Shown here: piece by piece, positions 1 to 64,000 of the stretch
Layout: each line of letters opens with the position of its first letter
How positions within the stretch are numbered: position 1 is the first letter of the stretch
From: Ustulina deusta
Lineage: Eukaryota; Ascomycota; Sordariomycetes; Xylariales; Xylariaceae
Assembly (NCBI GenBank): GCA_023159155.1
Contig: JAJNNX010000040.1
Span: 1 to 64,000, forward strand
Reading direction: 5' to 3'
DNA: 64,000 nt
Position numbers and translations under genes: made by a program
Notes under the pieces: generated by a model
What the model was told of the DNA's origin: nothing
Seen by the model: the letters and a program-made list of their open reading frames with translations, nothing else
Databases searched by the model: none

Positions 1-375
1 TAGCTATATATTTTAGCTAAAATAAATAAAAAAATTAATAAAAAGATTTTTATTAGTTTTGCTTGTTTTTTAAGTTAAATAAACTACTAGAGCTATTTTT
101 ATTAGGGCTTTTTTTTATTAGTTAAATATTTAAAACTTTAAGCTTTTAATTAAAATAGTTAACTAATACATATTTTTTTTTTTATAAATAAAATAAGTTT
201 TATTATTTTAATAAGTTTTTTTTTTTTTTATAATTAATACTTATTTTAATTATTTTAAAATAAATATTTTAAAACTTTTAAAATTAACTAAAAATTAGTA
301 AGCTAGTTTACTAAAAACTTAATTATTTAAATTAAATTTTTATTTAATTAAACTAATAAATTTAATTTATTAATA
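1..375 (+). repeat. Inverted repeat A, left arm
   Basis: Reads as the reverse complement of 1860-2236, starting at the shared TTTTAGCTAAAATA. Most mismatches are C/T or G/A transitions, as expected for two RIP-mutated copies. The arms flank about 1.5 kb. Boundaries are approximate because they were aligned by eye. Confidence 0.8.
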
Positions 376-1639
376 ATTTTTATAAGCTTATTTAATATTA
401 TATATTAATTTAATAACTTTATTAATAAATAATTTATAAAAAATATTTAAATTTATAAAAACTTTATATAAGTTTTTTTTTAAGTTTATATAAAAATAGT
501 TTTATAATTTATATTTTTATTATAATTTAACTAGTTAATATTTTTAAATTAAACTATTAAATATAAAAATAAACTTATTAATATTTTTATTAGTTTTATA
601 TATATAAATTTAAAATATTTTATAAACTATAACTATTTAATTAAAGTTATAATAAATTATTAATAAAATTTAAATTATTTTAATAATATTATTAAATAGT
701 TTTTTAATTAAATAAAAATATATTTTTATTAATTTTTTAATATATTTTTTTAATTAGTTTATAATATATTAAAATTAGTTATTTTTAATTTAAAATATAA
801 TAATATTTTTATTTAGCTTTTTTATTAGTTTATAAACTTAGTTATTAAATAAAGCTTTATTTTTTATAAACTTATTAGAATTAATTTTTTATATTTTAGT
901 TTTTTTAGTATAAATAGGATTTAATATATTAAAAAATAAACTAATAAAAAAAATAAATAAAGTAATAAAACTAAAAAGTTTAAAATTAATATTTTTAAAT
1001 ATATTTTTTATAATTAAATTATAATTATTTTTTAAAAATACTAAAATAAATATATTAAAAAATTAATATTTTATTTTTTTTATTTATTAAAAAAGTTCTA
1101 TTAAAACTAATATAAAATTATAAGTTTATATAGCTATAATATTTAGTATTATATTTTTAAATATATTATTTATTTTAAATAATTTTAGTTCTAGTTTAAA
1201 TTTTAATTTTTTTAATTTTAATTTTTAATTTTTTTTAAATTTTTTTTTAAATATTAATTTGTTTAAAATATTTATAAAAAAGTCTAGTGCTTAATTTCTT
1301 TTTCTTTTTATAAAATTTTTTTTTTAAAATTATTTAATAATAAAAAGCTAGTTATATTTAAAAGTTAGAATTATTTTAATTGTTTAAAAACTAAAAATAA
1401 AATAAAAATATTTAAAATTAAGTTTTTTATAAATTATTAACTTTTAAATAATATAAAAATTAAAAATTTTATTAAAATTATATTAAAGTTAGATTTATAT
1501 TATAAAATATATAATTTTTTATATTAAATATATAACTAAAAAAAGATTTATTTATATTTTGCTAATTATAATAAAATAAAAAATATATAATTATTAAATA
1601 TTTATTAATAAATAATTAGTAAACTTAAAGTAGTATTAT

Positions 1640-1885
1640 AATTAATTAAATAAAGTTTTTATAGCTAGTTTATTAATATTATAAACAAAAATTCTAAGCT
1701 AAAAAAAAAAAAGAATCAAAAAATCAAAATTTATAAAATAAATAGATATAAACTCTATATATATAGCTGCAAAATTAGATTAGTCCGTGTGTAGACTTTC
1801 TATTTTATTGCTATATAAGTTTAGAGTCTTTGCAGGTCTTGCTAAGACTGTACTAACTATTATATTAATAAACTAAACCTGCTAG
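1640..1885 (+). repeat. Inverted repeat B, left arm
   Basis: Reverse complement of 6150-6405. Shared landmarks include a long A-run, TATAAACTC, TTAGTCCG-like and TTTGCAGG segments in the same order. The two arms enclose about 4.3 kb, so this could be the terminal inverted repeats of a dead DNA transposon or two inverted solo copies of one element. Confidence 0.75.
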
Positions 1886-2236
1886 CTTAACTAAACAAAA
1901 ATCTAACTTAAATAATTAAATTTTTAGTAAACTAGTTTACTAATTTTTAACTAACTTTGAAAGTTCTAAAATATTTATTTTAAAATAATTAAAATAAGCA
2001 CTAATTATAAAAAAAAAAAAAGCTTATTAAAATAATAAAACTTGTTTTATTTATAATAAAAAAAAATATATATATTAATTAATTGCTTTAATTAAAAGCT
2101 TAAAGTTTTAGATGTTTAACTAGCAAAAAAAAGCTATAATAAAAATAGTTCTAATAGTTTATTTAATTTAAAAAATAAATAAAACTAATAAAAATCTTTT
2201 TATTAGTTTTTTTATTTATTTTAGCTAAAATATATA
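1860..2236 (-). repeat. Inverted repeat A, right arm
   Basis: Reverse-complement partner of 1-375. This copy keeps more G/C (for example a CCTGCTAGC stretch near 1879) and so looks less mutated than the left arm. It abuts and slightly overlaps the left arm of inverted repeat B, which suggests nested insertions. Confidence 0.8.
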
Positions 2237-5200
2237 ATTAAAACAAATTAATTATTTTTAAAATATTTATTTAATTATAAATTAATAATATTAAAATAAA
2301 AATTTTAGTTTTATATAATATTAAAATTTATATTTTTTTAATAATTAGCTATAAATTTATATAATAAGTTAAATAATAATTAAAAATAAAAATAGTTTAG
2401 TTAATTAAACTTTAAAAGTTTTATAACTACTAAAGCAAAATAGTTAGTAAAGTTTATAAATATTTAATATATATTATAAAAATTAATAATTAATAATTTA
2501 AAAACTAAATATTTTAGATTCTATATTTTAGTTATAATATTATTATTAGTATTAAATAATTAATAAAACAAAATATTTTAATAAAAACTTAAAAATAATA
2601 ATTAATTTAGCTAAATAATTTATTTTTATTAGTTTAATTTTTGCTAATAATTATAATTAAACTTTTTAGCTATAAATAATAAAATATAAACCTAAAAATA
2701 TAAAAAAATATAAATTAATACAATTAAGCGTTAAAAAAATACTATTAATATTAAAATAACTTTTTAAAAATAAAACAATTATTTTAAAAATAACTAAAAC
2801 TAAAAAAACCAAAAAAAAACCTAAAACCTTTCAACCTAAAACAAAAAAAGTTTATATAATAATTTCTAAAAAAAAAAAAAACTAAGCTGCTATTAAAAAA
2901 ATTATATAAAACTTTTAAAATTATTTTTATTAAAATAAATAAAAATAATTAATTAAAAAAATTTTAAAAAAACCTATTATAATTAAATTTATAATAACTA
3001 AAAATAATTATACTAAACTACTTAAAAAAAACTTAAAAGTAATTAATATTTTATAAAAAAAATAAACTTAAATTAATTAAGTAGTACTATAAAAAACTTT
3101 TAATATATAAAATTAATATAAAGCTTTTTGCTTTTTTAGTTATTATATTTAAAAAAGTTTTTTTTTAAAAAAAAATCTAAAGCTTTACTACTATTATAAC
3201 TAAAATTTAATATAATACTAAAATTTAATAATAAAAAATATACTTTTAGTTTTTATTAATATTATATATTTATATAATTTATTTTATTTAAAAAAAAATT
3301 TATAAATAAACTATTAGTTATAAATTTTATTAAATAAAATATAAACTTAAATATTACTTTTATTTTATTTATACTTAAACTTAAATTAATTAAATATAAG
3401 TTTATAATTAATTATTAATAAAAAAATATATATTTAAAAAATTAAATTATATTAGTTTTAAATATTAATAATATTATATTTAATTATTATAATATTATTT
3501 AATTTATTAAACTAAATATTATTAAAACTTTTTATTAATTATTATTAATTATAAAATTATTTTTTTTTTTTTTTAAATTTATAAAAAAATATTTTAATAA
3601 AAGGTTTTATTCTTTGGTTTAAAAATAGGACCTGCTTAATAACAAGCTTTTATTAATATATAAATTTAAAAACTTTTAAATAAGTTTGTAAGTATTTATA
3701 TAAACAATATTTTAATTTATTTTAAAACTAAAAAATAGTATTAAACCTATTATAAAAAAATAATCTATTGCTTATATTAAGCTAAATATTAAAAAAATAT
3801 TAAAAAGTTTTATTTTAATATATTTATTATTAATTATTTAAAAATAGTTATAAAAACTAAAATAAAAATTAGAATTAATTTTATAAAAATCTAAATAATT
3901 TTAAATTAAAACTTTAATAATTTTAAAAGTACTAAATTAATCTAGTTATTTTTTAAGCTTTATAATTATATTTATATATTTATTTATTATATTAATAAAA
4001 TTACTATTTTTTTAAATTAATTATTAAAAAAAAATAAGCTATTTATAATAACATTAAAATAAAAATAAGTTTTTAAATATATAAAACTGCTAGCTTATAA
4101 AATATTTATTTTAATTTTTTTTAAGCCCGGCTAACTAATATAAATAAAAACAAATATTTTATATAATATAATAAAAAAAATTATTTAATAGTAATAAAAA
4201 AATATAACCTAAAAACTTATAAAATATTTTTTTAAAATAATAATCTTAATTAAGCAAACCTATTTAATTTAAAACTATAAACTTTTAGTAATAATATAAA
4301 CTTTAAAATATTATTACTTAAAGTTTTTTAGAACTAAATTTTTTATAATAACTAATTATTAAGCTTTATTATATTTTTTAAATAAATAAATTTTATTAAT
4401 ATAATAAATATACTAGGCTAGTTTTTTATTAAATTTTAATATTATTTTTTAATAGTAACTAAAACAAAAAAATATAATAACTAATATTTTATTAAAAGAA
4501 ATAGTTAAACTTTTTATAATTAAAACTAAAAAAACTAAAAAATAAATAATAGTGTTAGTTCTATTTAACAAAATATTAAATCCTATATTAACTATAGACC
4601 TTTTATTTAATATTTTTTAAAAAGCTAACTTAATAAACCTAATTAAACAAAAAAACTAGCCATAAAAACTAAAAAATAAAAACAAAAAATTATATATACT
4701 TAAAATTATTTTAAATAAAACTATTTTTTTTTATATAGCTTTAATTTAAAAAACTTATATATTTTTAATTATTATATATTAAAATTAATATAAAACAATC
4801 AAAATATTGAAATAAAAATATTACTAGTTTTATTTAAAATATAATTATAAACAATATATATATAATTATTATAATTATAAAAAAAACAAAATATTATAAA
4901 ACAAAACTTTTAGCTTTTTTTATTTATTATTTATATTAGCTATAATATAGTAATATATAATAATAAATAATAAAAATATATTATTTAACTAATAAAGTTA
5001 TAACTATATATAAATATTTATAAACAAATTTAGCTATTTAATTATAACTTTATTTAATAAAAAAATCAATATTATAAAATTACTAATTATATAATATTAC
5101 AAAAGTTTATATAAATTTTTTAATATATTAAATATATAAATATTAAATAATATAAAATTATTTATTTTTAAGTTTATAGCAATAATTAATAGTTTTATAA

Positions 5201-6149
5201 ATATTAAATACTATTTTAATAATGCTTACTACTTTTAGACCTAAAAAATAATAAAATTAATTAATTAAAAACTAAACTAATAATTTTGTTTTTATATTAA
5301 TAAATATTAAAATAATTAAAATATTTATTTTTTTGTTTTAAACTTTCTATATAATTTTTTATAATATTTATTAATTAATATATTACTACTAAAAATAATA
5401 ATAAAAATTAAAATATAAAACCTCCTAATAATAAATATTAATAAAACTATTATAAATTTTAATACTAAATAATAAGCGTTTAAACTAGTTTATTAAACTT
5501 AAAACATTTAAAAAATAATATAAGCTATAAACTAATAAAAAAAAATACTTAATAAATTTTAAAATAAAAAATAAAGTTTTTTTAAAAAAAAAAAAGTTTT
5601 GTAATATAAATACTAATTACTAAATTAAACTTTTAATTAGTTAAACTTTTCGAAATTTTAAAAAAACAAAAATTTAGCTATATTTTTAATTTATTTAATT
5701 TTTATAAAATAAAAAACTTATTTTATACTAACTAATTATAAAAAACAAATAATAACTTTATATTTTAATAAATCTAATTATTATTTTTAGTTAAAAATAT
5801 TAATAATAAAGCAGAATTTAAAATCGAATAAATTAAACAATTAAAAATATATAAAAAAACAAAAAGTTGTAATACTAGGTTGCTTAAAAAAGTTGCAATT
5901 TTAATAATATTTAGTATATAACTTAAAATTTTAAAAATATATTAATTAAATTTAACTAATTTTATAAAACTTATAAAAAAGCTTCCGAACTTTTTATAAA
6001 ATTATAAAAATAAATATATATAATAATAGCTAATAAGTTTATAAATAATTATAAAAACAATAATAAAGCAATATAATATACAAAAACTATATAAACTTAA
6101 TATTATTAGTAATTTTAAGTTAAAACTATATTTAAATTTTTAGTTTTAA

Positions 6150-6405
6150 AAAAAAAAAATATAATAGTTAGTATAGTTTATATAATTTTAGTAAAACCTG
6201 CAAAAATTCCAAACTTATATAACAATAAAATAAAAAATCTATATATGGACTAACCTAACTTTATAGCTATATATATAAAGTTTATATCTATTTACTTTAT
6301 AAACTCTGACTTCTTTTTTTTTTTTTTTTTTTTTTTTAGCTTAAAGTTTTTGTCTATAGTATTAATAAACTAGCTATAGAAGCTTTACTCGACTGATCGT
6401 AACAA
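6150..6405 (-). repeat. Inverted repeat B, right arm
   Basis: Partner of 1640-1885, with a T-run of about 27 nt in the middle. Where this arm reads CTTTACTCGACTGATCGTAA the partner reads the same with every C as T and G as A, a clear RIP contrast between copies. Confidence 0.75.
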
Positions 6406-8160
6406 ATAGATCAGCCTTTTTTTTAAATATTAAAAAAAATAATAATAAACTTGCTAATAAAAATAGTTTTATTAATTAGGTTAATACTAAATATATTTAT
6501 AATTTTATTATTTTAATTTTTAAAGCTAAGTTATGCTAGCTTAATAAGCAATGCTTAAATATTAGTATTATTACTTCTTATAATACTTAAATTAATAAAA
6601 TTAATAAAAAGTTATTTATATTTATAACTATTAAAATTATTTTTAAAATAATTATTATATATACTATTTAAAATATATAAAATAATAAATATAATATTAT
6701 TATTATTAATCTAATATATACTAAATAATTTAGATTTATTAAATAATAAAATTTTAGCTTAGTTATAATATTATAAGCTTATTATAGCTAGTTTATTATT
6801 AGTAATACTATTGTATAGGCTAGATCTAGCTATGCTAACCCTAGTAATAAATAGTTAATATATTATAAAAATTATTATTTAAACTATATTACTATTATAT
6901 TTTTTTTAAAAAATATATAAAAATTAGAATATAAACTTTGCTACTAAACTTACTATAAATTTTAGCCCAACTATAATAAATTAATTTATATTAATTATAA
7001 TAATAAATATTATATTTAATACTGCTTATGTTTTATTGTTTACTTTTTTAAAATTATAATTAATACTACTATAGCTACTAAACTTACTAGCTAGCTTAAA
7101 TATATTAAAAAAAATATATATATATATATATTTATGTTCTATTTTTACTAAACCAAAAAATATAGAACTATTAATAAGTTTAAAAGCTAGCTTAATAATA
7201 CTGCCCTATGCAAAAAAATACTTATAAACACTATTAATTAAGCTAAGCTTAATAAAAATATTATATATTTTAAAACAGTACTTTTTAAAAAAAAAGCAAA
7301 AATTTATAAAAATAAGCAGTAAACTAAAAAAAATAAGTCTAAATATATTAAAACTCTAATTATAAAACTTTAGCCCGGTTATACTAATTAAAATTTTATA
7401 CTAATGTTTAATATAGCTAAATATAAAACTTATATATTTAAGATTACTATAGTAAACTTTTTATATAAAAAATTTCTATTTATAGTTTAAAAAATTACTA
7501 CTTATATTATTTAATAATAAATAAATATAAAAAAATAGTTTATTATTTTTTTATTTAATAACTAGCATATATTTTTATATAAAATATAGCAATATATTAT
7601 TTTTATTAACCCTACTTAAAACGTAGCATATTAGTTTAATATAAATATTAATAAATAAAAATTAGTTATTAAACATATTAAAATTATTAAATATATTCTT
7701 TATATAATATATTATAAAATAACTTATATAATATAAAATAAAGTTTTAATATTTAACGCTTAAATTTATAATTATTAATAAAAATATAGTTTAGTATAAC
7801 ATAGCTTTTACTAATAAAAATATAGCAATTATAATTAATAGCTATTTTAATATAATAGATAATATTATTAGCTATAATTTAAATAATAAAATAAAAACCC
7901 CTAAAAATAATATATTTAATATAAATAGATTTAATAAATAAAATAGAAAATATTTAATAAATAAAACAAAAAATACTTAATAAATAAAACAAAAAATAAT
8001 TATATATTATAAAAATATAATCTTAATTCAAAAAAAAAATTTATTATATTATATAACTAAATTAATATTATATAACTTAGCTCTATTTATTTTATATTAT
8101 AGCTTAACTTTTGCTTATAAAAGTTAAAATAAAAAATTTTTTTTTTAGCAAGTTATATCT

Positions 8161-9821
8161 AGGTTCTGTTTAGATTGTTTTTTTTTTTGTGTGATACGTG
8201 GCTAGCACGTACTACACGCTACAATATACTGATTGCAGCCCATTATAGTTACCACGCTTCTAAAATCAGCTTACGATCTAGAACTTGATAAAAGCCCTAA
8301 GAAAAGTGCCGCTACAACAATTTTAGCGGTCGATAGGAAAGAATGGGAAAGCAAAGGTGGCAGGTACTCAGAGAATTGCCAGGGTGCGGTGTTCCAGCCA
8401 CGTGCTCCTGGAGTGCCGGCGTAAAGGACTATGCGTACCACGGAGGCAACGAAAACAAACTTTAGGCGCTTTCTTCGAAAAATTTGACCCTTTCATAGGC
8501 ATTTGTCTTCGAGGACTTAGAGCTAGCTCTTCATTTGGAGTGAAGAATTTGCATGACCGAAGTTTTGAGTTCGAAAAGAGCTAGTTCCATGAAAGTTGCG
8601 GAGTTAAGCAAGTGAGGATAAGTATCTCCGAGACTAGTGGTCTTAATGGGACGACAAAGATGGTGATCCTGGATCTGAACTAGGGCCAAATTTAACCCTA
8701 GTGATGTCAGATCCCGAGCCCAAAGACTCCTAGACGATTCCGCTTGTTTAAGTCATAATGTCGCTATTAGACAATTGGGCGTCAGAAGTAACAGAGGCGA
8801 GCAACAAAGTACTCATCAACCTAAGCGAAGGACAATGGAAAATGTGTCTTCACCCTGATAGAGAGAGACGTTGCGGTCGTCGGCGCAATAGGTGGAGCTG
8901 GTAGGGGTACATTTTTAGAGCTGATAATTAGCACACATGGGAATCAAATTCGTATCACTGATACAAACAAGTAAATCTATAGGCAAACAAGCCAATGATT
9001 ACCAAAAATCGTGATACCCCCAAGGAGAGACAGAAAGGGCTTCATCAAGATGCATTTTCGAGGAGCTACCTGTCGTCCTGCCCTGACGTTTAATTTTAAC
9101 AATTCCGATTGGTCAACAATAGTCTACTGCCTTATTTAAGACATGCGCTTGGCTCCGATTGGAGGGCTTGTTGAACCTTAACCTAAAAGGTCGATAATGA
9201 GACAACTAACCCTATCTCGTAGGCTCTTAAACTACCTGCTAATTCAATAAAATATCATCACATGAACACATGCACAGCTTGTAAATATTATACTGTTACA
9301 TGTGCTATAATTACGAGGTATTACACGAAACAGGCCTTGGATTGAGCTTCTTACATTCCTAAATGTTGAAGGTTTATATTATCATCGTCGAACTTGGCGC
9401 GGATACAGCCCAGCCTTTTCGCAGCCCAACATTCTATTTGTGACGTTTAGTGGCTAATATCAATTTAGAATCCTCTAGTTACAACGATTACTTCCTCTCC
9501 TTCACCTAGTCGGCGAACCGTTATTGACGGTAATTCATCTAGGAATCTGGCCGTTCCAGATGATCTTTCTCCAGTCTTTCCGCTGCGAAGAGCCTCTCAT
9601 TGGATTTCGGCCCAACCCTGCTTTGGCCTGTAAGTTCGAACACACGTCTGCCGTTGTTGAATTATTAACATCACACATACTCAGTACGAGGCTTAATGTA
9701 CATGTCTCATTAAACAGAAATTTTCAACAATAAAACTTATGCAAATTTGAACGCATTGAATTGACACTGTTGGTGCCCTACAGCAGTGCTAAAGGCAAAT
9801 GGGCATCGCCACTGTTCTTCC
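8161..9821. other. Gene-free stretch beside AT block
   Basis: Base composition is normal again but only short unrelated open frames occur, none with recognisable similarity or plausible splice structure. I see nothing functional here. Confidence 0.5.
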
Positions 9822-11178
9822 TCATAAGCCCATTGTATCCTGTAGATCAATAACGCTAACGCTAACATAATTCGTACTGCTTGGGGGCAAATGGCCAGCA
9901 CCGATAATCAACATTCTGCTATCATCATTTTGGAATAGCACCATGCTCCGCGCATAGGCATTCGGCTGCGGTGTGGTGTACTCTACCCACGAATCAGGGT
10001 CGCCGAGCCTCTGGTTGACAAAGATGTTCGACGCACTGCCTCCGCTCAGAACGATGGTACCGTTGGTTCCGCCTACACTTGACCAGACCACGAAAGGCGA
10101 GCTAGTGGTGGTCGAGCCAGCTGTGGATTTCATCGTGTAACTCGGTGCCGAGAGGACATCGAGAGGATTGCTTGTCAATCGGTAATGAACGCGACATCCA
10201 TCTGTTCCGCAGGCCTTTTAACAGAACGGATGTCAGTGATCAGTCTCTCGTCGGCAGCAATACAAAATTGAGATCAAACGGGGTATCGAATTTAATTCAA
10301 TTTCAAATTTATAGGGAGCCGCGACAAATTCTCTGATGCCAAACAAAAACTAGAATACTCACTTCGTAAGCAAAGATGTAATCATCGTTGGGGAGTTTGG
10401 TGATAGCCGGCATGCCGGGCCTCGCCGCATAGCTACTAGCATCATGCACGTCATCGACTATAGAGCTCCACGTCTTTAGGTCCGCTGTTGTCTGGTGAGC
10501 AAGCTTCTGGCCGTATTTGCTGTCGCGCTGGTCTGAATAGTAGCAGACGAGCTGGTTATTGTAGACCCTATCGTAATACTTGTTAGTGACGTTGCGTTAT
10601 GGCCTGCTGTAAAGAGCAGCTTACATGAGAAGCGGTTCCCAGACAGGCGTCTCCCCGTTTACTGGCTGCGCTACTCCACCGCTGGCGACACTGCTGACGA
10701 AAGACCAAGTGACGCCGTCATCCTTACTAGCGTAAATATCGATCTTGGTCTTGCTGAGGTCCGTTGGGATGCTGTTGCCGGCGACAAGCAGGGTCCCAGC
10801 CGGGTAGATTCCGATCGCGATTGGCAACTGGTACAGGAATGGCTGGTATCGCAGTCCCCATCCGTTAACCGTGTCCTGGACTTTACTAATCTGGGTCCAG
10901 GATACGCCCCCGTCTGTCGACTTGTAGATCGGGAAGTACACCTTGGGTGGCTCTGGTGAATAATTCTCCCAAGTTGCAATTAAGGTGCCGGATTTCAGCT
11001 GCACGGCCCGGGCGTATAGTACGCGAGGATCTACCCATCCGGCATTAGTAGGCGGCGAGAAGATGACATAGTTGGAGATTGTCGGGGTTTGTCGCTTTTC
11101 TACGGGCGTTGGGCTCGCCGATGCTTGTAGTGATAGAATGCCTGTCAGGCTGACAATAACACTGCGAAGCAGCTGCAT
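9822..11178 (-). CDS. Secreted GH93 exo-arabinanase-like BNR protein
   Basis: Predicted exo-alpha-1,5-L-arabinanase, releasing arabinobiose from plant arabinan outside the cell. Three exons (11178-10625, 10567-10363, 10214-9822) with GT-AG introns of 57 and 148 nt give 383 residues, the usual size of fungal GH93 proteins. A signal peptide of about 20 residues is followed by a KR at 28-29, a possible propeptide cut. Two Asp-box motifs of a beta-propeller are visible (STDGGVSW around 87-94 and SKDDGVTW around 151-158), then a WEPLLMVYN segment spanning the first intron and, in exon 2, YYSDQRD and RPGMPAI, which I recognise from GH93. The Glu of WEP is a candidate catalytic residue. The frame is open throughout. 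Family call is firm; substrate is inferred from family. Confidence 0.88.
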
Positions 11179-12841
11179 GGTTAGTCAAGGCTACCGTCGA
11201 ATGATATTAAAGAACATGGTGAGTTACGGACAAACAATCTCTAAAGCTGCTATCCGGATTGGGCCCTTGCTTTTATAAGTAAGCGGGTGGGTAATCTGTA
11301 TTTTTGCCGCGGGATAAGCTACGGGGTCATGCATTACGAGGTAATTATATTTATACTATATAGCACTTCGCCGTCTACCAATAACCGTTATCTATCTACT
11401 ACATTGTTTAGTTCGATAAAACATACACCATTTTACACGGGAAAATACCTCACTGCGTAGTCCGAGTTGTGTTACTCAAGGCCAAGTCATGGGGTAATAA
11501 CCCGTAACCCCAAATCGAACGGAACGATGTGACGTTCCCCGGGGTAGGACCCAACATCAGGCGTCGTAGTTCCGTGAATGCGGAGGGAGTAGACCAGTTC
11601 CGGTTAGATCACCTGCCAGAAACTTCGGTCCTCGGAGTAGATGGATACGGTTGGACAGACAGGATGCGTGGGATTGGAGCGCATCTAGATCCGCGCCCGA
11701 GAGCCAAGAGTCGAAAATAACCACATATAACTTCATTTGGAGCTGCCAAGAAGTCACGTTACCATTGAATTGAATTAAGTTTTATATTCTACTGTGTTGC
11801 AGAAGCGGTATTAACGATATAAAAGCCCTCGGTCTCTTTTGATTCATCTGGAGGAGAAAAGGGCGTCAAGTAAACGTGAAGACGGTCACCAGCCAGGCAC
11901 AAACCTGTTTCCAAACTTTTTTCGGGTTGTCTCAGCCAAGATAATCGTTCACTAAGAGCATTGCCTGTGTCCAATCCACTTGGAAATTCTATTTGGTTGC
12001 AACGTTCTTAGATCCTTTAGGAACCTGAGGTTCAGTCAATTTATATAAAGGGCGTATCTGAAGTCGAGTTGAAATGTCCCTTAGCAGAGTCAGCACCCAA
12101 TTCGCGAAAGGGTCTATAGCCGGAGTCAATGCCTCCTACCATTTTCTCGGCGGCTTCTTGAGGTTAAATATCCCTTCCTGTAAAGAGATACTATGCTGGT
12201 GCGATGTACTTAACAACTATATGAAAACAATTGTAGCATAGCTGACGTATTAATCCGGACCTTAAATCAAAGCTTAGGTCTATGGATGTCAAGTTCTTAT
12301 GTTGATATATTTGAACAATAGTCCTGTAAATACCAAAGAAATAAGTAAATGATATAAAGTTCCATATGGTGCGTAAATACCTGTGCTATGTGGGCCTACA
12401 TACTTGTCTTGTCTAAAAACGTGCTTATTGATGATCTACGCACTCGACCAAACTTCGCATATCGAAGTAAAATGGACGACGAATAAAAGAAGAAATTTGC
12501 AGTAAGTTAGTCTTGGCACGACCGAAACTCCCGATCTGATGATGTCGTGTAATTGAATGGCAGGCACGCGGCTTCCTAGGCAACTGCTAATTGCCTAGGT
12601 ACCTGTGTACCTAAGGTACCCAGGCCACAGCACCTTCAGGCACCTCAACTACCTACTGCCCAACTTCGTGTCTGCAACAACCGATATTTCCAGCACCTCG
12701 AACCACCCCACTCGTTGGCATACAGCCTCGTTCCATCTACAACTCCAAAGACCGGCCATATTTCAGCCCCATATCCTTGTGATCCCTCGTCTGTTCCACC
12801 TTGCCTTCACTCGAGTCTCAAGCACCACCACTACTGCAAGC
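11179..12841. other. Intergenic region, no gene seen
   Basis: Divergent intergenic region between the GH93 gene and the small gene at 12842. Only short frames without support. A palindrome near 12575 is listed separately as a possible promoter element. Confidence 0.5.
12575..12599. promoter_or_regulatory. Palindrome upstream of small gene
   Basis: CCTAGGCAA, seven spacer bases, then TTGCCTAGG form a perfect 9-bp inverted repeat about 245 bp before the ATG at 12842. It is followed by a cluster of GGTACC-like repeats (about 12597-12621). It may be a dimeric transcription-factor site; the link to the gene is inferred from position. Confidence 0.35.
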
Positions 12842-13694
12842 ATGACTTGTCCTACGGATACCGCGTCACCTGCTAAGATGGCGGTAAGTTCCCAGGATAT
12901 TACGGTAGTTGGATTTAATCGAATGGCGACTAGTCTACTGCGGTCCCGAAGAGCAAGTTCCGGAAAAGAAACAGGCAGACGAAGACTTCCAACGCCGCAA
13001 TCAACGCCAAAGTGCGCTCACACCTGAGGCAATAAGAACCGAAATGCCCGAGGCTAACATAAATGTATAGACTCGCCGCAACGAGCCAACCACACCCGTG
13101 CAGCTGCAGCCCGGGTCCTCCCCTCAAGAGGAGGCAACACCGAAGCAGGAGGTGGTGGAGAAGATGAACATTGACGAAGAGCCGTCCGTAAGTTCTTACA
13201 ATTTTGTGGCAGCTGCTGATCATAGAATGACCTACTGATAAAGTTAATAGGAGGTGAATCACCACGACTCGAGACTATGTATTTTACAGCGACTGACATG
13301 GCGAGGCGTAGGAGAAGATCAGACTTGATGCTTTGGAGAAGAAAACTATAGAGCTGCAGGGTTACGGTGCGTACGAAATCTCCCCATGCTTGCTCCCCCC
13401 CCTCGCGTGATCTGGCAAGCTTTATGATGCCGAACTTAGAAAATGGGTCTGACGTTTCTTAAACACAGTCAACCAAATTCAAGATGCCGTTACGATCGGC
13501 ATGTATCAGCTACGCGACTTGAAGGTTAGTGCAACGTTCTCCCGCCGTAGGCTAGACAAAGACTACCCCCCGAGTTTCACAGAACTAGTTTTTGAGGCCT
13601 TAATAAACCTGTCAAGTTAACTCGCTAATCTCTATGATTTCAGAATCAAATCGCCGCCGCGACTGCTGCCCTTAAGTCCGCCGACAAACGATAG
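12842..13694 (+). CDS. Small six-exon protein, unknown function
   Basis: A spliced model of exons 12842-12883, 12934-13011, 13071-13187, 13312-13366, 13469-13524 and 13644-13694 joins in phase to give 132 residues. Introns have GT-AG ends (GTAAGT, GTGCGC, GTAAGT, GTGCGT, GTTAGT) and a GCTAAC branch in the second and a TCTAT-TTTCAG end in the last. The N-terminal half is Ser/Thr/Lys/Arg-rich (KSKFRKRNR), the middle is acidic (QEEATPKQEVVEK) and the C-terminal third is a likely amphipathic helix or short coiled coil (LDALEKKTIELQ through VTIGMYQLRDLKNQIAAATAALK). I do not recognise it. The consistent phases argue for a real gene; the first intron is the weakest. Confidence 0.55.
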
Positions 13695-14730
13695 AAAGGA
13701 CCTTCTGGCGACATCACTATGCACTTACGGACTACTACTCGACGGAACTGAATAATTGCACCCTTTTTCTTGCACCAATATCTTCGAAACTAGGTTTCAA
13801 GTGTACGAATATTGAATTAAGACCCAACTAGATGCAAAAATAAAAAGAATGCTGCAGTTTCTACGGAAATCTTAAGCATCTATCTAAAGTCACCTTATCC
13901 AGCTACACCACTGGGAGAAAAGAATGTGCAGTTTTATACTTCCGTATGGGACAAGCTTTGTCAAACTATTACTCCCTGTCTTCGCATTGAATGTCCTCAG
14001 ACCCGACAAGGAGTCACTTGAGACAAGCCTCTTAATATTATTAGATGCTACGTGAATTTTGTTCGGGGTATTCTTATCGTTAAATTCGACAAATTGTGTC
14101 TTGCTAACAATACAGTCCTTCTAAGCAGCTAACTTAGCATTCCATTACGCTGTCTCGCTAATCGACTGCCTATAGTCCTAGTTATAGTCCCAGCCATAGG
14201 AAATTGAAGGAAGCGCACGCGGTCGAGTGCGCTACTAGGTGATATTCCCGTGTCATGTGCTAGGATAGCGTTGCAATTATGTAATACCGCCATATGCTCC
14301 TGCTTTAACGCCCTATGGTTATAATCTCTGACACTAAGGTATCGTGCCAAAAGACTTCCCCTTAGGTATTGCTATCCCGGTCATAATCTAAGAACACGTT
14401 CGATTCTCGCGCGGGAAGTGTAAGAAGAACTACTAGATCAGGGTTGCTAACAACTTTAATATCCCACCAAAGATTGCCTTTATCGATAACGAACCAATCT
14501 AGCTTTGCCAGGACAGTATCGTTATATTTGAGGCTCTCTAGTAGCTGCTCTCTTGCTAGCCTTAAAAGCTTCTTACTACCCGCTACAAGAAATACTATAT
14601 TAATTATGCTATTTACTTGCCTCAGGAGAAATCAACTATAGCTTTTCAGATCAACTGCTAGCAACACACGAGTGACGATAAAATCACCTAGAATCAACAT
14701 GCATATATCAATACTGCGGGAAACTATCTG
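13695..14730. other. Intergenic region, no gene seen
   Basis: Between the 3' ends of the small gene and the DUF6536 pseudogene. Short frames at 14129-14350 and 14444-14641 have no recognisable features. Nothing else seen. Confidence 0.45.
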
Positions 14731-17170
14731 CTATATGTAGTACCCTCCCTCTTGTGGCTCGGTAACATCGTGCTCCTCTCCTCCAAATCCTAAGTGTGAT
14801 ACTATCCTTCCAGTTTCGATCGCTGCTAGGTCATCTACTTCCTGGGGTAACACTATCGCACCCCAGCGTAGCTTTCTCTGAACTAGGGGCAGAGATTTCT
14901 TTCTTGCTGCGTTTATTCTGTTTTCAACACTTGGAGAGTCCATATACTGTGATCTTGACAATAACGTATCTATCACAATTAGCCTCACAGGTTCATTAGC
15001 CATGCAGAGACAACAAGGCTCACCCCTAGATGAGTTGGATTGATTCTCCTCGGCCAAGCTTGAAGTCACCGCCGCGCCAGGCACACTGGTTACATGGCAG
15101 GCTGCTGATATTATAACCAGAGAATTGGATCCCCCAGAGACCATATTGCCCCTTAATCGTTGAAAACCGAGTAGGAGAGGAGGGCAGATTATGAGCACCA
15201 CAGATAAAATCAAAATAAGGAGTATAAACCCTGTGGAATACCCGAGGGTGATTAGGGAAGCATCTGAGACATGAAACATGTCTCTTAAATGAAAGAGGCT
15301 CACCGGTCCATTGTAATGATATCCTGGAGCCTGTTAGCCTTCCATCTGTAGTACCACACCAGAAAATTAACGTACCGCCGTCAACGATGTAGAGAAATAT
15401 TGCACTCGACGCGAGCCAATGAAAAAGGATACTGATCCCAATCAATGGTACGCTGAGGCTATACGGAAGCTGGAGACGATAGGTCGAAACCTGCTGACCA
15501 GAAGGGTATGATACCCGAAGAGGCTGGTAAGATTGGCTAAAAGAGTCCCATTCTTTCTCAACTTGAAGACGCGTAATCATCGCATTGTACACAGAGTAGC
15601 AGGATGAAAAAAATCAGCTGTGATATATTGGCAAGCAGGAGAGCGCCAATGAAAGTAAGGTCTCTCACTGCATACAAAGGAGAAAACCCATTCGAGTAAT
15701 CTAGTGAGAAAGAACTAGGACAAAGGTTAATAAATCATACCAGGAAGAATTATATCAAGGCTTGTCAGTCTCGGGGCATCAGCTATCAACTTACATCTCA
15801 TCATTACTGTCTATCAACGAATATATCAGGCCAAACAAGAGTAAGACCAGGTTCGTAACTAAAAATAAATACGTTTGAATCCGATTCTTATTATGGATGA
15901 TAGAGAATAGCAGCGGTTGTTTCTTTTTCCATTTACGTGGTTGAACGGATGTTGTGAAGTTAGATGTTGCGCTAGGGGTCCAGCGTCTGCGGAACCCATA
16001 CTACAATCCTTCAAGTAGTTAGAGCCATGTTTGAGGGGGTCCATGAGGGCAGGGCTGGGTATAGTAACAGACCTCAAGTCGCCAGCTATCAACAATGTGT
16101 AAAGTTCCCAATCCTTGAGTGCATGAGTTGGTGCAAGTTGGTCTCTGAGGATCGTGTCTAGTCGTGCACTGAGCTAAGAACTACAAAGAATTCACTCTGT
16201 CAGGATGAACAACGGCATCCCAGTGAGATGTAAGGTTAGCATTTGGACCGAAGTCGAAGACTTCTGATCGTGTCCATCCCGCAGAGCCCCCCAAGTCAAT
16301 AATGACCACCACATCGCTATAGTCCGTTCTGGGTTTACATGACAGGTATTCAGTCTGGCACGATGTGGCATCGAGGAAATCCCAAGCGCCAGCTTCTACC
16401 GCAACCGAGGTTATGTTTCGGCGGACAGTCGATAATGCGTCCAGATAATGATCCCAAGTGACAGGTTCACCGTATCCGAGGATAGGGGCGACATCCGCGC
16501 ACCCCTTCCATGTGTATCCATTGATTGGGTACTCATCCCCTTCTCTCCAGTGGGGACCATAAGATGTACCATTCGGTGGTGTATATCCCTGTGCCAGCTC
16601 TATCCACTGATATCCCGGGCCTGCAGCTCCCGCAGGGGCGAGGCTCGCCCCAGGCGGAAAGTACGGTGCTCCTGTTATGAAGGCCTCTGTCGCAATCGTT
16701 AAATGCCACTGGGAACCCTCGTATGCGGTGTGAAAGATAACACCGTTGAAAAATAGATGTATGGGAATAGAGCTGAAAAAGAAAATAAGCCAACTGATAG
16801 ATTTGAACCAGCTGACGAACCGTAGGTTCTTAAGTGAAGGTACTCCGATATCGACGGATCGAAGTCATGCGTGGGCTTCGTCAACTTCCTTGCGGGATGG
16901 CGAATTGAGAACTTGCATAAAGAAGTTTGAAGACGCGAGGATAACGGCCGCAACTATGTTAACCGACAAATGAAGAAGAAGGTTGAGCCCTGTCGACAAA
17001 TTACAGTTTCCATTGAAAATAATAGTCGAACCGCTGAGCGAGGCACCTGGTCGGGATACGCTGATTGAGAAGAGGACCAACAAGATGAGATCGCATACGT
17101 ATGCCAAGATGACGTTAATAGTGCCGGTGCGTCGCCACCCTTTGGGGAAGAATATTTGGAAGAGACTCAT
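14731..17170 (-). pseudogene. DUF6536 multi-pass membrane protein, broken
   Basis: Remnant of a fungal DUF6536 integral membrane protein of unknown function. The N-terminus (GWRRTG, then ASSNFFMQVLNSPSRKEVDEAHA), the middle (VDIGVPSLKNL, CTNSCTQGLG), and the C-terminal part (RVSYPSG-QVSTYRLQLPY, SGGSNSLVIISAACH, HLGFGGEEHDV) match the family in order, covering its full length. Disruptions: an in-frame TGA at 16865-16867 right after EVDEAHA; a TAG at 16181-16183 where the family has Trp in NSLW; further stops near 16000; and a one-base frameshift near 15591 between LIFFILLL and YNAMITR. Two introns survive (about 15318-15375 and 15723-15803). The nonsense changes fit C-to-T or G-to-A. Readthrough or assembly errors are unlikely for so many lesions. 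Confidence 0.8.
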
Positions 17171-17897
17171 GGCTGGAGCCCTGAGTCTTCAGAGAAAGAT
17201 CATTGGAACTGGTGAGTGACCAAGGGTTCTAGAGTAGCCTAGCTCAAGCTTGAAAACAACAGTTGCTGACGCCTTTTTCTTTTTGCCGATGGCTGAGAGA
17301 GCGATGGCTGAGAGGGGCTAAGCATCGGAATTATAAGTATCACAAAACTCACAGCCCCTAAAACTTGCAGCCTGCGGCCCTACAAAGTAGCATTGCAAGC
17401 ATTGTTGTTGGTTTAGACCTGCCGCATATCAACGGCTATGACGCCTTTTTCTTCCCGCCGGTGACTGAGAGGGGCCAAGAATGAATTATAAGTATCACAA
17501 AGCTCACAGCCCCTAAAACCTGCAGCTTGCTGCCTTACGAAGTAGTACTGGAAGCACTATTATTAGTTTAGACTTATTGTATGTTAGCCACGTATGTAGT
17601 ATATTGGGGCTAAGTGCATGTGACAACTTCTTTGGATTTGTGCCTCCTCCGTTTCGAATGGTTATTTCCTCGTAAGAGAAACATTACTCATTCAAAAATC
17701 TGCCCTTGGTGGCTAGGCTTGCTTATGCAGTCCCAACATATATTGATTGCCGTGGCCTTCACGACAACCAATCAGTCTATTGACTTGTTCTTTCCGACAT
17801 GTCCCGTGACCACTGATTAATATCACCATCCTCGTTAAACTCATTCTTCGCGGCTTACGGCAACACGATCGCAACCAAGCTTCCAAAAAGCCATGAA
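17171..17897. other. Intergenic region with a tandem duplication
   Basis: Divergent intergenic region between the DUF6536 pseudogene and the small membrane protein. Its only structure is the duplicated segment listed next. Confidence 0.5.
17268..17590 (+). repeat. Tandem duplication, about 172-bp unit, two copies
   Basis: Copy 1 starts at 17268 and copy 2 at 17440, both with GACGCCTTTTTCTT. They share AATTATAAGTATCACAAA, CTCACAGCCCCTAAAAC and a GTTTAGAC end in the same order, differing by scattered substitutions and small indels. Non-coding. It lies in the 5' region of the broken DUF6536 gene. Confidence 0.8.
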
Positions 17898-18370
17898 ATG
17901 CAGCGCCAAACCAGCGGCCAAGCTGAGTCAGCAACCACGGAGTCGGTCCTACCGAAATGCCGGTGGCGAAGGATAAAACGCCTTCTGCTAACCATACGGT
18001 TCTTATTTGCTGTTACCTATCTAATTTTATGTCTGGCACTCAGAGTACAATATGAAGGTTTTGCGGACTTGATACTGTCTGTACCAGTTGTATGTCAATT
18101 CTTTCATTTTTCTACTTGTTTGTAACATAATAAAAAAGCTAAGACTTCTGCTAGACAACAGTCATAATTACTTTGGACCTCTTTACAATCACCTTTAATC
18201 AAAAACAGCCAAGCTTATTTCCTTCTGGCGTAGCCCTGCTTTTCGAGCTGATCATTGTTGTGGTCTGCCTTTTCTTGGTATCATATCCTTTCGTAGTTCT
18301 TTCTGAATTTATCCTGGATCCGGGAGCGGGATATAATTTTGCGCAACTCGTTATAATACCTATTCTATAA
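17898..18370 (+). CDS. Small multi-pass membrane protein, unknown
   Basis: Two exons, 17898-18089 and 18155-18370, joined by a 65-nt intron (GTATGT donor, GCTAAG branch, CTAG end) in phase, give 135 residues. The N-terminus is Ser/Thr-rich and cytosol-like with a basic patch (RWRRIKR), followed by a hydrophobic helix (LLLTIRFLFAVTYLILCLAL), a second (FADLILSVPVVTTVIITLDL) and a third to fourth (GVALLFELIIVVVCLFLVSY, then FVVLSEFI). The layout resembles small fungal MARVEL-like or four-helix membrane proteins, but no diagnostic motif is seen. If the intron were not removed the first exon would end in an early stop. Confidence 0.6.
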
Positions 18371-18815
18371 GCTTTTCTTCTAGGGCCAAAATCTATATTT
18401 TAACTATAAATAGTTTTAGTATAGTAAGCGTTGTTATTATAAGTTATAACGTTTGCGTTCTCCCGAAACACTAGCGAATGAGACGAAACCGCTGCAAGGT
18501 CAGACCACTTATTGTTTTTACAAAAACAGAGAACTTGTTAGCTATACTTCCGATCCCACAATCGGACAAAGAAACTATAGCGAAGCTTTCAGTTAATTCT
18601 TTATAATAGTTCGTCGAAGAAGTGGACGCTGAATAATTTTTGAAAATTTGGTCTTGGTCGGGGGTCGCCAAAATCTAGGAATGCTTTAGGACGATGCCAG
18701 TGGTGTGTTGTCCACATTCCCTTTACCCTCTGGGTATCGCTATCTATTGGCGATGTGAAGGTGCCTTGATTGTTGTTGCCGTTGTTGACTGATGGTGTCA
18801 ATTGGGACTCTCGTG

Positions 18816-18885
18816 GGGACTTGCCCTTTGACAAGGAGAGAGGCTATACCTACACTTCCCAGTGTATTTACGTGACTTTTCAATG
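18816..18885 (-). repeat. Dispersed repeat fragment, copy 1
   Basis: On the minus strand this reads ATTGAAAAGT, then a GGAAGTGTAGGTATAGCC segment and CTCTCCTTGT. The same order occurs at 30935-31011 and, more loosely, at 43597-43655 on the plus strand. Probably part of one transposon end, since the 30.9-kb copy adjoins a copia remnant. Confidence 0.6.
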
Positions 18886-19736
18886 GCGGAAGTAGACGAT
18901 GAGAGGGGGACGCAATAGAATTTAATGCAAGAGCTACCAAAAAGACTGTTCAATCCTGAGATTACTAGTATAAAAAAACAGTCAGAATAAGTGGTTGGCA
19001 TGGAAATCAGGGAGGCTGGTCACATCCACTATATATTGTAGAGGTGCCACTCTACCACACTATACCTAGACTTGTTCCTTATGGGAAAATACAATACTGC
19101 ACACTCACTATAACATTGATATTTTAACCATTGGCTAGTTAAGACTAGAGTTTATTTATATGCATTACGAAGTACTGAAACAGAAAACTTAACGTTGTGT
19201 TGGGATAAAATGAAATGAATGACAGACATCAAGAGCAGAGGCACGACGAATACGGTTAGTTTTTCCGAAATAGGCTAATCATGGATCTTGCAATTATATC
19301 TCTCCACTTCTAGGGGTATTAGATCATATCGGTTCTACACAAAAAGAACTCGTACATCCTCAATAACTGCTTCAGGCATACAATTTGCGCTATATTATTA
19401 TGCAGAACTTAGAATAGCAGAGATAAGCGTTCACGAGACGCTTGGACAACAGATGGGTGAGAAGATGACCAAATATACGAGTCAACAGAGCAATTGTTAG
19501 GTGCAGCTTACGGTTATCGCGACTCTAGACTTCGGCAAAATAGAAGGGCAAGCTACGTGTGCGCCTATAAATTTGATACATGCTCTAGAACTATTGCACT
19601 CACTGATGGAGACGGAATTGTTTTGGGCGCCTGAACACGCGAGGATGGAATGGGAAGTTTGGGGAGGATGAGCGTTAATTTAGCAGTAAAGCTTTAGGAC
19701 GGTTAGCTGACCAACTAACTCGTCTGATTTATTCTA

Positions 19737-20060
19737 TCAAAGCTTTGCTACGACTTCTTCTACTTCGTCTCCTCCTCTTTCCCTCTGCTCTACTTGTGTT
19801 CCGTGACGCACCAATAATCCAAGCCCTGAACGGCACAACGATACTATTTCGATATTCTCGGGGGCAAGGTGCAGTTCCTGCTTGTCATCCCCCCAGACTA
19901 TGAGCATGTTTCCCACCGTTGGGCCATCCTTCCGAGCAACATGTTTCTTTGCCACAACTATGGTGATGAGGTCGCCGATAAGATAATCTTAATCGGCTTC
20001 TCGAGTCTCGAGAGGGAGCTTCTCTACATAGAGAATCTTTAGGGCCTTCCCAACTCATTC
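19737..20060 (-). pseudogene. Possible protein-coding relic
   Basis: A minus-strand frame carries about 80 residues of coding-like sequence (YLIGDLITIVVAKKH, then KQELHLAPENIEIVSLC) interrupted upstream by an in-frame TAA after LETREAD. I do not recognise the family and see no partner exons. It may instead be chance. Confidence 0.25.
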
Positions 20061-20479
20061 TAGGAATTGATGAGTCCGCCGGCGGATGATGCACTCAAGG
20101 TCCCATCTTTTCTCACACCGAATAGCGATTTGGGATACTGTAAGCACCCAGACCCATATGCCCTATTGCTCTTGAGGTGATCTAGGTTGCTATGCACTAT
20201 GTCGGCTGAGTCTTCACCCTGTTTCTTTCGTATTAATAAATGAAGGTTCGATGCAAGATGAAGCTTCTGATGAGATGAGCGCTAACAGACAGACCATACA
20301 TGCATCCCTTAGCCCTTCAATGCCATGCGCTTAAAGTCCAAAAAAAAAAAAAACCCTTAAAATTTAGGCACAAAGCAAAACTTGTTTTCAAAGCTAGTAA
20401 AATTAAGCATATTTAGATATAAAACAAGACTTCCCACATCTTTCTTTTGCCCTGAATTACACTCCCGAGGAGGCTTCCC

Positions 20480-21409
20480 CTATAGCAAGTCGACTCGCGG
20501 GCCCATAATCTCAGTCCAGTTCCAAGCGGAGTGGTCCGAGGCCCAGGATCTCAGTTGTTGGTAATCGCGGCACTGGTGGGTGTTTTCCCACCAGTTCACA
20601 CCATCCTCTGGCGTTGTGTCGGCCAGGCACATGACGGCGTTGCGCAGAACCTCCAAGCAGTGCACCATGTGCTCATCATCGTGTTCAGGCGTGCCCGTGC
20701 GAGTTCGGGCATGAAAGTACAACTTGGCGACGGATGCCTTGAAGAGTCAGTCTTAAACCCAGCGGATTCAATGTATTTACATACAATACAGTGGATGTGG
20801 TGCCAGTAGGCTATGGTATAGGTGGACTTGATCTCATCCGGACCGCCTACGGTCTTAGGGTTAACCGGTCTGGGTGGAGGTAGGTTATGGTCTTTCCACT
20901 CGTCGATTACTACGATACCACGATCGTCTACACGTAGACACTAGGTTAGCAGAAGTCCCACACTTGATCCGCTGTCAATGACTAGATAATACGGACCCGG
21001 GGAAAGCTCCACAAAGCGCTCCATTTTGTCAATGAGTATAGTCTCGTTGTAGAACATGGCCGGTTCCAACCAGTAGTCGCTTGCTGTTAACTTCATGCGG
21101 ATTGTAGGGACTGCGATGCCGTTAGGTATGTATGTTCGTTGAAATGTTCGAGTTCTTTAACTTACCTTCCACGTAAGGGCTCCCGCCAGGAGTTAGGACG
21201 AGATCATCATGATACGTCTTGGAGTTGTAGGCTACTAAAAGCGAGAGAAGAGCGATGGTGACCAGACACAGATCGAAGACGAATCTCCAAGATATGAAAT
21301 AGCCCTTGATGGTTGATCGCATGTGCTGCTCTGTGGGGACAGAAGATGTCTCGCTTTGAAGCGGACACTGCGCTGCTTCGTCAGCGACAAGTTCATATGC
21401 GTGCTTCAT
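20480..21409 (-). CDS. UstYa-family (DUF3328) oxidase, internal TAG
   Basis: UstYa-family proteins catalyse oxidative cyclisation of ribosomal peptides (ustiloxin, asperipin, phomopsin pathways). Exons 21409-21166, 21110-20785 and 20722-20480 join in phase into 270 codons. A cytosolic N-terminus precedes one membrane helix (about 43-60). The family SDYW motif lies at 92-95, and both HXXHC motifs are present: HHIHC at 185-189 and HMVHC at 208-212, followed by RNAVMCLADTT and CRDY. One codon, number 138 (20941-20943), is TAG, so either this allele is dead, or a 36-nt GTGTGG...GTGTAG segment (20928-20963, with GCTAAC inside) is spliced out; it is a multiple of three but shorter than normal fungal introns. 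The ATG at 21409 was chosen because the protein then has the usual short N-tail. Divergent partner of the next UstYa gene. Family call is firm, integrity is not. Confidence 0.78.
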
Positions 21410-22117
21410 CTTGTCGAAGGTAAACGAGGAAACGTGGATAATAATTAAGCAGGGAAAATATTGAAGAAGTGCATTGTCTCTCCTCGATGAACACGGACCG
21501 AATGAAAAGGGATGGGGCAAGTTATGAGAGGTGCGCACGTGCTGGAAATTTCGAAGTCGGCGAGATAGAGGCTGAGCAAACCCCACAAACCCGAGCGCAA
21601 TCTTGGTAAGTACTTTAAAACAAGGTAATAGTTCTATGCAACTTTCTAGACCTTACGCATACGTTAGAATTCTAAGGATGCGGATATGGTCAGCCTTACT
21701 ACACCAGATCCATAGGGGCTGTTTAATGCCTTGGCATCTATAAAAAAAAACGGCACCGTCAAACCGATCGCTCCCGCTCGCGCAGCCTAGCTTAATCCAG
21801 TAAAGCCAAAGCCCTAGGCTCGGGGAGAAATCATACATCATACACGGGCTAATCTTCAAGGTAAAACACTATATTGATCAAGCTAGAATACGACACTTGC
21901 CCCCTCACAAAAATGGCGGCATCAGCAGATTCGAGAATAGGTAGCCCACTAGGGGTAGATTTGGTCTTGATTATAGATCACCTCACTAATTCGGCTTCGA
22001 AGCCGTGCATGTAGTTCGCCGAAGTAAAAATCTATTCGTTTTCTACTTCTATTTCACTTTCTCATCGTCATTATTAACAACTTCGTCTGACGACTACACA
22101 TCTTGAACTACGGAATT
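21410..22117. promoter_or_regulatory. Divergent promoter between two UstYa genes
   Basis: A 708-bp region separates the start codons of the two divergent UstYa genes, so it should hold both promoters. Its striking feature is the palindrome at 21992-22005 (listed next). Head-to-head pairing suggests co-regulation; that is inference. Confidence 0.55.
21992..22005. promoter_or_regulatory. CGG-N8-CCG palindrome, Zn2Cys6-type site
   Basis: CGGCTTCGAAGCCG is a perfect 14-bp palindrome with CGG and CCG half-sites eight bases apart, the architecture bound by fungal Zn2Cys6 dimers. It is 113 bp before the ATG at 22118 and inside the divergent promoter. I did not find the same element before the precursor gene, and no Zn2Cys6 gene is in the window. 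Confidence 0.45.
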
Positions 22118-23066
22118 ATGGATAGCTCGGATGCCGGCGACTCAAAGGAGCGTCTTCTTCGCTCATCTGACGATTTTACCGAGTCAACGGCCGCCTCTTT
22201 GAAGGCTCGAAGTGTACGATCTCTAAATCTGTTACGGCTATGGACACTGGTCAACGTGATCTTATCGCTGGCACTTCTGGGATCTTTACTGCACCAGCTG
22301 TGGCCAAGCTCGTCTCGTATCAACAGACTCTTGCGAGAGACATCGCCGTTCTGTGAGCGCTTAACTTTGCCTCCTATTTTTCGACTTGCTGACCGCTGAA
22401 TTAGCTCCTATCTTGGAAACAGTCGAGGTGCGAACGTTCTCGTCTACAATAGACGGCGGTATCGCGGCACATTCCAAGTCGTCCATAGCCCGCTTGCCCC
22501 CTGGTCCAGAGGCAGATGCAGCTTGGGAGCGGTTTGAAAAGATCCGCACTGTGGTCATCTCAAAGTCGGACGTCAAAATGATGGGCAAGGATCCGATGAG
22601 CGCGGCCATATTCCCTGACGAGCACTGGGGTTTCGGCGAAGATGCCTACATGGGCCAACTTGACATCGTGCACCAGCTACATTGTCTAAACGCCCTGCGC
22701 AAGCGAGCATTCGCTGCTGCGTGGAACCCCAAGGCAGAAGCAGACGCAAGGGAACAGCCCGAGTGGCGGTGGATACATCTCCAGCACTGTGTTTCTATCT
22801 TGCTTGAGAACCTCATGTGTCACGGAGACACAGAGCTGCTGACTATGAACTGGATCAAGGAAGCAGACTATCCGTTTCCAGATTTCTCTATTAAGAAGCA
22901 ATGTCGCGACTTCGAGACCCTTTTGGATTGGCAAGCGGAGCGAGCGGTGGATATGGACCAGTGGATGAACATGACCAAGCCCAGCGGCGTGACTGTCATT
23001 CCGGGCGAGAAGGATTGGTTCCAGCTTTTTGCGGACAGCGAGGTCGGTACCGCGCATGACCACTAA
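22118..23066 (+). CDS. UstYa-family (DUF3328) oxidase, intact
   Basis: Predicted membrane-anchored oxidative cyclase for a ribosomal peptide. Exons 22118-22352 and 22405-23066 (52-nt intron, GTGAGC donor, GCTGAC branch, TTAG) give 298 residues. An N-terminal cytosolic tail is followed by a membrane helix at about 43-60, then SPILETVEV at the exon junction, which is the usual start of the UstYa catalytic part. The two diagnostic HXXHC motifs are HQLHC at 168-172 and HLQHC at 203-207; CHGD and KQCRDF follow as in the family. No stops or missing key residues. It lies between its divergent paralogue and the repeat-containing precursor, the expected context for a dikaritin-type cluster. The two paralogues are distant from each other outside these motifs. 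Confidence 0.92.
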
Positions 23067-24048
23067 TGGTAGACATACTATGTAACTTCCAAGCAAGTCT
23101 TGAGGGTATCTTGAGTGGTTAGAAATGCGAGGAGTGAAATTAGTCTAGACTAGTGAATGCTCGACGGGCCATGTCTTGGCATTTTGTGTAGGCACGAGGA
23201 GTACCTATTTTAATTTGTACCATCGAAGTGACCCATTAAAGCTTGGTGCAGGAAGATCTAGACTAACCTCTTTGAGATAGGCGATCAATAAGGCCCAGTC
23301 GCGAAGTCGAGTCCATTTGATAAGATTACATTATTATTCTCATTATTATAGACACAGAGAAGATAGCAACCGTAGGTAGAATATGGTAAGACGATTCAGT
23401 CCTCCCTATCTCGTTTTTTCTTTCCTGATATCACCTAGTGCACTCAATTCAAATGCCCGTAAGCACTACCGTGTGGGTTTTGATGTCTGCCGCGATTAGG
23501 ACCAGCCAAAGTCTCATTTCTATATTGAGTTGGGTCCTAGCAGCTGATCTAACCCCATCCGAGTTAGATAAACCGACAAGGCGAAGAGACCAACTGTCAC
23601 AATAACCGCCGCATGTTACACAAATCAACACACCCAGAGCTGGCCAGGGCAACCAGTCGTCGAAGGCGACGACCATTATAGCAATGGACTATATTCGCGA
23701 GCCTTTTGTTAACCATTTGCAGCTAGCAGCCGGTCGGTTTATCCAAGTCTGTGTAATTCAGATTACATTCATGCTTACTTTACCTTTTGCTCACGTTACC
23801 CTCTAACGAGCGACTCATTCAGCTGATATCTAGCAATGCCGAAAGGGGCAACGATCTGGGGAAAGGGAGACTCTCAGTTCTAAAAAGGCTTGAGGGTGAT
23901 TTCTTATGAGAACCACACCTCCGGAGAGCATCTCACAAGTTGGTCTATAAAAGGTAGTCATTCTCTCTCAGTCTGTACTTCTCCAGACACACCTCCATCG
24001 CAACTCATAACCAGTATATTCCGACTTCAGCTTTCCTCAGACTCCATC
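23067..24048. other. Upstream region of the precursor gene
   Basis: No gene seen between the second UstYa gene and the precursor. The last 150 bp look like a strong promoter with a TATA box and a pyrimidine-rich leader (listed next). Confidence 0.5.
23946..23954 (+). promoter_or_regulatory. TATA box of the precursor gene
   Basis: TATAAAAGG, 103 bp before the precursor ATG, followed by CT-rich sequence and a C/A-rich leader ending TCCATC before the ATG. This core-promoter layout is typical of highly expressed small secreted fungal proteins. Confidence 0.6.
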
Positions 24049-24392
24049 ATGCATACTACCAAGACTCTCGCCATTTTGGCCTTCGCCGCAGCCATGGCCG
24101 CTGCTAGCCCCGTGTAAGTTCGTCAAGACAAGTTATTCTACCATCCACTAATTGGTTCAACAGTGGACTCGTCGATGCCGGGAAGGAACATGTTGATGTC
24201 CCCAACTACTCTAACTCCTACCTTGACAAGCGGGGTGAAGCCAAAGTCGACGTTCCCAACTATTCCAATTCCTACCTTGACAAACGCAGTGAAGCCAAAG
24301 TTGATGTCCCCAACTACTCCAACTCCTACCTCGACAAGAGAGGCGAAGCTAAAGTTGACGTCCCCAACTATTCCAATTCCTACCTCGACTAA
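24049..24392 (+). CDS. RiPP precursor with four Kex2-bounded cores
   Basis: Predicted secreted precursor of a cyclic peptide. Exons 24049-24113 and 24164-24392 (50-nt intron, GTAAGT, CACTAATTG branch region, CAACAG) give 97 residues. Residues 1-20 are a signal peptide (MHTTKTLAILAFAAAMAAAS). After a short leader (VGLVDAGKEH) come four identical cores, VDVPNYSNSYLD, separated by KR-GEAK, KR-SEAK and KR-GEAK; the fourth ends at the stop. KR is the Kex2 site and the acidic/Ala spacer resembles aminopeptidase-trimmed spacers. Two Tyr per core offer sites for UstYa-type ether or C-C crosslinks. Synonymous differences between identical cores argue that the peptide is under selection. Two UstYa genes lie immediately upstream. 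An alpha-type mating pheromone is less likely because the cores lack Trp and Cys. The mature product is unknown. Confidence 0.88.
24192..24389 (+). repeat. 54-nt tandem repeats encoding the peptide cores
   Basis: Units begin at 24192, 24246, 24300 and 24354, the last truncated to 36 nt by the stop codon. Units 1 and 3 share AACTACTC-AACTCC and units 2 and 4 share AACTATTCCAATTCC, so the array probably arose by duplication of a two-unit, 108-nt block. The coded core is invariant. Confidence 0.9.
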
Positions 24393-25344
24393 GATTAGAG
24401 AAGCACCGAGGCTGCCTAGTAAGTTTTATATCGATGGATGAGGCAACACTTGGTGCAGATTGGCTGATTATTTGCAGGCTTAGACGCTGCCGAACTAGTT
24501 CGGGCAGGCGCAGAGCACCGACGGCAAGCTTGGAGTTCGATAGAATTAGGCTGGAGGAAGTTGTGCACGATGTTTCTCTTTCTATTGGTTTGGAATTGGC
24601 GAGGTTGATAGATAGGATGCTGGATTGTGATACTAATATAGGCTAGTTCCAATACAGAGCAAAAAGCTAGAATTTGAGGGTGTTAATTATATAAATGTGC
24701 ACATAGATGAGCGACGTGGTCAGGATTGAGAGGTCACAACAGTAGATTCCCCCAAGCTCCCCGTCTTCCCCGCAATATGCCGACTAGCTCAAGCATAAAA
24801 TGAAGGGGAAAACTAATATACCAGAGATGCAGGGGGATGACTGTGGTCTATATTATCTCAATGGTGTATCTCCCCTTAAGCTATGGAGTCCCTTGGTTAG
24901 GTTAATACTACACGCACTTTTATATTTATGTTAAATACACTAAAAGTCGTAGTGATAGTGGAGATGATTTCTCTGGTTTCCGTGCTGAGAATGAAAAATT
25001 AATCTATAATCATATGCGTAGGGCGATTGTGGTAGGTACAGGGCTTGGGGCACCCAATTTTGGATAGGACATACGCATGGGCGGATTGAAGAACGCAGTT
25101 GATTGAGTCGCTTATATCTGACTAACACTGTCGTTTGTTGGGGTAAATGGGGGAATACGGGGGCGGGGCTTGAGACCAACCAAACCGCCTGTTTACCATG
25201 GGCCTTGGTAGTGCACGTGTACCACAGAACCCCAAGACACATATAATAGAGGCAAGGCGGTTCCATTTCTGTGAGTTACATCTTAGTATCCTAGATATCC
25301 AATGACAGTAGTTCAAACATTGCTGTACACCATCTTTCATCAAC
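24393..25344. other. Intergenic region downstream of precursor
   Basis: Just after the precursor stop the same frame reads TAG, then RSTEAA, then TAG, possibly the remains of a longer C-terminus with one more processing site. Beyond it only unsupported short frames, for example 24434-24646. Confidence 0.4.
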
Positions 25345-27467
25345 ATGGCTAATGCTTCATCGGAGAACATCGAAAAGTAAATCATCCCAGTTGGGCGGAA
25401 GTGCACACTATGCTAACGGAGATTAGGGCAACCGAGGTTTCTGGAACTTCTTGTAATGCCGACCAGCTTCGCGAAACAGTTTCGTACAAGACTGCAAACA
25501 AATCAGTGTAAGTTGACCATTCTCTTTAGAAAGTGGACTCCTGGCGGCTTAATATGATGATAGCATTGAAAACCCCCTAGTAGATATCCCAAAGGCCCGG
25601 CTTCTACGAAACGTGGAAGACTTCGTAGCCAAATACGGCCTTTCAGATGACGTTGAACTCTTCAAGAAGGGCGCCCTTGCCGCCCAAAGCCCTCAAAGCT
25701 TCGACACTATCCCAGAGCTCAACGATTATGACCGTGGTTTGTTGAAAGATGAAATTACCTATCGCTGGAAGCACCCGAAGGCTCTCTACCTCACGATTAT
25801 AATGAACTCTATTGGTGCTGCTATACAAGGCTGGGATCAGACAGGATCGAACGGAGCCAACCTGTCGTACCCTAAGGCCTTCGGCATTGCCGATACCGGT
25901 GAGAGCTGTATGGTTGCCGGGACTTGTGCAAGAAATTCGTGGATTATTGGTGCGATCAATAGTGCTCCATATATGGCAATTACTATTATGTGGGTTGAAA
26001 AAAGAAAACCACCCCAATGGAGACACGCGCTGACTAGTTTCCAGTGCCTGCTGGATCTCCGACCCGATAAACAATTTGACTGGCAGGAGGGGAACTATCT
26101 TCATCGGTGGCATATTCAGTCTTCTTGCGCCGATTGGGCAGGCTCTATCCCAGTCGTGGCCGCAGATCTTGGCCAGCAGAATTCTTCTCGGAATTGGGAT
26201 GGGGCTGAAGGAAGTCACAGTACCGGTCTTTTCTGCGGAAAACGCGCCAGCTCCTATCCGGGGTGCACTTGTCATGTCGTGGCAGCTTTTCGTGGCGGTG
26301 GGAGTTGTGCTGGGTTTCAGTGCTAACTTGGTCGTCTTAGACGTTGGTGACTTGACCTGGAGACTTCAGTTAGGTTCCGCCCTCATACCCGCTATACCGT
26401 TGTTGATCGGCGTATGGTTTACTCCCGAGTCTCCACGATGGCTGTTGAAAAAGGGTCGTGTCGCGGATGCATATAAGTCTCTTGTCAGGCTCCGAACGGA
26501 CCCCTTATTTGCGGCACGAGATCTCTATTACATCCATGCTCAATTAGAGCTAGAAGACGAACTAAGAAAGGCGGGTGGCTTTGCGGACGGTAACCTTTTT
26601 GCTCGATTTTTTGAATTGTTCAAGGTACCTCGAAACCGACGTGCGACTCAGGCATCGGGCATTGTTATGGCCGCCCAGCAGTTCTGTGGCAGTAAGTCTT
26701 CCTTATGCCTACTCAACACGCCATCGTCTCTTCTATGTTAGGGCCTGACTTTGATTGCCTAACTAGTCAATATAATGGCATTCTACTCATCAACCATCTT
26801 CGTTCAGGCTGGAGCTAGCACAAAGGTTGCTCTCATAGCTTCTTGGGGTTTCGGGGTGGCCATGTTAGTCTTCGCCATCCCTGCCCTTTTCACAATCGAT
26901 CTCTGGGGCCGTAGAACTCTGCTCCTTTCTACGTTCCCAAATATGGCTTGGACATTACTTGCGGCCGGCCTGTCTTTTTATATTCCAGAGGAGAGCAGGG
27001 CGCATATCGGTCTCATTGCACTCTTTGCGTATCTGTTTGTTGCTTTTTACGCCCCCGGTGAGGGACCGGTAGCCTTCGTTTACTCATCCGAAGTATTCCC
27101 TCTATCCCATCGTGAAGTGGGCATGTCTTGGGCCGTGGCCACGAACAACTTCTGGGCCGTGATTGTAGCGCTCACGTTTCCCGCAATGCTACAGGGTCTG
27201 GGGCCTCAGGGAGTGTTCGGATTATTCGCGGGCCTCAATGTGGTCTGCTTTGTGGCTATATTTCTCTTCATTCCAGAGACAAAGAAACGATCACTTGAAG
27301 AGTTAGACGTTGTTTTTAACATACCAACTCGCAGACACGCATCATACCAGCTGAAGGAAGTGTTGCCTTGGTGGATCAGACGCTACGTTCTACGGCAGTG
27401 TTCTGAGTCAGCGCCGCAATTATCTCACTTTGAAATGAACGAAAACCTGGAAATTGGATTGAAATGA
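25345..27467 (+). CDS. MFS transporter, sugar porter type
   Basis: Predicted proton-coupled sugar or polyol transporter of the plasma membrane. Five exons (25345-25376, 25427-25507, 25564-25989, 26045-26691, 26767-27467) join in phase into 628 residues with about 12 membrane helices. Family marks seen: [15 protein letters not shown] in the first loop, [12 protein letters not shown] across the third intron, the R-x-G-x-G motif in [17 protein letters not shown] after helix 6 and [11 protein letters not shown] after helix 12. The long hydrophilic N-terminus (about 110 residues before the first helix) is usual for this fungal subgroup. It is the nearest gene downstream of the RiPP precursor, so it could be the product exporter, but the sequence looks like a nutrient porter rather than the DHA-type exporters common in such clusters. 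Confidence 0.88.
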
Positions 27468-28297
27468 ACAAACTGTAGTGAAGGATAAACATATGATGAA
27501 GTTGAGTGGGTGAAACATGAAGTGGTCGAATATCTATAGTTACCTTGTGGCTATACAAGTGAAAAAGCCGAGTTAACGCCATCAATTCGGCAAGCCCCTT
27601 ACTATCATAGTATTGCAATACACCTGCTGTAGCCCGATATTGCATACAAATGTTGAAGTGTTAGTATGGAAGCGTTTAAGACTAGAGGTTCTGGCATCTA
27701 AAATTGGAGTCCTCTATACCACGTTTGCCCTACAGGGCGGAAACCTTTATATGAACCTTACCCTTATCTCAGGTGGCCTCAGACTAGAACCTACTAAATG
27801 GACTGGCGGGCTGCGCCTGCTGCCAGGTATAACCCACCCCCTTCGGGGGCCCATGCAGATTTATTTGTAGGTCTTGGGCTAGGGTTTATTTGTTTTTAAT
27901 CTGAGGAATGCCTGTTGTTTTGAAAGCTATGTGTTGTTTTTTATGCGTACAAAATAAAAATATACTAGTTATTCTTAAATATAGTTAAATGATTTAATAA
28001 TATTATTTAGTTTAATGAATTAATTCTATATATAATAATATTGTTTATAATTATAAAATCTGTATTTTTAATAATTTTATATAAAGAGAAAATCGACAGG
28101 TATGCTTTAGACCAGAATTCCGAGTTTGTGTTGGGGGGTGGTGGAAGGTTGTGATTGGTCGGATGGTGGTATGGCTGGGGAGGCACAAACGCAGGACCAT
28201 TCTGGGCTGAGGTTCCTGGGATAAGGTATCACATCTTTGAGTGGCCCAGGCTGAGACATCGGCATTTTACTTACCGCCAGCTCTCTCTCTTCAAGTT
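27468..28297. other. Intergenic, AT-rich patch and repeat fragment
   Basis: 27940-28090 is a short AT-rich patch resembling the RIP block. 28172-28224 is a fragment shared with the copia remnant (listed next). No gene recognised. Confidence 0.5.
28172..28224 (+). repeat. Copia-derived fragment beside unknown gene
   Basis: GGGGAGGCACAAACGCA and GGACCATTCTGGGCTGAG here match 30690-30742 in the copia remnant with only a handful of differences over about 53 bp, same orientation. It ends about 75 bp before the ATG at 28298, so it lies in that gene's promoter or leader. Confidence 0.7.
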
Positions 28298-29833
28298 ATG
28301 TCGCCAGTCCACCACCTCAGACTGGTTTCGCTTCTGATTCTTGTCATAGCCATTATTGTGTCGGTGGTAATTCGCCAGCACAGTTCTGAAGCGGGCCAGC
28401 CAGCTACTCGTAACAACCATCTGCACGCGATGGACGACGGTGGACACCTCGTGACCTTGGCCAATCCCGCCCGTGAAGATGGGACTCTGGACTACGAAAG
28501 ATGCGCTAAGCTGCACAACCGTCTAGTTGAGCACGCCTGGGTTGCTGACGGAAGATTGCTTGATGATCTTGAGCGACGATCGTTCTTCGAGCACTATGGC
28601 GACGAGGCAAACGACATCGCGGATCGCCTAGACCCCTCACTAGTAGCCTTCCTCAAATCAGTAATTGTGCCGGAAGATCCGCCCCCATTTTTCTTCTGGG
28701 TCGAGGGTATCGCGCCGCCAGCCGAGATATTCTCCGCCTATGAGATGTTTCAAGACTACGAAGAAGCGGGACCTGGGCGATTTCTCACTCTATACACCAC
28801 TAACCCCGGGTTAGGAGGGCACTCCCTGGGTCTGATATACGATCAGAAGCTCCACAGAGCTACGATGACGCTCGGGGTCGAAGACGTCGACTTCGTCAAA
28901 CCAGTCGAAGAGCACGACGAACTGTGGCATTCGCTGGAGGCTGTGCTCAGTAACTGGATCTACATGGTACAGATCAAGAAGATAATCGCCTCTCAAGAAG
29001 AAGCCCCGAACGAGAAGTTCGGACCTTGGACCTGGCACCCATATAGCGAGCCACAGGTAGCCAGCACGGTTGTCGCCTTTGAACAACTCGTAACCACCAT
29101 CGAGGAACGCATGCCGGTCGAGAGCTATCTACACCCTGCCGAAGGTCCCCTGCTCAGTAACGAGCAACTAGATGCGGCATCTGTCCCAGGCGATTGCTTC
29201 ATTCGCTCTTTCGCCACGAGAGCCCGGAAACCTCGCTTTAGAATGATCGCGCCGGGGTTAGAAGTCCCCCACGACCCTACCGCTTTTGCCAACAATCAGA
29301 AATTCACAGTCATGGATGTCAGGTCGGAATATGGTATCATTATCCCTCCGGTGCTCCTCTTCGCGTCGTCAGAACGCGCCGCAGTGAACCTCGCGGCCCC
29401 CAGTCAATACGTATCGTTCAACCCGTTCTTACGCGAGTTCCAAGATGTGCGAGGTAACGGTCCTGTCATCGCGGGTCTGTATTCCGAGTCTGTCGAGAGG
29501 TTCTCCGTCGATAACGCAGAAGAAGGCTTCCGTCTGCTGCTTCCGTTCCGTTTCCGTGGGAGCGACTCGGAAGAAGGCCGCGGGGCCAAGAAAAGTGACG
29601 GAAATGTTGTGACTGAGGGAAGTGTCGCCGAACTGTTCCAACATGGTTTCAAGCCGTTTGGGGGTGAGTGGTGGCGGGCACAGAGGCTTGAGAGCTTGTT
29701 CGACCATTGGAGATGGTTAATTGAAAAGGATATCTGGACTGTTGGTGACGAGGGCGTGCAGGGTGACATAAACCTGTTTAGGGATAGTGACACGGGTTCG
29801 TCGGAAGAATACCGCATAGAACCAAGCTGGTGA
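28298..29833 (+). CDS. Unknown single-pass membrane protein, 511 aa
   Basis: An uninterrupted single-exon frame of 511 residues starting at the first ATG (28298). The N-terminus has a short tail, then a strong membrane helix (about residues 9-28, VSLLILVIAIIVSVVI), so the large remaining domain is probably lumenal or extracellular. That domain is acidic and aromatic-rich (PPPFFFW, GPWTWHPYSEPQ, SYLHPAEGPLLSNEQL) without a catalytic signature I can name. It looks like a fungus-only family. It lies 3' to the MFS gene and on the same strand as the RiPP precursor, so it may be a cluster member of unknown role, or a neighbour. A copia fragment sits just upstream and an LTR 90 bp downstream. Confidence 0.72.
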   Translation: MSPVHHLRLVSLLILVIAIIVSVVIRQHSSEAGQPATRNNHLHAMDDGGHLVTLANPAREDGTLDYERCAKLHNRLVEHAWVADGRLLDDLERRSFFEHYGDEANDIADRLDPSLVAFLKSVIVPEDPPPFFFWVEGIAPPAEIFSAYEMFQDYEEAGPGRFLTLYTTNPGLGGHSLGLIYDQKLHRATMTLGVEDVDFVKPVEEHDELWHSLEAVLSNWIYMVQIKKIIASQEEAPNEKFGPWTWHPYSEPQVASTVVAFEQLVTTIEERMPVESYLHPAEGPLLSNEQLDAASVPGDCFIRSFATRARKPRFRMIAPGLEVPHDPTAFANNQKFTVMDVRSEYGIIIPPVLLFASSERAAVNLAAPSQYVSFNPFLREFQDVRGNGPVIAGLYSESVERFSVDNAEEGFRLLLPFRFRGSDSEEGRGAKKSDGNVVTEGSVAELFQHGFKPFGGEWWRAQRLESLFDHWRWLIEKDIWTVGDEGVQGDINLFRDSDTGSSEEYRIEPSW

Positions 29834-29923
29834 TCTACGGGGGAGCGCTACAACACTGGATGCCGCAGTCAATCTAAGAAAGACTGCTGGCCTATGTTGG
29901 ATTTGGTGATGTGGTAAGAGTAT

Positions 29924-30135
29924 TGTCAGAAATAAACGATGGGATTGGATGAGTGTATATCCTGTTGTTCTTGTTCGAGCACGTCTTGCTCTCTCTCTGA
30001 GGTGTTTACTAATAAATAGTGTGGTGGATCCCCAGGGGCTGAGCAGACTCTGCTGAACCCTCATGTCTCTCTATATATGGGTTCTGACCATCCCGCCACT
30101 ATGCTGCACTCTGATAATTATCATTATATCTGACA
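29924..30135 (-). repeat. Ty1/copia 3' LTR
   Basis: A 212-bp segment with perfect terminal inverted ends TGTCAGA...TCTGACA. On the minus strand it directly follows a purine-rich tract (GGGAGTG) and the end of a copia RNase H frame, so it is the 3' LTR of an element transcribed on the minus strand. I found no second copy of this LTR in the window, so the 5' end is missing. Confidence 0.75.
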
Positions 30136-30893
30136 CACTCCCGTAGGAATGGTCCTCTTAAGACTCTTTCCTACGCTCAAGAGAGACATATTTTGTTGCA
30201 TCCTAAAGTTCTGATTTACTACCTTCTAGAGTATCTTGAAGGTCTTCCCAACTGTAGCTATTCTGAGGTGCGTTTTGGCGTCGATGTTCGATGTTTTTCA
30301 GGCCTAGTTGGTTCAAGAATGACTCCCATTTCTGTTGAGGAAGCGCGTTAGTTAACCCATCAGCAATCATATCGTCAGATGGCACGTATTCTACGCTAGT
30401 ACGTCCTCTTCGAGTCTCTTGCTGTAGCTAGTGGTTATGGATATCGACATGATGTAATTTGGTTCGTAGAGCTGCTACATCTTTGTTAACCAATCCAAGA
30501 GTCTGTTAGTTATCGCAGTATATCCGAATCTTCTGATCGCCGAGTGTAACTCCCAATTCGTTGAGAAGCCGGCTGATGAACATTGACTCCTTGGCTGCTT
30601 GAGATAAGGCCAATAGCTCTGCTTCGGTAGTTGAGGTAGTGGCGGTTCTGTTTGTTGGCTCTCCATCCGATAACTCCCCCAAACTGTGGTTGGGGAGGTA
30701 CAAACGCAAGGACCATTCTGGGCTGAGATTCCTGGGATAAGCCCCGAGTAAATTCAACCGTTCCGTTTTTCTCAATACGATGCCCTAGTAGGGTTAACAC
30801 GCCGATAGCGAAACGGAGGCTCGGCGGCTACGAGGAGACCGCCGCACCGCCACGATGAGTCAGCAGAGACCTTCGTACGGAGTGTTCAATTTT
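30136..30893 (-). mobile_element. Ty1/copia retrotransposon remnant (pol 3' end)
   Basis: Minus-strand frames preserve the C-terminal RNase H of a copia polyprotein: STTEAELLALSQAAKES, then LLNELG and IYCDN, and at the end VPSDDMIADGLTNALP with FLNQLGL. Frames are broken by stops such as CDN followed by TAA and HNH followed by TAG, and RT and upstream parts are missing or rearranged near 30680-30760. The stops fit C-to-T or G-to-A RIP changes. A related, more mutated copy of 30769-30893 lies near 60.7 kb. Confidence 0.8.
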
Positions 30894-30934
30894 GTGTTGA
30901 ATTAAGTTGCATCCATTACGATTATCTAGTTCCC

Positions 30935-31011
30935 CAATTGAAAAGTTACGCACTTATCCTAGGAAATGTAGGTACAGCCTATCTCCTTGTATAGGACAAG
31001 GCGAGCACCCC
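30935..31011 (+). repeat. Dispersed repeat fragment, copy 2
   Basis: Carries AATTGAAAAGTTACG, GGAAATGTAGGTACAGCC and TATCTCCTTGT in the same order as the minus strand of 18816-18885 and the plus strand near 43597. It lies just beyond the copia remnant and may belong to another element's end. Confidence 0.6.
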
Positions 31012-31460
31012 TATATAACTGAGCTTCCTCACATTGTTCGCTCTAATGACGGCAGGATGATAGATATATTGAGGACGGATCTGCCGACAGGAGGCTAGGG
31101 GAATACATTCCCATCTGATAGAAAATCAGCTAGATAACGTTCTCGCACAGAGCCCTCGTTAGGGAATATTAATTCCTGATTTATAAGTTCTCCACAGAGC
31201 CGAGGAAAAGATATATCACCAATTTATCTTATGAGGCGAGAATCCCAGTAGTTAAATGAATTCAATGTGAGCGTTGCATTCAGCTAATCTACTCCATGAG
31301 AGAATGTAGGGAGGCATTGCATCCATCAATAGGACGTTTGTGTCATTTGTGCCCCCTCATCTGGTGCAATACGTGAAGTGACTCCTCGACACGCTTCACT
31401 TTTAACACCCAGAATTCCTCGCTAAGTGCTCTCTGCTAGCAAACATACATGCCGTTTCAT
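31012..31460. other. Intergenic region, no gene seen
   Basis: 3' flank of the dioxygenase gene. No recognisable feature. Confidence 0.5.
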
Positions 31461-32432
31461 TTATTCTTCAAGGGGTGGTCCTCCATTGTTGCTATTGTCA
31501 ACACCATCTGCGGTTGGATCGACGCCAACGGTGATATATCCTATCATACCATTTTCATAGTTTTCTCCATCAGTAGGCACAACGCTGAAAATCGGGTTGT
31601 AGCCATCCTCCCAGGATCCGCTGATGAGGGCGTCTCTCGTATTAGTGGTCCGGTTCACTTGGGTATGTGTAACATAAGGGTCTAAAGCCATGATTTGTGC
31701 CGACAGACTCTCATCGAAGTAAAGCTGTCCTGTCGATACAATATTGCCCGACGACACAGTGCCATTACTGTGCAGAGTCCAATCCGTGAAAACCTGGACG
31801 TGGATGTGGATAGCGCGGCCAACATAGAAACCAGGGAAAATAGTCTTCATTTCCAGGACACCTTCATCGTTGGTTGGCCACATGCCACGGAGCCAGGTGG
31901 TGTCATCTGTGTGCAGGTCGGTAACACCAATCTCAAAATCCTCCTCGTCGATACCAAGCTGGCCGAGAAGTTCGACGAATTCGGTATTCGGTGATAGGGC
32001 GGTGAAACTTGAGTAGCTCCCCGTGGAATTGCAGTGCCAGAAGTTGAGGAGAACATTTGGGAGAGGCTCGCAAGTGTTGATATCGATGACACCGACGTCC
32101 ATCCAAAAAGGGACTCCTATCTGGCCCTCACTCATATCCTGTCGCAGGGTCTGGGAGCGTGGCCAGACATAAGGGCCTTCAGTAACAATTGGGCTCAGGA
32201 CACAGGTTTCGTTCTGAATAGAATCGTAATAAGGAGCCTCAGTCTGAATCTGGACCGTGGTGTTGCCAGCGCCTGCCCACCGTTTCTCCATACGTTTCCG
32301 ATTGAAGCTCGCTGCAGAAGGCGCACATCGCTTAGATATGTTACTCCTACGTTGGATTTCGCGGCGCGACAGAGTTTCGGGATGCGCCAGGGCGACCGAG
32401 AGGAGGCCAGCGAGGACCACAGAGAACTTCAT
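31461..32432 (-). CDS. Secreted intradiol ring-cleavage dioxygenase
   Basis: Predicted non-haem Fe(III) dioxygenase that opens catechol-type rings, secreted. A single exon of 323 residues: signal peptide 1-16 (MKFSVVLAGLLSVALA), a basic propeptide-like stretch (RREIQRR, SKRC, RKRMEKR), then the catalytic domain. Expected iron ligands are all in place: Tyr in VTEGPYVW, Tyr in FPGFYVGR and two His in AIHIHVQ. NFWHCNSTG and the TTWLRGMWPTNDEG stretch are typical. It is divergent from a second dioxygenase 2 kb away with a different intron pattern. Roles in lignin-derived aromatic breakdown or detoxification of plant phenolics are known for relatives; substrate here is unknown. Confidence 0.9.
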   Translation of the reverse strand: MKFSVVLAGLLSVALAHPETLSRREIQRRSNISKRCAPSAASFNRKRMEKRWAGAGNTTVQIQTEAPYYDSIQNETCVLSPIVTEGPYVWPRSQTLRQDMSEGQIGVPFWMDVGVIDINTCEPLPNVLLNFWHCNSTGSYSSFTALSPNTEFVELLGQLGIDEEDFEIGVTDLHTDDTTWLRGMWPTNDEGVLEMKTIFPGFYVGRAIHIHVQVFTDWTLHSNGTVSSGNIVSTGQLYFDESLSAQIMALDPYVTHTQVNRTTNTRDALISGSWEDGYNPIFSVVPTDGENYENGMIGYITVGVDPTADGVDNSNNGGPPLEE

Positions 32433-34457
32433 TTTTCAGATGGTGTGAGGACAGAAAACCAACTGTTTACCGCCACTATCCGTAATATGAGAGTAGGTAG
32501 ACGGTCGTTGGGAGAATGCTTTGAGAGTTTTGCTCGTAGACTACCCACGTATATATATACTATATCGGCGCCGCTTGATGGGGCCCGGTGCTAGAGCCCG
32601 GTACTACTGTATCGGACGCAGCCTTTCGACAGCCGACCTGCTTGACTGGGTTAGTGATTTCTGACCGACTCCGGAACGCCCTCCTGGCTGTGTATGACTA
32701 GTTAACGCACAGACACGCTACAATTCATAATCGACAAAGCAGCGCCGTTCATTGGCCGCAATGAGGCAGGGGAAGACGCCGTCGAGTCGACTCGGGAGGG
32801 GGGCTTCGGGAGGAACAAAGAGCCGCGCAGGGAAGTGGACCCAAGTGACGGACTGTGAACTTATTGCGCAGGCGGTGTACGCGACTTGCTCAATGGTTTA
32901 CACGACATGATGATACTATAAAGGAAAATAGTGGCTCTAGACAAGGCTTCGGAATATTATACGATGCTGAGAAAATGCGCTCGAAAAAATTTTCAACCAG
33001 AATTTCCACCACTACATATGCTCCCTCATCATATCTAGTTGAAAGGCGGTGCCTCTCCTACAGCATCGCATATTTTTAGAAAATAGCATTGATATTATTT
33101 CTTTTCATAATTTCGTGCTTGTTGCGATTATATTGCATGCCTAGCACCAGCAGGTTGTTACAATTCACGGCAATACAATGGCGAATGTCATTCTCATGGT
33201 TCTAGTGCAGCCATAATTGCTAACTCCATGTCTTGAACAAGCTCCGGCCAGTCTATGCCACCACATACCGGGCTTGACAAAAATGGTAGAAAAAGACATG
33301 CATTGTGACGCGTGGCACCTTCTCCATCAATGTTTGGACTCTTGGCAGAAACATCTGTGTGGACAATCGCAGCGTTGATGGTGCGGTCACAACAATAGGT
33401 ATTTTATCCACAATAACAGTGATGGGTGTGGAAGCTGCTCACCGACTATTCAATCAAGGAGTTAGGTAAGTTATACTGCATAATAACACGCTTGATACTG
33501 GTATCATCTTGCACCTTGAAGGCCCAAACCCAACACCAATGCGTGCGTATATACTGAAATATACATCTTGCTACTTTAGCTTTGGTGTACTAGGGACACA
33601 AGATATACGACATTCGACAGCATGACAAATCGTGCATTAGATCGGGCTAGGGGTCGGGATGTGGGAGAAATTGTCGGCAGACAATTAACTTCTCACATAG
33701 GATCCCCAGTTTTCTCCAAACATAGGTACCTCTGAGGCACGGTGCATAGAAGGACCCTTCACAGTGGGTTCCATGTCAAATACCGGTAGGTACTCCATTC
33801 CCTCTGGAGCATCAAACATCCACTCTATCGCTTGGCACTGCGTAAGCTCTCTACGCGTCTAAGCCTGGCTGCATTATTAAGGAAGATTGATGATTGGCTA
33901 ACATCAACCAGGATCTCAGGTCAACCCTGTGGGTCAAGGTGTGTGGTTTTACAACCACATGGTTAATGTTAGCGAACGCATTCGCTGCTTACCCCAGAGA
34001 GTCAGAGACGACACTCTCCTGTCTTTGTTCACCCCTGGACTGATAGAACTTGAGACTTGAGGCTATACACTACTGTACCTTGCCTCATATGAAAACTTAA
34101 CTAGGATGAAGACAATTGGTGGGATTTCGTAGTTGGCTGGTAGAAGAGGCACGCGTCGGGGAGGAACGGAGGCGACTCCGTAGTATCAGCAGAAGGCTAT
34201 CGAACGAATATAAAATCACAACGTTTCCCAACGAGGTGCTAACATTCCTTCATCTTGTGTACCACTCACAGTCTTCTCACAGTCTTCTCATCATCTTCTC
34301 ATCATCTTCTCATCATCTTCTCATCATCTTCTCATCATCTTCTCATCATCTTCTCATCATCTTCTCATCATCTTCTCATCATCTTCTCATCATCTTCTCA
34401 TCGTACTCTCTTGCCTTTTCCGTGATCCATAGCACTTCTATCACAACCAGAATCAGA
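32433..34457. other. Divergent region between dioxygenase genes
   Basis: About 2 kb with no gene recognised. The end nearest 34458 holds an 11-bp tandem repeat (listed next). The region presumably carries promoters for both dioxygenases. Confidence 0.5.
34284..34403 (+). repeat. 11-bp tandem repeat in dioxygenase 5' region
   Basis: About ten or eleven copies of CTTCTCATCAT, nearly perfect, ending 55 bp before the ATG at 34458. An open frame runs through it from 34116 because 33 nt is three units, but its encoded SSSSHHLLIIF repeats look like a by-product. A pyrimidine-rich leader or promoter element is more likely. Confidence 0.85.
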
Positions 34458-35611
34458 ATGCGTTTCTCGACTTTCCTCGCTACCTCAACTGCTGTGCTGG
34501 TCACTGCCCACCCTGGCGCTGACCATCAAAATGAGATTCTCCAACGCCGAGAGTTCATCTCTAACTCTAAGCGTTCTGATCTAAGCCATTGTGCTGCAAA
34601 GCTGAGCGCCCGAGGTATTGCGCAGCGAGGTGTTCAGCGCCGCAAGGCTCTTGCGGACGCAAGAAGCAAAAGCGGAATAGTCAGCCGTGATGTCAGCGAC
34701 AAGGACAAGTCGCATCTCTCAGACAGTGGCTACACCCTCGACACCTCCCTCGATGTCATCTTCTCCTCCAACACCTCCTGTCTCCTAAGCCCCGAAGTGA
34801 CTGAGGGACCGTACTGTAAGTGGAAATGGTGGTCTGCTTGTAGCGGCGCGAGAACTAACTTAGAGATGCAGACGTGGGTGGCGAGTATATCCGCCAGGAC
34901 ATCACCGAGTCGGAGCAGGGTGTTCCATTGACGCTCGATATCGCCATTTATGATGTCGATACCTGCGAGCCCGTTACTGATGCTTGGGTTGAGATTTGGC
35001 GTAAGTTCCTTTTATACTCGGCCAGTTTAAATCTTCAAGTCTAACATTTCGCAGACTGCAACTCTACCGGTGTTTATTCCGGGGTTGCTTCGGGCGCCGA
35101 CTACACATCGGCACCTGAGAATCTGGACACCACCTTCCTCCGTGGCTTTCAGCAGACCGACGTTGATGGTGCCATCAGTTTCGATACAATTTACCCTGGC
35201 CATTACAGCGGTCGCACGCAGCACGTCCACGTTATGGTCCACCCCGACGCCACCGCACGTGAAAACCAGACCATCCTCGACGACACTGCCAGCCACGTCG
35301 GTCAAATCTATTTTGACCAGGATTTGAGCGACTTGGTCGAGACTCAGACCCCCTACTCAACTAACACGCAATCGGTCACCACCAATGCAGAAGATTCGAT
35401 CATTGATGCCAGTCTGGCAACCGGTGACGCCATTGTAGAATACGTCATGCTCGGTGAGGCTGTGGCCGATGGTGTTCTGGCTTGGATCAGCTTTGGCATC
35501 AACACCACCCAGACGTCGACCCCATCCCTTGCCTCCACCTACTACGCCGAAGGTGGTGTTGAGAACCCCTCCAGTGGTTTCCCTGGTGGAGCGCCTCCCG
35601 CCAAAAACTAA
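34458..35611 (+). CDS. Secreted intradiol ring-cleavage dioxygenase
   Basis: Second extracellular intradiol dioxygenase. Exons 34458-34815, 34872-35000 and 35055-35611 join in phase into 347 residues. Signal peptide about 1-17, then a Lys/Arg-rich pro-region with several dibasic or KR-like sites. The first intron interrupts the codon after EGPY and restores VTEGPYYVGGEYIRQD; the second restores EIWHCNSTG. Iron ligands: Tyr in EGPYY, Tyr in YPGHYSGR, and two His in TQHVHV. The C-terminus is Ser/Thr/Pro/Gly-rich. The start at 34458 gives a clean signal peptide; the open frame extending upstream to 34116 covers the tandem repeat and is rejected. Clearly homologous to, but diverged from, the gene at 31461. 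Confidence 0.9.
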
Positions 35612-36588
35612 AAAGCGGATAAAGAAGAGTGTGAGAGACTTTGAATCTAGTCCGTACTCCGATTGTGTTCAGTGTTTGTTATAGTATATGCAGGGAATTG
35701 TGGGATCAAGCACCGGAATCCTGTTCGGATGTTCTTTTCCGGGAACTACAAGTATGTCCTCATTCGCTTCGTATATAGACCAAAACTTAGACTAGAGATC
35801 GATGAAAAACCTGAACTGGTTTCAGAAATCCTATGTTAGATGCCCCGATTTGATTCCACTGTGTACGCGCTAGTTCGTCAGGACGTTGAAGTTTTTTCGT
35901 TTCCCATCTCAATTAAGCATTAGCACAAGTCTAGGTACAATAGAGTAAGGTAATACTATAGACAGGTACGAGAAAGACATAAAATATATAGACGCCTAGT
36001 AATTCCCCACGAAGGCTGCCGTGTCACTTACTCAATGATTAAAACAAAATCTAAAACTCTGACGCCTCTTGACACTAAAGCAGTACTTCAACACTCAATT
36101 TCCCCTCCAAACAAGCAAAGAGTTAGGTCTACACCTGCAATTCAACATCTCCAATGTTGCGGACCGCCGTCGAGGATCACCACGACAAAGAGGCTTCTAC
36201 AACATACTTCAGGGCACCCAGTATAGTGTAGTAACGCATATATTAAGGGAGCGTGAGCGTGTTAGGCGATTATACGAAGCGCTTCCGCTGAGGCTACAGC
36301 CCGTAGAATCGCCTAATGCTGTCCAAACTAGAAAAAAAACAACGAAACCAACTATCTACAACTATCTACTAATGGTCCAGGGAGGAAGGTGGGCGAATTG
36401 CGCGATTTGGTCGTATCGATGGTGCCGAGAAGTGTGTTGTAGAAGGTAAGAGGGAGGTCTGTAGAACCGCATATCTGTATAAAGAGTAAGACTAGTCCAC
36501 GAAGGTGTTTAGTTCGATTACACCGCCAAGACCCTAGTTTGCCGAAGAAACTCGAGAGGGCCACTAGGCCACTTGATATAACACCCAG
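35612..36588. other. Intergenic region with dispersed repeat
   Basis: Holds the repeat fragment at 36039-36090 and a frame after it (to about 36449) that includes RRRGSPRQRG and ILRERERVRRLYEALPLRLQP, perhaps a transposon protein relic. No intact gene. Confidence 0.45.
36039..36090 (+). repeat. Dispersed repeat with protein-start-like sequence
   Basis: About 50 bp, AAAACAAAATCTAAAACTC then GCCTCTTGACACTAAAGCAG, matches the minus strand of 43705-43757 closely. Both copies read ATG-like starts followed by K-T-K-S and APLDTKAV-type residues, so this may be the 5' end of a transposon gene. Confidence 0.6.
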
Positions 36589-39500
36589 TTATACCATACT
36601 CCCCGTGTCATTAGTGGAATAACTCTCGGTTCTGTGTAGGATTGTATCCAGGCGTGGGGCCTTGTCGCGCAACTCTGAGAAGTTTGCCATGATAAAAGCG
36701 AGGGTTATGGTAAAGGCGAATAGAATGAAGATGACTCCAAGAAACCACGACAAGCCCATTGCGTTGCCAATCACCTTCGGAGTGTCAGGAATGGCGAATA
36801 TAGCCTGCATGATGTCAACATCGTGTATTTAAAGCTGTGCAGGTATACGCACCGCTGTTAAGCCCACTGGAAGGTAGAGGATGGTCATGTATGTGAGCAC
36901 CTGAATTGTGTTGTTCTGGTTGAACGAATTCCGATTGTCCCTTAAACCCAAAACAGCCGACATCTGCACGGTAGATAATTAGCTATAGCTTACTTCCACC
37001 AATGTAGGCAGTCTTAGCTCACCGAATCCTTGTACCGAGAGTTTAGGTCAATCTTCCTCCCGAGTCTGATATTTATCGCTTCTAATGCCACCATCTTACT
37101 TTCGAAGCCCTCCAAGTATTGTTGACATATTCTCTGTAAAGCTTTGCTTCTTAGCCCTGCCCCCTGTTTAAATTAGTCACGGATTACACATATGTTTCCG
37201 ACAGGAGTGAGAACGCACCTTATCAATCTGTGTCATCATATTGTGTTTGGCCTCGCGAACGCACTTGACAGTAGTTTCCAAACTGTTTTTCAAGTTGTGG
37301 AATGATTCCAGGCTCCACAAACCAAGCTTCAACTGCGCTACTGAATCTTTGTCCTTGATCCACCGGTCTTCATCGCGAATGAAACTGCCCTGTGAAAAGT
37401 CAGTTGTTTGGGTCTAAGTAGCCGTTCAGGGTATTACATGCATCTAGCTTGAGGAGATTCACAAACCAGTCAATTGACTCGTCATACCCTTTAGTTATCT
37501 CTTCGCACAATACTCCCAAGATGAGAAGAAACGCGAGACACCTGGCTGTCTGCGGTTGATGGACGAACACCTGCCACAAATCTTTGAGATCCGTGCCAAG
37601 TGATTTCATTCTAGAGGGCGGTAATATATCTGAAATGACTGTGCACCTGCTGAAGTCGCCGAAATCATTTGTGGAGATAATGATAGACGAGACTTTCAGC
37701 AACACTTTCTTCCGGTTTTCTTTATTTTGGAATGCTTCGAGGTTGAGGCGCGAAAATGCCATCTCTAACCCCCTTGGCATTAAAATTTGCTCGTCTCGGA
37801 TCTTTTGAGTTTCGAGGGGGCCTTCGTTTCTTCTTGATGTTTCTGGTTTCTGTATTACCTGATTAACAAGCGAAGAGGGGATTTTTGGCAGAGGCTCAGT
37901 TACCCCCTCGATGTTATCCAATGCCCAGCTCCTGAGAGTTATTCTCGCCAACCACTGTTCATCTCCATGACAAAAGAATCGAGACATTTGCAGAAGCTGG
38001 CTTGCAAACCCATCCACCCCTTCGGGATGCAATACAAACGCGAAAAGTCCAACGAGGTCTGAGTCTTTTGAAGGGTTTTGCCTATCTCCCCTTTTATTCC
38101 GCTTTTGGATTGGAGTTGGTTCGTTGATGAAGCTAGTTTTATCAGCGTGGTTCTCATCCAAATAGCGATAGAGGGTTCAACTTACAGTAAGCGATGTTGG
38201 ACACCCTTATCGACAAGCTGGTATACTAAGTCAGTATATATCTCTACACAAATGTTCGAGTTTAACACTAACACTGTCTGATAGCACGTCTTCGAGCGCT
38301 GGGACATCTTTGGGCTCTCGGTGCTCAGTACGTGACGACGGCCGGGGTGAGATCCAATATCGCTCCGGAGTTCCTAGCCCAAGCCTCGTCCAGACATCTG
38401 GCTCCCTCTCCGGAGGTGTTTTAGTTTGACCCTCTTTCGGGTTGGAATCAACACCTTTTTCCCAGAGCCTTAGTTTCCCATAAACCCCCAGATCCCGGTT
38501 ACTGTTAGAAAATATATCAATAACGCTGATCCATTTGTGACGTAAGACATTCTTGAGTCGCTCTTTCGTCCAGCCTTCCTCATGACTCTCGAGGTAGTCA
38601 CGGACTTTGGTGGGAAGTCGCCTAAACTGCGCAGATTGTTCGGTAGGTTTTCGTTTATAGTGTTCCTCTGTGTCATCGAGTGAAATCAAGGATTCTCTAG
38701 GGTAAAGTGAATGTGGTGGACGAAATACAGTCCAGTCCATGGGTGGTATGTTGTGGCTTGGTTCAGAAAGATATTCCTGGGAACTTGCCTCACTTGAGAG
38801 CGTGTCCGTGGATGCGTCGTCAGTCAACGACGACCATCTTCTATCTACCTCAATATTTGAATACTGGTTTCCCCTTCCATTTTTGATTTCTATTTCCTGC
38901 GAGGACAGTTCGTCTCTGGATATGTCCAGGAGTGTGGAGGCTATGACGCAAGTCACCTCTGATCGAAACCATCCCTCGCATTGAGTTAGGTACTTCCTCT
39001 CCCAGGTGCTCATGATAGAACCTTCAGTGGTGAGAAAGGGGCACAACCGTCTTCGAAATCTCTCAATCTCTGTCTTCACCATGTCTGCATCGAGGTGGCC
39101 ACCGTCCATATATGATACTTTGAGACGGCTATGATGACAGAGGGCATGCAGCTCCCACGGGCCGTCTGTATTGTCCCACTTCTCTGCGATATGTGTCCCT
39201 GGGTTAAGCAACTTGGTATACTCCCTTTGCCTAATTCTCCGGATAGCAAACGCGTCCATCTTGTAATGCATGGCACCAATGACCTTATCAGCGTCGAGTT
39301 CCCCAGCAAGAAAAGAAAGACGATCGGTAATCTCATCTCTCGGAACATAAGGCCCCTTCGACGAGATCTTTGCTGCCATTGCAATGTTTGCTGCGCTAAT
39401 CGACTTGGAGACGATGTTGTGCAATCTCACCATTTCCACTAGCACATCATGTTTTCTCTTGTCAGGTATCTTGAATTTATTCAAGCTCCATCGGAGCAGT

Positions 39501-41413
39501 GACAAGACTGATCCATAGTGGTACCACTTGAGTAAACAAATCTCAGTCGTCAAGTCCTTTTCCGGAAGCCATTCAACCGATGGCAACCTCACTGAGTCCC
39601 ACAGCGCACCGCGAATTTGATCATGTTTTGTCGTTAACCATGTCGCAAAGTTGAGTTGAAATTCCTCTTGGTCCACGATCTGCTGAATGCATTCGGGTTG
39701 ATTCTTTACTAGATACCACAATGTGATCATGACATAGTAATATGAGTGATTCGCGCTGAGATACGGCTTTTCAAAGGGCATATCAGCCTCACTGTTGCGA
39801 GGTTTGATAAATGCTGTAATCAAGAATGCGCCAATCTGCCCTATGTACTCCGTAATAAGCTCTATCTGCTTTTTAGCAGTGGAATGACTTGTTTGAATAT
39901 CGCTTCTGAAGTAGTGGAGTTTTCTTTGGAATGGAGACTGTATCTTTCCCGGGACAGTCGTCGGTAGAGCATCACCGTGTTGTTTAGTGTTCAGCTCAGC
40001 TGGTGCAGGTATTTCAGACTTGATATATGCCTTGAAGAAGTTCAATACCTTGACCAGAAATCGAACTTTCCAACTAGATTCGGGTTAATCAACAGCTATT
40101 ACATTCAATCCAAAACGGTAAACTTACAATAGGGATTGCATATCAAGACCACCGCGCAGGAATATATTACTAAGAAGGGCTACTGAGCCCTGATTTTCGG
40201 AGATTACCTCGTGCGGGGCTGGAATGATATCTACATGGAGGACCTTCTCCATACATCGAGCTACAAGGCTAACTTCATTGAGCTCTGACATGCCGGTAAC
40301 TTTCTGGTTTTTCCACAGGAATATCGTTTCCCACATAGCCCCAGTCGCTAAGTTTGACAGAGGATTAACTCCCAGGGTCTCGTAAAGAATCTTGGAACTG
40401 GGTGGCTCCAGTACAGGGGAACCGCCGATGTGGCCAAGTCGTAAAGCTGCGACAAATGTCACGGTGCGCCCTTTAACACCACTGAGCTGGCGCTCTGGTA
40501 GCTTCCATGTGGTTTGGTAAGTACGAAAACCATCATGGTCCTCCTCGTGGAGCGGTATCACCTCGTAGTCTTGCTTGTCCCCCTTATCTGGTTCTTGGGA
40601 AAGACGGAAGAGCTTGGCCTCAAATTTCGGAGGACCGTTGTTTTGTGAGCCAAGCCATTCAGACATGTCCCCGCCATCGACGTCTTGTTGATATAAATAC
40701 TCATATTTGGATGGCGCTGAGATGCTAAGTGTTATGTGGCAGTTATTTGGGAAGAGCAGAACTTTATCGGTAATGATCCGATTTCCCTGCTCAAGTCGCA
40801 AGACTTGATATATGACGCCATCCTTGACGCAGGAAAAGAAGATACCAGTACCTACTTCTTCCCCGGAATGCTTGTCTTTATATCCATATTCGTGCCCATG
40901 AATTGTGTAGTCGTTCACCGGCCAACGATAGTTGAAGCAGCCTCTTTCCTTCATAGAGCCTAGGGAGAGGCTGGGCAATTTACGGCTCGGCTGTTTGCCG
41001 TCGACGGTCGGAAGCAATTTCAATCCAAATGATGATTTGCCGCCAGATATCAGGTGAGATCTCGCGAGGATCGACTCTAATGTTGTCTCAAAGTGGCCGC
41101 GAGCCAGGATAAGGCCCTTACTGTCGCAGAGCGCAGACATCTGAAGCAGCTCGCCTCCAAGATTACAAGAAGCCGCATATCCCCCTTCGCCGAAATCAAA
41201 TGCAGTGGCTGGGCGACGGTCGAATTGGGAGAAACTTGCGTATGTCGAAGCTGAAACATGGAGATACGGTGTTAGCTCTCCTCTTGTGAATCGATACTAG
41301 GAGGACGTACAGCGATACTTTGGCTTGAGCCAGTTGTAGGCTTCTTTCTTGTCATTTGAGTTGGCAGGTCTTCTACTAAGCTCATGAATAGAAGTAATTT
41401 CACTGGATGCCAT
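36589..41413 (-). CDS. Large CorA-like membrane protein, 9 exons
   Basis: Exons 41413-41311, 41250-40128, 40073-38275, 38225-38186, 38132-37463, 37389-37219, 37163-37023, 36963-36853 and 36804-36589 join in phase into 1457 residues. The N-terminus (QFDRRPATAFDFGEGGYAAS) and LARSHLISGGKSSFGLKLL resemble a fungal family seen in large, uncharacterised proteins. The C-terminus has two close membrane helices (YMTILYLPVGLTAAIFAIPD, then LSWFLGVIFILFAFTITLAFIMA) after a long helical segment, the CorA/Alr1 arrangement, with YMTIL-LP in place of the GMN motif, so magnesium transport is doubtful. Exon 4 is only 40 nt. The donor chosen at 37462 (GTGAAT) is the only one that keeps phase; a nearby GTAATA would shift the frame. 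No internal stops. Confidence 0.75.
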
Positions 41414-43596
41414 ATCGCTTGATGGGGGTCTTCAGTAAGACGGCAACAATGCTATATAAACGAGACGTCAAAGTCCACAACAGAAACAGAGTGGCAGCAA
41501 GAAAAACTTGTTGAAAGTGAAAGGTGTCAGGGAACCACTCCATTAAAATAAAAGACGAAGGGACACTAACCAAGCTGAATGCAACACTCACATGCCTGCC
41601 ATTTCATTAGACTAGTACTAACATAGTATCCGAGACCAGCCCGGCCACCCTGAAATTAACACCCTCTAACTCTTATAGCGCCTTATACCAACCTTCCGCT
41701 AACAATGCCTTCGGTTTAAACGAAGGGTTGAAGTATACGTATATCTATAGGCAACATTCCAAGCAAAAAGTGGCAGGAAATAGCGAAGTTGGAAGCCCAA
41801 TAGAAGCGGTGGCTTCTTTAGGTGGCTTAGATGTGAAATTAGACCTTCATTTAGCCTACCTATTTGTCAGATAAAGCTCAACAGAGATATAATGTATACA
41901 TAACGGTAGGACTTTTGCCCCCCGGCCCCCCTCCGCGGCACATAAGTCTGCTTATTGCCATATTCCATATTCGTACCCATATATGCACGCCAGCACAGCT
42001 GAACCGGCCTCACATACCTATCCAAGACTCAGACATGCAGGCAGCTCGGCAAACAACCAGGTACAGATACAGCCATACTACTTCACCTTCGCCCGGAGGG
42101 TTGCAGTAATGGAGTCACACCCGATCTTTGATACTCCTTGTATTAAATAGTAAGCCCCTCTACTTCTGGTGTTGTCCGACTCCTATTAGATGTCTTCTAT
42201 TTGACCTCGCCGATGCTTCCGATCTCTGCTTAATCTCGCCTGAAGATACTGTAGGATAGAATCAATTCTAGATGCTCGAGGATGCAATGCGCAAGGCAAG
42301 CTCTTATTGCCAATGTGAGTGCAACATACATAGTAGAATCTGCTCAGTCAATACTATGCAGACTTATCTGGCCCACCGCAGATTACAACGCAAAGCAGGC
42401 TATGCTTATTATACGTTTTTTCTTTTCGGGAATCCTAGCTTCTAATTCGCTAAAACTTGCAGAAGACGGGTTACCCTTTCTAGGTACAGTACTCCTCTAC
42501 ATATCGCGCCATTATCTGTGACGAGCCAAACTCTTAGATAGTACTCCATTAGAAAATTTGGTGTTAACAATGTGTTCTAGTTTTCTCTTCTCTCTTTGGC
42601 TCGAGGTTTTCTGCATGAGGAGCGCTTGGCAGACTGAGAACAGCCACAAACAGGTAATCATTGCTTGAGCCGTATCCCCGAAAAACAAAAGCTGGTGGTT
42701 GGCGGGGTAGCTCTATTCGCGCTGCTTCTCAACTGTAGCTGTTACAAAATTTAAGTAGCGTTAATTTTATAAGGCGATTGATTTTTTCATAAGACGGGTT
42801 TGTTGTAGGCTTGCTTCGCTGCCTTTATACATCGCGGGGTATATCCCGCGGTATCTCCCGCGCAACAGCAACTTGAATATTGTCCCGGCAAGCGTGCTGA
42901 TAAGCTAGGACAGAGCCGGCAGCAGGCAGCTAATTATTAGATACAGGAGCATCCCCGGACTTTTGACGTAAACCTAGTAGTAGAGAGGGTGGGCCTAAAG
43001 GCACGTAACACGCGCATCGAATGCCTACCTACATAGGCCATGACCAAGTCCCTCGGGAGTAATTCCTCCGATAACTAGAATATGATGGTTGAATAACCCA
43101 GTTAGGTCCCTGCCGCGATCTTGATTAGATTACACAATACCCAATCTTCGGTGACTGACCAGGGAGCGGGGACATTTCCCCGCCTTTAATCTGACAGTAA
43201 GCTTAAACTCCTCCTAATTGCAAGTTATTAAGTTGGGTGTGGAGAAGTCCCTAACAATAGCTGTGCTATGGAAGATACGACAAGGTGCACAAATAGAAGC
43301 CAATTCAATAGGTAATATTAAACAGTCACAACACTATCGCAGGATATAGGTCGCAAGGCTACAGGCTTATTTTTCTAGCAAATAGTAAGTGAGACTTGAA
43401 GTAGCTGCAAAGGGGGTAAAGCCGTCCTGTGGCGGAACTAGCGAAAAACATACTAAAACACAAAAAAGAACAGAAAATAGAGGCAGGGGGAATATAGTAA
43501 AAAAATGTACTATTCTATTAGTTTTTGCGCCAAATTCAATTGTATTGAATTTTGCTATGATCAACTAATCCCTGAATTGAGATTGCTGGTAGTTAG

Positions 43597-43655
43597 GCTG
43601 GGAAGTCCAGGTATAATAGCCTATCTCCTACTATACTTAGTAAGGACCAGGTGTT
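43597..43655 (+). repeat. Dispersed repeat fragment, copy 3
   Basis: GGGAAGTCCAGGTATAATAGCC followed by a CTATCTCCT block resembles the 18816-18885 (minus) and 30935-31011 copies. It lies 50 bp from the 43705-43757 repeat, so both may be pieces of one element. Confidence 0.5.
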
Positions 43656-43704
43656 AGATGTAAGCAGTTGACGAACAGCCATAATAATACGTAATTGCTG
43701 CTGA

Positions 43705-43757
43705 AATACTGCTTTAGTGTCAAGAGGCGCTAGAGCTGTAGATTTTGTTTTCATCAA
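43705..43757 (-). repeat. Dispersed repeat with protein-start-like sequence
   Basis: Minus-strand partner of 36039-36090. Read on the minus strand, an ATG at about 43755 opens a frame beginning with Lys-Thr-Lys-Ser. It is soon lost. Confidence 0.6.
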
Positions 43758-43988
43758 TTGCGGCCAATATTTTGGCTATTTGGTCTAGTGGCAATTCCTG
43801 ACACTAGGTGAATAGAATACCCCATATAATTGAGACTAGGTACTCACATTGCCCACTTCAATTCAACTATACGTAGGCCGGGTATTCATTATACACATCG
43901 CCCGTCAACCCCAAGGGGATTTTCGGCAGTGCGAGGAAGGGCTAGACAGCACCTTGTTCAATTTAGGTCATTTCTACATTTCCATTTC

Positions 43989-44672
43989 CTAAGATTTCTT
44001 CGCAGGACCGTCCAAATCAAGTGTGTCTATCTTGCGCTTGGGCCTCGGGTCAGAATCTAGCTGAATCTGCTTCATCCAAAATTCAGTATAGATAGAGCCC
44101 GACCTGGAACCTTCCAGCTTTTTGACGAGCCTGTTCTGGTAAGGCCGAAGAAATGGGAATTTGCCGAGGCTGACTATCAAATCGCGCAGGATCCGAAATA
44201 CCAAATCGGGCGCCGAAGCGTTGGCGAGTTTGACCTTGTACACAGGACTATCTCCAATGAGGAAAGCATCCACGCTGGCCTCTAGCACTCTGCAATAGCC
44301 CTTAAATACAACATCCCAGTCGGGGTTCGGTAAGGCTTCGATTTGTGAAAGGAAGTCAGCTGTTTCGCCGTCCCCAGTCACGGCCTGCAGCTGGGAGACC
44401 AAGGCACTCGTACTGGCAACAAGGACTGGATCCGCTGGGGTGATGGGAGGCGCCTGCTGGGCAATGAATTGTATTGTTAAGAAGGCGGGCTCGCTAATGT
44501 GCACAAGCAACCAATCGAGGTCAAACCCAACCGCCGGATCTTGCGTTTGCATAAAGTGCCGAAACTCGGACCTCAGAAGTATGAGACGCTCTTGAAGAGT
44601 GTTGAGAAAAGTCGGTACTAAGTAGACGTTACCGTTAGGCCAGTCAGAGAAATCGGGTTCGTCCATATTCAT
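43989..44672 (-). CDS. Unknown protein, 227 aa
   Basis: A single-exon frame of 227 residues starting MNMDEPDF at 44672. Predominantly helical by composition, no membrane segment or signal peptide. The C-terminus is basic with a possible nuclear localisation signal (RPKRK). I do not recognise the family. It is transcribed away from the five-exon gene at 45553; both have a similar helical, cytosolic look. It could be a lineage-specific gene. Confidence 0.6.
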   Translation of the reverse strand: MNMDEPDFSDWPNGNVYLVPTFLNTLQERLILLRSEFRHFMQTQDPAVGFDLDWLLVHISEPAFLTIQFIAQQAPPITPADPVLVASTSALVSQLQAVTGDGETADFLSQIEALPNPDWDVVFKGYCRVLEASVDAFLIGDSPVYKVKLANASAPDLVFRILRDLIVSLGKFPFLRPYQNRLVKKLEGSRSGSIYTEFWMKQIQLDSDPRPKRKIDTLDLDGPAKKS

Positions 44673-45552
44673 GTTTTAGGTGAGTCGCGACCAAGCGTAT
44701 AGGTGAGCACTTTGGCTGCAACACAGAGTTAAATGAGAGGCAGATATGAGTTGGGAAAAAGAATTGTTGAATAATCGCAGCAGAAGGAAATATTCCATAC
44801 TGTTTAGTTGACATTTAAGGATAAATAGCTGAATAGTTTTCTCTCCTATACTTTGTCTCATTGGAACAAAACCAAGTTGATCATCAGCGTAATGGTACAG
44901 AAACAGTCTCTATACACGAGAGGCTACAAGAGACAAAGCCATCATGATAACCAACTCAACGTGAGGTGGGATGGGTGGACAAAAGAAAATACCGGAGTTG
45001 GGCTAGGCATAAAAGGGTTGCTGCTAAACACAAAGAGGAAAAAGGAAACAAAACGTCATGGAGTACAGATACAAACGAAACCGGTAAGATAACCAAGCTG
45101 GTAGCAACAATGGAAATTTGGCAAGCAACATCAGCGCAGCGCTCGAAACAGCACTAGAAATAGATAGCGTAGAAAAAGGACTAAGACGTGTGAGAGCCAA
45201 TCTGCAGACTTCTACAATCCCTCAAGGAAAGCTGGAATAAAGAAGTAAGCCTGGCAAGTTATGAGGACGCAATGTGCATTGGCTGAAAAAACAAGTTATG
45301 TCCGCTTTTTTTCTAGCCCAACTGTCCTTCGTACACATACTACAATTTAAAAAGACAGATCAGTCTTTGATATAATGCATTTTTCTCAATTTGTTTAGTC
45401 TTGAAACAACTTATAAATTAAACTCCTCCAAGCAAGGGTATTATTTGAAGCTAGGAAAAAGGTAGACGGTACTTTTTTGAGTCCCTCTAGGGCGACATCA
45501 GTGCTCTTGCGCCCCATTTTCAGTAAGACAAGCGACAAGACTAAGAGCCGGA
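44673..45552. other. Divergent intergenic region
   Basis: 880 bp between two unknown genes. Short frames at 44853-45157 look random. Presumed to hold both promoters. Confidence 0.45.
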
Positions 45553-47858
45553 ATGGAGAATGCGGTCCAGGATCCAATCATACAGAGGAGGGGATTGGCC
45601 AACCAGTACAAGGCGATCGAGGGCCAAACGATACCCTCTCTATTCCAAAAAGGAACTGATATCCGGACATGGAGCAAGATAGGGGTGCTACGGGGGGTAA
45701 CGCTTGAACACGCGAAGCTCGAGGATGAATTTAGAAACACAGCAGCAGAAAAGATAACCCAGGCGATCGAACTACGGAAACAGGCTAGTACGTATTCTTA
45801 GTCTATTATTTGTTTTATCAAAATTTCACTCCTAAGTGTTCATGAATGCATCAACTCGGTAGAAAGTAATGGTTATCACAAGCGTAATATTATCCTGATA
45901 CGTATCTTATCTTATAGTGCTGTTATGGCCGGCTGGTACGGAAGCGGCAAAGAGACATTGGGAATGGATCGATATTCTCGAACGCATTACTGCTGTGCTG
46001 AGAACAACGACCAACACCACTGATGTCGACACTCGTAGGCAGATTGTCGAATCCACGCCTGCCGCCATTGTCGAGGACGAAAAGCCGTGGATGAACGTAG
46101 ACTTGGATATTTATCTCCAGCAAATGGCCCATTGGCGACAGCATTTGGCCGATATATGGGATATGGCCAGGGAAGATCCAAAGCAGATGAGCGTGGCAGA
46201 CATATGTAAGTTATTTCTAATCAGAAAGCGAGCAAGTATAGAGTGTATCATAAGCTGATAGCGACTGGGGGCCATAGCGACTGGATGTGCTGTACGGTAC
46301 TTCAAAATGGAAATGGCTGGGATGGAGCTATGTAACGAGGAGTGGTATGAGAAGTCCGGGTCGTACAAACGTGAGACCCTAGAATACATGGCCAGAAGGG
46401 AGCCAGATGGGATTGGCGGTGACTTGTACAAAATTTCTGAATCCGTCAAACAGAAAAGCGTCCGGGATATCCAAAAGTACGTGCGCCATCATGAAGACAA
46501 GATCATAACCAAAACAACTATTAATAGCATTGGTACTAATATCGAATGGTATAGTGCCTTGGAGAATACAGAGCTCCGCGGTTTCCCACCAGAATCTAAT
46601 ACTTGGTTTTTCGCTGATAAGGCGCGGCATAGAAACCCTCTCATTGACTGGGTCACAGATATAATACAGAAAACCAAGAAATACAAGAACGCCACAACCC
46701 ATGCGGAGTTTCTCCTTGCCTGGTTATTTATATCAGACTCGATGAAACTAGCGAAGGAGGATAAACGAAGGTTACAGGCTGCAGCAATCCAGCGATTATG
46801 CGAAGTATTAAGCATTTCTAAGATAGTACCGGATATCTTTGGCGGTGTGGATTCCGCACAAGAGATGTATCAGCGGGTTGCAGGGAGGGTACAGGCCAGT
46901 AAGTGAAACCTCAAGAGCTATTTCTTCTTGTCTCGGCAAATTTTGAAGCACAATAGCATCTTTGGTCCCTAAACCACAAAAAAGCTCTCCACGGCCTCTC
47001 AATACGACCATAAACCATGCGTATAATAGCGGTAACTAATTCTAAGCGTCACAGTGACCAAATATGTTATGAAACAGGAGACCGTCCCGTCCCTTGCCGT
47101 TGCCTACACGTGGGCGGATTATCTTAATGTTATGATGAACACTTCTTTTTTTGATCTACCAACACTCAGAATAGCGGCGTATATTTTCGACGCCAACATG
47201 ATCCTAAAACGCTGGCAAAAGGTCCAGGTAGCAGCAGAAGCCGAGCAGTTCTGTAACAAATTCAGCGAATACTTATATCCCGGCGCCCGTCCTACTACTG
47301 AGGCCGAGTGGAAAACGCTGGTCAAAGGCTGGATGGTAACGATAATATCCACAACGCACGATTTAGCGGAAATAGAGAAGAGATATACCGACTATACAGT
47401 AGTTGACAAGTATGGAAAATCCTGGCTACGGATTGCGATAACCGAAGACCACTTAACGCCAAAGCGCAAGGACTTTCAAAGTACGATCTTTTTCATTTTT
47501 ATTTTCTCACCTTTTTGATTTTCATTTTTCTACAACTTTCCTTACCCAGCCTGAAGATTACCTAAAGTAAAAGTTTAAGTAATTATAAGGGGTAGTTTCT
47601 AAACCATTGCTTTATATAGTAGCGAAAGGCACCCAGCCGTGGTGGCAAGCAATAAAGGAAAAGGCCACGAATGAGTTACAAACTCCATCCATTGTCTCGA
47701 TGTACCACAAGATAGAGAAGGCCTACAATGCGGATGAAAGGAGTCTTGCGATTTGGGCGCTGCTTATTCGTGACTGGGAGACAGAGACAGCCGCGGTTGA
47801 GAAAATACTCGATGGCTTCGAATTCTCAGCTGATTGGTTTGACGGCATTCTAGGGTAA
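45553..47858 (+). CDS. Unknown helical protein, 602 aa, five exons
   Basis: Exons 45553-45787, 45918-46205, 46278-46898, 47055-47480 and 47620-47858 join in phase (each junction splits a codon after its first base) into 602 residues. Introns have GTACGT, GTAAGT, GTAAGT and GTACGA donors and TATAG, CATAG, ACAG and ATAG ends. The protein is rich in charged helical segments with many Trp (RHWEWIDILERI, QPWWQAIKEKA), with no signal peptide, membrane helix or catalytic motif I know. All four introns fall in the same codon phase, an unusual uniformity that could reflect exon duplication, though the exons do not look alike. Function unknown. Confidence 0.65.
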
Positions 47859-48356
47859 ACATAGTAGTTATGGCTCCATAGATCGGTTAACCCTTGACCT
47901 TGTACGGCTATTGGTTTTACATATAAATATTATAGTTAGGACTAATATGGCGAAGCCTATTAATGGCGTGTTAGATAGTTATATGTTTATATGCAATGTG
48001 CTTAGGTTCTTTATATATTACGCTTTAAAAAAATAAAGTAAAAATAAAATAACTAAATAAAAAATAAAAAGTTTCATTCTAATATTTTTAGACCTCTTTA
48101 TTTAATTCTCTTCTTATTATTTTATAAACGTTGGCTTGTCTGGTAATCGTTCTCCATGTAGAAAAACCCCTGCTATAACATCTGTCCTACGGCCGTTGTG
48201 CAACTCAAACCCGGACCCCTTTTGCATCTAACTCCGGTGGAGCAATTTAATAATCGTGGAAGAAAGCCACATCCTCACCATAAGTCTCAAATTGGCTAAG
48301 AATGGCGTTTTTTGTGCATCCGACTCCAATGCATTGGTATAATGTGGAAGACTACT
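47859..48356. other. Intergenic, AT-rich patch
   Basis: Includes an AT-rich patch at about 48010-48130 resembling RIP-mutated DNA. No gene. Confidence 0.5.
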
Positions 48357-49638
48357 CTAGGTGGTGTCTCCCGATTCAAGAAGATCTGCAACGACGATCC
48401 ACGAAGGTCTTATTTCTACGGCTGGGCCCTTTGGGAATAGCGCAACTATCGCCAGAAACTTACTACCAACATCGCTTTTAGTATATCCTTTTGCTAACAA
48501 AAAGTGTGGCTCCAATATCTTTTGGATCTCGCGCGGAAATGTCATGTTAGTACTCGATAGATCTGATCTTGGTATCTCTACCCCTTCCTTCAAAGCCATG
48601 AGCTCATCAAGAGTCTTACCATCCTGGTGCTATGCGTTAATTTTTCTGGGGCCTGAGCCACATTGAACTAGTAGCTTTACACTATCCAATTTAACCTTCT
48701 CAGCTGCAAAAGTCACTGCGGACAGTCCCAACACAGTATCCCTAATGTCGAGATCTGGGTTGGACACCATAGACCTTTTATGGACTCTAGCGCTTGTGGT
48801 CTGCCAAATTCGTCGCAAGGATCAGCGGCGTTTAGCCGTATTCGTTAAGGGAATTTACATGACTCTGAGCATCCACCAGAAATTCTACTGCTTTCGGCTG
48901 CGTCGTCGCTGCGGCCCAAGAGAGCGGTGTCTGTCCGAATCCCGTATCCTCCCCACTAGACTTGATAGCCTTCAGAAGGACCATCGCCGGACTTAGGCCC
49001 TTGAAATCCTCTCCGACGTAAGGATTTCTTGAGAACCGCTCCACTAGCTCTAAGTGGCCAGCTTCTACTGCATGGTATATGGGCAACTGTCCATTCTCGC
49101 CTGCCAACTTCGGATCTGCACCTCCATCGAGCAGGGCACTAACACTTTCTTCGTGGCCTCGGCTAATCGCTGCAATCCATGGTCTTCTATGCGGCTGAAA
49201 ATCATTCACATTACTGCCCGTCGCATACAACTCCTTGGTGGCTTTGGGGCGGGTATCGTCCGCGGCAGAGTAGAGCGGTGCAACCCCATCGTCATCGGCT
49301 GAATCTATGTCCACATTGTGTTTGCGCATCCATTTCATTAGGGCCGAACCCGTTTTTATGCTTTCTTCTTGTTCCACTGCTGCATACTCTCTTTTGGCTG
49401 CATGAAGAGGCGTTTCCCTGCGCGTTTGTCTTCTGATCTATATTGGCACCAGAATCAAGTAGTGTCCGGGCCGTCGTGCTATCACTCCCTGATGCAGCAA
49501 AATTTTGTGGACCTCGCCCTTTGTAATTCGGTATGTTGATGTCTGCTTCCTTTGTAATGAAGAACTGCAGCAAGTCCTGACGGTGGTATTCTGCGGCCAC
49601 GGCAACAAGAACATGGCACAACGGTAGTCAGCTACCAC
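48357..49638 (-). pseudogene. Ankyrin-repeat protein, broken
   Basis: Several ankyrin repeats can be read on the minus strand: EADINIPNYKGRGPQNFAA, TLLDSGANIDQKTN, then in another frame ETPLHAAKREY, DSADDDGVAPLYSAAD, ALLDGGADPKLAGENGQLPI, TGFGQTPLSWAAA and LVDAQSHVNSLNEYG. Breaks: a one-base frameshift near 49415 between TNAQG and ETPLHAA, an in-frame TAA after NEYG near 48832, another stop before HQDGKTLDELM near 48630, and the frame ends at 48357. Each frame is individually coherent, so the gene was once continuous. Partner function unknown; ankyrin domains bind proteins. Confidence 0.8.
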
Positions 49639-50581
49639 ACCGGCTGAATCGTATCATCCTGCTACTAGTAGCAACCCGCTGTGACCGACAAAAACCTCAC
49701 CGGCGATAAACCCCTCAAGCACTCGTGTTAGTATCGGTTAGGATCGTCCCGTGCTAGGCTTATAGTTTAGTAGGGCAACGTCTGTGAAAGGGAATTTATT
49801 CGTGCAGCTGCGCCACCATCAATACATACACCGCCGCCCTGACCAAGAGCTGCCCGTACTGGGTAAAGGTGCAAAAGCTTATCAACTCTGGTCCTCATTC
49901 AACGTCCTGCCGCTAGCGTATGAGTACGCCCCTCGGGAGCAGCACACGGCATTCGCCTTTCCCTTTATTAGATAATTCTTCGACGTGTTCTCAAGACGTC
50001 GCTCCGCCTAGACTCCACAGCGCGCAAGGCCCCCAACAGAGCCACGAGCCGCAGTGAGCTGTTAGATATTGATATTAGGGAAGATATGGAGTAGTCGACA
50101 TAACATCCGCCGTTGGGGGTAATCTGATACGATATCTTTCGTGCCTTCCCTACATAATAGACTATGGGAGTAGTTATATTATTATGATAGCTTTTAGTAA
50201 TGGGTATAAATGCCATAATAGATTTACACCTCCTATCCATTGGGGGCACAACATCATTAGCCGAGTGGTCAAAACCTATGAACCACTTTCCACTTAAAAA
50301 TTTAAATCAATAAACGTTAAATTTTTATAAAGAGGTGTAAGGGATAGAACTCATAAACCCTCTTAAGAACGGCACCCATGTCTTTCTGGACAGAACAGTA
50401 GGCTGATACAAAAGTGTCTTAGCACAGAAGCATTAAGAAACAAGTCTACTAGGTAGATACAGTTGATTGAGATAGTACCTAGATATACGATATACCAAGT
50501 AGGTACCCTAATTTCAACACGTCACGTGTCATCATCTTCAACCAACTCCTCTGCCGTCTCAATTTCCCGTATTTCAAGGTT
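49639..50581. other. Intergenic region, no gene seen
   Basis: No coding frame with support. A stretch at 50255-50350 vaguely resembles a decayed tRNA (see rejected items). Confidence 0.45.
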
Positions 50582-53221
50582 TTAATCTAAAACCTTAGCC
50601 GACTCAACGTTCTTCCCGCCGATCTCCACAGCCGCACCCCCTTTTCCCTGAACCTCCAACTCCAGCTTCTCATACGGCCAGAGCGTGACGTAATTATCTG
50701 ACCAAAACACAGGTAGCACGTCCTGGCCGGCGTCGTCCACCAAGTTCAGCGCGACGAAAAATGCCGGAACGGAGGACTTGTTTTCGAGGACAATAGTAGT
50801 CACGTGCTCCTTGCTCTTCTCAACCCGAGTGGACACGGAGACTTCTGCGCTTTGTAGTGTGTTCAGGGCTGTGTAGTCCGCATATTTGGTAACAGGGGTG
50901 AAGAACCAATCGGAATCGTCCCAGTCGAGAACATCCAAGTCCTTCGCTAGCCAGTAAACATTTCGACTGAGAATGGTCTTCTCGCCAGTTGCTAATGTGA
51001 TGCGTAGGAACACAACATCAGTTATCGACTTCAAAGGAGTCGCTATATCAAGGATATTGCGACTTGTATTCGGTTCGGTCTCGACGGTTTTAGTAGTCGT
51101 GTAGAGTGATTTCCCATTCTTGTCGATGATATCTACCGCAACAGTCCTTGGCCCACTTCTGTCAATGGAATGGTTGATCAAATAGACTGCCTTTTTGAGA
51201 TAGTCGTAGGCGACGTGTTCTAGTCTAGCACCTACTTTGGCCCCAAAATAAGATCCCGCGGGGTGGAGATAGTAGTCGAATAAATTCCAGTGTAGGCTCG
51301 GCCATGCATTATTGAGCATCCAGTAGATTAGCCCGGTGGCTGGCCGCGCTTTGCTCCAGAAAGCTGAGACAGCTTCGAATTGTGATCGAGTGGCTTCGTA
51401 ATCCATTATCTGAGCCTTCTGTAGATAGTCATCCAGAGATACAGGCGTGCCATAACGTGCCCATAGAGCATCGTTGTAAATCTTGCGATCATAAAACGAC
51501 GAGACGTTAGTGGACATATGGTAGAGTCCCGTGTTTGGCTTTTTCCAGAGGTCATCCAGGTCGCTCTTAGACAGAAATTTCTTTAGACTACTCAGTTCTG
51601 GAGTGCCCACTCCAGCACCGAGCTCAGACCCAAATCCGAATGCCGCTCCGAGTCGTTCTTCGGATGGCTCGACATCATACCAATAATTAGGAGGAGTCCA
51701 GTCGTAAGGGCCATCCTCTTTCATTCCCGAGGGCCCAAGAATTTTAGGATAACTTCTCTTTGAAGCAGAGGCGATGATTGGGATTTTCCAGTCTGCTTTT
51801 TTGATGGCAGAGTAGTAGATATTAGCAGCTCGGTCGTTCGGCCAGTAATCGCTTCCTGCTAGAAATCCCAGTATACTTGGATGGTTTTGCTGCATGAGGG
51901 CCTCGTGCGTGATGCTCGCATTAGCAATAACGTAATCTTTTTGCACCCACTCTGACTTCACAGCCAAGTCATTGTTATAAGACCAGGCCTCCCACTTGTC
52001 ACAGCATTCCCAACCTGGGAGGACCATCAATCCCATTTTATCTGCAATCTCGTAAAGTTCCGGCTGCTCATTCTTCCCCTCGAGCCTGATTGTATTGCCA
52101 CCGAGGTCTAAGGTCAGTTGAGCTTGCCTAGTAAACTTCTCGCTGTCCCATCGTAAGAACATGTCGGCCGAATAGCCACCGCCAATGACCTGGAAAGGTA
52201 ACCCGTTCACGTAGAATATAGTATCATTATGCGAGTTCACCTTTGACGTGACCTGACGGATACCGAATGTATCGTTGACCATATCGGATAGCTCGTTATT
52301 TACCGACACTGATACCTGGCCGGTATATAATGGTTGTTGGCCCCATTGCTTTGGCCACCAGATCTTGGGGTCCTTCAATGAGGTTGACAGCACCAGCTCT
52401 TTGGATTGTAAGGCACCCAATGTTAGGGTCTGTTTCCAGGTGTGGCTTTGACCACAATCTGAAGTGACTTTGCCATTTAAGTGAACAGTAACCTCGTGTG
52501 CCTCCAAGTTTCGAGCTGTTGATCTTAGTGTGACGTGCGCAGTAGGGTTGTCCCTTAGGAAGTCCGTTTCAGTTGTCACTCGCAAAGGCTCCAATGCTAC
52601 CGATCCCGTCTGCTTCACTTCAATGTTCCGCCAAACCCCCGTTCCATTGTCTGGAGGATATGGGTTCCAGTCGACGAATCCTAGAGCAAGGTCGTAGTTG
52701 TAGTCTGTGGGATGAACCTGTACTACTAAGGCGTTACGATTGTCCAGAATGTTTGATACGTCGTATTTGTGACCACCATAAGCTCCGGCTTGCGTGAAGT
52801 TGTTAGCTACTTCTTTTCCGTTGATAAATATGTCGCCCTTGGAAGTAATGCCGTGTGTCTGGAGGAAATAGTGCTTCGCAGGGTTTAGGTCAATATTGAA
52901 CTCCTTTCGATATACCCATGGCACTCGAAACTGGTCGGCATCGATACTCTTGAGGTTTTCTGAATAGAATAAGTCATCTTCACGGTAGATACCTGCTTGC
53001 AAAAGGCATCCCATCAGGGTACACCTCGGGCTATTGATGTGGTACCATGAGGATGTATCCACGCCAACTTTAGACAAGGCTTGAAGATCGTTGCCAACCG
53101 TTGCGGAGCTCTGGATATCCCATGACGGTATGATTGCTGAATGACCAGGCTTCGAACGCAATGAGGCTGCTAAAATTGCATGTACCCCTAAGAATAAACC
53201 CAATAGCTCGTATCCTCGCAT
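50582..53221 (-). CDS. Secreted GH2 exo-beta-D-glucosaminidase
   Basis: Predicted exo-1,4-beta-D-glucosaminidase that removes glucosamine from chitosan ends. One exon, 879 residues, close to the roughly 890 of known fungal enzymes. Signal peptide 1-19. The GH2 order is visible: sugar-binding domain (CTLMGCLLQAGIYREDDLF near 67-85 and VPWVYRKEF near 100-108), immunoglobulin-like domain, and TIM barrel beginning near 330. IRLEGKNEQPELYEIADKMG (378-397), the acid/base segment GSDYWPND (456-463) and the nucleophile segment GFGSELGAG with Glu533 are in place, and GLIYWMLNNAWPSLHW follows. Reading is uninterrupted. A mannosidase is less likely given these segments. Confidence 0.9.
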   Translation of the reverse strand: MRGYELLGLFLGVHAILAASLRSKPGHSAIIPSWDIQSSATVGNDLQALSKVGVDTSSWYHINSPRCTLMGCLLQAGIYREDDLFYSENLKSIDADQFRVPWVYRKEFNIDLNPAKHYFLQTHGITSKGDIFINGKEVANNFTQAGAYGGHKYDVSNILDNRNALVVQVHPTDYNYDLALGFVDWNPYPPDNGTGVWRNIEVKQTGSVALEPLRVTTETDFLRDNPTAHVTLRSTARNLEAHEVTVHLNGKVTSDCGQSHTWKQTLTLGALQSKELVLSTSLKDPKIWWPKQWGQQPLYTGQVSVSVNNELSDMVNDTFGIRQVTSKVNSHNDTIFYVNGLPFQVIGGGYSADMFLRWDSEKFTRQAQLTLDLGGNTIRLEGKNEQPELYEIADKMGLMVLPGWECCDKWEAWSYNNDLAVKSEWVQKDYVIANASITHEALMQQNHPSILGFLAGSDYWPNDRAANIYYSAIKKADWKIPIIASASKRSYPKILGPSGMKEDGPYDWTPPNYWYDVEPSEERLGAAFGFGSELGAGVGTPELSSLKKFLSKSDLDDLWKKPNTGLYHMSTNVSSFYDRKIYNDALWARYGTPVSLDDYLQKAQIMDYEATRSQFEAVSAFWSKARPATGLIYWMLNNAWPSLHWNLFDYYLHPAGSYFGAKVGARLEHVAYDYLKKAVYLINHSIDRSGPRTVAVDIIDKNGKSLYTTTKTVETEPNTSRNILDIATPLKSITDVVFLRITLATGEKTILSRNVYWLAKDLDVLDWDDSDWFFTPVTKYADYTALNTLQSAEVSVSTRVEKSKEHVTTIVLENKSSVPAFFVALNLVDDAGQDVLPVFWSDNYVTLWPYEKLELEVQGKGGAAVEIGGKNVESAKVLD

Positions 53222-54638
53222 GATGGGCTAGTTATGCTAACTTCAACTAAGCGCTATTATCGAACGGGGGGAAGGCGATGAAATACTCGAAGGGAAAGTT
53301 CACGAATCATGGCTCTGCATGACATTTAAAGGCAAACCATTAGCAGTGCCAAGCTCCCAATGATATTCACAAGTTACCGCATATGGCATGTTACGCTGAG
53401 GAGTGGAACCTGCAGGCTTTCCCCGCAAAGAGTGCACCGGTTCTCCCGTCGATCAGAAAAGCAGGTAAGCAGTTTAATCAATCGCTCAGCCCACTTGGTG
53501 CTACTGGTGAGGCCACACCTGAACGAGATCGATCATCGGAGGCCGTCAGGAGAGCGATAGGCTCTGCATTAGAGGACCAGGAACTAGGGGTCAGGCCAAG
53601 AGATGCTTGCGCTTTTGGTGCCGGAACATATTAGGCGATGCCGTGGTACCTGCGCCATGCCACAACCGGGTAAATCTAGACCATTCGCTACCTCTTTATT
53701 GCCATGGCATCTGCGACTACAGGCAGCAACTTCATGTCCTTGCATCAAATGAATTGTCGTTTTGCATCAAAAAGCAATACATGGACAATAAGCCCAGCCC
53801 TGTAGCACCCATAACCCCAACCAGGCCCAACTCGTACCGGTGTCCGGTCGGTGAAAGGCTTGTGGATGTCACGTTACTCCTGCTACTATGTACAGCAGCA
53901 TCGTGTAAGTTTGAACATTGCCAACGCGCCAGCCACTCTGGTCTAGGGTTTGACTGGGTCAGCTCATTTTGCAATTCCGTCCGACTCACTATCAGCCTAA
54001 TGGCCGTATTCGGTGACGTCGAAATAACCGAAAGGTTCCGATAGCCTACATCTTTCGCACCGCTGCTTCTGGGCTCGAGGGAAGCTGTAAGATTGAAACA
54101 GCTTGTCATAGAATCATCGGAAAACGAGAATAGATAATATTTATTATGTGTCGAGTCGACTGCACTTAGGCGATTTCAGAAGTTACCTGATGGGGTTGTT
54201 TGGTTTGTTTACCTAATAGGTAAATCAGTTAGCTCAAACTTCAAGCATCGGTATCGTGGGTATTTCGAGAACGATTCATCTGCAATGCAGGTAGGGAAAA
54301 AAGGAGGAGCAAGGTGGAGTCGCACTGCAGATGGAGACCCGGTAGTTTATCAGCGCCAGCTGGCACAGCACGATGACACCCGACAAGCGCTTCCCCGGAC
54401 GCCACGCCACATGCCCCCAGCTCAAGCATCCCCAACTGCCCAAAGCTCCTCTGAACCTTCCGATTTAGCGCCTCAGACAGCTAACTTATCACGACGTCAA
54501 GCTTTCAACGGCCAGCCCGCCGTGACGACAGAAACTCTCCACTCCACCACCACCCACCACCAACACAAACGCAGCCAACAACAACGACAGCATTGGATGC
54601 GCAAATCCTACAATTGACAAAAGACATCGGACGACGCC
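53222..54638. other. Intergenic region, no gene seen
   Basis: Divergent region between the GH2 gene and PAM17. Frames at 53607-54044 and 54285-54617 lack support. Confidence 0.45.
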
Positions 54639-55496
54639 ATGCTGACCCCAACGACGACCGCCGCCGTAGCGCGCTTCGTCGCCCTCGGCAGCCGAGGACT
54701 CCAGCTCCCGACAGCTCTCGCACGCGGGGCAAGCTGCCCCTACTCGGCCCCGTTCCCATCGCTCGCCCGCCCGCCACGGGCCGCCGCCCACGTATCATCG
54801 CGACAGCTCTCGACGAAGATCCCCTCCTTCCCGCGCCCCACGACGCGCAAGCCGCCGTCAGTGCAATGCCGCTTCGCCGCGCGGCGCCACGCCAGCACAG
54901 CGTCTGCATCCAGCGGCCCGTCTCGCCCGTCCTCGGCGCCGGCGCCCAAGCTGGACTGGAACGGCTTCTTCCAGCTGCGGAAGACGCGGCGACGGTTCCA
55001 GCTGGCGAGCAGCATAGTGACGATGGCCATGGGCGGCACCGCGGGCGCCGTGCTGCTCGTCAACATGAACATGGACTGGCTGCTCAGCAAGGTGCCCATG
55101 GACCCCGTCTTCGCGCTCGGCATCGTCACGCTGAGCTTCGCCGGCCTCGGGTGGCTGGCCGGCCCCAGTCTGGGGTCGTCCATCTTCTACGCCCTCAAGC
55201 GCGGCGTGAAGCGGCCCATGGCCCTGAAGGAGTCCGAGTTCTTCAACCGGATCAAGAAGAACCGCGTCGATCCGACCAACAGCTCTCTGAGCGGGAATGC
55301 GGGTGAGTTTTTTTTTTTTCTATTCCCCTCGTAGGGTGGATCCCGTGGCGCTGGCACTGTTTTTCGTGCTAACATCAGACGCTTCTTGTTTGCAGTGCCC
55401 GACTTCTACGGTGAGAAGATCTCGAGCGTGGCGGGGTATAGGCAGTGGTTGAAAGACCAGAGAGCATTTAACAAGAAGCGGACGAGCTTCGTCTAA
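54639..55496 (+). CDS. PAM17: Mitochondrial import motor subunit Pam17
   Basis: Pam17 is an inner-membrane subunit of the TIM23 presequence translocase-associated motor. Exons 54639-55302 and 55396-55496 give 254 residues. The first 95 or so are Arg/Ser/Pro/Ala-rich, a mitochondrial targeting sequence. The conserved domain begins LDWNGFFQLRKTRRR, followed by two membrane helices (about TMAMGGTAGAVLLVNM and FALGIVTLSFAGLGWLAG), GPSLGSSIFY, then KESEFFNRIKKNRVDPTNSS and, after the intron, VPDFYGEKISSVAGYRQWL and KDQRAFNKKR, all characteristic of Pam17. The GC-rich first exon also has long shadow frames on both strands. Confidence 0.93.
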
Positions 55497-55763
55497 AGGT
55501 TATGGGATCTTGGCGGGGTCTCAAGGAGCACAGAGGCGAAAAAAAGAGGGCTGGGACGATTAGGATGCCCTCATTCCAAGCTGTAGCAGCAGGTTTTTCA
55601 TATATCAGGACGCATGGGTTCGATTTGAACGGCGTTTGGAGCCTCTCCCTCAAGGTTGTATTTATATTAGTACGAATCACCGAAGAGTCAATCATTCAAA
55701 CAGTCCTCTTCTCCAACTGTGCGTACTTGTCGGCATATATCTTTCATTGGGTCAATTGCATCG

Positions 55764-57215
55764 CTATGTGACGGGCATAGTCTGGTCTACTTCTCGTTTC
55801 CAAGCCTTCATGCCTCCTTTTATATCCCCTATAAACCGCTCTCCATGCCTGTCTAGACCCATGTCTTTAAGCTTCCTTGTCACCAATTGCGAGTCATTCC
55901 CAACTCGACAAACAACATAAATGGGCGCATCAGAACCTACATCTTCCGGGAGCCATTCCAGATGAGGGGCATCCCCATTTGCTGTTGGCCTACTTTTGGT
56001 CTGGAAAGTCGAGAAGGGTATATTGATCGCCCCGGGAATATTAGCAATCTCGAAGTGTTCTTTCTCCCGAACATCGAGTAGCAGACTCCTCTCTTCAGAC
56101 CCGCTTGCTAAGATAGACTTGTAATACGTAGCACTTATTCTCTCGTCGGCTTGCAATACGTTAATAGGGGCAGTGACACCACAGAACTGGACGTAGTCCA
56201 GCGACCCAGCCTTCAGCTCTTTCAACGTGAGCGTGGACGACGCCGCGCAGGCGAAACAATTCCACCGCCGGCTTCGCATCCTGATCGATCGAAATGGCGT
56301 GGCCGAGTTGGCCGAGAACAAGAGCAGACTTGGTGCGAGGGGTTCTTCAGGGACGCGGTCGTTTTCTCCACCAACGCCCGCAGCGATCAGCTTGATCGCC
56401 TCGAGCGCCTGCAGTACTCCCATGACGCCGACGACAGGGCCCAAGATCCCGCCCTCGCCGCAGCTGACAACGCTGTCGGCGGGCGGCGGCTTGGGAAAGA
56501 CGCATCGATAGCAGGGACCTCCGTCGGCGGAGCCCTGGGCAGCCGGCGGGTTGTTCAGGACGATGAGCTGGCCGTCTGTCCGCAACGCCGAGGCCGAGAC
56601 GAGCGGTTTTCCAAGCAGGACGCAGACGTCGGAGATGAGGTAGCGCGAAGTAGGATGGTCTGTGCAATCGAGGACCACATCGTACGCGCGCATGACGTCC
56701 TCGGCATTCCGCGGCGTGAGATGTTCGTCGTAGCCTACGTACTTGACCTCGGGGTTCAGGGCCCGGCAATATTCGACGAGACTGTCGACTTTCTTCCTGC
56801 CGACCCGCGCCGTGTTGTGCGCGATCTGGCGGTGCAGGTTCGAGGCCTCGACGGTGTCGCCGTCGACGACGCCCAAGGTCCCCACGCCGGCGCCGGCGAG
56901 ATAGGCGGCAGCGGGGCAGCCGAGACCCCCGGCCCCAACGACGAGGACGGCGGCGGACTTGAGGCGCAGCTGGCCCCTGATGCCGACCGACGGCAAGACG
57001 AGCTGGCGGCCATACCGGGCATATTCTTCTTCTTTAAGCGGCCACGTCCATTCTTGCCGTGTTTCGGTGGCTTGGTCCCGTGCTGGTGCCTCCGACGACG
57101 GCCGTGCAGGCAGCGCCTCGAGTTCTGCTAGTTGGGTTTTCAGCTGCCGCAGTTCCACCTCTGTCTTCGAGATCTGCACCTTCAGCCGCTCAATCTTGCC
57201 TGCGACCGGATCCAT
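55764..57215 (-). CDS. uba4: Uba4 adenylyltransferase and sulfurtransferase
   Basis: Uba4 (MOCS3 homologue) activates Urm1 for tRNA wobble-uridine thiolation and urmylation, and in fungi with Mo enzymes the molybdopterin-synthase small subunit. One exon, 483 residues. A coiled-coil-like start (1-36) precedes the E1-like domain: GAGGLG (94-99), VDGDTVEASNLHRQ (117-130), zinc cysteines CYRC (235-238) and CFAC (320-323), and Cys252 in SCGEGGILGP, equivalent to the thiocarboxylate-linked Cys of yeast Uba4. The C-terminal rhodanese domain carries the active Cys436 in VVCRVGNDSQ. All key residues are present. Convergent with PAM17. Confidence 0.96.
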   Translation of the reverse strand: MDPVAGKIERLKVQISKTEVELRQLKTQLAELEALPARPSSEAPARDQATETRQEWTWPLKEEEYARYGRQLVLPSVGIRGQLRLKSAAVLVVGAGGLGCPAAAYLAGAGVGTLGVVDGDTVEASNLHRQIAHNTARVGRKKVDSLVEYCRALNPEVKYVGYDEHLTPRNAEDVMRAYDVVLDCTDHPTSRYLISDVCVLLGKPLVSASALRTDGQLIVLNNPPAAQGSADGGPCYRCVFPKPPPADSVVSCGEGGILGPVVGVMGVLQALEAIKLIAAGVGGENDRVPEEPLAPSLLLFSANSATPFRSIRMRSRRWNCFACAASSTLTLKELKAGSLDYVQFCGVTAPINVLQADERISATYYKSILASGSEERSLLLDVREKEHFEIANIPGAINIPFSTFQTKSRPTANGDAPHLEWLPEDVGSDAPIYVVCRVGNDSQLVTRKLKDMGLDRHGERFIGDIKGGMKAWKREVDQTMPVT

Positions 57216-57916
57216 TATGAAAGCAAGTCGCTTTTTGGTGCTATGTGCCCAACTTCGAGCATCTGAGCATTGACCTACCAGTAAAGGTTAAGTTTGCGAG
57301 GTTATATTGTCAGCTCAAGCTTTGTCTAAAATAAGTTGAAAATTCGATGCTCAGAGGGACAAACAGTCCCAAAGCACCGGTAGATTATGCCTTTATCCGA
57401 ATAGTATGTGTCCTGCATGTGATAACCCCGCCCCTGTGCCTCGATACGGTCCCTCTACAGAAAGGTACCGTAACTAATAGTTAATATAGCTAGTAGCTAA
57501 TTTGCTTAGTTAATATAAACCAATTTATTTATAGGTAGGTAGCTATTATTTTACCGGGCTTAATAAACATAAATAATTTTAATAAATTTTAATGCTTAAT
57601 AAACACTTAATAAATACTTAACTAATTAATATTTAAAAAGTTTTTAATATTAATAATTTTAACTATTAAAAATATTTATTATTTTTTAATACTATAAATA
57701 AAATAGTTATATTTCTAAAATTATAAATCTTAAGTTTATTTTAATTTTTTTAAAAGCTATTTAAACATAAAGTAAGTAGTTTTTAGTAAAAATTTTGCAT
57801 GCAAGAAATATATAAAAAAGTGCAAAACTTGCTTGTGTGCAAGTATGCTATCTTCATTTGCCCCAACGTCTGCGTTATGTTTACTCTATGGCATTTAATT
57901 AGCTAAAATCACCCAT
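57216..57916. other. Intergenic region, AT-rich patch
   Basis: 57470-57800 is a short AT-rich island with TTAATAAA-type repeats like those of the left-hand block. No gene. Confidence 0.55.
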
Positions 57917-59596
57917 CTAGACTCCGAATTCCTTCTTCAGTACATTGTATTCCACGTCGCCGACCCAAGCAGACCCGGTCACAACCGGCTCTCGGACGCC
58001 GTTATTCTCTTGAACGGTGAAGAGAACCTGTCCAATATGTAGGAACTCGAGCATCGGCAGTGTCTGAACATACGCGAAGGCATGTTCAAGCATTAGGGTT
58101 TCGTGGGCTGCCCAGAATGCACTCCCTGGCTTGCGAAAATCATAGTACCGCCCGGGATCGAAAATGTTCACTTCGTTGGACCGGAGCGGGTAAGTGTCGC
58201 GTGAGATGATCAGGCGCCTCAAATGGGAAAGGTGGCCAACATATCTCCTAAGTTTGTTATGATCAACAAACCAATCGTGAGGCCACCCAAAATTATCTCC
58301 TGCACTGAGGTGAAGCATTTCAATGGAAGGCAGAATTGATAATTTTTCCAAGGATCCTTCAGGGATGTCGGCGTCTTGCCACACAAGTGAGAGCCTCTTG
58401 AGGCTCCCGTGGTGGTGGAGCGATTGTATGACACGTCTAAGAAATGCATCTGCCGTCCAGGAGATCGCTAATGATCTGATTTGCGTGTTTATTTCGATGA
58501 AGCGAGTGGGCGTCGAGCCAGCCGATTTGAAACCGTGAAGTAAAACAGTGTCAAGAGTATGTATCTGGCTAAGTTCAGATAGAAACTGGGAGTTGTCATT
58601 GTATGGAATATTCAAAGAGGTCAATCCTTCCCGTACAAGACAGGATAATACTCGGGCGTCTACTAGTGTCGTGCAGCCGATGTCCAGCGTTTTTAACTTG
58701 GGAAATTCCATGTAAAACGATAATGGCATTTCATGTCGCGACCTCTTTCCTATGAACGATTGGGACCCACTGTGCGAAATGTCAAGTCTGCGGAGATTTG
58801 AACAACAGGAGGCCAAGAGGGCTTCGTAGAAGCCAGACGGATCCAATTCGGTGTTGTTGTTGTAGGCAAAGTTGAATTCCCAACTAGTTTCAATACGTAA
58901 TGTCTCAAGAGTCTCTAGAGGACAAAGATTTCGTCTAGTTCGCATATTAGGTGTTCGTAGAAACTCTCCGGTCAAGTCGAGATTTTTGATTGGCAACCCT
59001 ATCAAACAATCCAGAAGACCATCGTCGAGAGTACACCCTCTAATACAAAGAGACTGTAGATTGGGAAGGGTGGGAATGACTATGAGAGCAGTCGGCCAGT
59101 AGAGATGAGCGAGGTATTCGGACAAAACTGCCGAGACGCACCGCGCTCTTTCAACTTCCCTCTCATCCTGTTCTGCTGCGGAGTGGAAATCCGGAGGCAG
59201 GAGAGATTGAAGGCGCGGCCAATATTCGGCAGAGTCTACCTTTAGTTGGCGCACACAAGCTCCTAATGACGGTGACACGGTCATCCCCTCAGAGGACCGG
59301 TATCTTTGAACGGCTTCTTTCTGGAGCATGGCCAGGACTTCGAGTGCAGTGGAACCATAATCAAGGTGAAGGTTATTGAATTGACACGATCGGGCAAGCT
59401 GCCGACATGTCGAATTGACAAGTGCCAGTGAGGCCAGATGGCTCTTTTCTGAAGCGACGTGGCCGACGATCAGGTCAAGGATCTCGCTGGGAATGGTGAA
59501 CAGAATCGAAGATGGTGAGGCGATGTGCCTGCCCTCAATGACGCGATCAAACGATAGGGGAGGCAACGTGGTCGGAGGGGCCATCTCGTGAGGCAC
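57917..59596 (-). CDS. F-box/LRR-like protein
   Basis: One exon of 559 residues. An F-box-like segment near 33-78 (LFTIPSEILDLIVGHVASE, then LASLALVNSTCRQLAR) is followed by irregular leucine-rich repeats such as LPNLQSLCIRGCTLDDGLLD, LIGLPIKNLDLTG, LETLETLRIETSW, NLRRLDISHSGS and FPKLKTLDIGC. Such proteins are SCF ubiquitin-ligase substrate receptors, or related F-box-type regulators. Two ATGs (59596 and 59584) could start it; the F-box is unaffected. No signal peptide or membrane helix. Target unknown. Confidence 0.82.
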   Translation of the reverse strand: MPHEMAPPTTLPPLSFDRVIEGRHIASPSSILFTIPSEILDLIVGHVASEKSHLASLALVNSTCRQLARSCQFNNLHLDYGSTALEVLAMLQKEAVQRYRSSEGMTVSPSLGACVRQLKVDSAEYWPRLQSLLPPDFHSAAEQDEREVERARCVSAVLSEYLAHLYWPTALIVIPTLPNLQSLCIRGCTLDDGLLDCLIGLPIKNLDLTGEFLRTPNMRTRRNLCPLETLETLRIETSWEFNFAYNNNTELDPSGFYEALLASCCSNLRRLDISHSGSQSFIGKRSRHEMPLSFYMEFPKLKTLDIGCTTLVDARVLSCLVREGLTSLNIPYNDNSQFLSELSQIHTLDTVLLHGFKSAGSTPTRFIEINTQIRSLAISWTADAFLRRVIQSLHHHGSLKRLSLVWQDADIPEGSLEKLSILPSIEMLHLSAGDNFGWPHDWFVDHNKLRRYVGHLSHLRRLIISRDTYPLRSNEVNIFDPGRYYDFRKPGSAFWAAHETLMLEHAFAYVQTLPMLEFLHIGQVLFTVQENNGVREPVVTGSAWVGDVEYNVLKKEFGV

Positions 59597-60002
59597 CTAG
59601 GTACTAGAATGACTAAGTAGTGAGTAAAGAAGAGTGCGGGCAAAAAGGTTACGAACGGGAAGTTCTCTAGATCAGGTACAATAAATCTCGTATTTGATAG
59701 TAGGTCTCATACAATACAAGACTAAAGCTTGTAGGAGGGAAGAAACAGGAACGGAGTGGGGTAGGTTAAGGTAGCGTACTACGTTGCGGACTGTGTCAGA
59801 AATAAGCGAGTTAATTGAATTAGTGTGCCTTCGTTTTAACAAATGTAATGAGTGAAATGAAACGAAAGGCTTTCTTATCGGTAAAAAAAAAAGTTCCAAA
59901 AAGTTTCCATACGCCCAAATAGGCAATTCTTAGCACTCCCAAATAGGCAATTCTTGGCATACCCCCCTACAATTCGGCGTATTCGGCTTACATCGCATGC
60001 AC

Positions 60003-60340
60003 GCGACTATATGCGGCTCCCAGCCATATTGGTTGACCCAGCCATACCAACCAACCCAGCTATAGTGGCTGACTAAGCCACTCGTAGGGACCCAGCTAGA
60101 TTGGTGGACCTAGCCATACTGACTAACCTAGCCATATTCGTTGACCTAGCCATACTGACTGACCTACCCATACGGACCAACCAAGCCACCCATACGGACC
60201 AAGCCATACAGACCAAGCCATACAGACCAACCTAGCCATACAGACTGACCCAGCTATACAGACTGACCCAGCTATATTGGCTAACCTACCTATACAGACT
60301 GACCTAGCCATACGGACTGACCTACCGGACCAACAGACCT
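60003..60340. repeat. Degenerate minisatellite, about 16-20-bp unit
   Basis: Repeats built from GACC-AGCCATAC(A/T)GACTGACC-like units, variable in length and sequence, run for about 340 bp. On the minus strand they translate to a repetitive Ser-Val-Cys-Met-Ala pattern that is a by-product. Likely a local tandem expansion. Confidence 0.75.
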
Positions 60341-60354
60341 ACCCAACTAAAAAA

Positions 60355-60496
60355 ACGAAGGCACCCCCCTCCTCTCTGGCTGGGAGGGAGCTACGCAGCG
60401 CGCGAAGCGCACCGGCGGCGTACGGTTGGTGGGAAGGAGGCCGAGGGGAGGTGGGGTGCCGTTATATGAGACGAGGCCGAAGGGGGGGTCCTTCGT
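60355..60496. mobile_element. Possible MITE, about 142 bp
   Basis: ACGAAGGCACCCCCCT at the left end and AGGGGGGGTCCTTCGT at the right end form near-perfect inverted ends. The interior is GC-rich, non-coding, and unlike the AT-rich flanks. Target-site duplication is not clear. A palindromic GC-rich insertion of another kind is possible. Confidence 0.45.
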
Positions 60497-60694
60497 ATAG
60501 ACCTTAAAACCAAAGGCTTTCTTGCACCTAGATCAAAGGGGCCTCTAGTTAATAGTACAAATGTAAGATTAGCTACTAGTAGGCCTAAAGTGTTCTATAA
60601 AAAAATAAAAAAAAATAAAAAGTAGCCTAAGTAAAAGCAGTATTATTTGGAGCAAAAGAAGCAATAATATAACCTAGCAGCTTGATAGTTCTAT

Positions 60695-60850
60695 TTTTTT
60701 TTAATACGGTACATCAGTAAAGTTAGTATGCTAATAGCAAAACGGAGGCCTAGCAGCTATAAAGTAAGAATGGCAGAACTTGCTAGGGCTACTGCACTGC
60801 TACGACCCGCATGATGAGTTAGCACAAACTTTTGTGCCGAGTTCTTAATA
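60695..60850 (-). repeat. RIP-mutated copia fragment
   Basis: Aligns in the same orientation with 30769-30893: both have AATACG, ATAGC-AAACGGAGG, GC-GCTA and ATGAGT-AGCA in order. This copy has A where the other has G in many places (GCGAAAC to GCAAAAC, CGGCGG to TAGCAG), as expected for RIP. Confidence 0.65.
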
Positions 60851-61070
60851 ATTTTCTTAATAATTATTGCTAGCAAGGACCACCCATTAGGATTCTCAGA
60901 TTCTTGCGTAACAACATAGACTACCCATAATACATTCCCACACGCCACGCTTTATCGAGAGAATCTTGGGTGTACAAACGCTGAATTCCCTTCCCTGACA
61001 CAAAGACTCCGGCGCGAGCGGAACACGCTACCTATGCAGTACAGTAGGCATTGAGCCATGCTATCTATCA

Positions 61071-62327
61071 TCAGCGGTTTCGCCTTCGAGCCAGCGGGTT
61101 CATGAAGAAGGGTCGTGATGGTTGCTAAAATGAATCCAGAGTTAGTTAGTAATCGTCTCCAGAAAACTCGATCAGTTTAGTTTTTTTTAGTTTCTTTTTT
61201 AGTTTTTTTTTTCGGGGGCTTTTAAGAAGAGAGTAAAAAGAAAGATTTATTTCCCAGCCACGTTGAGAAAAAAAGACAAGGGAGTCTTACCGGAGCATCG
61301 TGTGTATGATGACCATGCATCTCTTGGTTGCAGCGCTGGCATCGTATAGGAATCACCGTATCCCATGCCGTAAAATCATGTGCACTTGTAATTGGATTTT
61401 GCATCTGTCCCACCACGGCCGGGGCATGCCAGTCAGGAGGGGCTGGGGCTGGGCCTTGCTGGTGGCCCCCTGGTGTCCAGTGGTGGGTTCGCATTTGTGC
61501 TGCCAGCTCGACGAATACCGGTTCGTGTGGGTTAGGGTCTTCGTGTGGGTTAGGCTCTTCGTTTGGCTGGTCAAACTCTTCAGGCATTGGGGTAGGTTCG
61601 TATCGAGGCCAAGGGTTTTGGTTTCGCTGGCGAAACCTTGCAGGTAGTTGGTAACTTCCGTATCGAGGGTTACGGGGGCCAGTATAGTGCACCGGCGGTC
61701 CTGGGTTGGCAGGGTAATATGGTGACGGACCGAAACCATATAGCGCCAGTTCTGATTCGCTGTCCATAACTTCGGCAACGATGTTGTCGGGCCGGAGAAA
61801 CCTAGACATAAAGCTAGGTCCCTCTTGTTGGAGTCTGCGCTGGCCGATGTTGTGGGCGGGAGCGAAAGCAATTGAACAATTGCTACAGAAGCCCGGTAGT
61901 TGATTGTTTGGGGCTATTGTTGGCGGCAAGTTGTGGATATTGAATTCCTTTCCACCCAGGATTTCTCGGGGGTTGAAGTGGTGACAACAGCCGTGCATCC
62001 AGCGCTTCCGACAGATCGGGCAGGTCGGCTGCTCACGGAGCCAGTAAGAGATGCATCCAAACCCAAAAACGTGGCCGCATGGCAGCATCGTGAATGGCTC
62101 GTGGTCACGATCGACTGTTTTGGTGATGGCAAGACCCTTGCAACAAATGCTACAATCCACGGAGAGGTTGACATCGGGAAGGATATGACCTTCGGAGTCG
62201 AAGTACGGCGCCCAATTGGGTGCGTAGCTGTTCAAGACTAATAGTCAGCAAATAAGCCAAAAGACCGCCATGCGGAAAAAAAAAAAAAACCTTGGTTATC
62301 ATACGTGTCATGTACATTGCGCTTCAT
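61071..62327 (-). CDS. RING-finger protein, three exons
   Basis: Likely E3 ubiquitin-protein ligase. Exons 62327-62291, 62237-61291 and 61124-61071 join in phase into 345 residues. Exon 1 is needed because the long frame has no ATG near its start; its donor sits in a T-run (GTTTTT), the weakest point. Exon 3 follows a clean GTAAGA donor and ACTAAC branch and adds a short basic tail. RING: CSIC, LPCGHVFGFGCISYWL and CPICRKR. The usual sixth ligand (His or Cys two residues after CGH-x) is Gly, as in many fungal RINGs. The rest is Pro/Asn-rich and disordered, with a CQRC pair near the end. Same orientation as the next RING gene. Confidence 0.8.
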
Positions 62328-63139
62328 CTTGAACTGTGAGTACGGTACAAGTAGAATGAGTTATGCGTAAGATCGTGAGAGATCTCAAATAGGAGTTGAG
62401 ATGTGTTGGTGAACCGAAGATGATGGGGATGGGAACAAGTTGAGGTTGAACCAAGAGCCGGTCTACTCGAGAGATTTATGTATAATTGTGGCAGACTACT
62501 TACCCAGGTAGCTAGCTAATCCTCATTGCGATGAAACGTCAATGCGCTTTAGAGCGTGGCCATTGAGAAGCTCCTCTTGTTGAATGTACCAAATTGGGAT
62601 CAGTGGGCAGCCCAGCCACAAACACCATTGAATTGTCACGCCCATACCCGGCGTATTGGGATAGGTCTAACCACACACTTCGATACGTATTATTGAATAC
62701 AATGGGGTGATTCCGACTGTTGAGTGGGCCCCAATGTAGTTCTTGCAATAGCTATGGAGTGACGAGGTCCTTGACCGTTTGCTTGACAGACTGGCTGCTT
62801 CGACAGTTGGCTGAATGACCTATCCGGAAGGGGACCTGAATAGCTAATTACGAGTGACTTACAGAACTATCTCAACCCTTATATTCGACTCGCGCTGCTT
62901 TAGTACAAATCTAACAAACAAGTCATATTACTAAGTAGGTATCAAGGAGGGCAGATCGCAAATTCTAATTTCCATTGTTGCTGCTACGTCCTGTTCCGCC
63001 TGGATGGATACAAGTACACATATAGATACATTGGTACCTGACATTGTCATAATAAAAAACAACCCCATTTAACACCTAGCACACAGGATCAACCTGTTCC
63101 GTATTCAACACGAACAGTCAAAATTATTACATTTATTAC
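62328..63139. other. Intergenic region between RING genes
   Basis: No gene seen. Presumed promoter of the three-exon RING gene and 3' flank of the next. Confidence 0.5.
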
Positions 63140-63970
63140 TTACCACCGATTATAGTGGATGTTTGTTCCCCAGAAATCCCACACCCGCTGCGTAAACCGT
63201 TCCGCAGTGTGCCGCAGGATTTCAGCCGAGTTCCGGAACCTGAAGTCGTCGGGGAAGATTGGAGGGAACAAAAGATGGCGCAGCCTGTCTATCGCACCGT
63301 GGACATTTCCTTTATAGCAGATTTCGCATAAGCGAGGGATGCCGCCGCCTTCGGGGAGGGTCAGCGGCACCTGCTCGGCCCTATACAGCATCGGGTTATA
63401 CTCTCTAGGCGCGATGAAGTGGCCGCATAAGTACACCAAACTAAGGCGACATAGGGGACAGCGGGTAATGCCATCTTCGGATTCGAGCCCGGATTCGACA
63501 AGCCATTTTTCAAGACAGTCAGAGCCCATATAGTGACCACACGGGAGGGTAGCCAGCCACTCGAGAGGCCCCTCTTCGGAGCTCTGAGAGCGAGGCCTTA
63601 CGCATTCAGGGACTTGGAGCTTATGTTCCATACAAATCACACAAGTGAGATCAAGCTCCACTCTATGATTGTTCTCGTCCAGCCCGTCGTCGAGATATCG
63701 AGCGAAGTCGCTGAAGAGGGATACGTTCCCGTTATTCAACACGCGAGTGGGGGCGAACGTCGGCGGGCAGACACGGACGAGCCCGGGCGGGGCACCACTT
63801 AGACGGCCGCGCTGATATTCATCGGCCGGTATTCCCGGCGGCGACAAGAGCGTCTCCGGTTTCGGCGGGCGCGATGACGATGTCGGTGGGTGAGCATGGG
63901 CATTTGGAAAATGACTTTCCACGAAGTCCACTGCTTCGAGGGCTGCTCGTCGGTTTCCAAATGGCGTCAT
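63140..63970 (-). CDS. RING-finger protein, 276 aa
   Basis: One exon of 276 residues. The N-terminal 100 residues are Pro/Ser-rich and likely disordered. The RING lies near 110-182: CVICMEHKL, then LPCGHYMGSDCLEKWL, then CPLCRLSLVYLCGH. As in the neighbouring RING gene the position after CGH-x-x is Gly. A second Cys pair (LCEIC) follows. Probably an E3 ubiquitin ligase of unknown target. The gene may be spliced after the listed stop but none is evident. Confidence 0.78.
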   Translation of the reverse strand: MTPFGNRRAALEAVDFVESHFPNAHAHPPTSSSRPPKPETLLSPPGIPADEYQRGRLSGAPPGLVRVCPPTFAPTRVLNNGNVSLFSDFARYLDDGLDENNHRVELDLTCVICMEHKLQVPECVRPRSQSSEEGPLEWLATLPCGHYMGSDCLEKWLVESGLESEDGITRCPLCRLSLVYLCGHFIAPREYNPMLYRAEQVPLTLPEGGGIPRLCEICYKGNVHGAIDRLRHLLFPPIFPDDFRFRNSAEILRHTAERFTQRVWDFWGTNIHYNRW

Positions 63971-64000
63971 GGCTCAAATTCGAAAGGTGAAGGAAAAGTA

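Follow-up and report, generated by a model that had tools for sequence, protein, structure and literature searches.

The closest described systems are the loci for ustiloxin B, phomopsin and asperipin-2a, compared here from excerpts of the published accounts. The ustiloxin B locus comprises ustA, ustYa/ustYb, ustQ and others, and its precursor carries 16 repeats with cores of the form Y-x-I-x. The phomopsin locus comprises phomA, phomQ and several DUF3328 genes, five in the excerpt, with a tyrosinase among its enzymes and the core YVIP. As for asperipin-2a, the excerpted review describes a locus of four genes in Aspergillus flavus (aprA, aprY, aprT and aprR) without tyrosinase, with one UstYa-family enzyme and the core FYYTGY. 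The main text of a 2020 survey counts 1,758 loci at which a Kex2-processed repeat protein (KEP) is accompanied by DUF3328 (PMC7329392), and the accessible part of PMC8403587 reports ustiloxin-like RiPP loci from the Hypoxylaceae. UstYa enzymes are also known to act on a non-ribosomal peptide, and the DUF3328 protein CctR is described as a copper enzyme with an HxxHC(x)nHxxHC signature whose mutation abolishes activity (excerpts of PMC12435403).

The locus considered here lies at positions 20480-24392 of the window, that is, the whole stretch of 64,000 nucleotides of Ustulina deusta DNA that was analysed. We take it for a minimal dikaritin-type (ust-RiPS) locus, asperipin-like, with a probability of about 0.8. 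The coordinates given by the sequence-only reading are correct, with UstYa-2 on the reverse strand, UstYa-1 on the forward strand and the precursor gene, also on the forward strand, 1 kb beyond the UstYa pair. It is a clean and intact locus in Xylariaceae, made up of a minimal set of two enzymes and a precursor.

UstYa-1 (22118..23066, forward strand) is a DUF3328/UstYa-family oxidase gene of two exons, 22118-22352 and 22405-23066, separated by a 52-nt intron (GTGAGC...TTAG); its 897 nt make 298 codons and a stop. The open reading frame that holds exon 2 matches PF11807 in a profile search with E 2.4e-49, and the two HXXHC motifs are HQLHC at 22671..22685 and HLQHC at 22776..22790, both on the forward strand. 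UstYa-2 (20480..21409, reverse strand), of the same family, has four exons (21409-21166, 21110-20997, 20927-20785 and 20737-20480) that add up to 759 nt, or 252 codons and a stop. Its last exon alone matches PF11807 with E 2.1e-12, its motifs are HHIHC at 20788..20802 and HMVHC at 20657..20671 on the reverse strand, and a single N-terminal segment looks like a membrane helix when judged by eye. Profile matches, gene models and motif positions thus bear out the earlier claim of two divergent UstYa/DUF3328 genes with full HXXHC pairs. Between their start codons lies a divergent intergenic region of 708 bp (21410..22117), presumably a shared promoter. Neither protein had a match in NCBIfam, and a search for a solved structure of the UstYa family gave 0 matches at E<=0.1 (alignment query A1; protein query P0049).

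When the UstYa-2 frame is read naively, an in-frame TAG is met near 20941, as would be expected of a pseudogene in a decaying locus. This interpretation was rejected, because the sole apparent stop sits inside a 69-nt intron with GT-AG ends (20928..20996, reverse strand; GTCCGT...GTGTAG) that coincides with a 69-nt gap in the alignment of annotated 252-aa relatives. Three such relatives align over the exons, frame and motifs are intact, and decay of the gene is extremely improbable. The third intron of UstYa-2 has an AAG acceptor.

The precursor gene (24049..24392, forward strand; exons 24049-24113 and 24164-24392) is of the Kex2-processed repeat protein type and encodes 97 aa. The protein starts with MHTTKTLAILAFAAAMAAASPV, which is hydrophobic and resembles an ER signal by eye, and the starts of three relatives are similar. 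A 54-bp unit is then repeated 3.7 times (24192..24389, forward strand), giving four identical copies of the 12-aa core VDVPNYSNSYLD with spacers KR(G/S)EAK. The KR pairs stand at residues 44, 62 and 80, so that the first three cores are each followed by a dibasic site. A signal peptide followed by four identical 12-residue cores between KR sites is what the sequence-only reading had described. It had also called the gene TATA-driven, and a TATA box-like TATAAAAGG, which may have this function, was found 103 nt before the ATG (23946..23954, forward strand).

Seven DNA columns vary among the four cores, and all seven are third codon positions, a pattern with a probability of 9.5e-5 when column class alone is considered and a sign that the intact precursor is constrained at the protein level. 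With the part of the window from base 8001 onward shuffled by codon 30 times, the strict scan for repeats gave 0 arrays. Because of this result and of the third-position pattern, the array is taken to be more than chance. No further copy of the precursor was found in the genome, where three matches had E<=1, two of them its own exons and one with E 0.21.

The excerpted text of PMC12048977 holds two definitions of a dikaritin locus, one based on DUF3328 and an older one of five genes, quoted from Ding et al. As to the former, the locus has UstYa proteins with two HXXHC motifs, a signal-like start and repeated cores separated by KR, the predicted cleavage sites, with apparent linkage in a second species as support. 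By the five-gene definition it is incomplete, because neither a tyrosinase nor an S41 peptidase matched on the contig (0 of 23 PF00264 matches and 0 of 5 S41 matches in the genome, from an exon-level search in which the best candidates were scored). For the transporter/peptidase item of that definition, there is a sugar-porter-type MFS transporter at 25.3-27.5 kb, identified by a profile match (25345..27467, forward strand; several exons, start codon presumed), whose membership of the cluster is uncertain. The claim that the locus has the defining architecture of the ustiloxin, asperipin and phomopsin pathways therefore holds for the minimal form only.

Compared with the excerpted accounts, the locus shares with asperipin-2a the repeated Tyr-rich cores, a UstYa-family enzyme, a transporter gene and the lack of a tyrosinase. 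It differs in having two UstYa genes instead of one, cores of the form PNYxNxYL and a neighbouring transporter of the sugar-porter type, and a Pfam scan of 30 window stretches showed no isoflavone reductase. The same stretches, which cover a subset of exons, contained no methyltransferase. With ustiloxin B it has in common two UstYa homologues, KR-spaced repeats and a Tyr with an ether-capable residue at i+2, whereas it has four repeats only and a different core, and tyrosinase had no match on its contig. The precursor plan and the DUF3328 enzymes recall phomopsin, from which it differs in enzyme number, tyrosinase and core. In the same way as the KEPs of the 2020 survey, as its main text describes them, the precursor has a signal peptide, Kex2-spaced repeats and DUF3328 within a few genes.

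The locus had also been presented as undescribed. Since that survey had already tallied so many repeat precursors with DUF3328, the class is well described and only the core VDVPNYSNSYLD may count as undescribed. A keyword search gave no literature mention of it, the survey being compared by its main text rather than its supplementary tables; the string 'Xylari' is absent from that main text. No report combining Xylaria, RiPP and UstYa was found by keyword search, and among the papers listed on related subjects none dealt with this locus by title or start of abstract.

Relatives of the precursor were found only in Xylaria FL0043, Xylaria FL0064 and X. grammica (three proteins with E<=1 among 753 candidates), all annotated as hypothetical protein only (P0001-P0003). 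The absence of a species from these matches is weak evidence because the protein collection was clustered at 90% identity, with few names shown per cluster. The relatives resemble the window precursor in the signal region, an SPVG junction and the core motif, and differ in having three units instead of four and A or H (or S) at core position 7. Thirteen units of the four proteins, four in the window and nine in the relatives, have P-N-Y-x-N-x-Y-L in common, a count that is independent only for the later N, Y and L since units were selected by PNY; no further units without PNY were seen by eye. This conserved eight-position motif is the likely target of the enzymes. The spacers differ, being RK, KK or longer in the relatives versus KR in the window, with KK at both sites in FL0064 and RK at one of two sites in FL0043, and the dibasic spacing is kept. 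RK and KK are weaker Kex2 sites.

Linkage of precursor and UstYa looks conserved in X. grammica, because EKO27_g10572 (precursor) and EKO27_g10570 (UstYa-2 orthologue) have near gene numbers and lie on contigs of equal size (24,982). No UstYa-1 orthologue of this species was among the matches listed, and EKO27_g10571 was not seen. For FL0043 and FL0064, the matches listed contain no UstYa on a same-sized contig, although the 90% clusters may hide one, so that linkage is seen in one of three relatives. In U. deusta the contigs of UstYa-1 and UstYa-2 both measure 167,735, and in Nemania sp. FL0031 both measure 647,736. The annotated U. deusta UstYa genes are about 94-100% identical to the window exon by exon, and no U. 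deusta precursor was among the matches listed, the small gene possibly having been missed.

The genome contains 26 UstYa loci, 20 of which were examined. A dibasic-repeat ORF lies within 2.1 kb of the UstYa gene at 11 of these 20, this locus included, each with its own core; at the 10 of 19 other loci the distance to the UstYa match is 0.57-2.1 kb. At least three copies are present in eight of the ten ORFs and two copies in the other two (L018 and L021), which are weaker cases because the shuffle control covers the strict scan. In the strict scan, repeat rows were dropped for L022 in a second frame and for overlaps within the same gene in the small loci L001-L003, L009 and L010. In the looser scan, 25 rows were reduced to ten, one per locus, the 15 others reading the same array in another frame or on the reverse strand, or being of low complexity. 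Assuming 50 repeat genes spread evenly over a genome, about 0.18 would be expected per 200 kb. The background for repeat genes was the published survey and the rest of the window, in which the strict scan, uncalibrated on known KEPs, found no array. In the survey's main text, 1,758 DUF3328-linked KEPs come from 1,461 genomes, or about 1.2 for each on average, under detection rules that differ from those of the present scan (PMC7329392). Together with the apparent linkage in X. grammica, this pairing of repeat ORFs and UstYa genes also favours the dikaritin-type reading proposed earlier.

In the pathway that we propose, the signal peptide would take the 97-aa precursor into the secretory pathway. 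In the Golgi, Kex2 would cut after KR and a carboxypeptidase would strip the KR, leaving multiple GEAK/SEAK-VDVPNYSNSYLD peptides. Both UstYa-family proteins, putative copper oxidases anchored in the membrane with their HXXHC pairs in the lumen, may then cross-link P-N-Y-x-N-x-Y-L oxidatively. The likeliest bond would be an ether from a Tyr phenol to a neighbouring beta-carbon, with Tyr6-Asn8 as first candidate, whose residues are spaced i,i+2 like those joined by the Tyr-Ile ether of ustiloxin and phomopsin; Tyr10-Leu11 is the next candidate. After trimming, the product would leave the cell as a cyclic or bicyclic peptide, and any biological role is likewise conjectural. Kex2 processing, copper chemistry and ether bonds are carried over from studies of related systems. 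Among the fungal cases compared in excerpt (ustiloxin, phomopsin and asperipin-2a), a Tyr-to-Asn ether is absent. According to the main text of the survey, Tyr is present in 65.6% of the repeats of DUF3328-accompanied KEPs versus 38.2% otherwise (PMC7329392).

The rival explanations were graded singly, and their confidences do not sum to 1. Tandem repeats occur in wall proteins too, and the repeat protein might be a structural or cell-wall protein that is left unprocessed; however, it has 97 aa only, a dibasic site follows each of the first three cores and the spacing of these sites persists in the relatives, which makes this very improbable. Conserved short peptides with KR sites would fit signalling as well. 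A linear secreted signal, pheromone-like or developmental, with UstYa neighbours that are coincidental or have another substrate, would agree with two of the three relatives not being tied to UstYa genes and with the 78% of KEPs that have no DUF3328 neighbour in the survey's main text (PMC7329392). Nevertheless, linkage is apparently retained in X. grammica, the pairing recurs elsewhere in the same genome, and in the same main text DUF3328 neighbours are reported for 0% of the 227 alpha-factors from yeasts and for 1.4% of the 216 pheromone KEPs from fungi. We regard a linear signal as quite unlikely.

It is also unlikely that the action of the UstYa enzymes on the peptide stops short of cyclisation and consists of hydroxylation, dehydrogenation or halogenation, even though excerpts of PMC12435403 report DUF3328 proteins that hydroxylate (CctR) or halogenate. 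The excerpted accounts give Tyr ether rings in all three ribosomal cases compared, and each of the 13 units contains two Tyr.

A wider proposal can be put forward tentatively, although we doubt that it holds in full: the genome would contain at least 11 separate UstYa-linked repeat precursors with their own cores, the UstYa family would have radiated with its substrates, and the peptide of the present locus would carry a Tyr-to-Asn side-chain ether. As different candidate substrates are found at more than half of the examined UstYa loci, the matching of DUF3328 copper oxidases to their substrates is directly testable. Six cores from the other loci had no literature mention in a keyword search, and some cores at these loci contain no Tyr, for example ADIDVADAF.

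Three genes make up the locus at 20480-24392. Two encode UstYa/DUF3328 proteins and diverge from start codons 708 bp apart: UstYa-1 runs rightward on the + strand (ATG 22118, stop 23066; two exons, 298 aa) and UstYa-2 leftward on the - strand (ATG 21409, stop 20480; four exons, 252 aa). Both carry a complete HXXHC pair, HQLHC and HLQHC in UstYa-1, HHIHC and HMVHC in UstYa-2. In a profile search PF11807 was matched by the ORF containing UstYa-1 exon 2 (E 2.4e-49) and by the last exon of UstYa-2 (E 2.1e-12), which confirms the family assigned to the divergent pair in the sequence-only reading, by the DUF3328 search that it had suggested. The exons are about 94-100% identical to annotated UstYa exons of U. 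deusta, which places the fungus in that species or close to it. Read naively, UstYa-2 runs into an in-frame TAG near 20941, and stops also appeared in the six-frame search. A defective gene was considered and rejected, as the stop lies within an intron (GTCCGT...GTGTAG). UstYa-2 reads as an intact gene: annotated 252-aa relatives from U. deusta, Xylaria grammica and Nemania sp. FL0031 align across its exons and leave a 69-nt gap over the stop-bearing stretch that coincides with this intron, and the summed exons (759 nt) give 252 aa plus a stop, as in the relatives.

The precursor gene (+ strand, exons 24049-24113 and 24164-24392) lies about 1 kb beyond UstYa-1, and TATAAAAGG begins 103 nt ahead of it. 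Its protein starts with MHTTKTLAILAFAAAMAAASPV and holds four identical units VDVPNYSNSYLD, the first three closed by KR, so that the upstream element, repeated core and dibasic sites described earlier were all found in place. When 56 kb of the window was codon-shuffled 30 times, a strict repeat scan found an array in none of the shuffles. The core peptide is kept while its DNA drifts, since all seven variable DNA columns among the four cores are third codon positions (p = 9.5e-5 by column class).

Of 753 candidates in a protein search with the precursor, three scored E<=1; all three are Xylaria proteins annotated as hypothetical. Together with the window they provide 13 units, which were picked by PNY, so that only the later letters of P-N-Y-x-N-x-Y-L count independently; the N, Y and L are kept in 13/13. 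By eye, no unit lacking PNY was seen in the four precursors. Core position 7 varies between A, S and H and position 9 between S, G and F, and the spacers differ, with KK at both sites in Xylaria strain FL0064 and RK at one of two in FL0043. A kept core between varying spacers is the pattern expected of a processed precursor whose core is functional.

In X. grammica, the UstYa-2 relative (EKO27_g10570) and the precursor (EKO27_g10572) are both on contigs of size 24,982; numbers two apart on equal-sized contigs are consistent with the window order, and one gene could intervene. The UstYa-2 search, with exon 1 as sole query, gave three proteins from three candidates. The UstYa pairs of U. deusta (F4823DRAFT_600618 and F4823DRAFT_600619, both 167,735) and Nemania FL0031 (both 647,736) likewise share contig sizes. 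Among the listed matches there was no X. grammica UstYa-1 or U. deusta precursor, and no UstYa protein on contigs sized as those of FL0043 (7,047) and FL0064 (673,068); in a collection clustered at 90% identity, these absences carry little weight.

Across the assembly, 45 exon-level PF11807 matches group into 26 loci, and 19 of the 25 outside the window were examined (20 stretches, about 200 kb). In 8/19, the strict scan found an ORF with at least three similar segments between dibasic sites: APWPLYVAKDA (locus L012, at contig position C34:407236), NFEADPLLHIGNQAESSY (L013, C75:143695), NWNEAAWSNFVKSYVDGAEQV (L015, C45:490445), SDADTAYTKEVSD (L017, C65:388842), VDAVQNTVY alternating with DVDxFINLLY (L019, C47:573806), LEKDNDDIWLW (L022, C47:1017508), ADIDVADAF (L026, C42:476158) and TDIPIAAIVSLIGGN (L030, C1:2156701). 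By eye, a signal-peptide-like stretch is in frame or at most 400 nt upstream in six of the eight, the exceptions being L022 and L026. A looser scan, to be set apart from the shuffle-controlled strict one, added two weaker cases, two-copy ORFs beside UstYa matches at L018 (VDGTQIAEGW, C66:159948-160163) and L021 (RDGTTEFDPDFAL, C30:412967-413113). All ten lie 0.57-2.1 kb from a UstYa match, and every locus has a different core. Assuming 50 such genes evenly spread over the genome, 0.18 would be expected per 200 kb and at least eight such loci would arise with a probability of about 1e-11; the published total is 7,878 Kex2-processed repeat proteins (KEPs) in 1,461 genomes (PMC7329392). Repeat ORFs and UstYa genes thus go together in this fungus, which supports the window locus as one pathway. 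Some units of the window, L018, L019 and L026 precursors have an acidic residue and then [VI]D, either at the core or immediately ahead of it (GEAKVD, SEAEVD, EADID, EEAVD); this may be a recognition spacer that they have in common. At L024/L025 (C13:72540-79038) a tyrosinase match (C13:74403-75145) lies between UstYa matches, a classical dikaritin-like pairing; neither scan found a repeat precursor there.

As described in PMC6514808, ustiloxin requires UstYa, UstYb and a tyrosinase, its precursor being thought to be cut first by Kex2. Asperipin-2a, a bicyclic peptide from FYYTGY in which ethers join Tyr side chains and beta-carbons, depends on AprY, an enzyme of UstYa type, and its four-gene locus has no tyrosinase. 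The contig of the window locus holds none of the 23 tyrosinase matches and none of the five S41 peptidase matches from exon-level searches that scored the best candidates, and because of this an asperipin-like route suits the locus best. Kex2 would first release the repeat units, and the UstYa pair would then form a Tyr ether on the released peptide. In CctR, the HxxHC pair holds two copper ions, and the protein is proposed to be anchored with its catalytic part in an organelle lumen (PMC12435403). The i,i+2 spacing of core Tyr6 and Asn8 is that of the Tyr-Ile ether in ustiloxin and phomopsin; from spacing and conservation, we would guess Tyr6-to-Asn8 as the ether site.

The cluster had been called undescribed. 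This can hold for its core, which a core-word search of the literature, with the supplementary tables of the 2020 survey outside its reach, did not find. It does not hold for the class, since the survey's text counts 1,758 of 7,878 KEPs as DUF3328-accompanied; these have a mean of 1.7 DUF3328 genes, which lie 3.09 genes away on average (PMC7329392).

The precursor is followed by an MFS gene of sugar-porter type (about 25.3-27.5 kb) and, beyond it, by a 530-aa open frame (28241-29833, + strand), both possible members of the cluster. The open frame matched nothing in Pfam or NCBIfam, and its N-terminal segment looks membrane-like by eye. Pfam-type matches elsewhere in the window mark a DUF6536 protein (16865-17170), an intradiol dioxygenase-like protein (31461-32432), an exo-beta-glucosaminidase-like GH2 protein (50582-53221) and a ThiF-rhodanese protein (55764-57215). 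The contig start (1-8200) has about 10% G+C and a TpA/ApT of 1.30, the rest of the window 47% and 0.89; the block resembles RIP-mutated repeats or a centromere edge. At 34272-34402, within an ORF at 34116-34931, the 11-bp unit TCTTCTCATCA is repeated 11.9 times at 98%, possibly length-variable and possibly in coding sequence, and diverged 18-bp units with the consensus CCCAGCCATACTGGCTGA form an array at 60019-60324.
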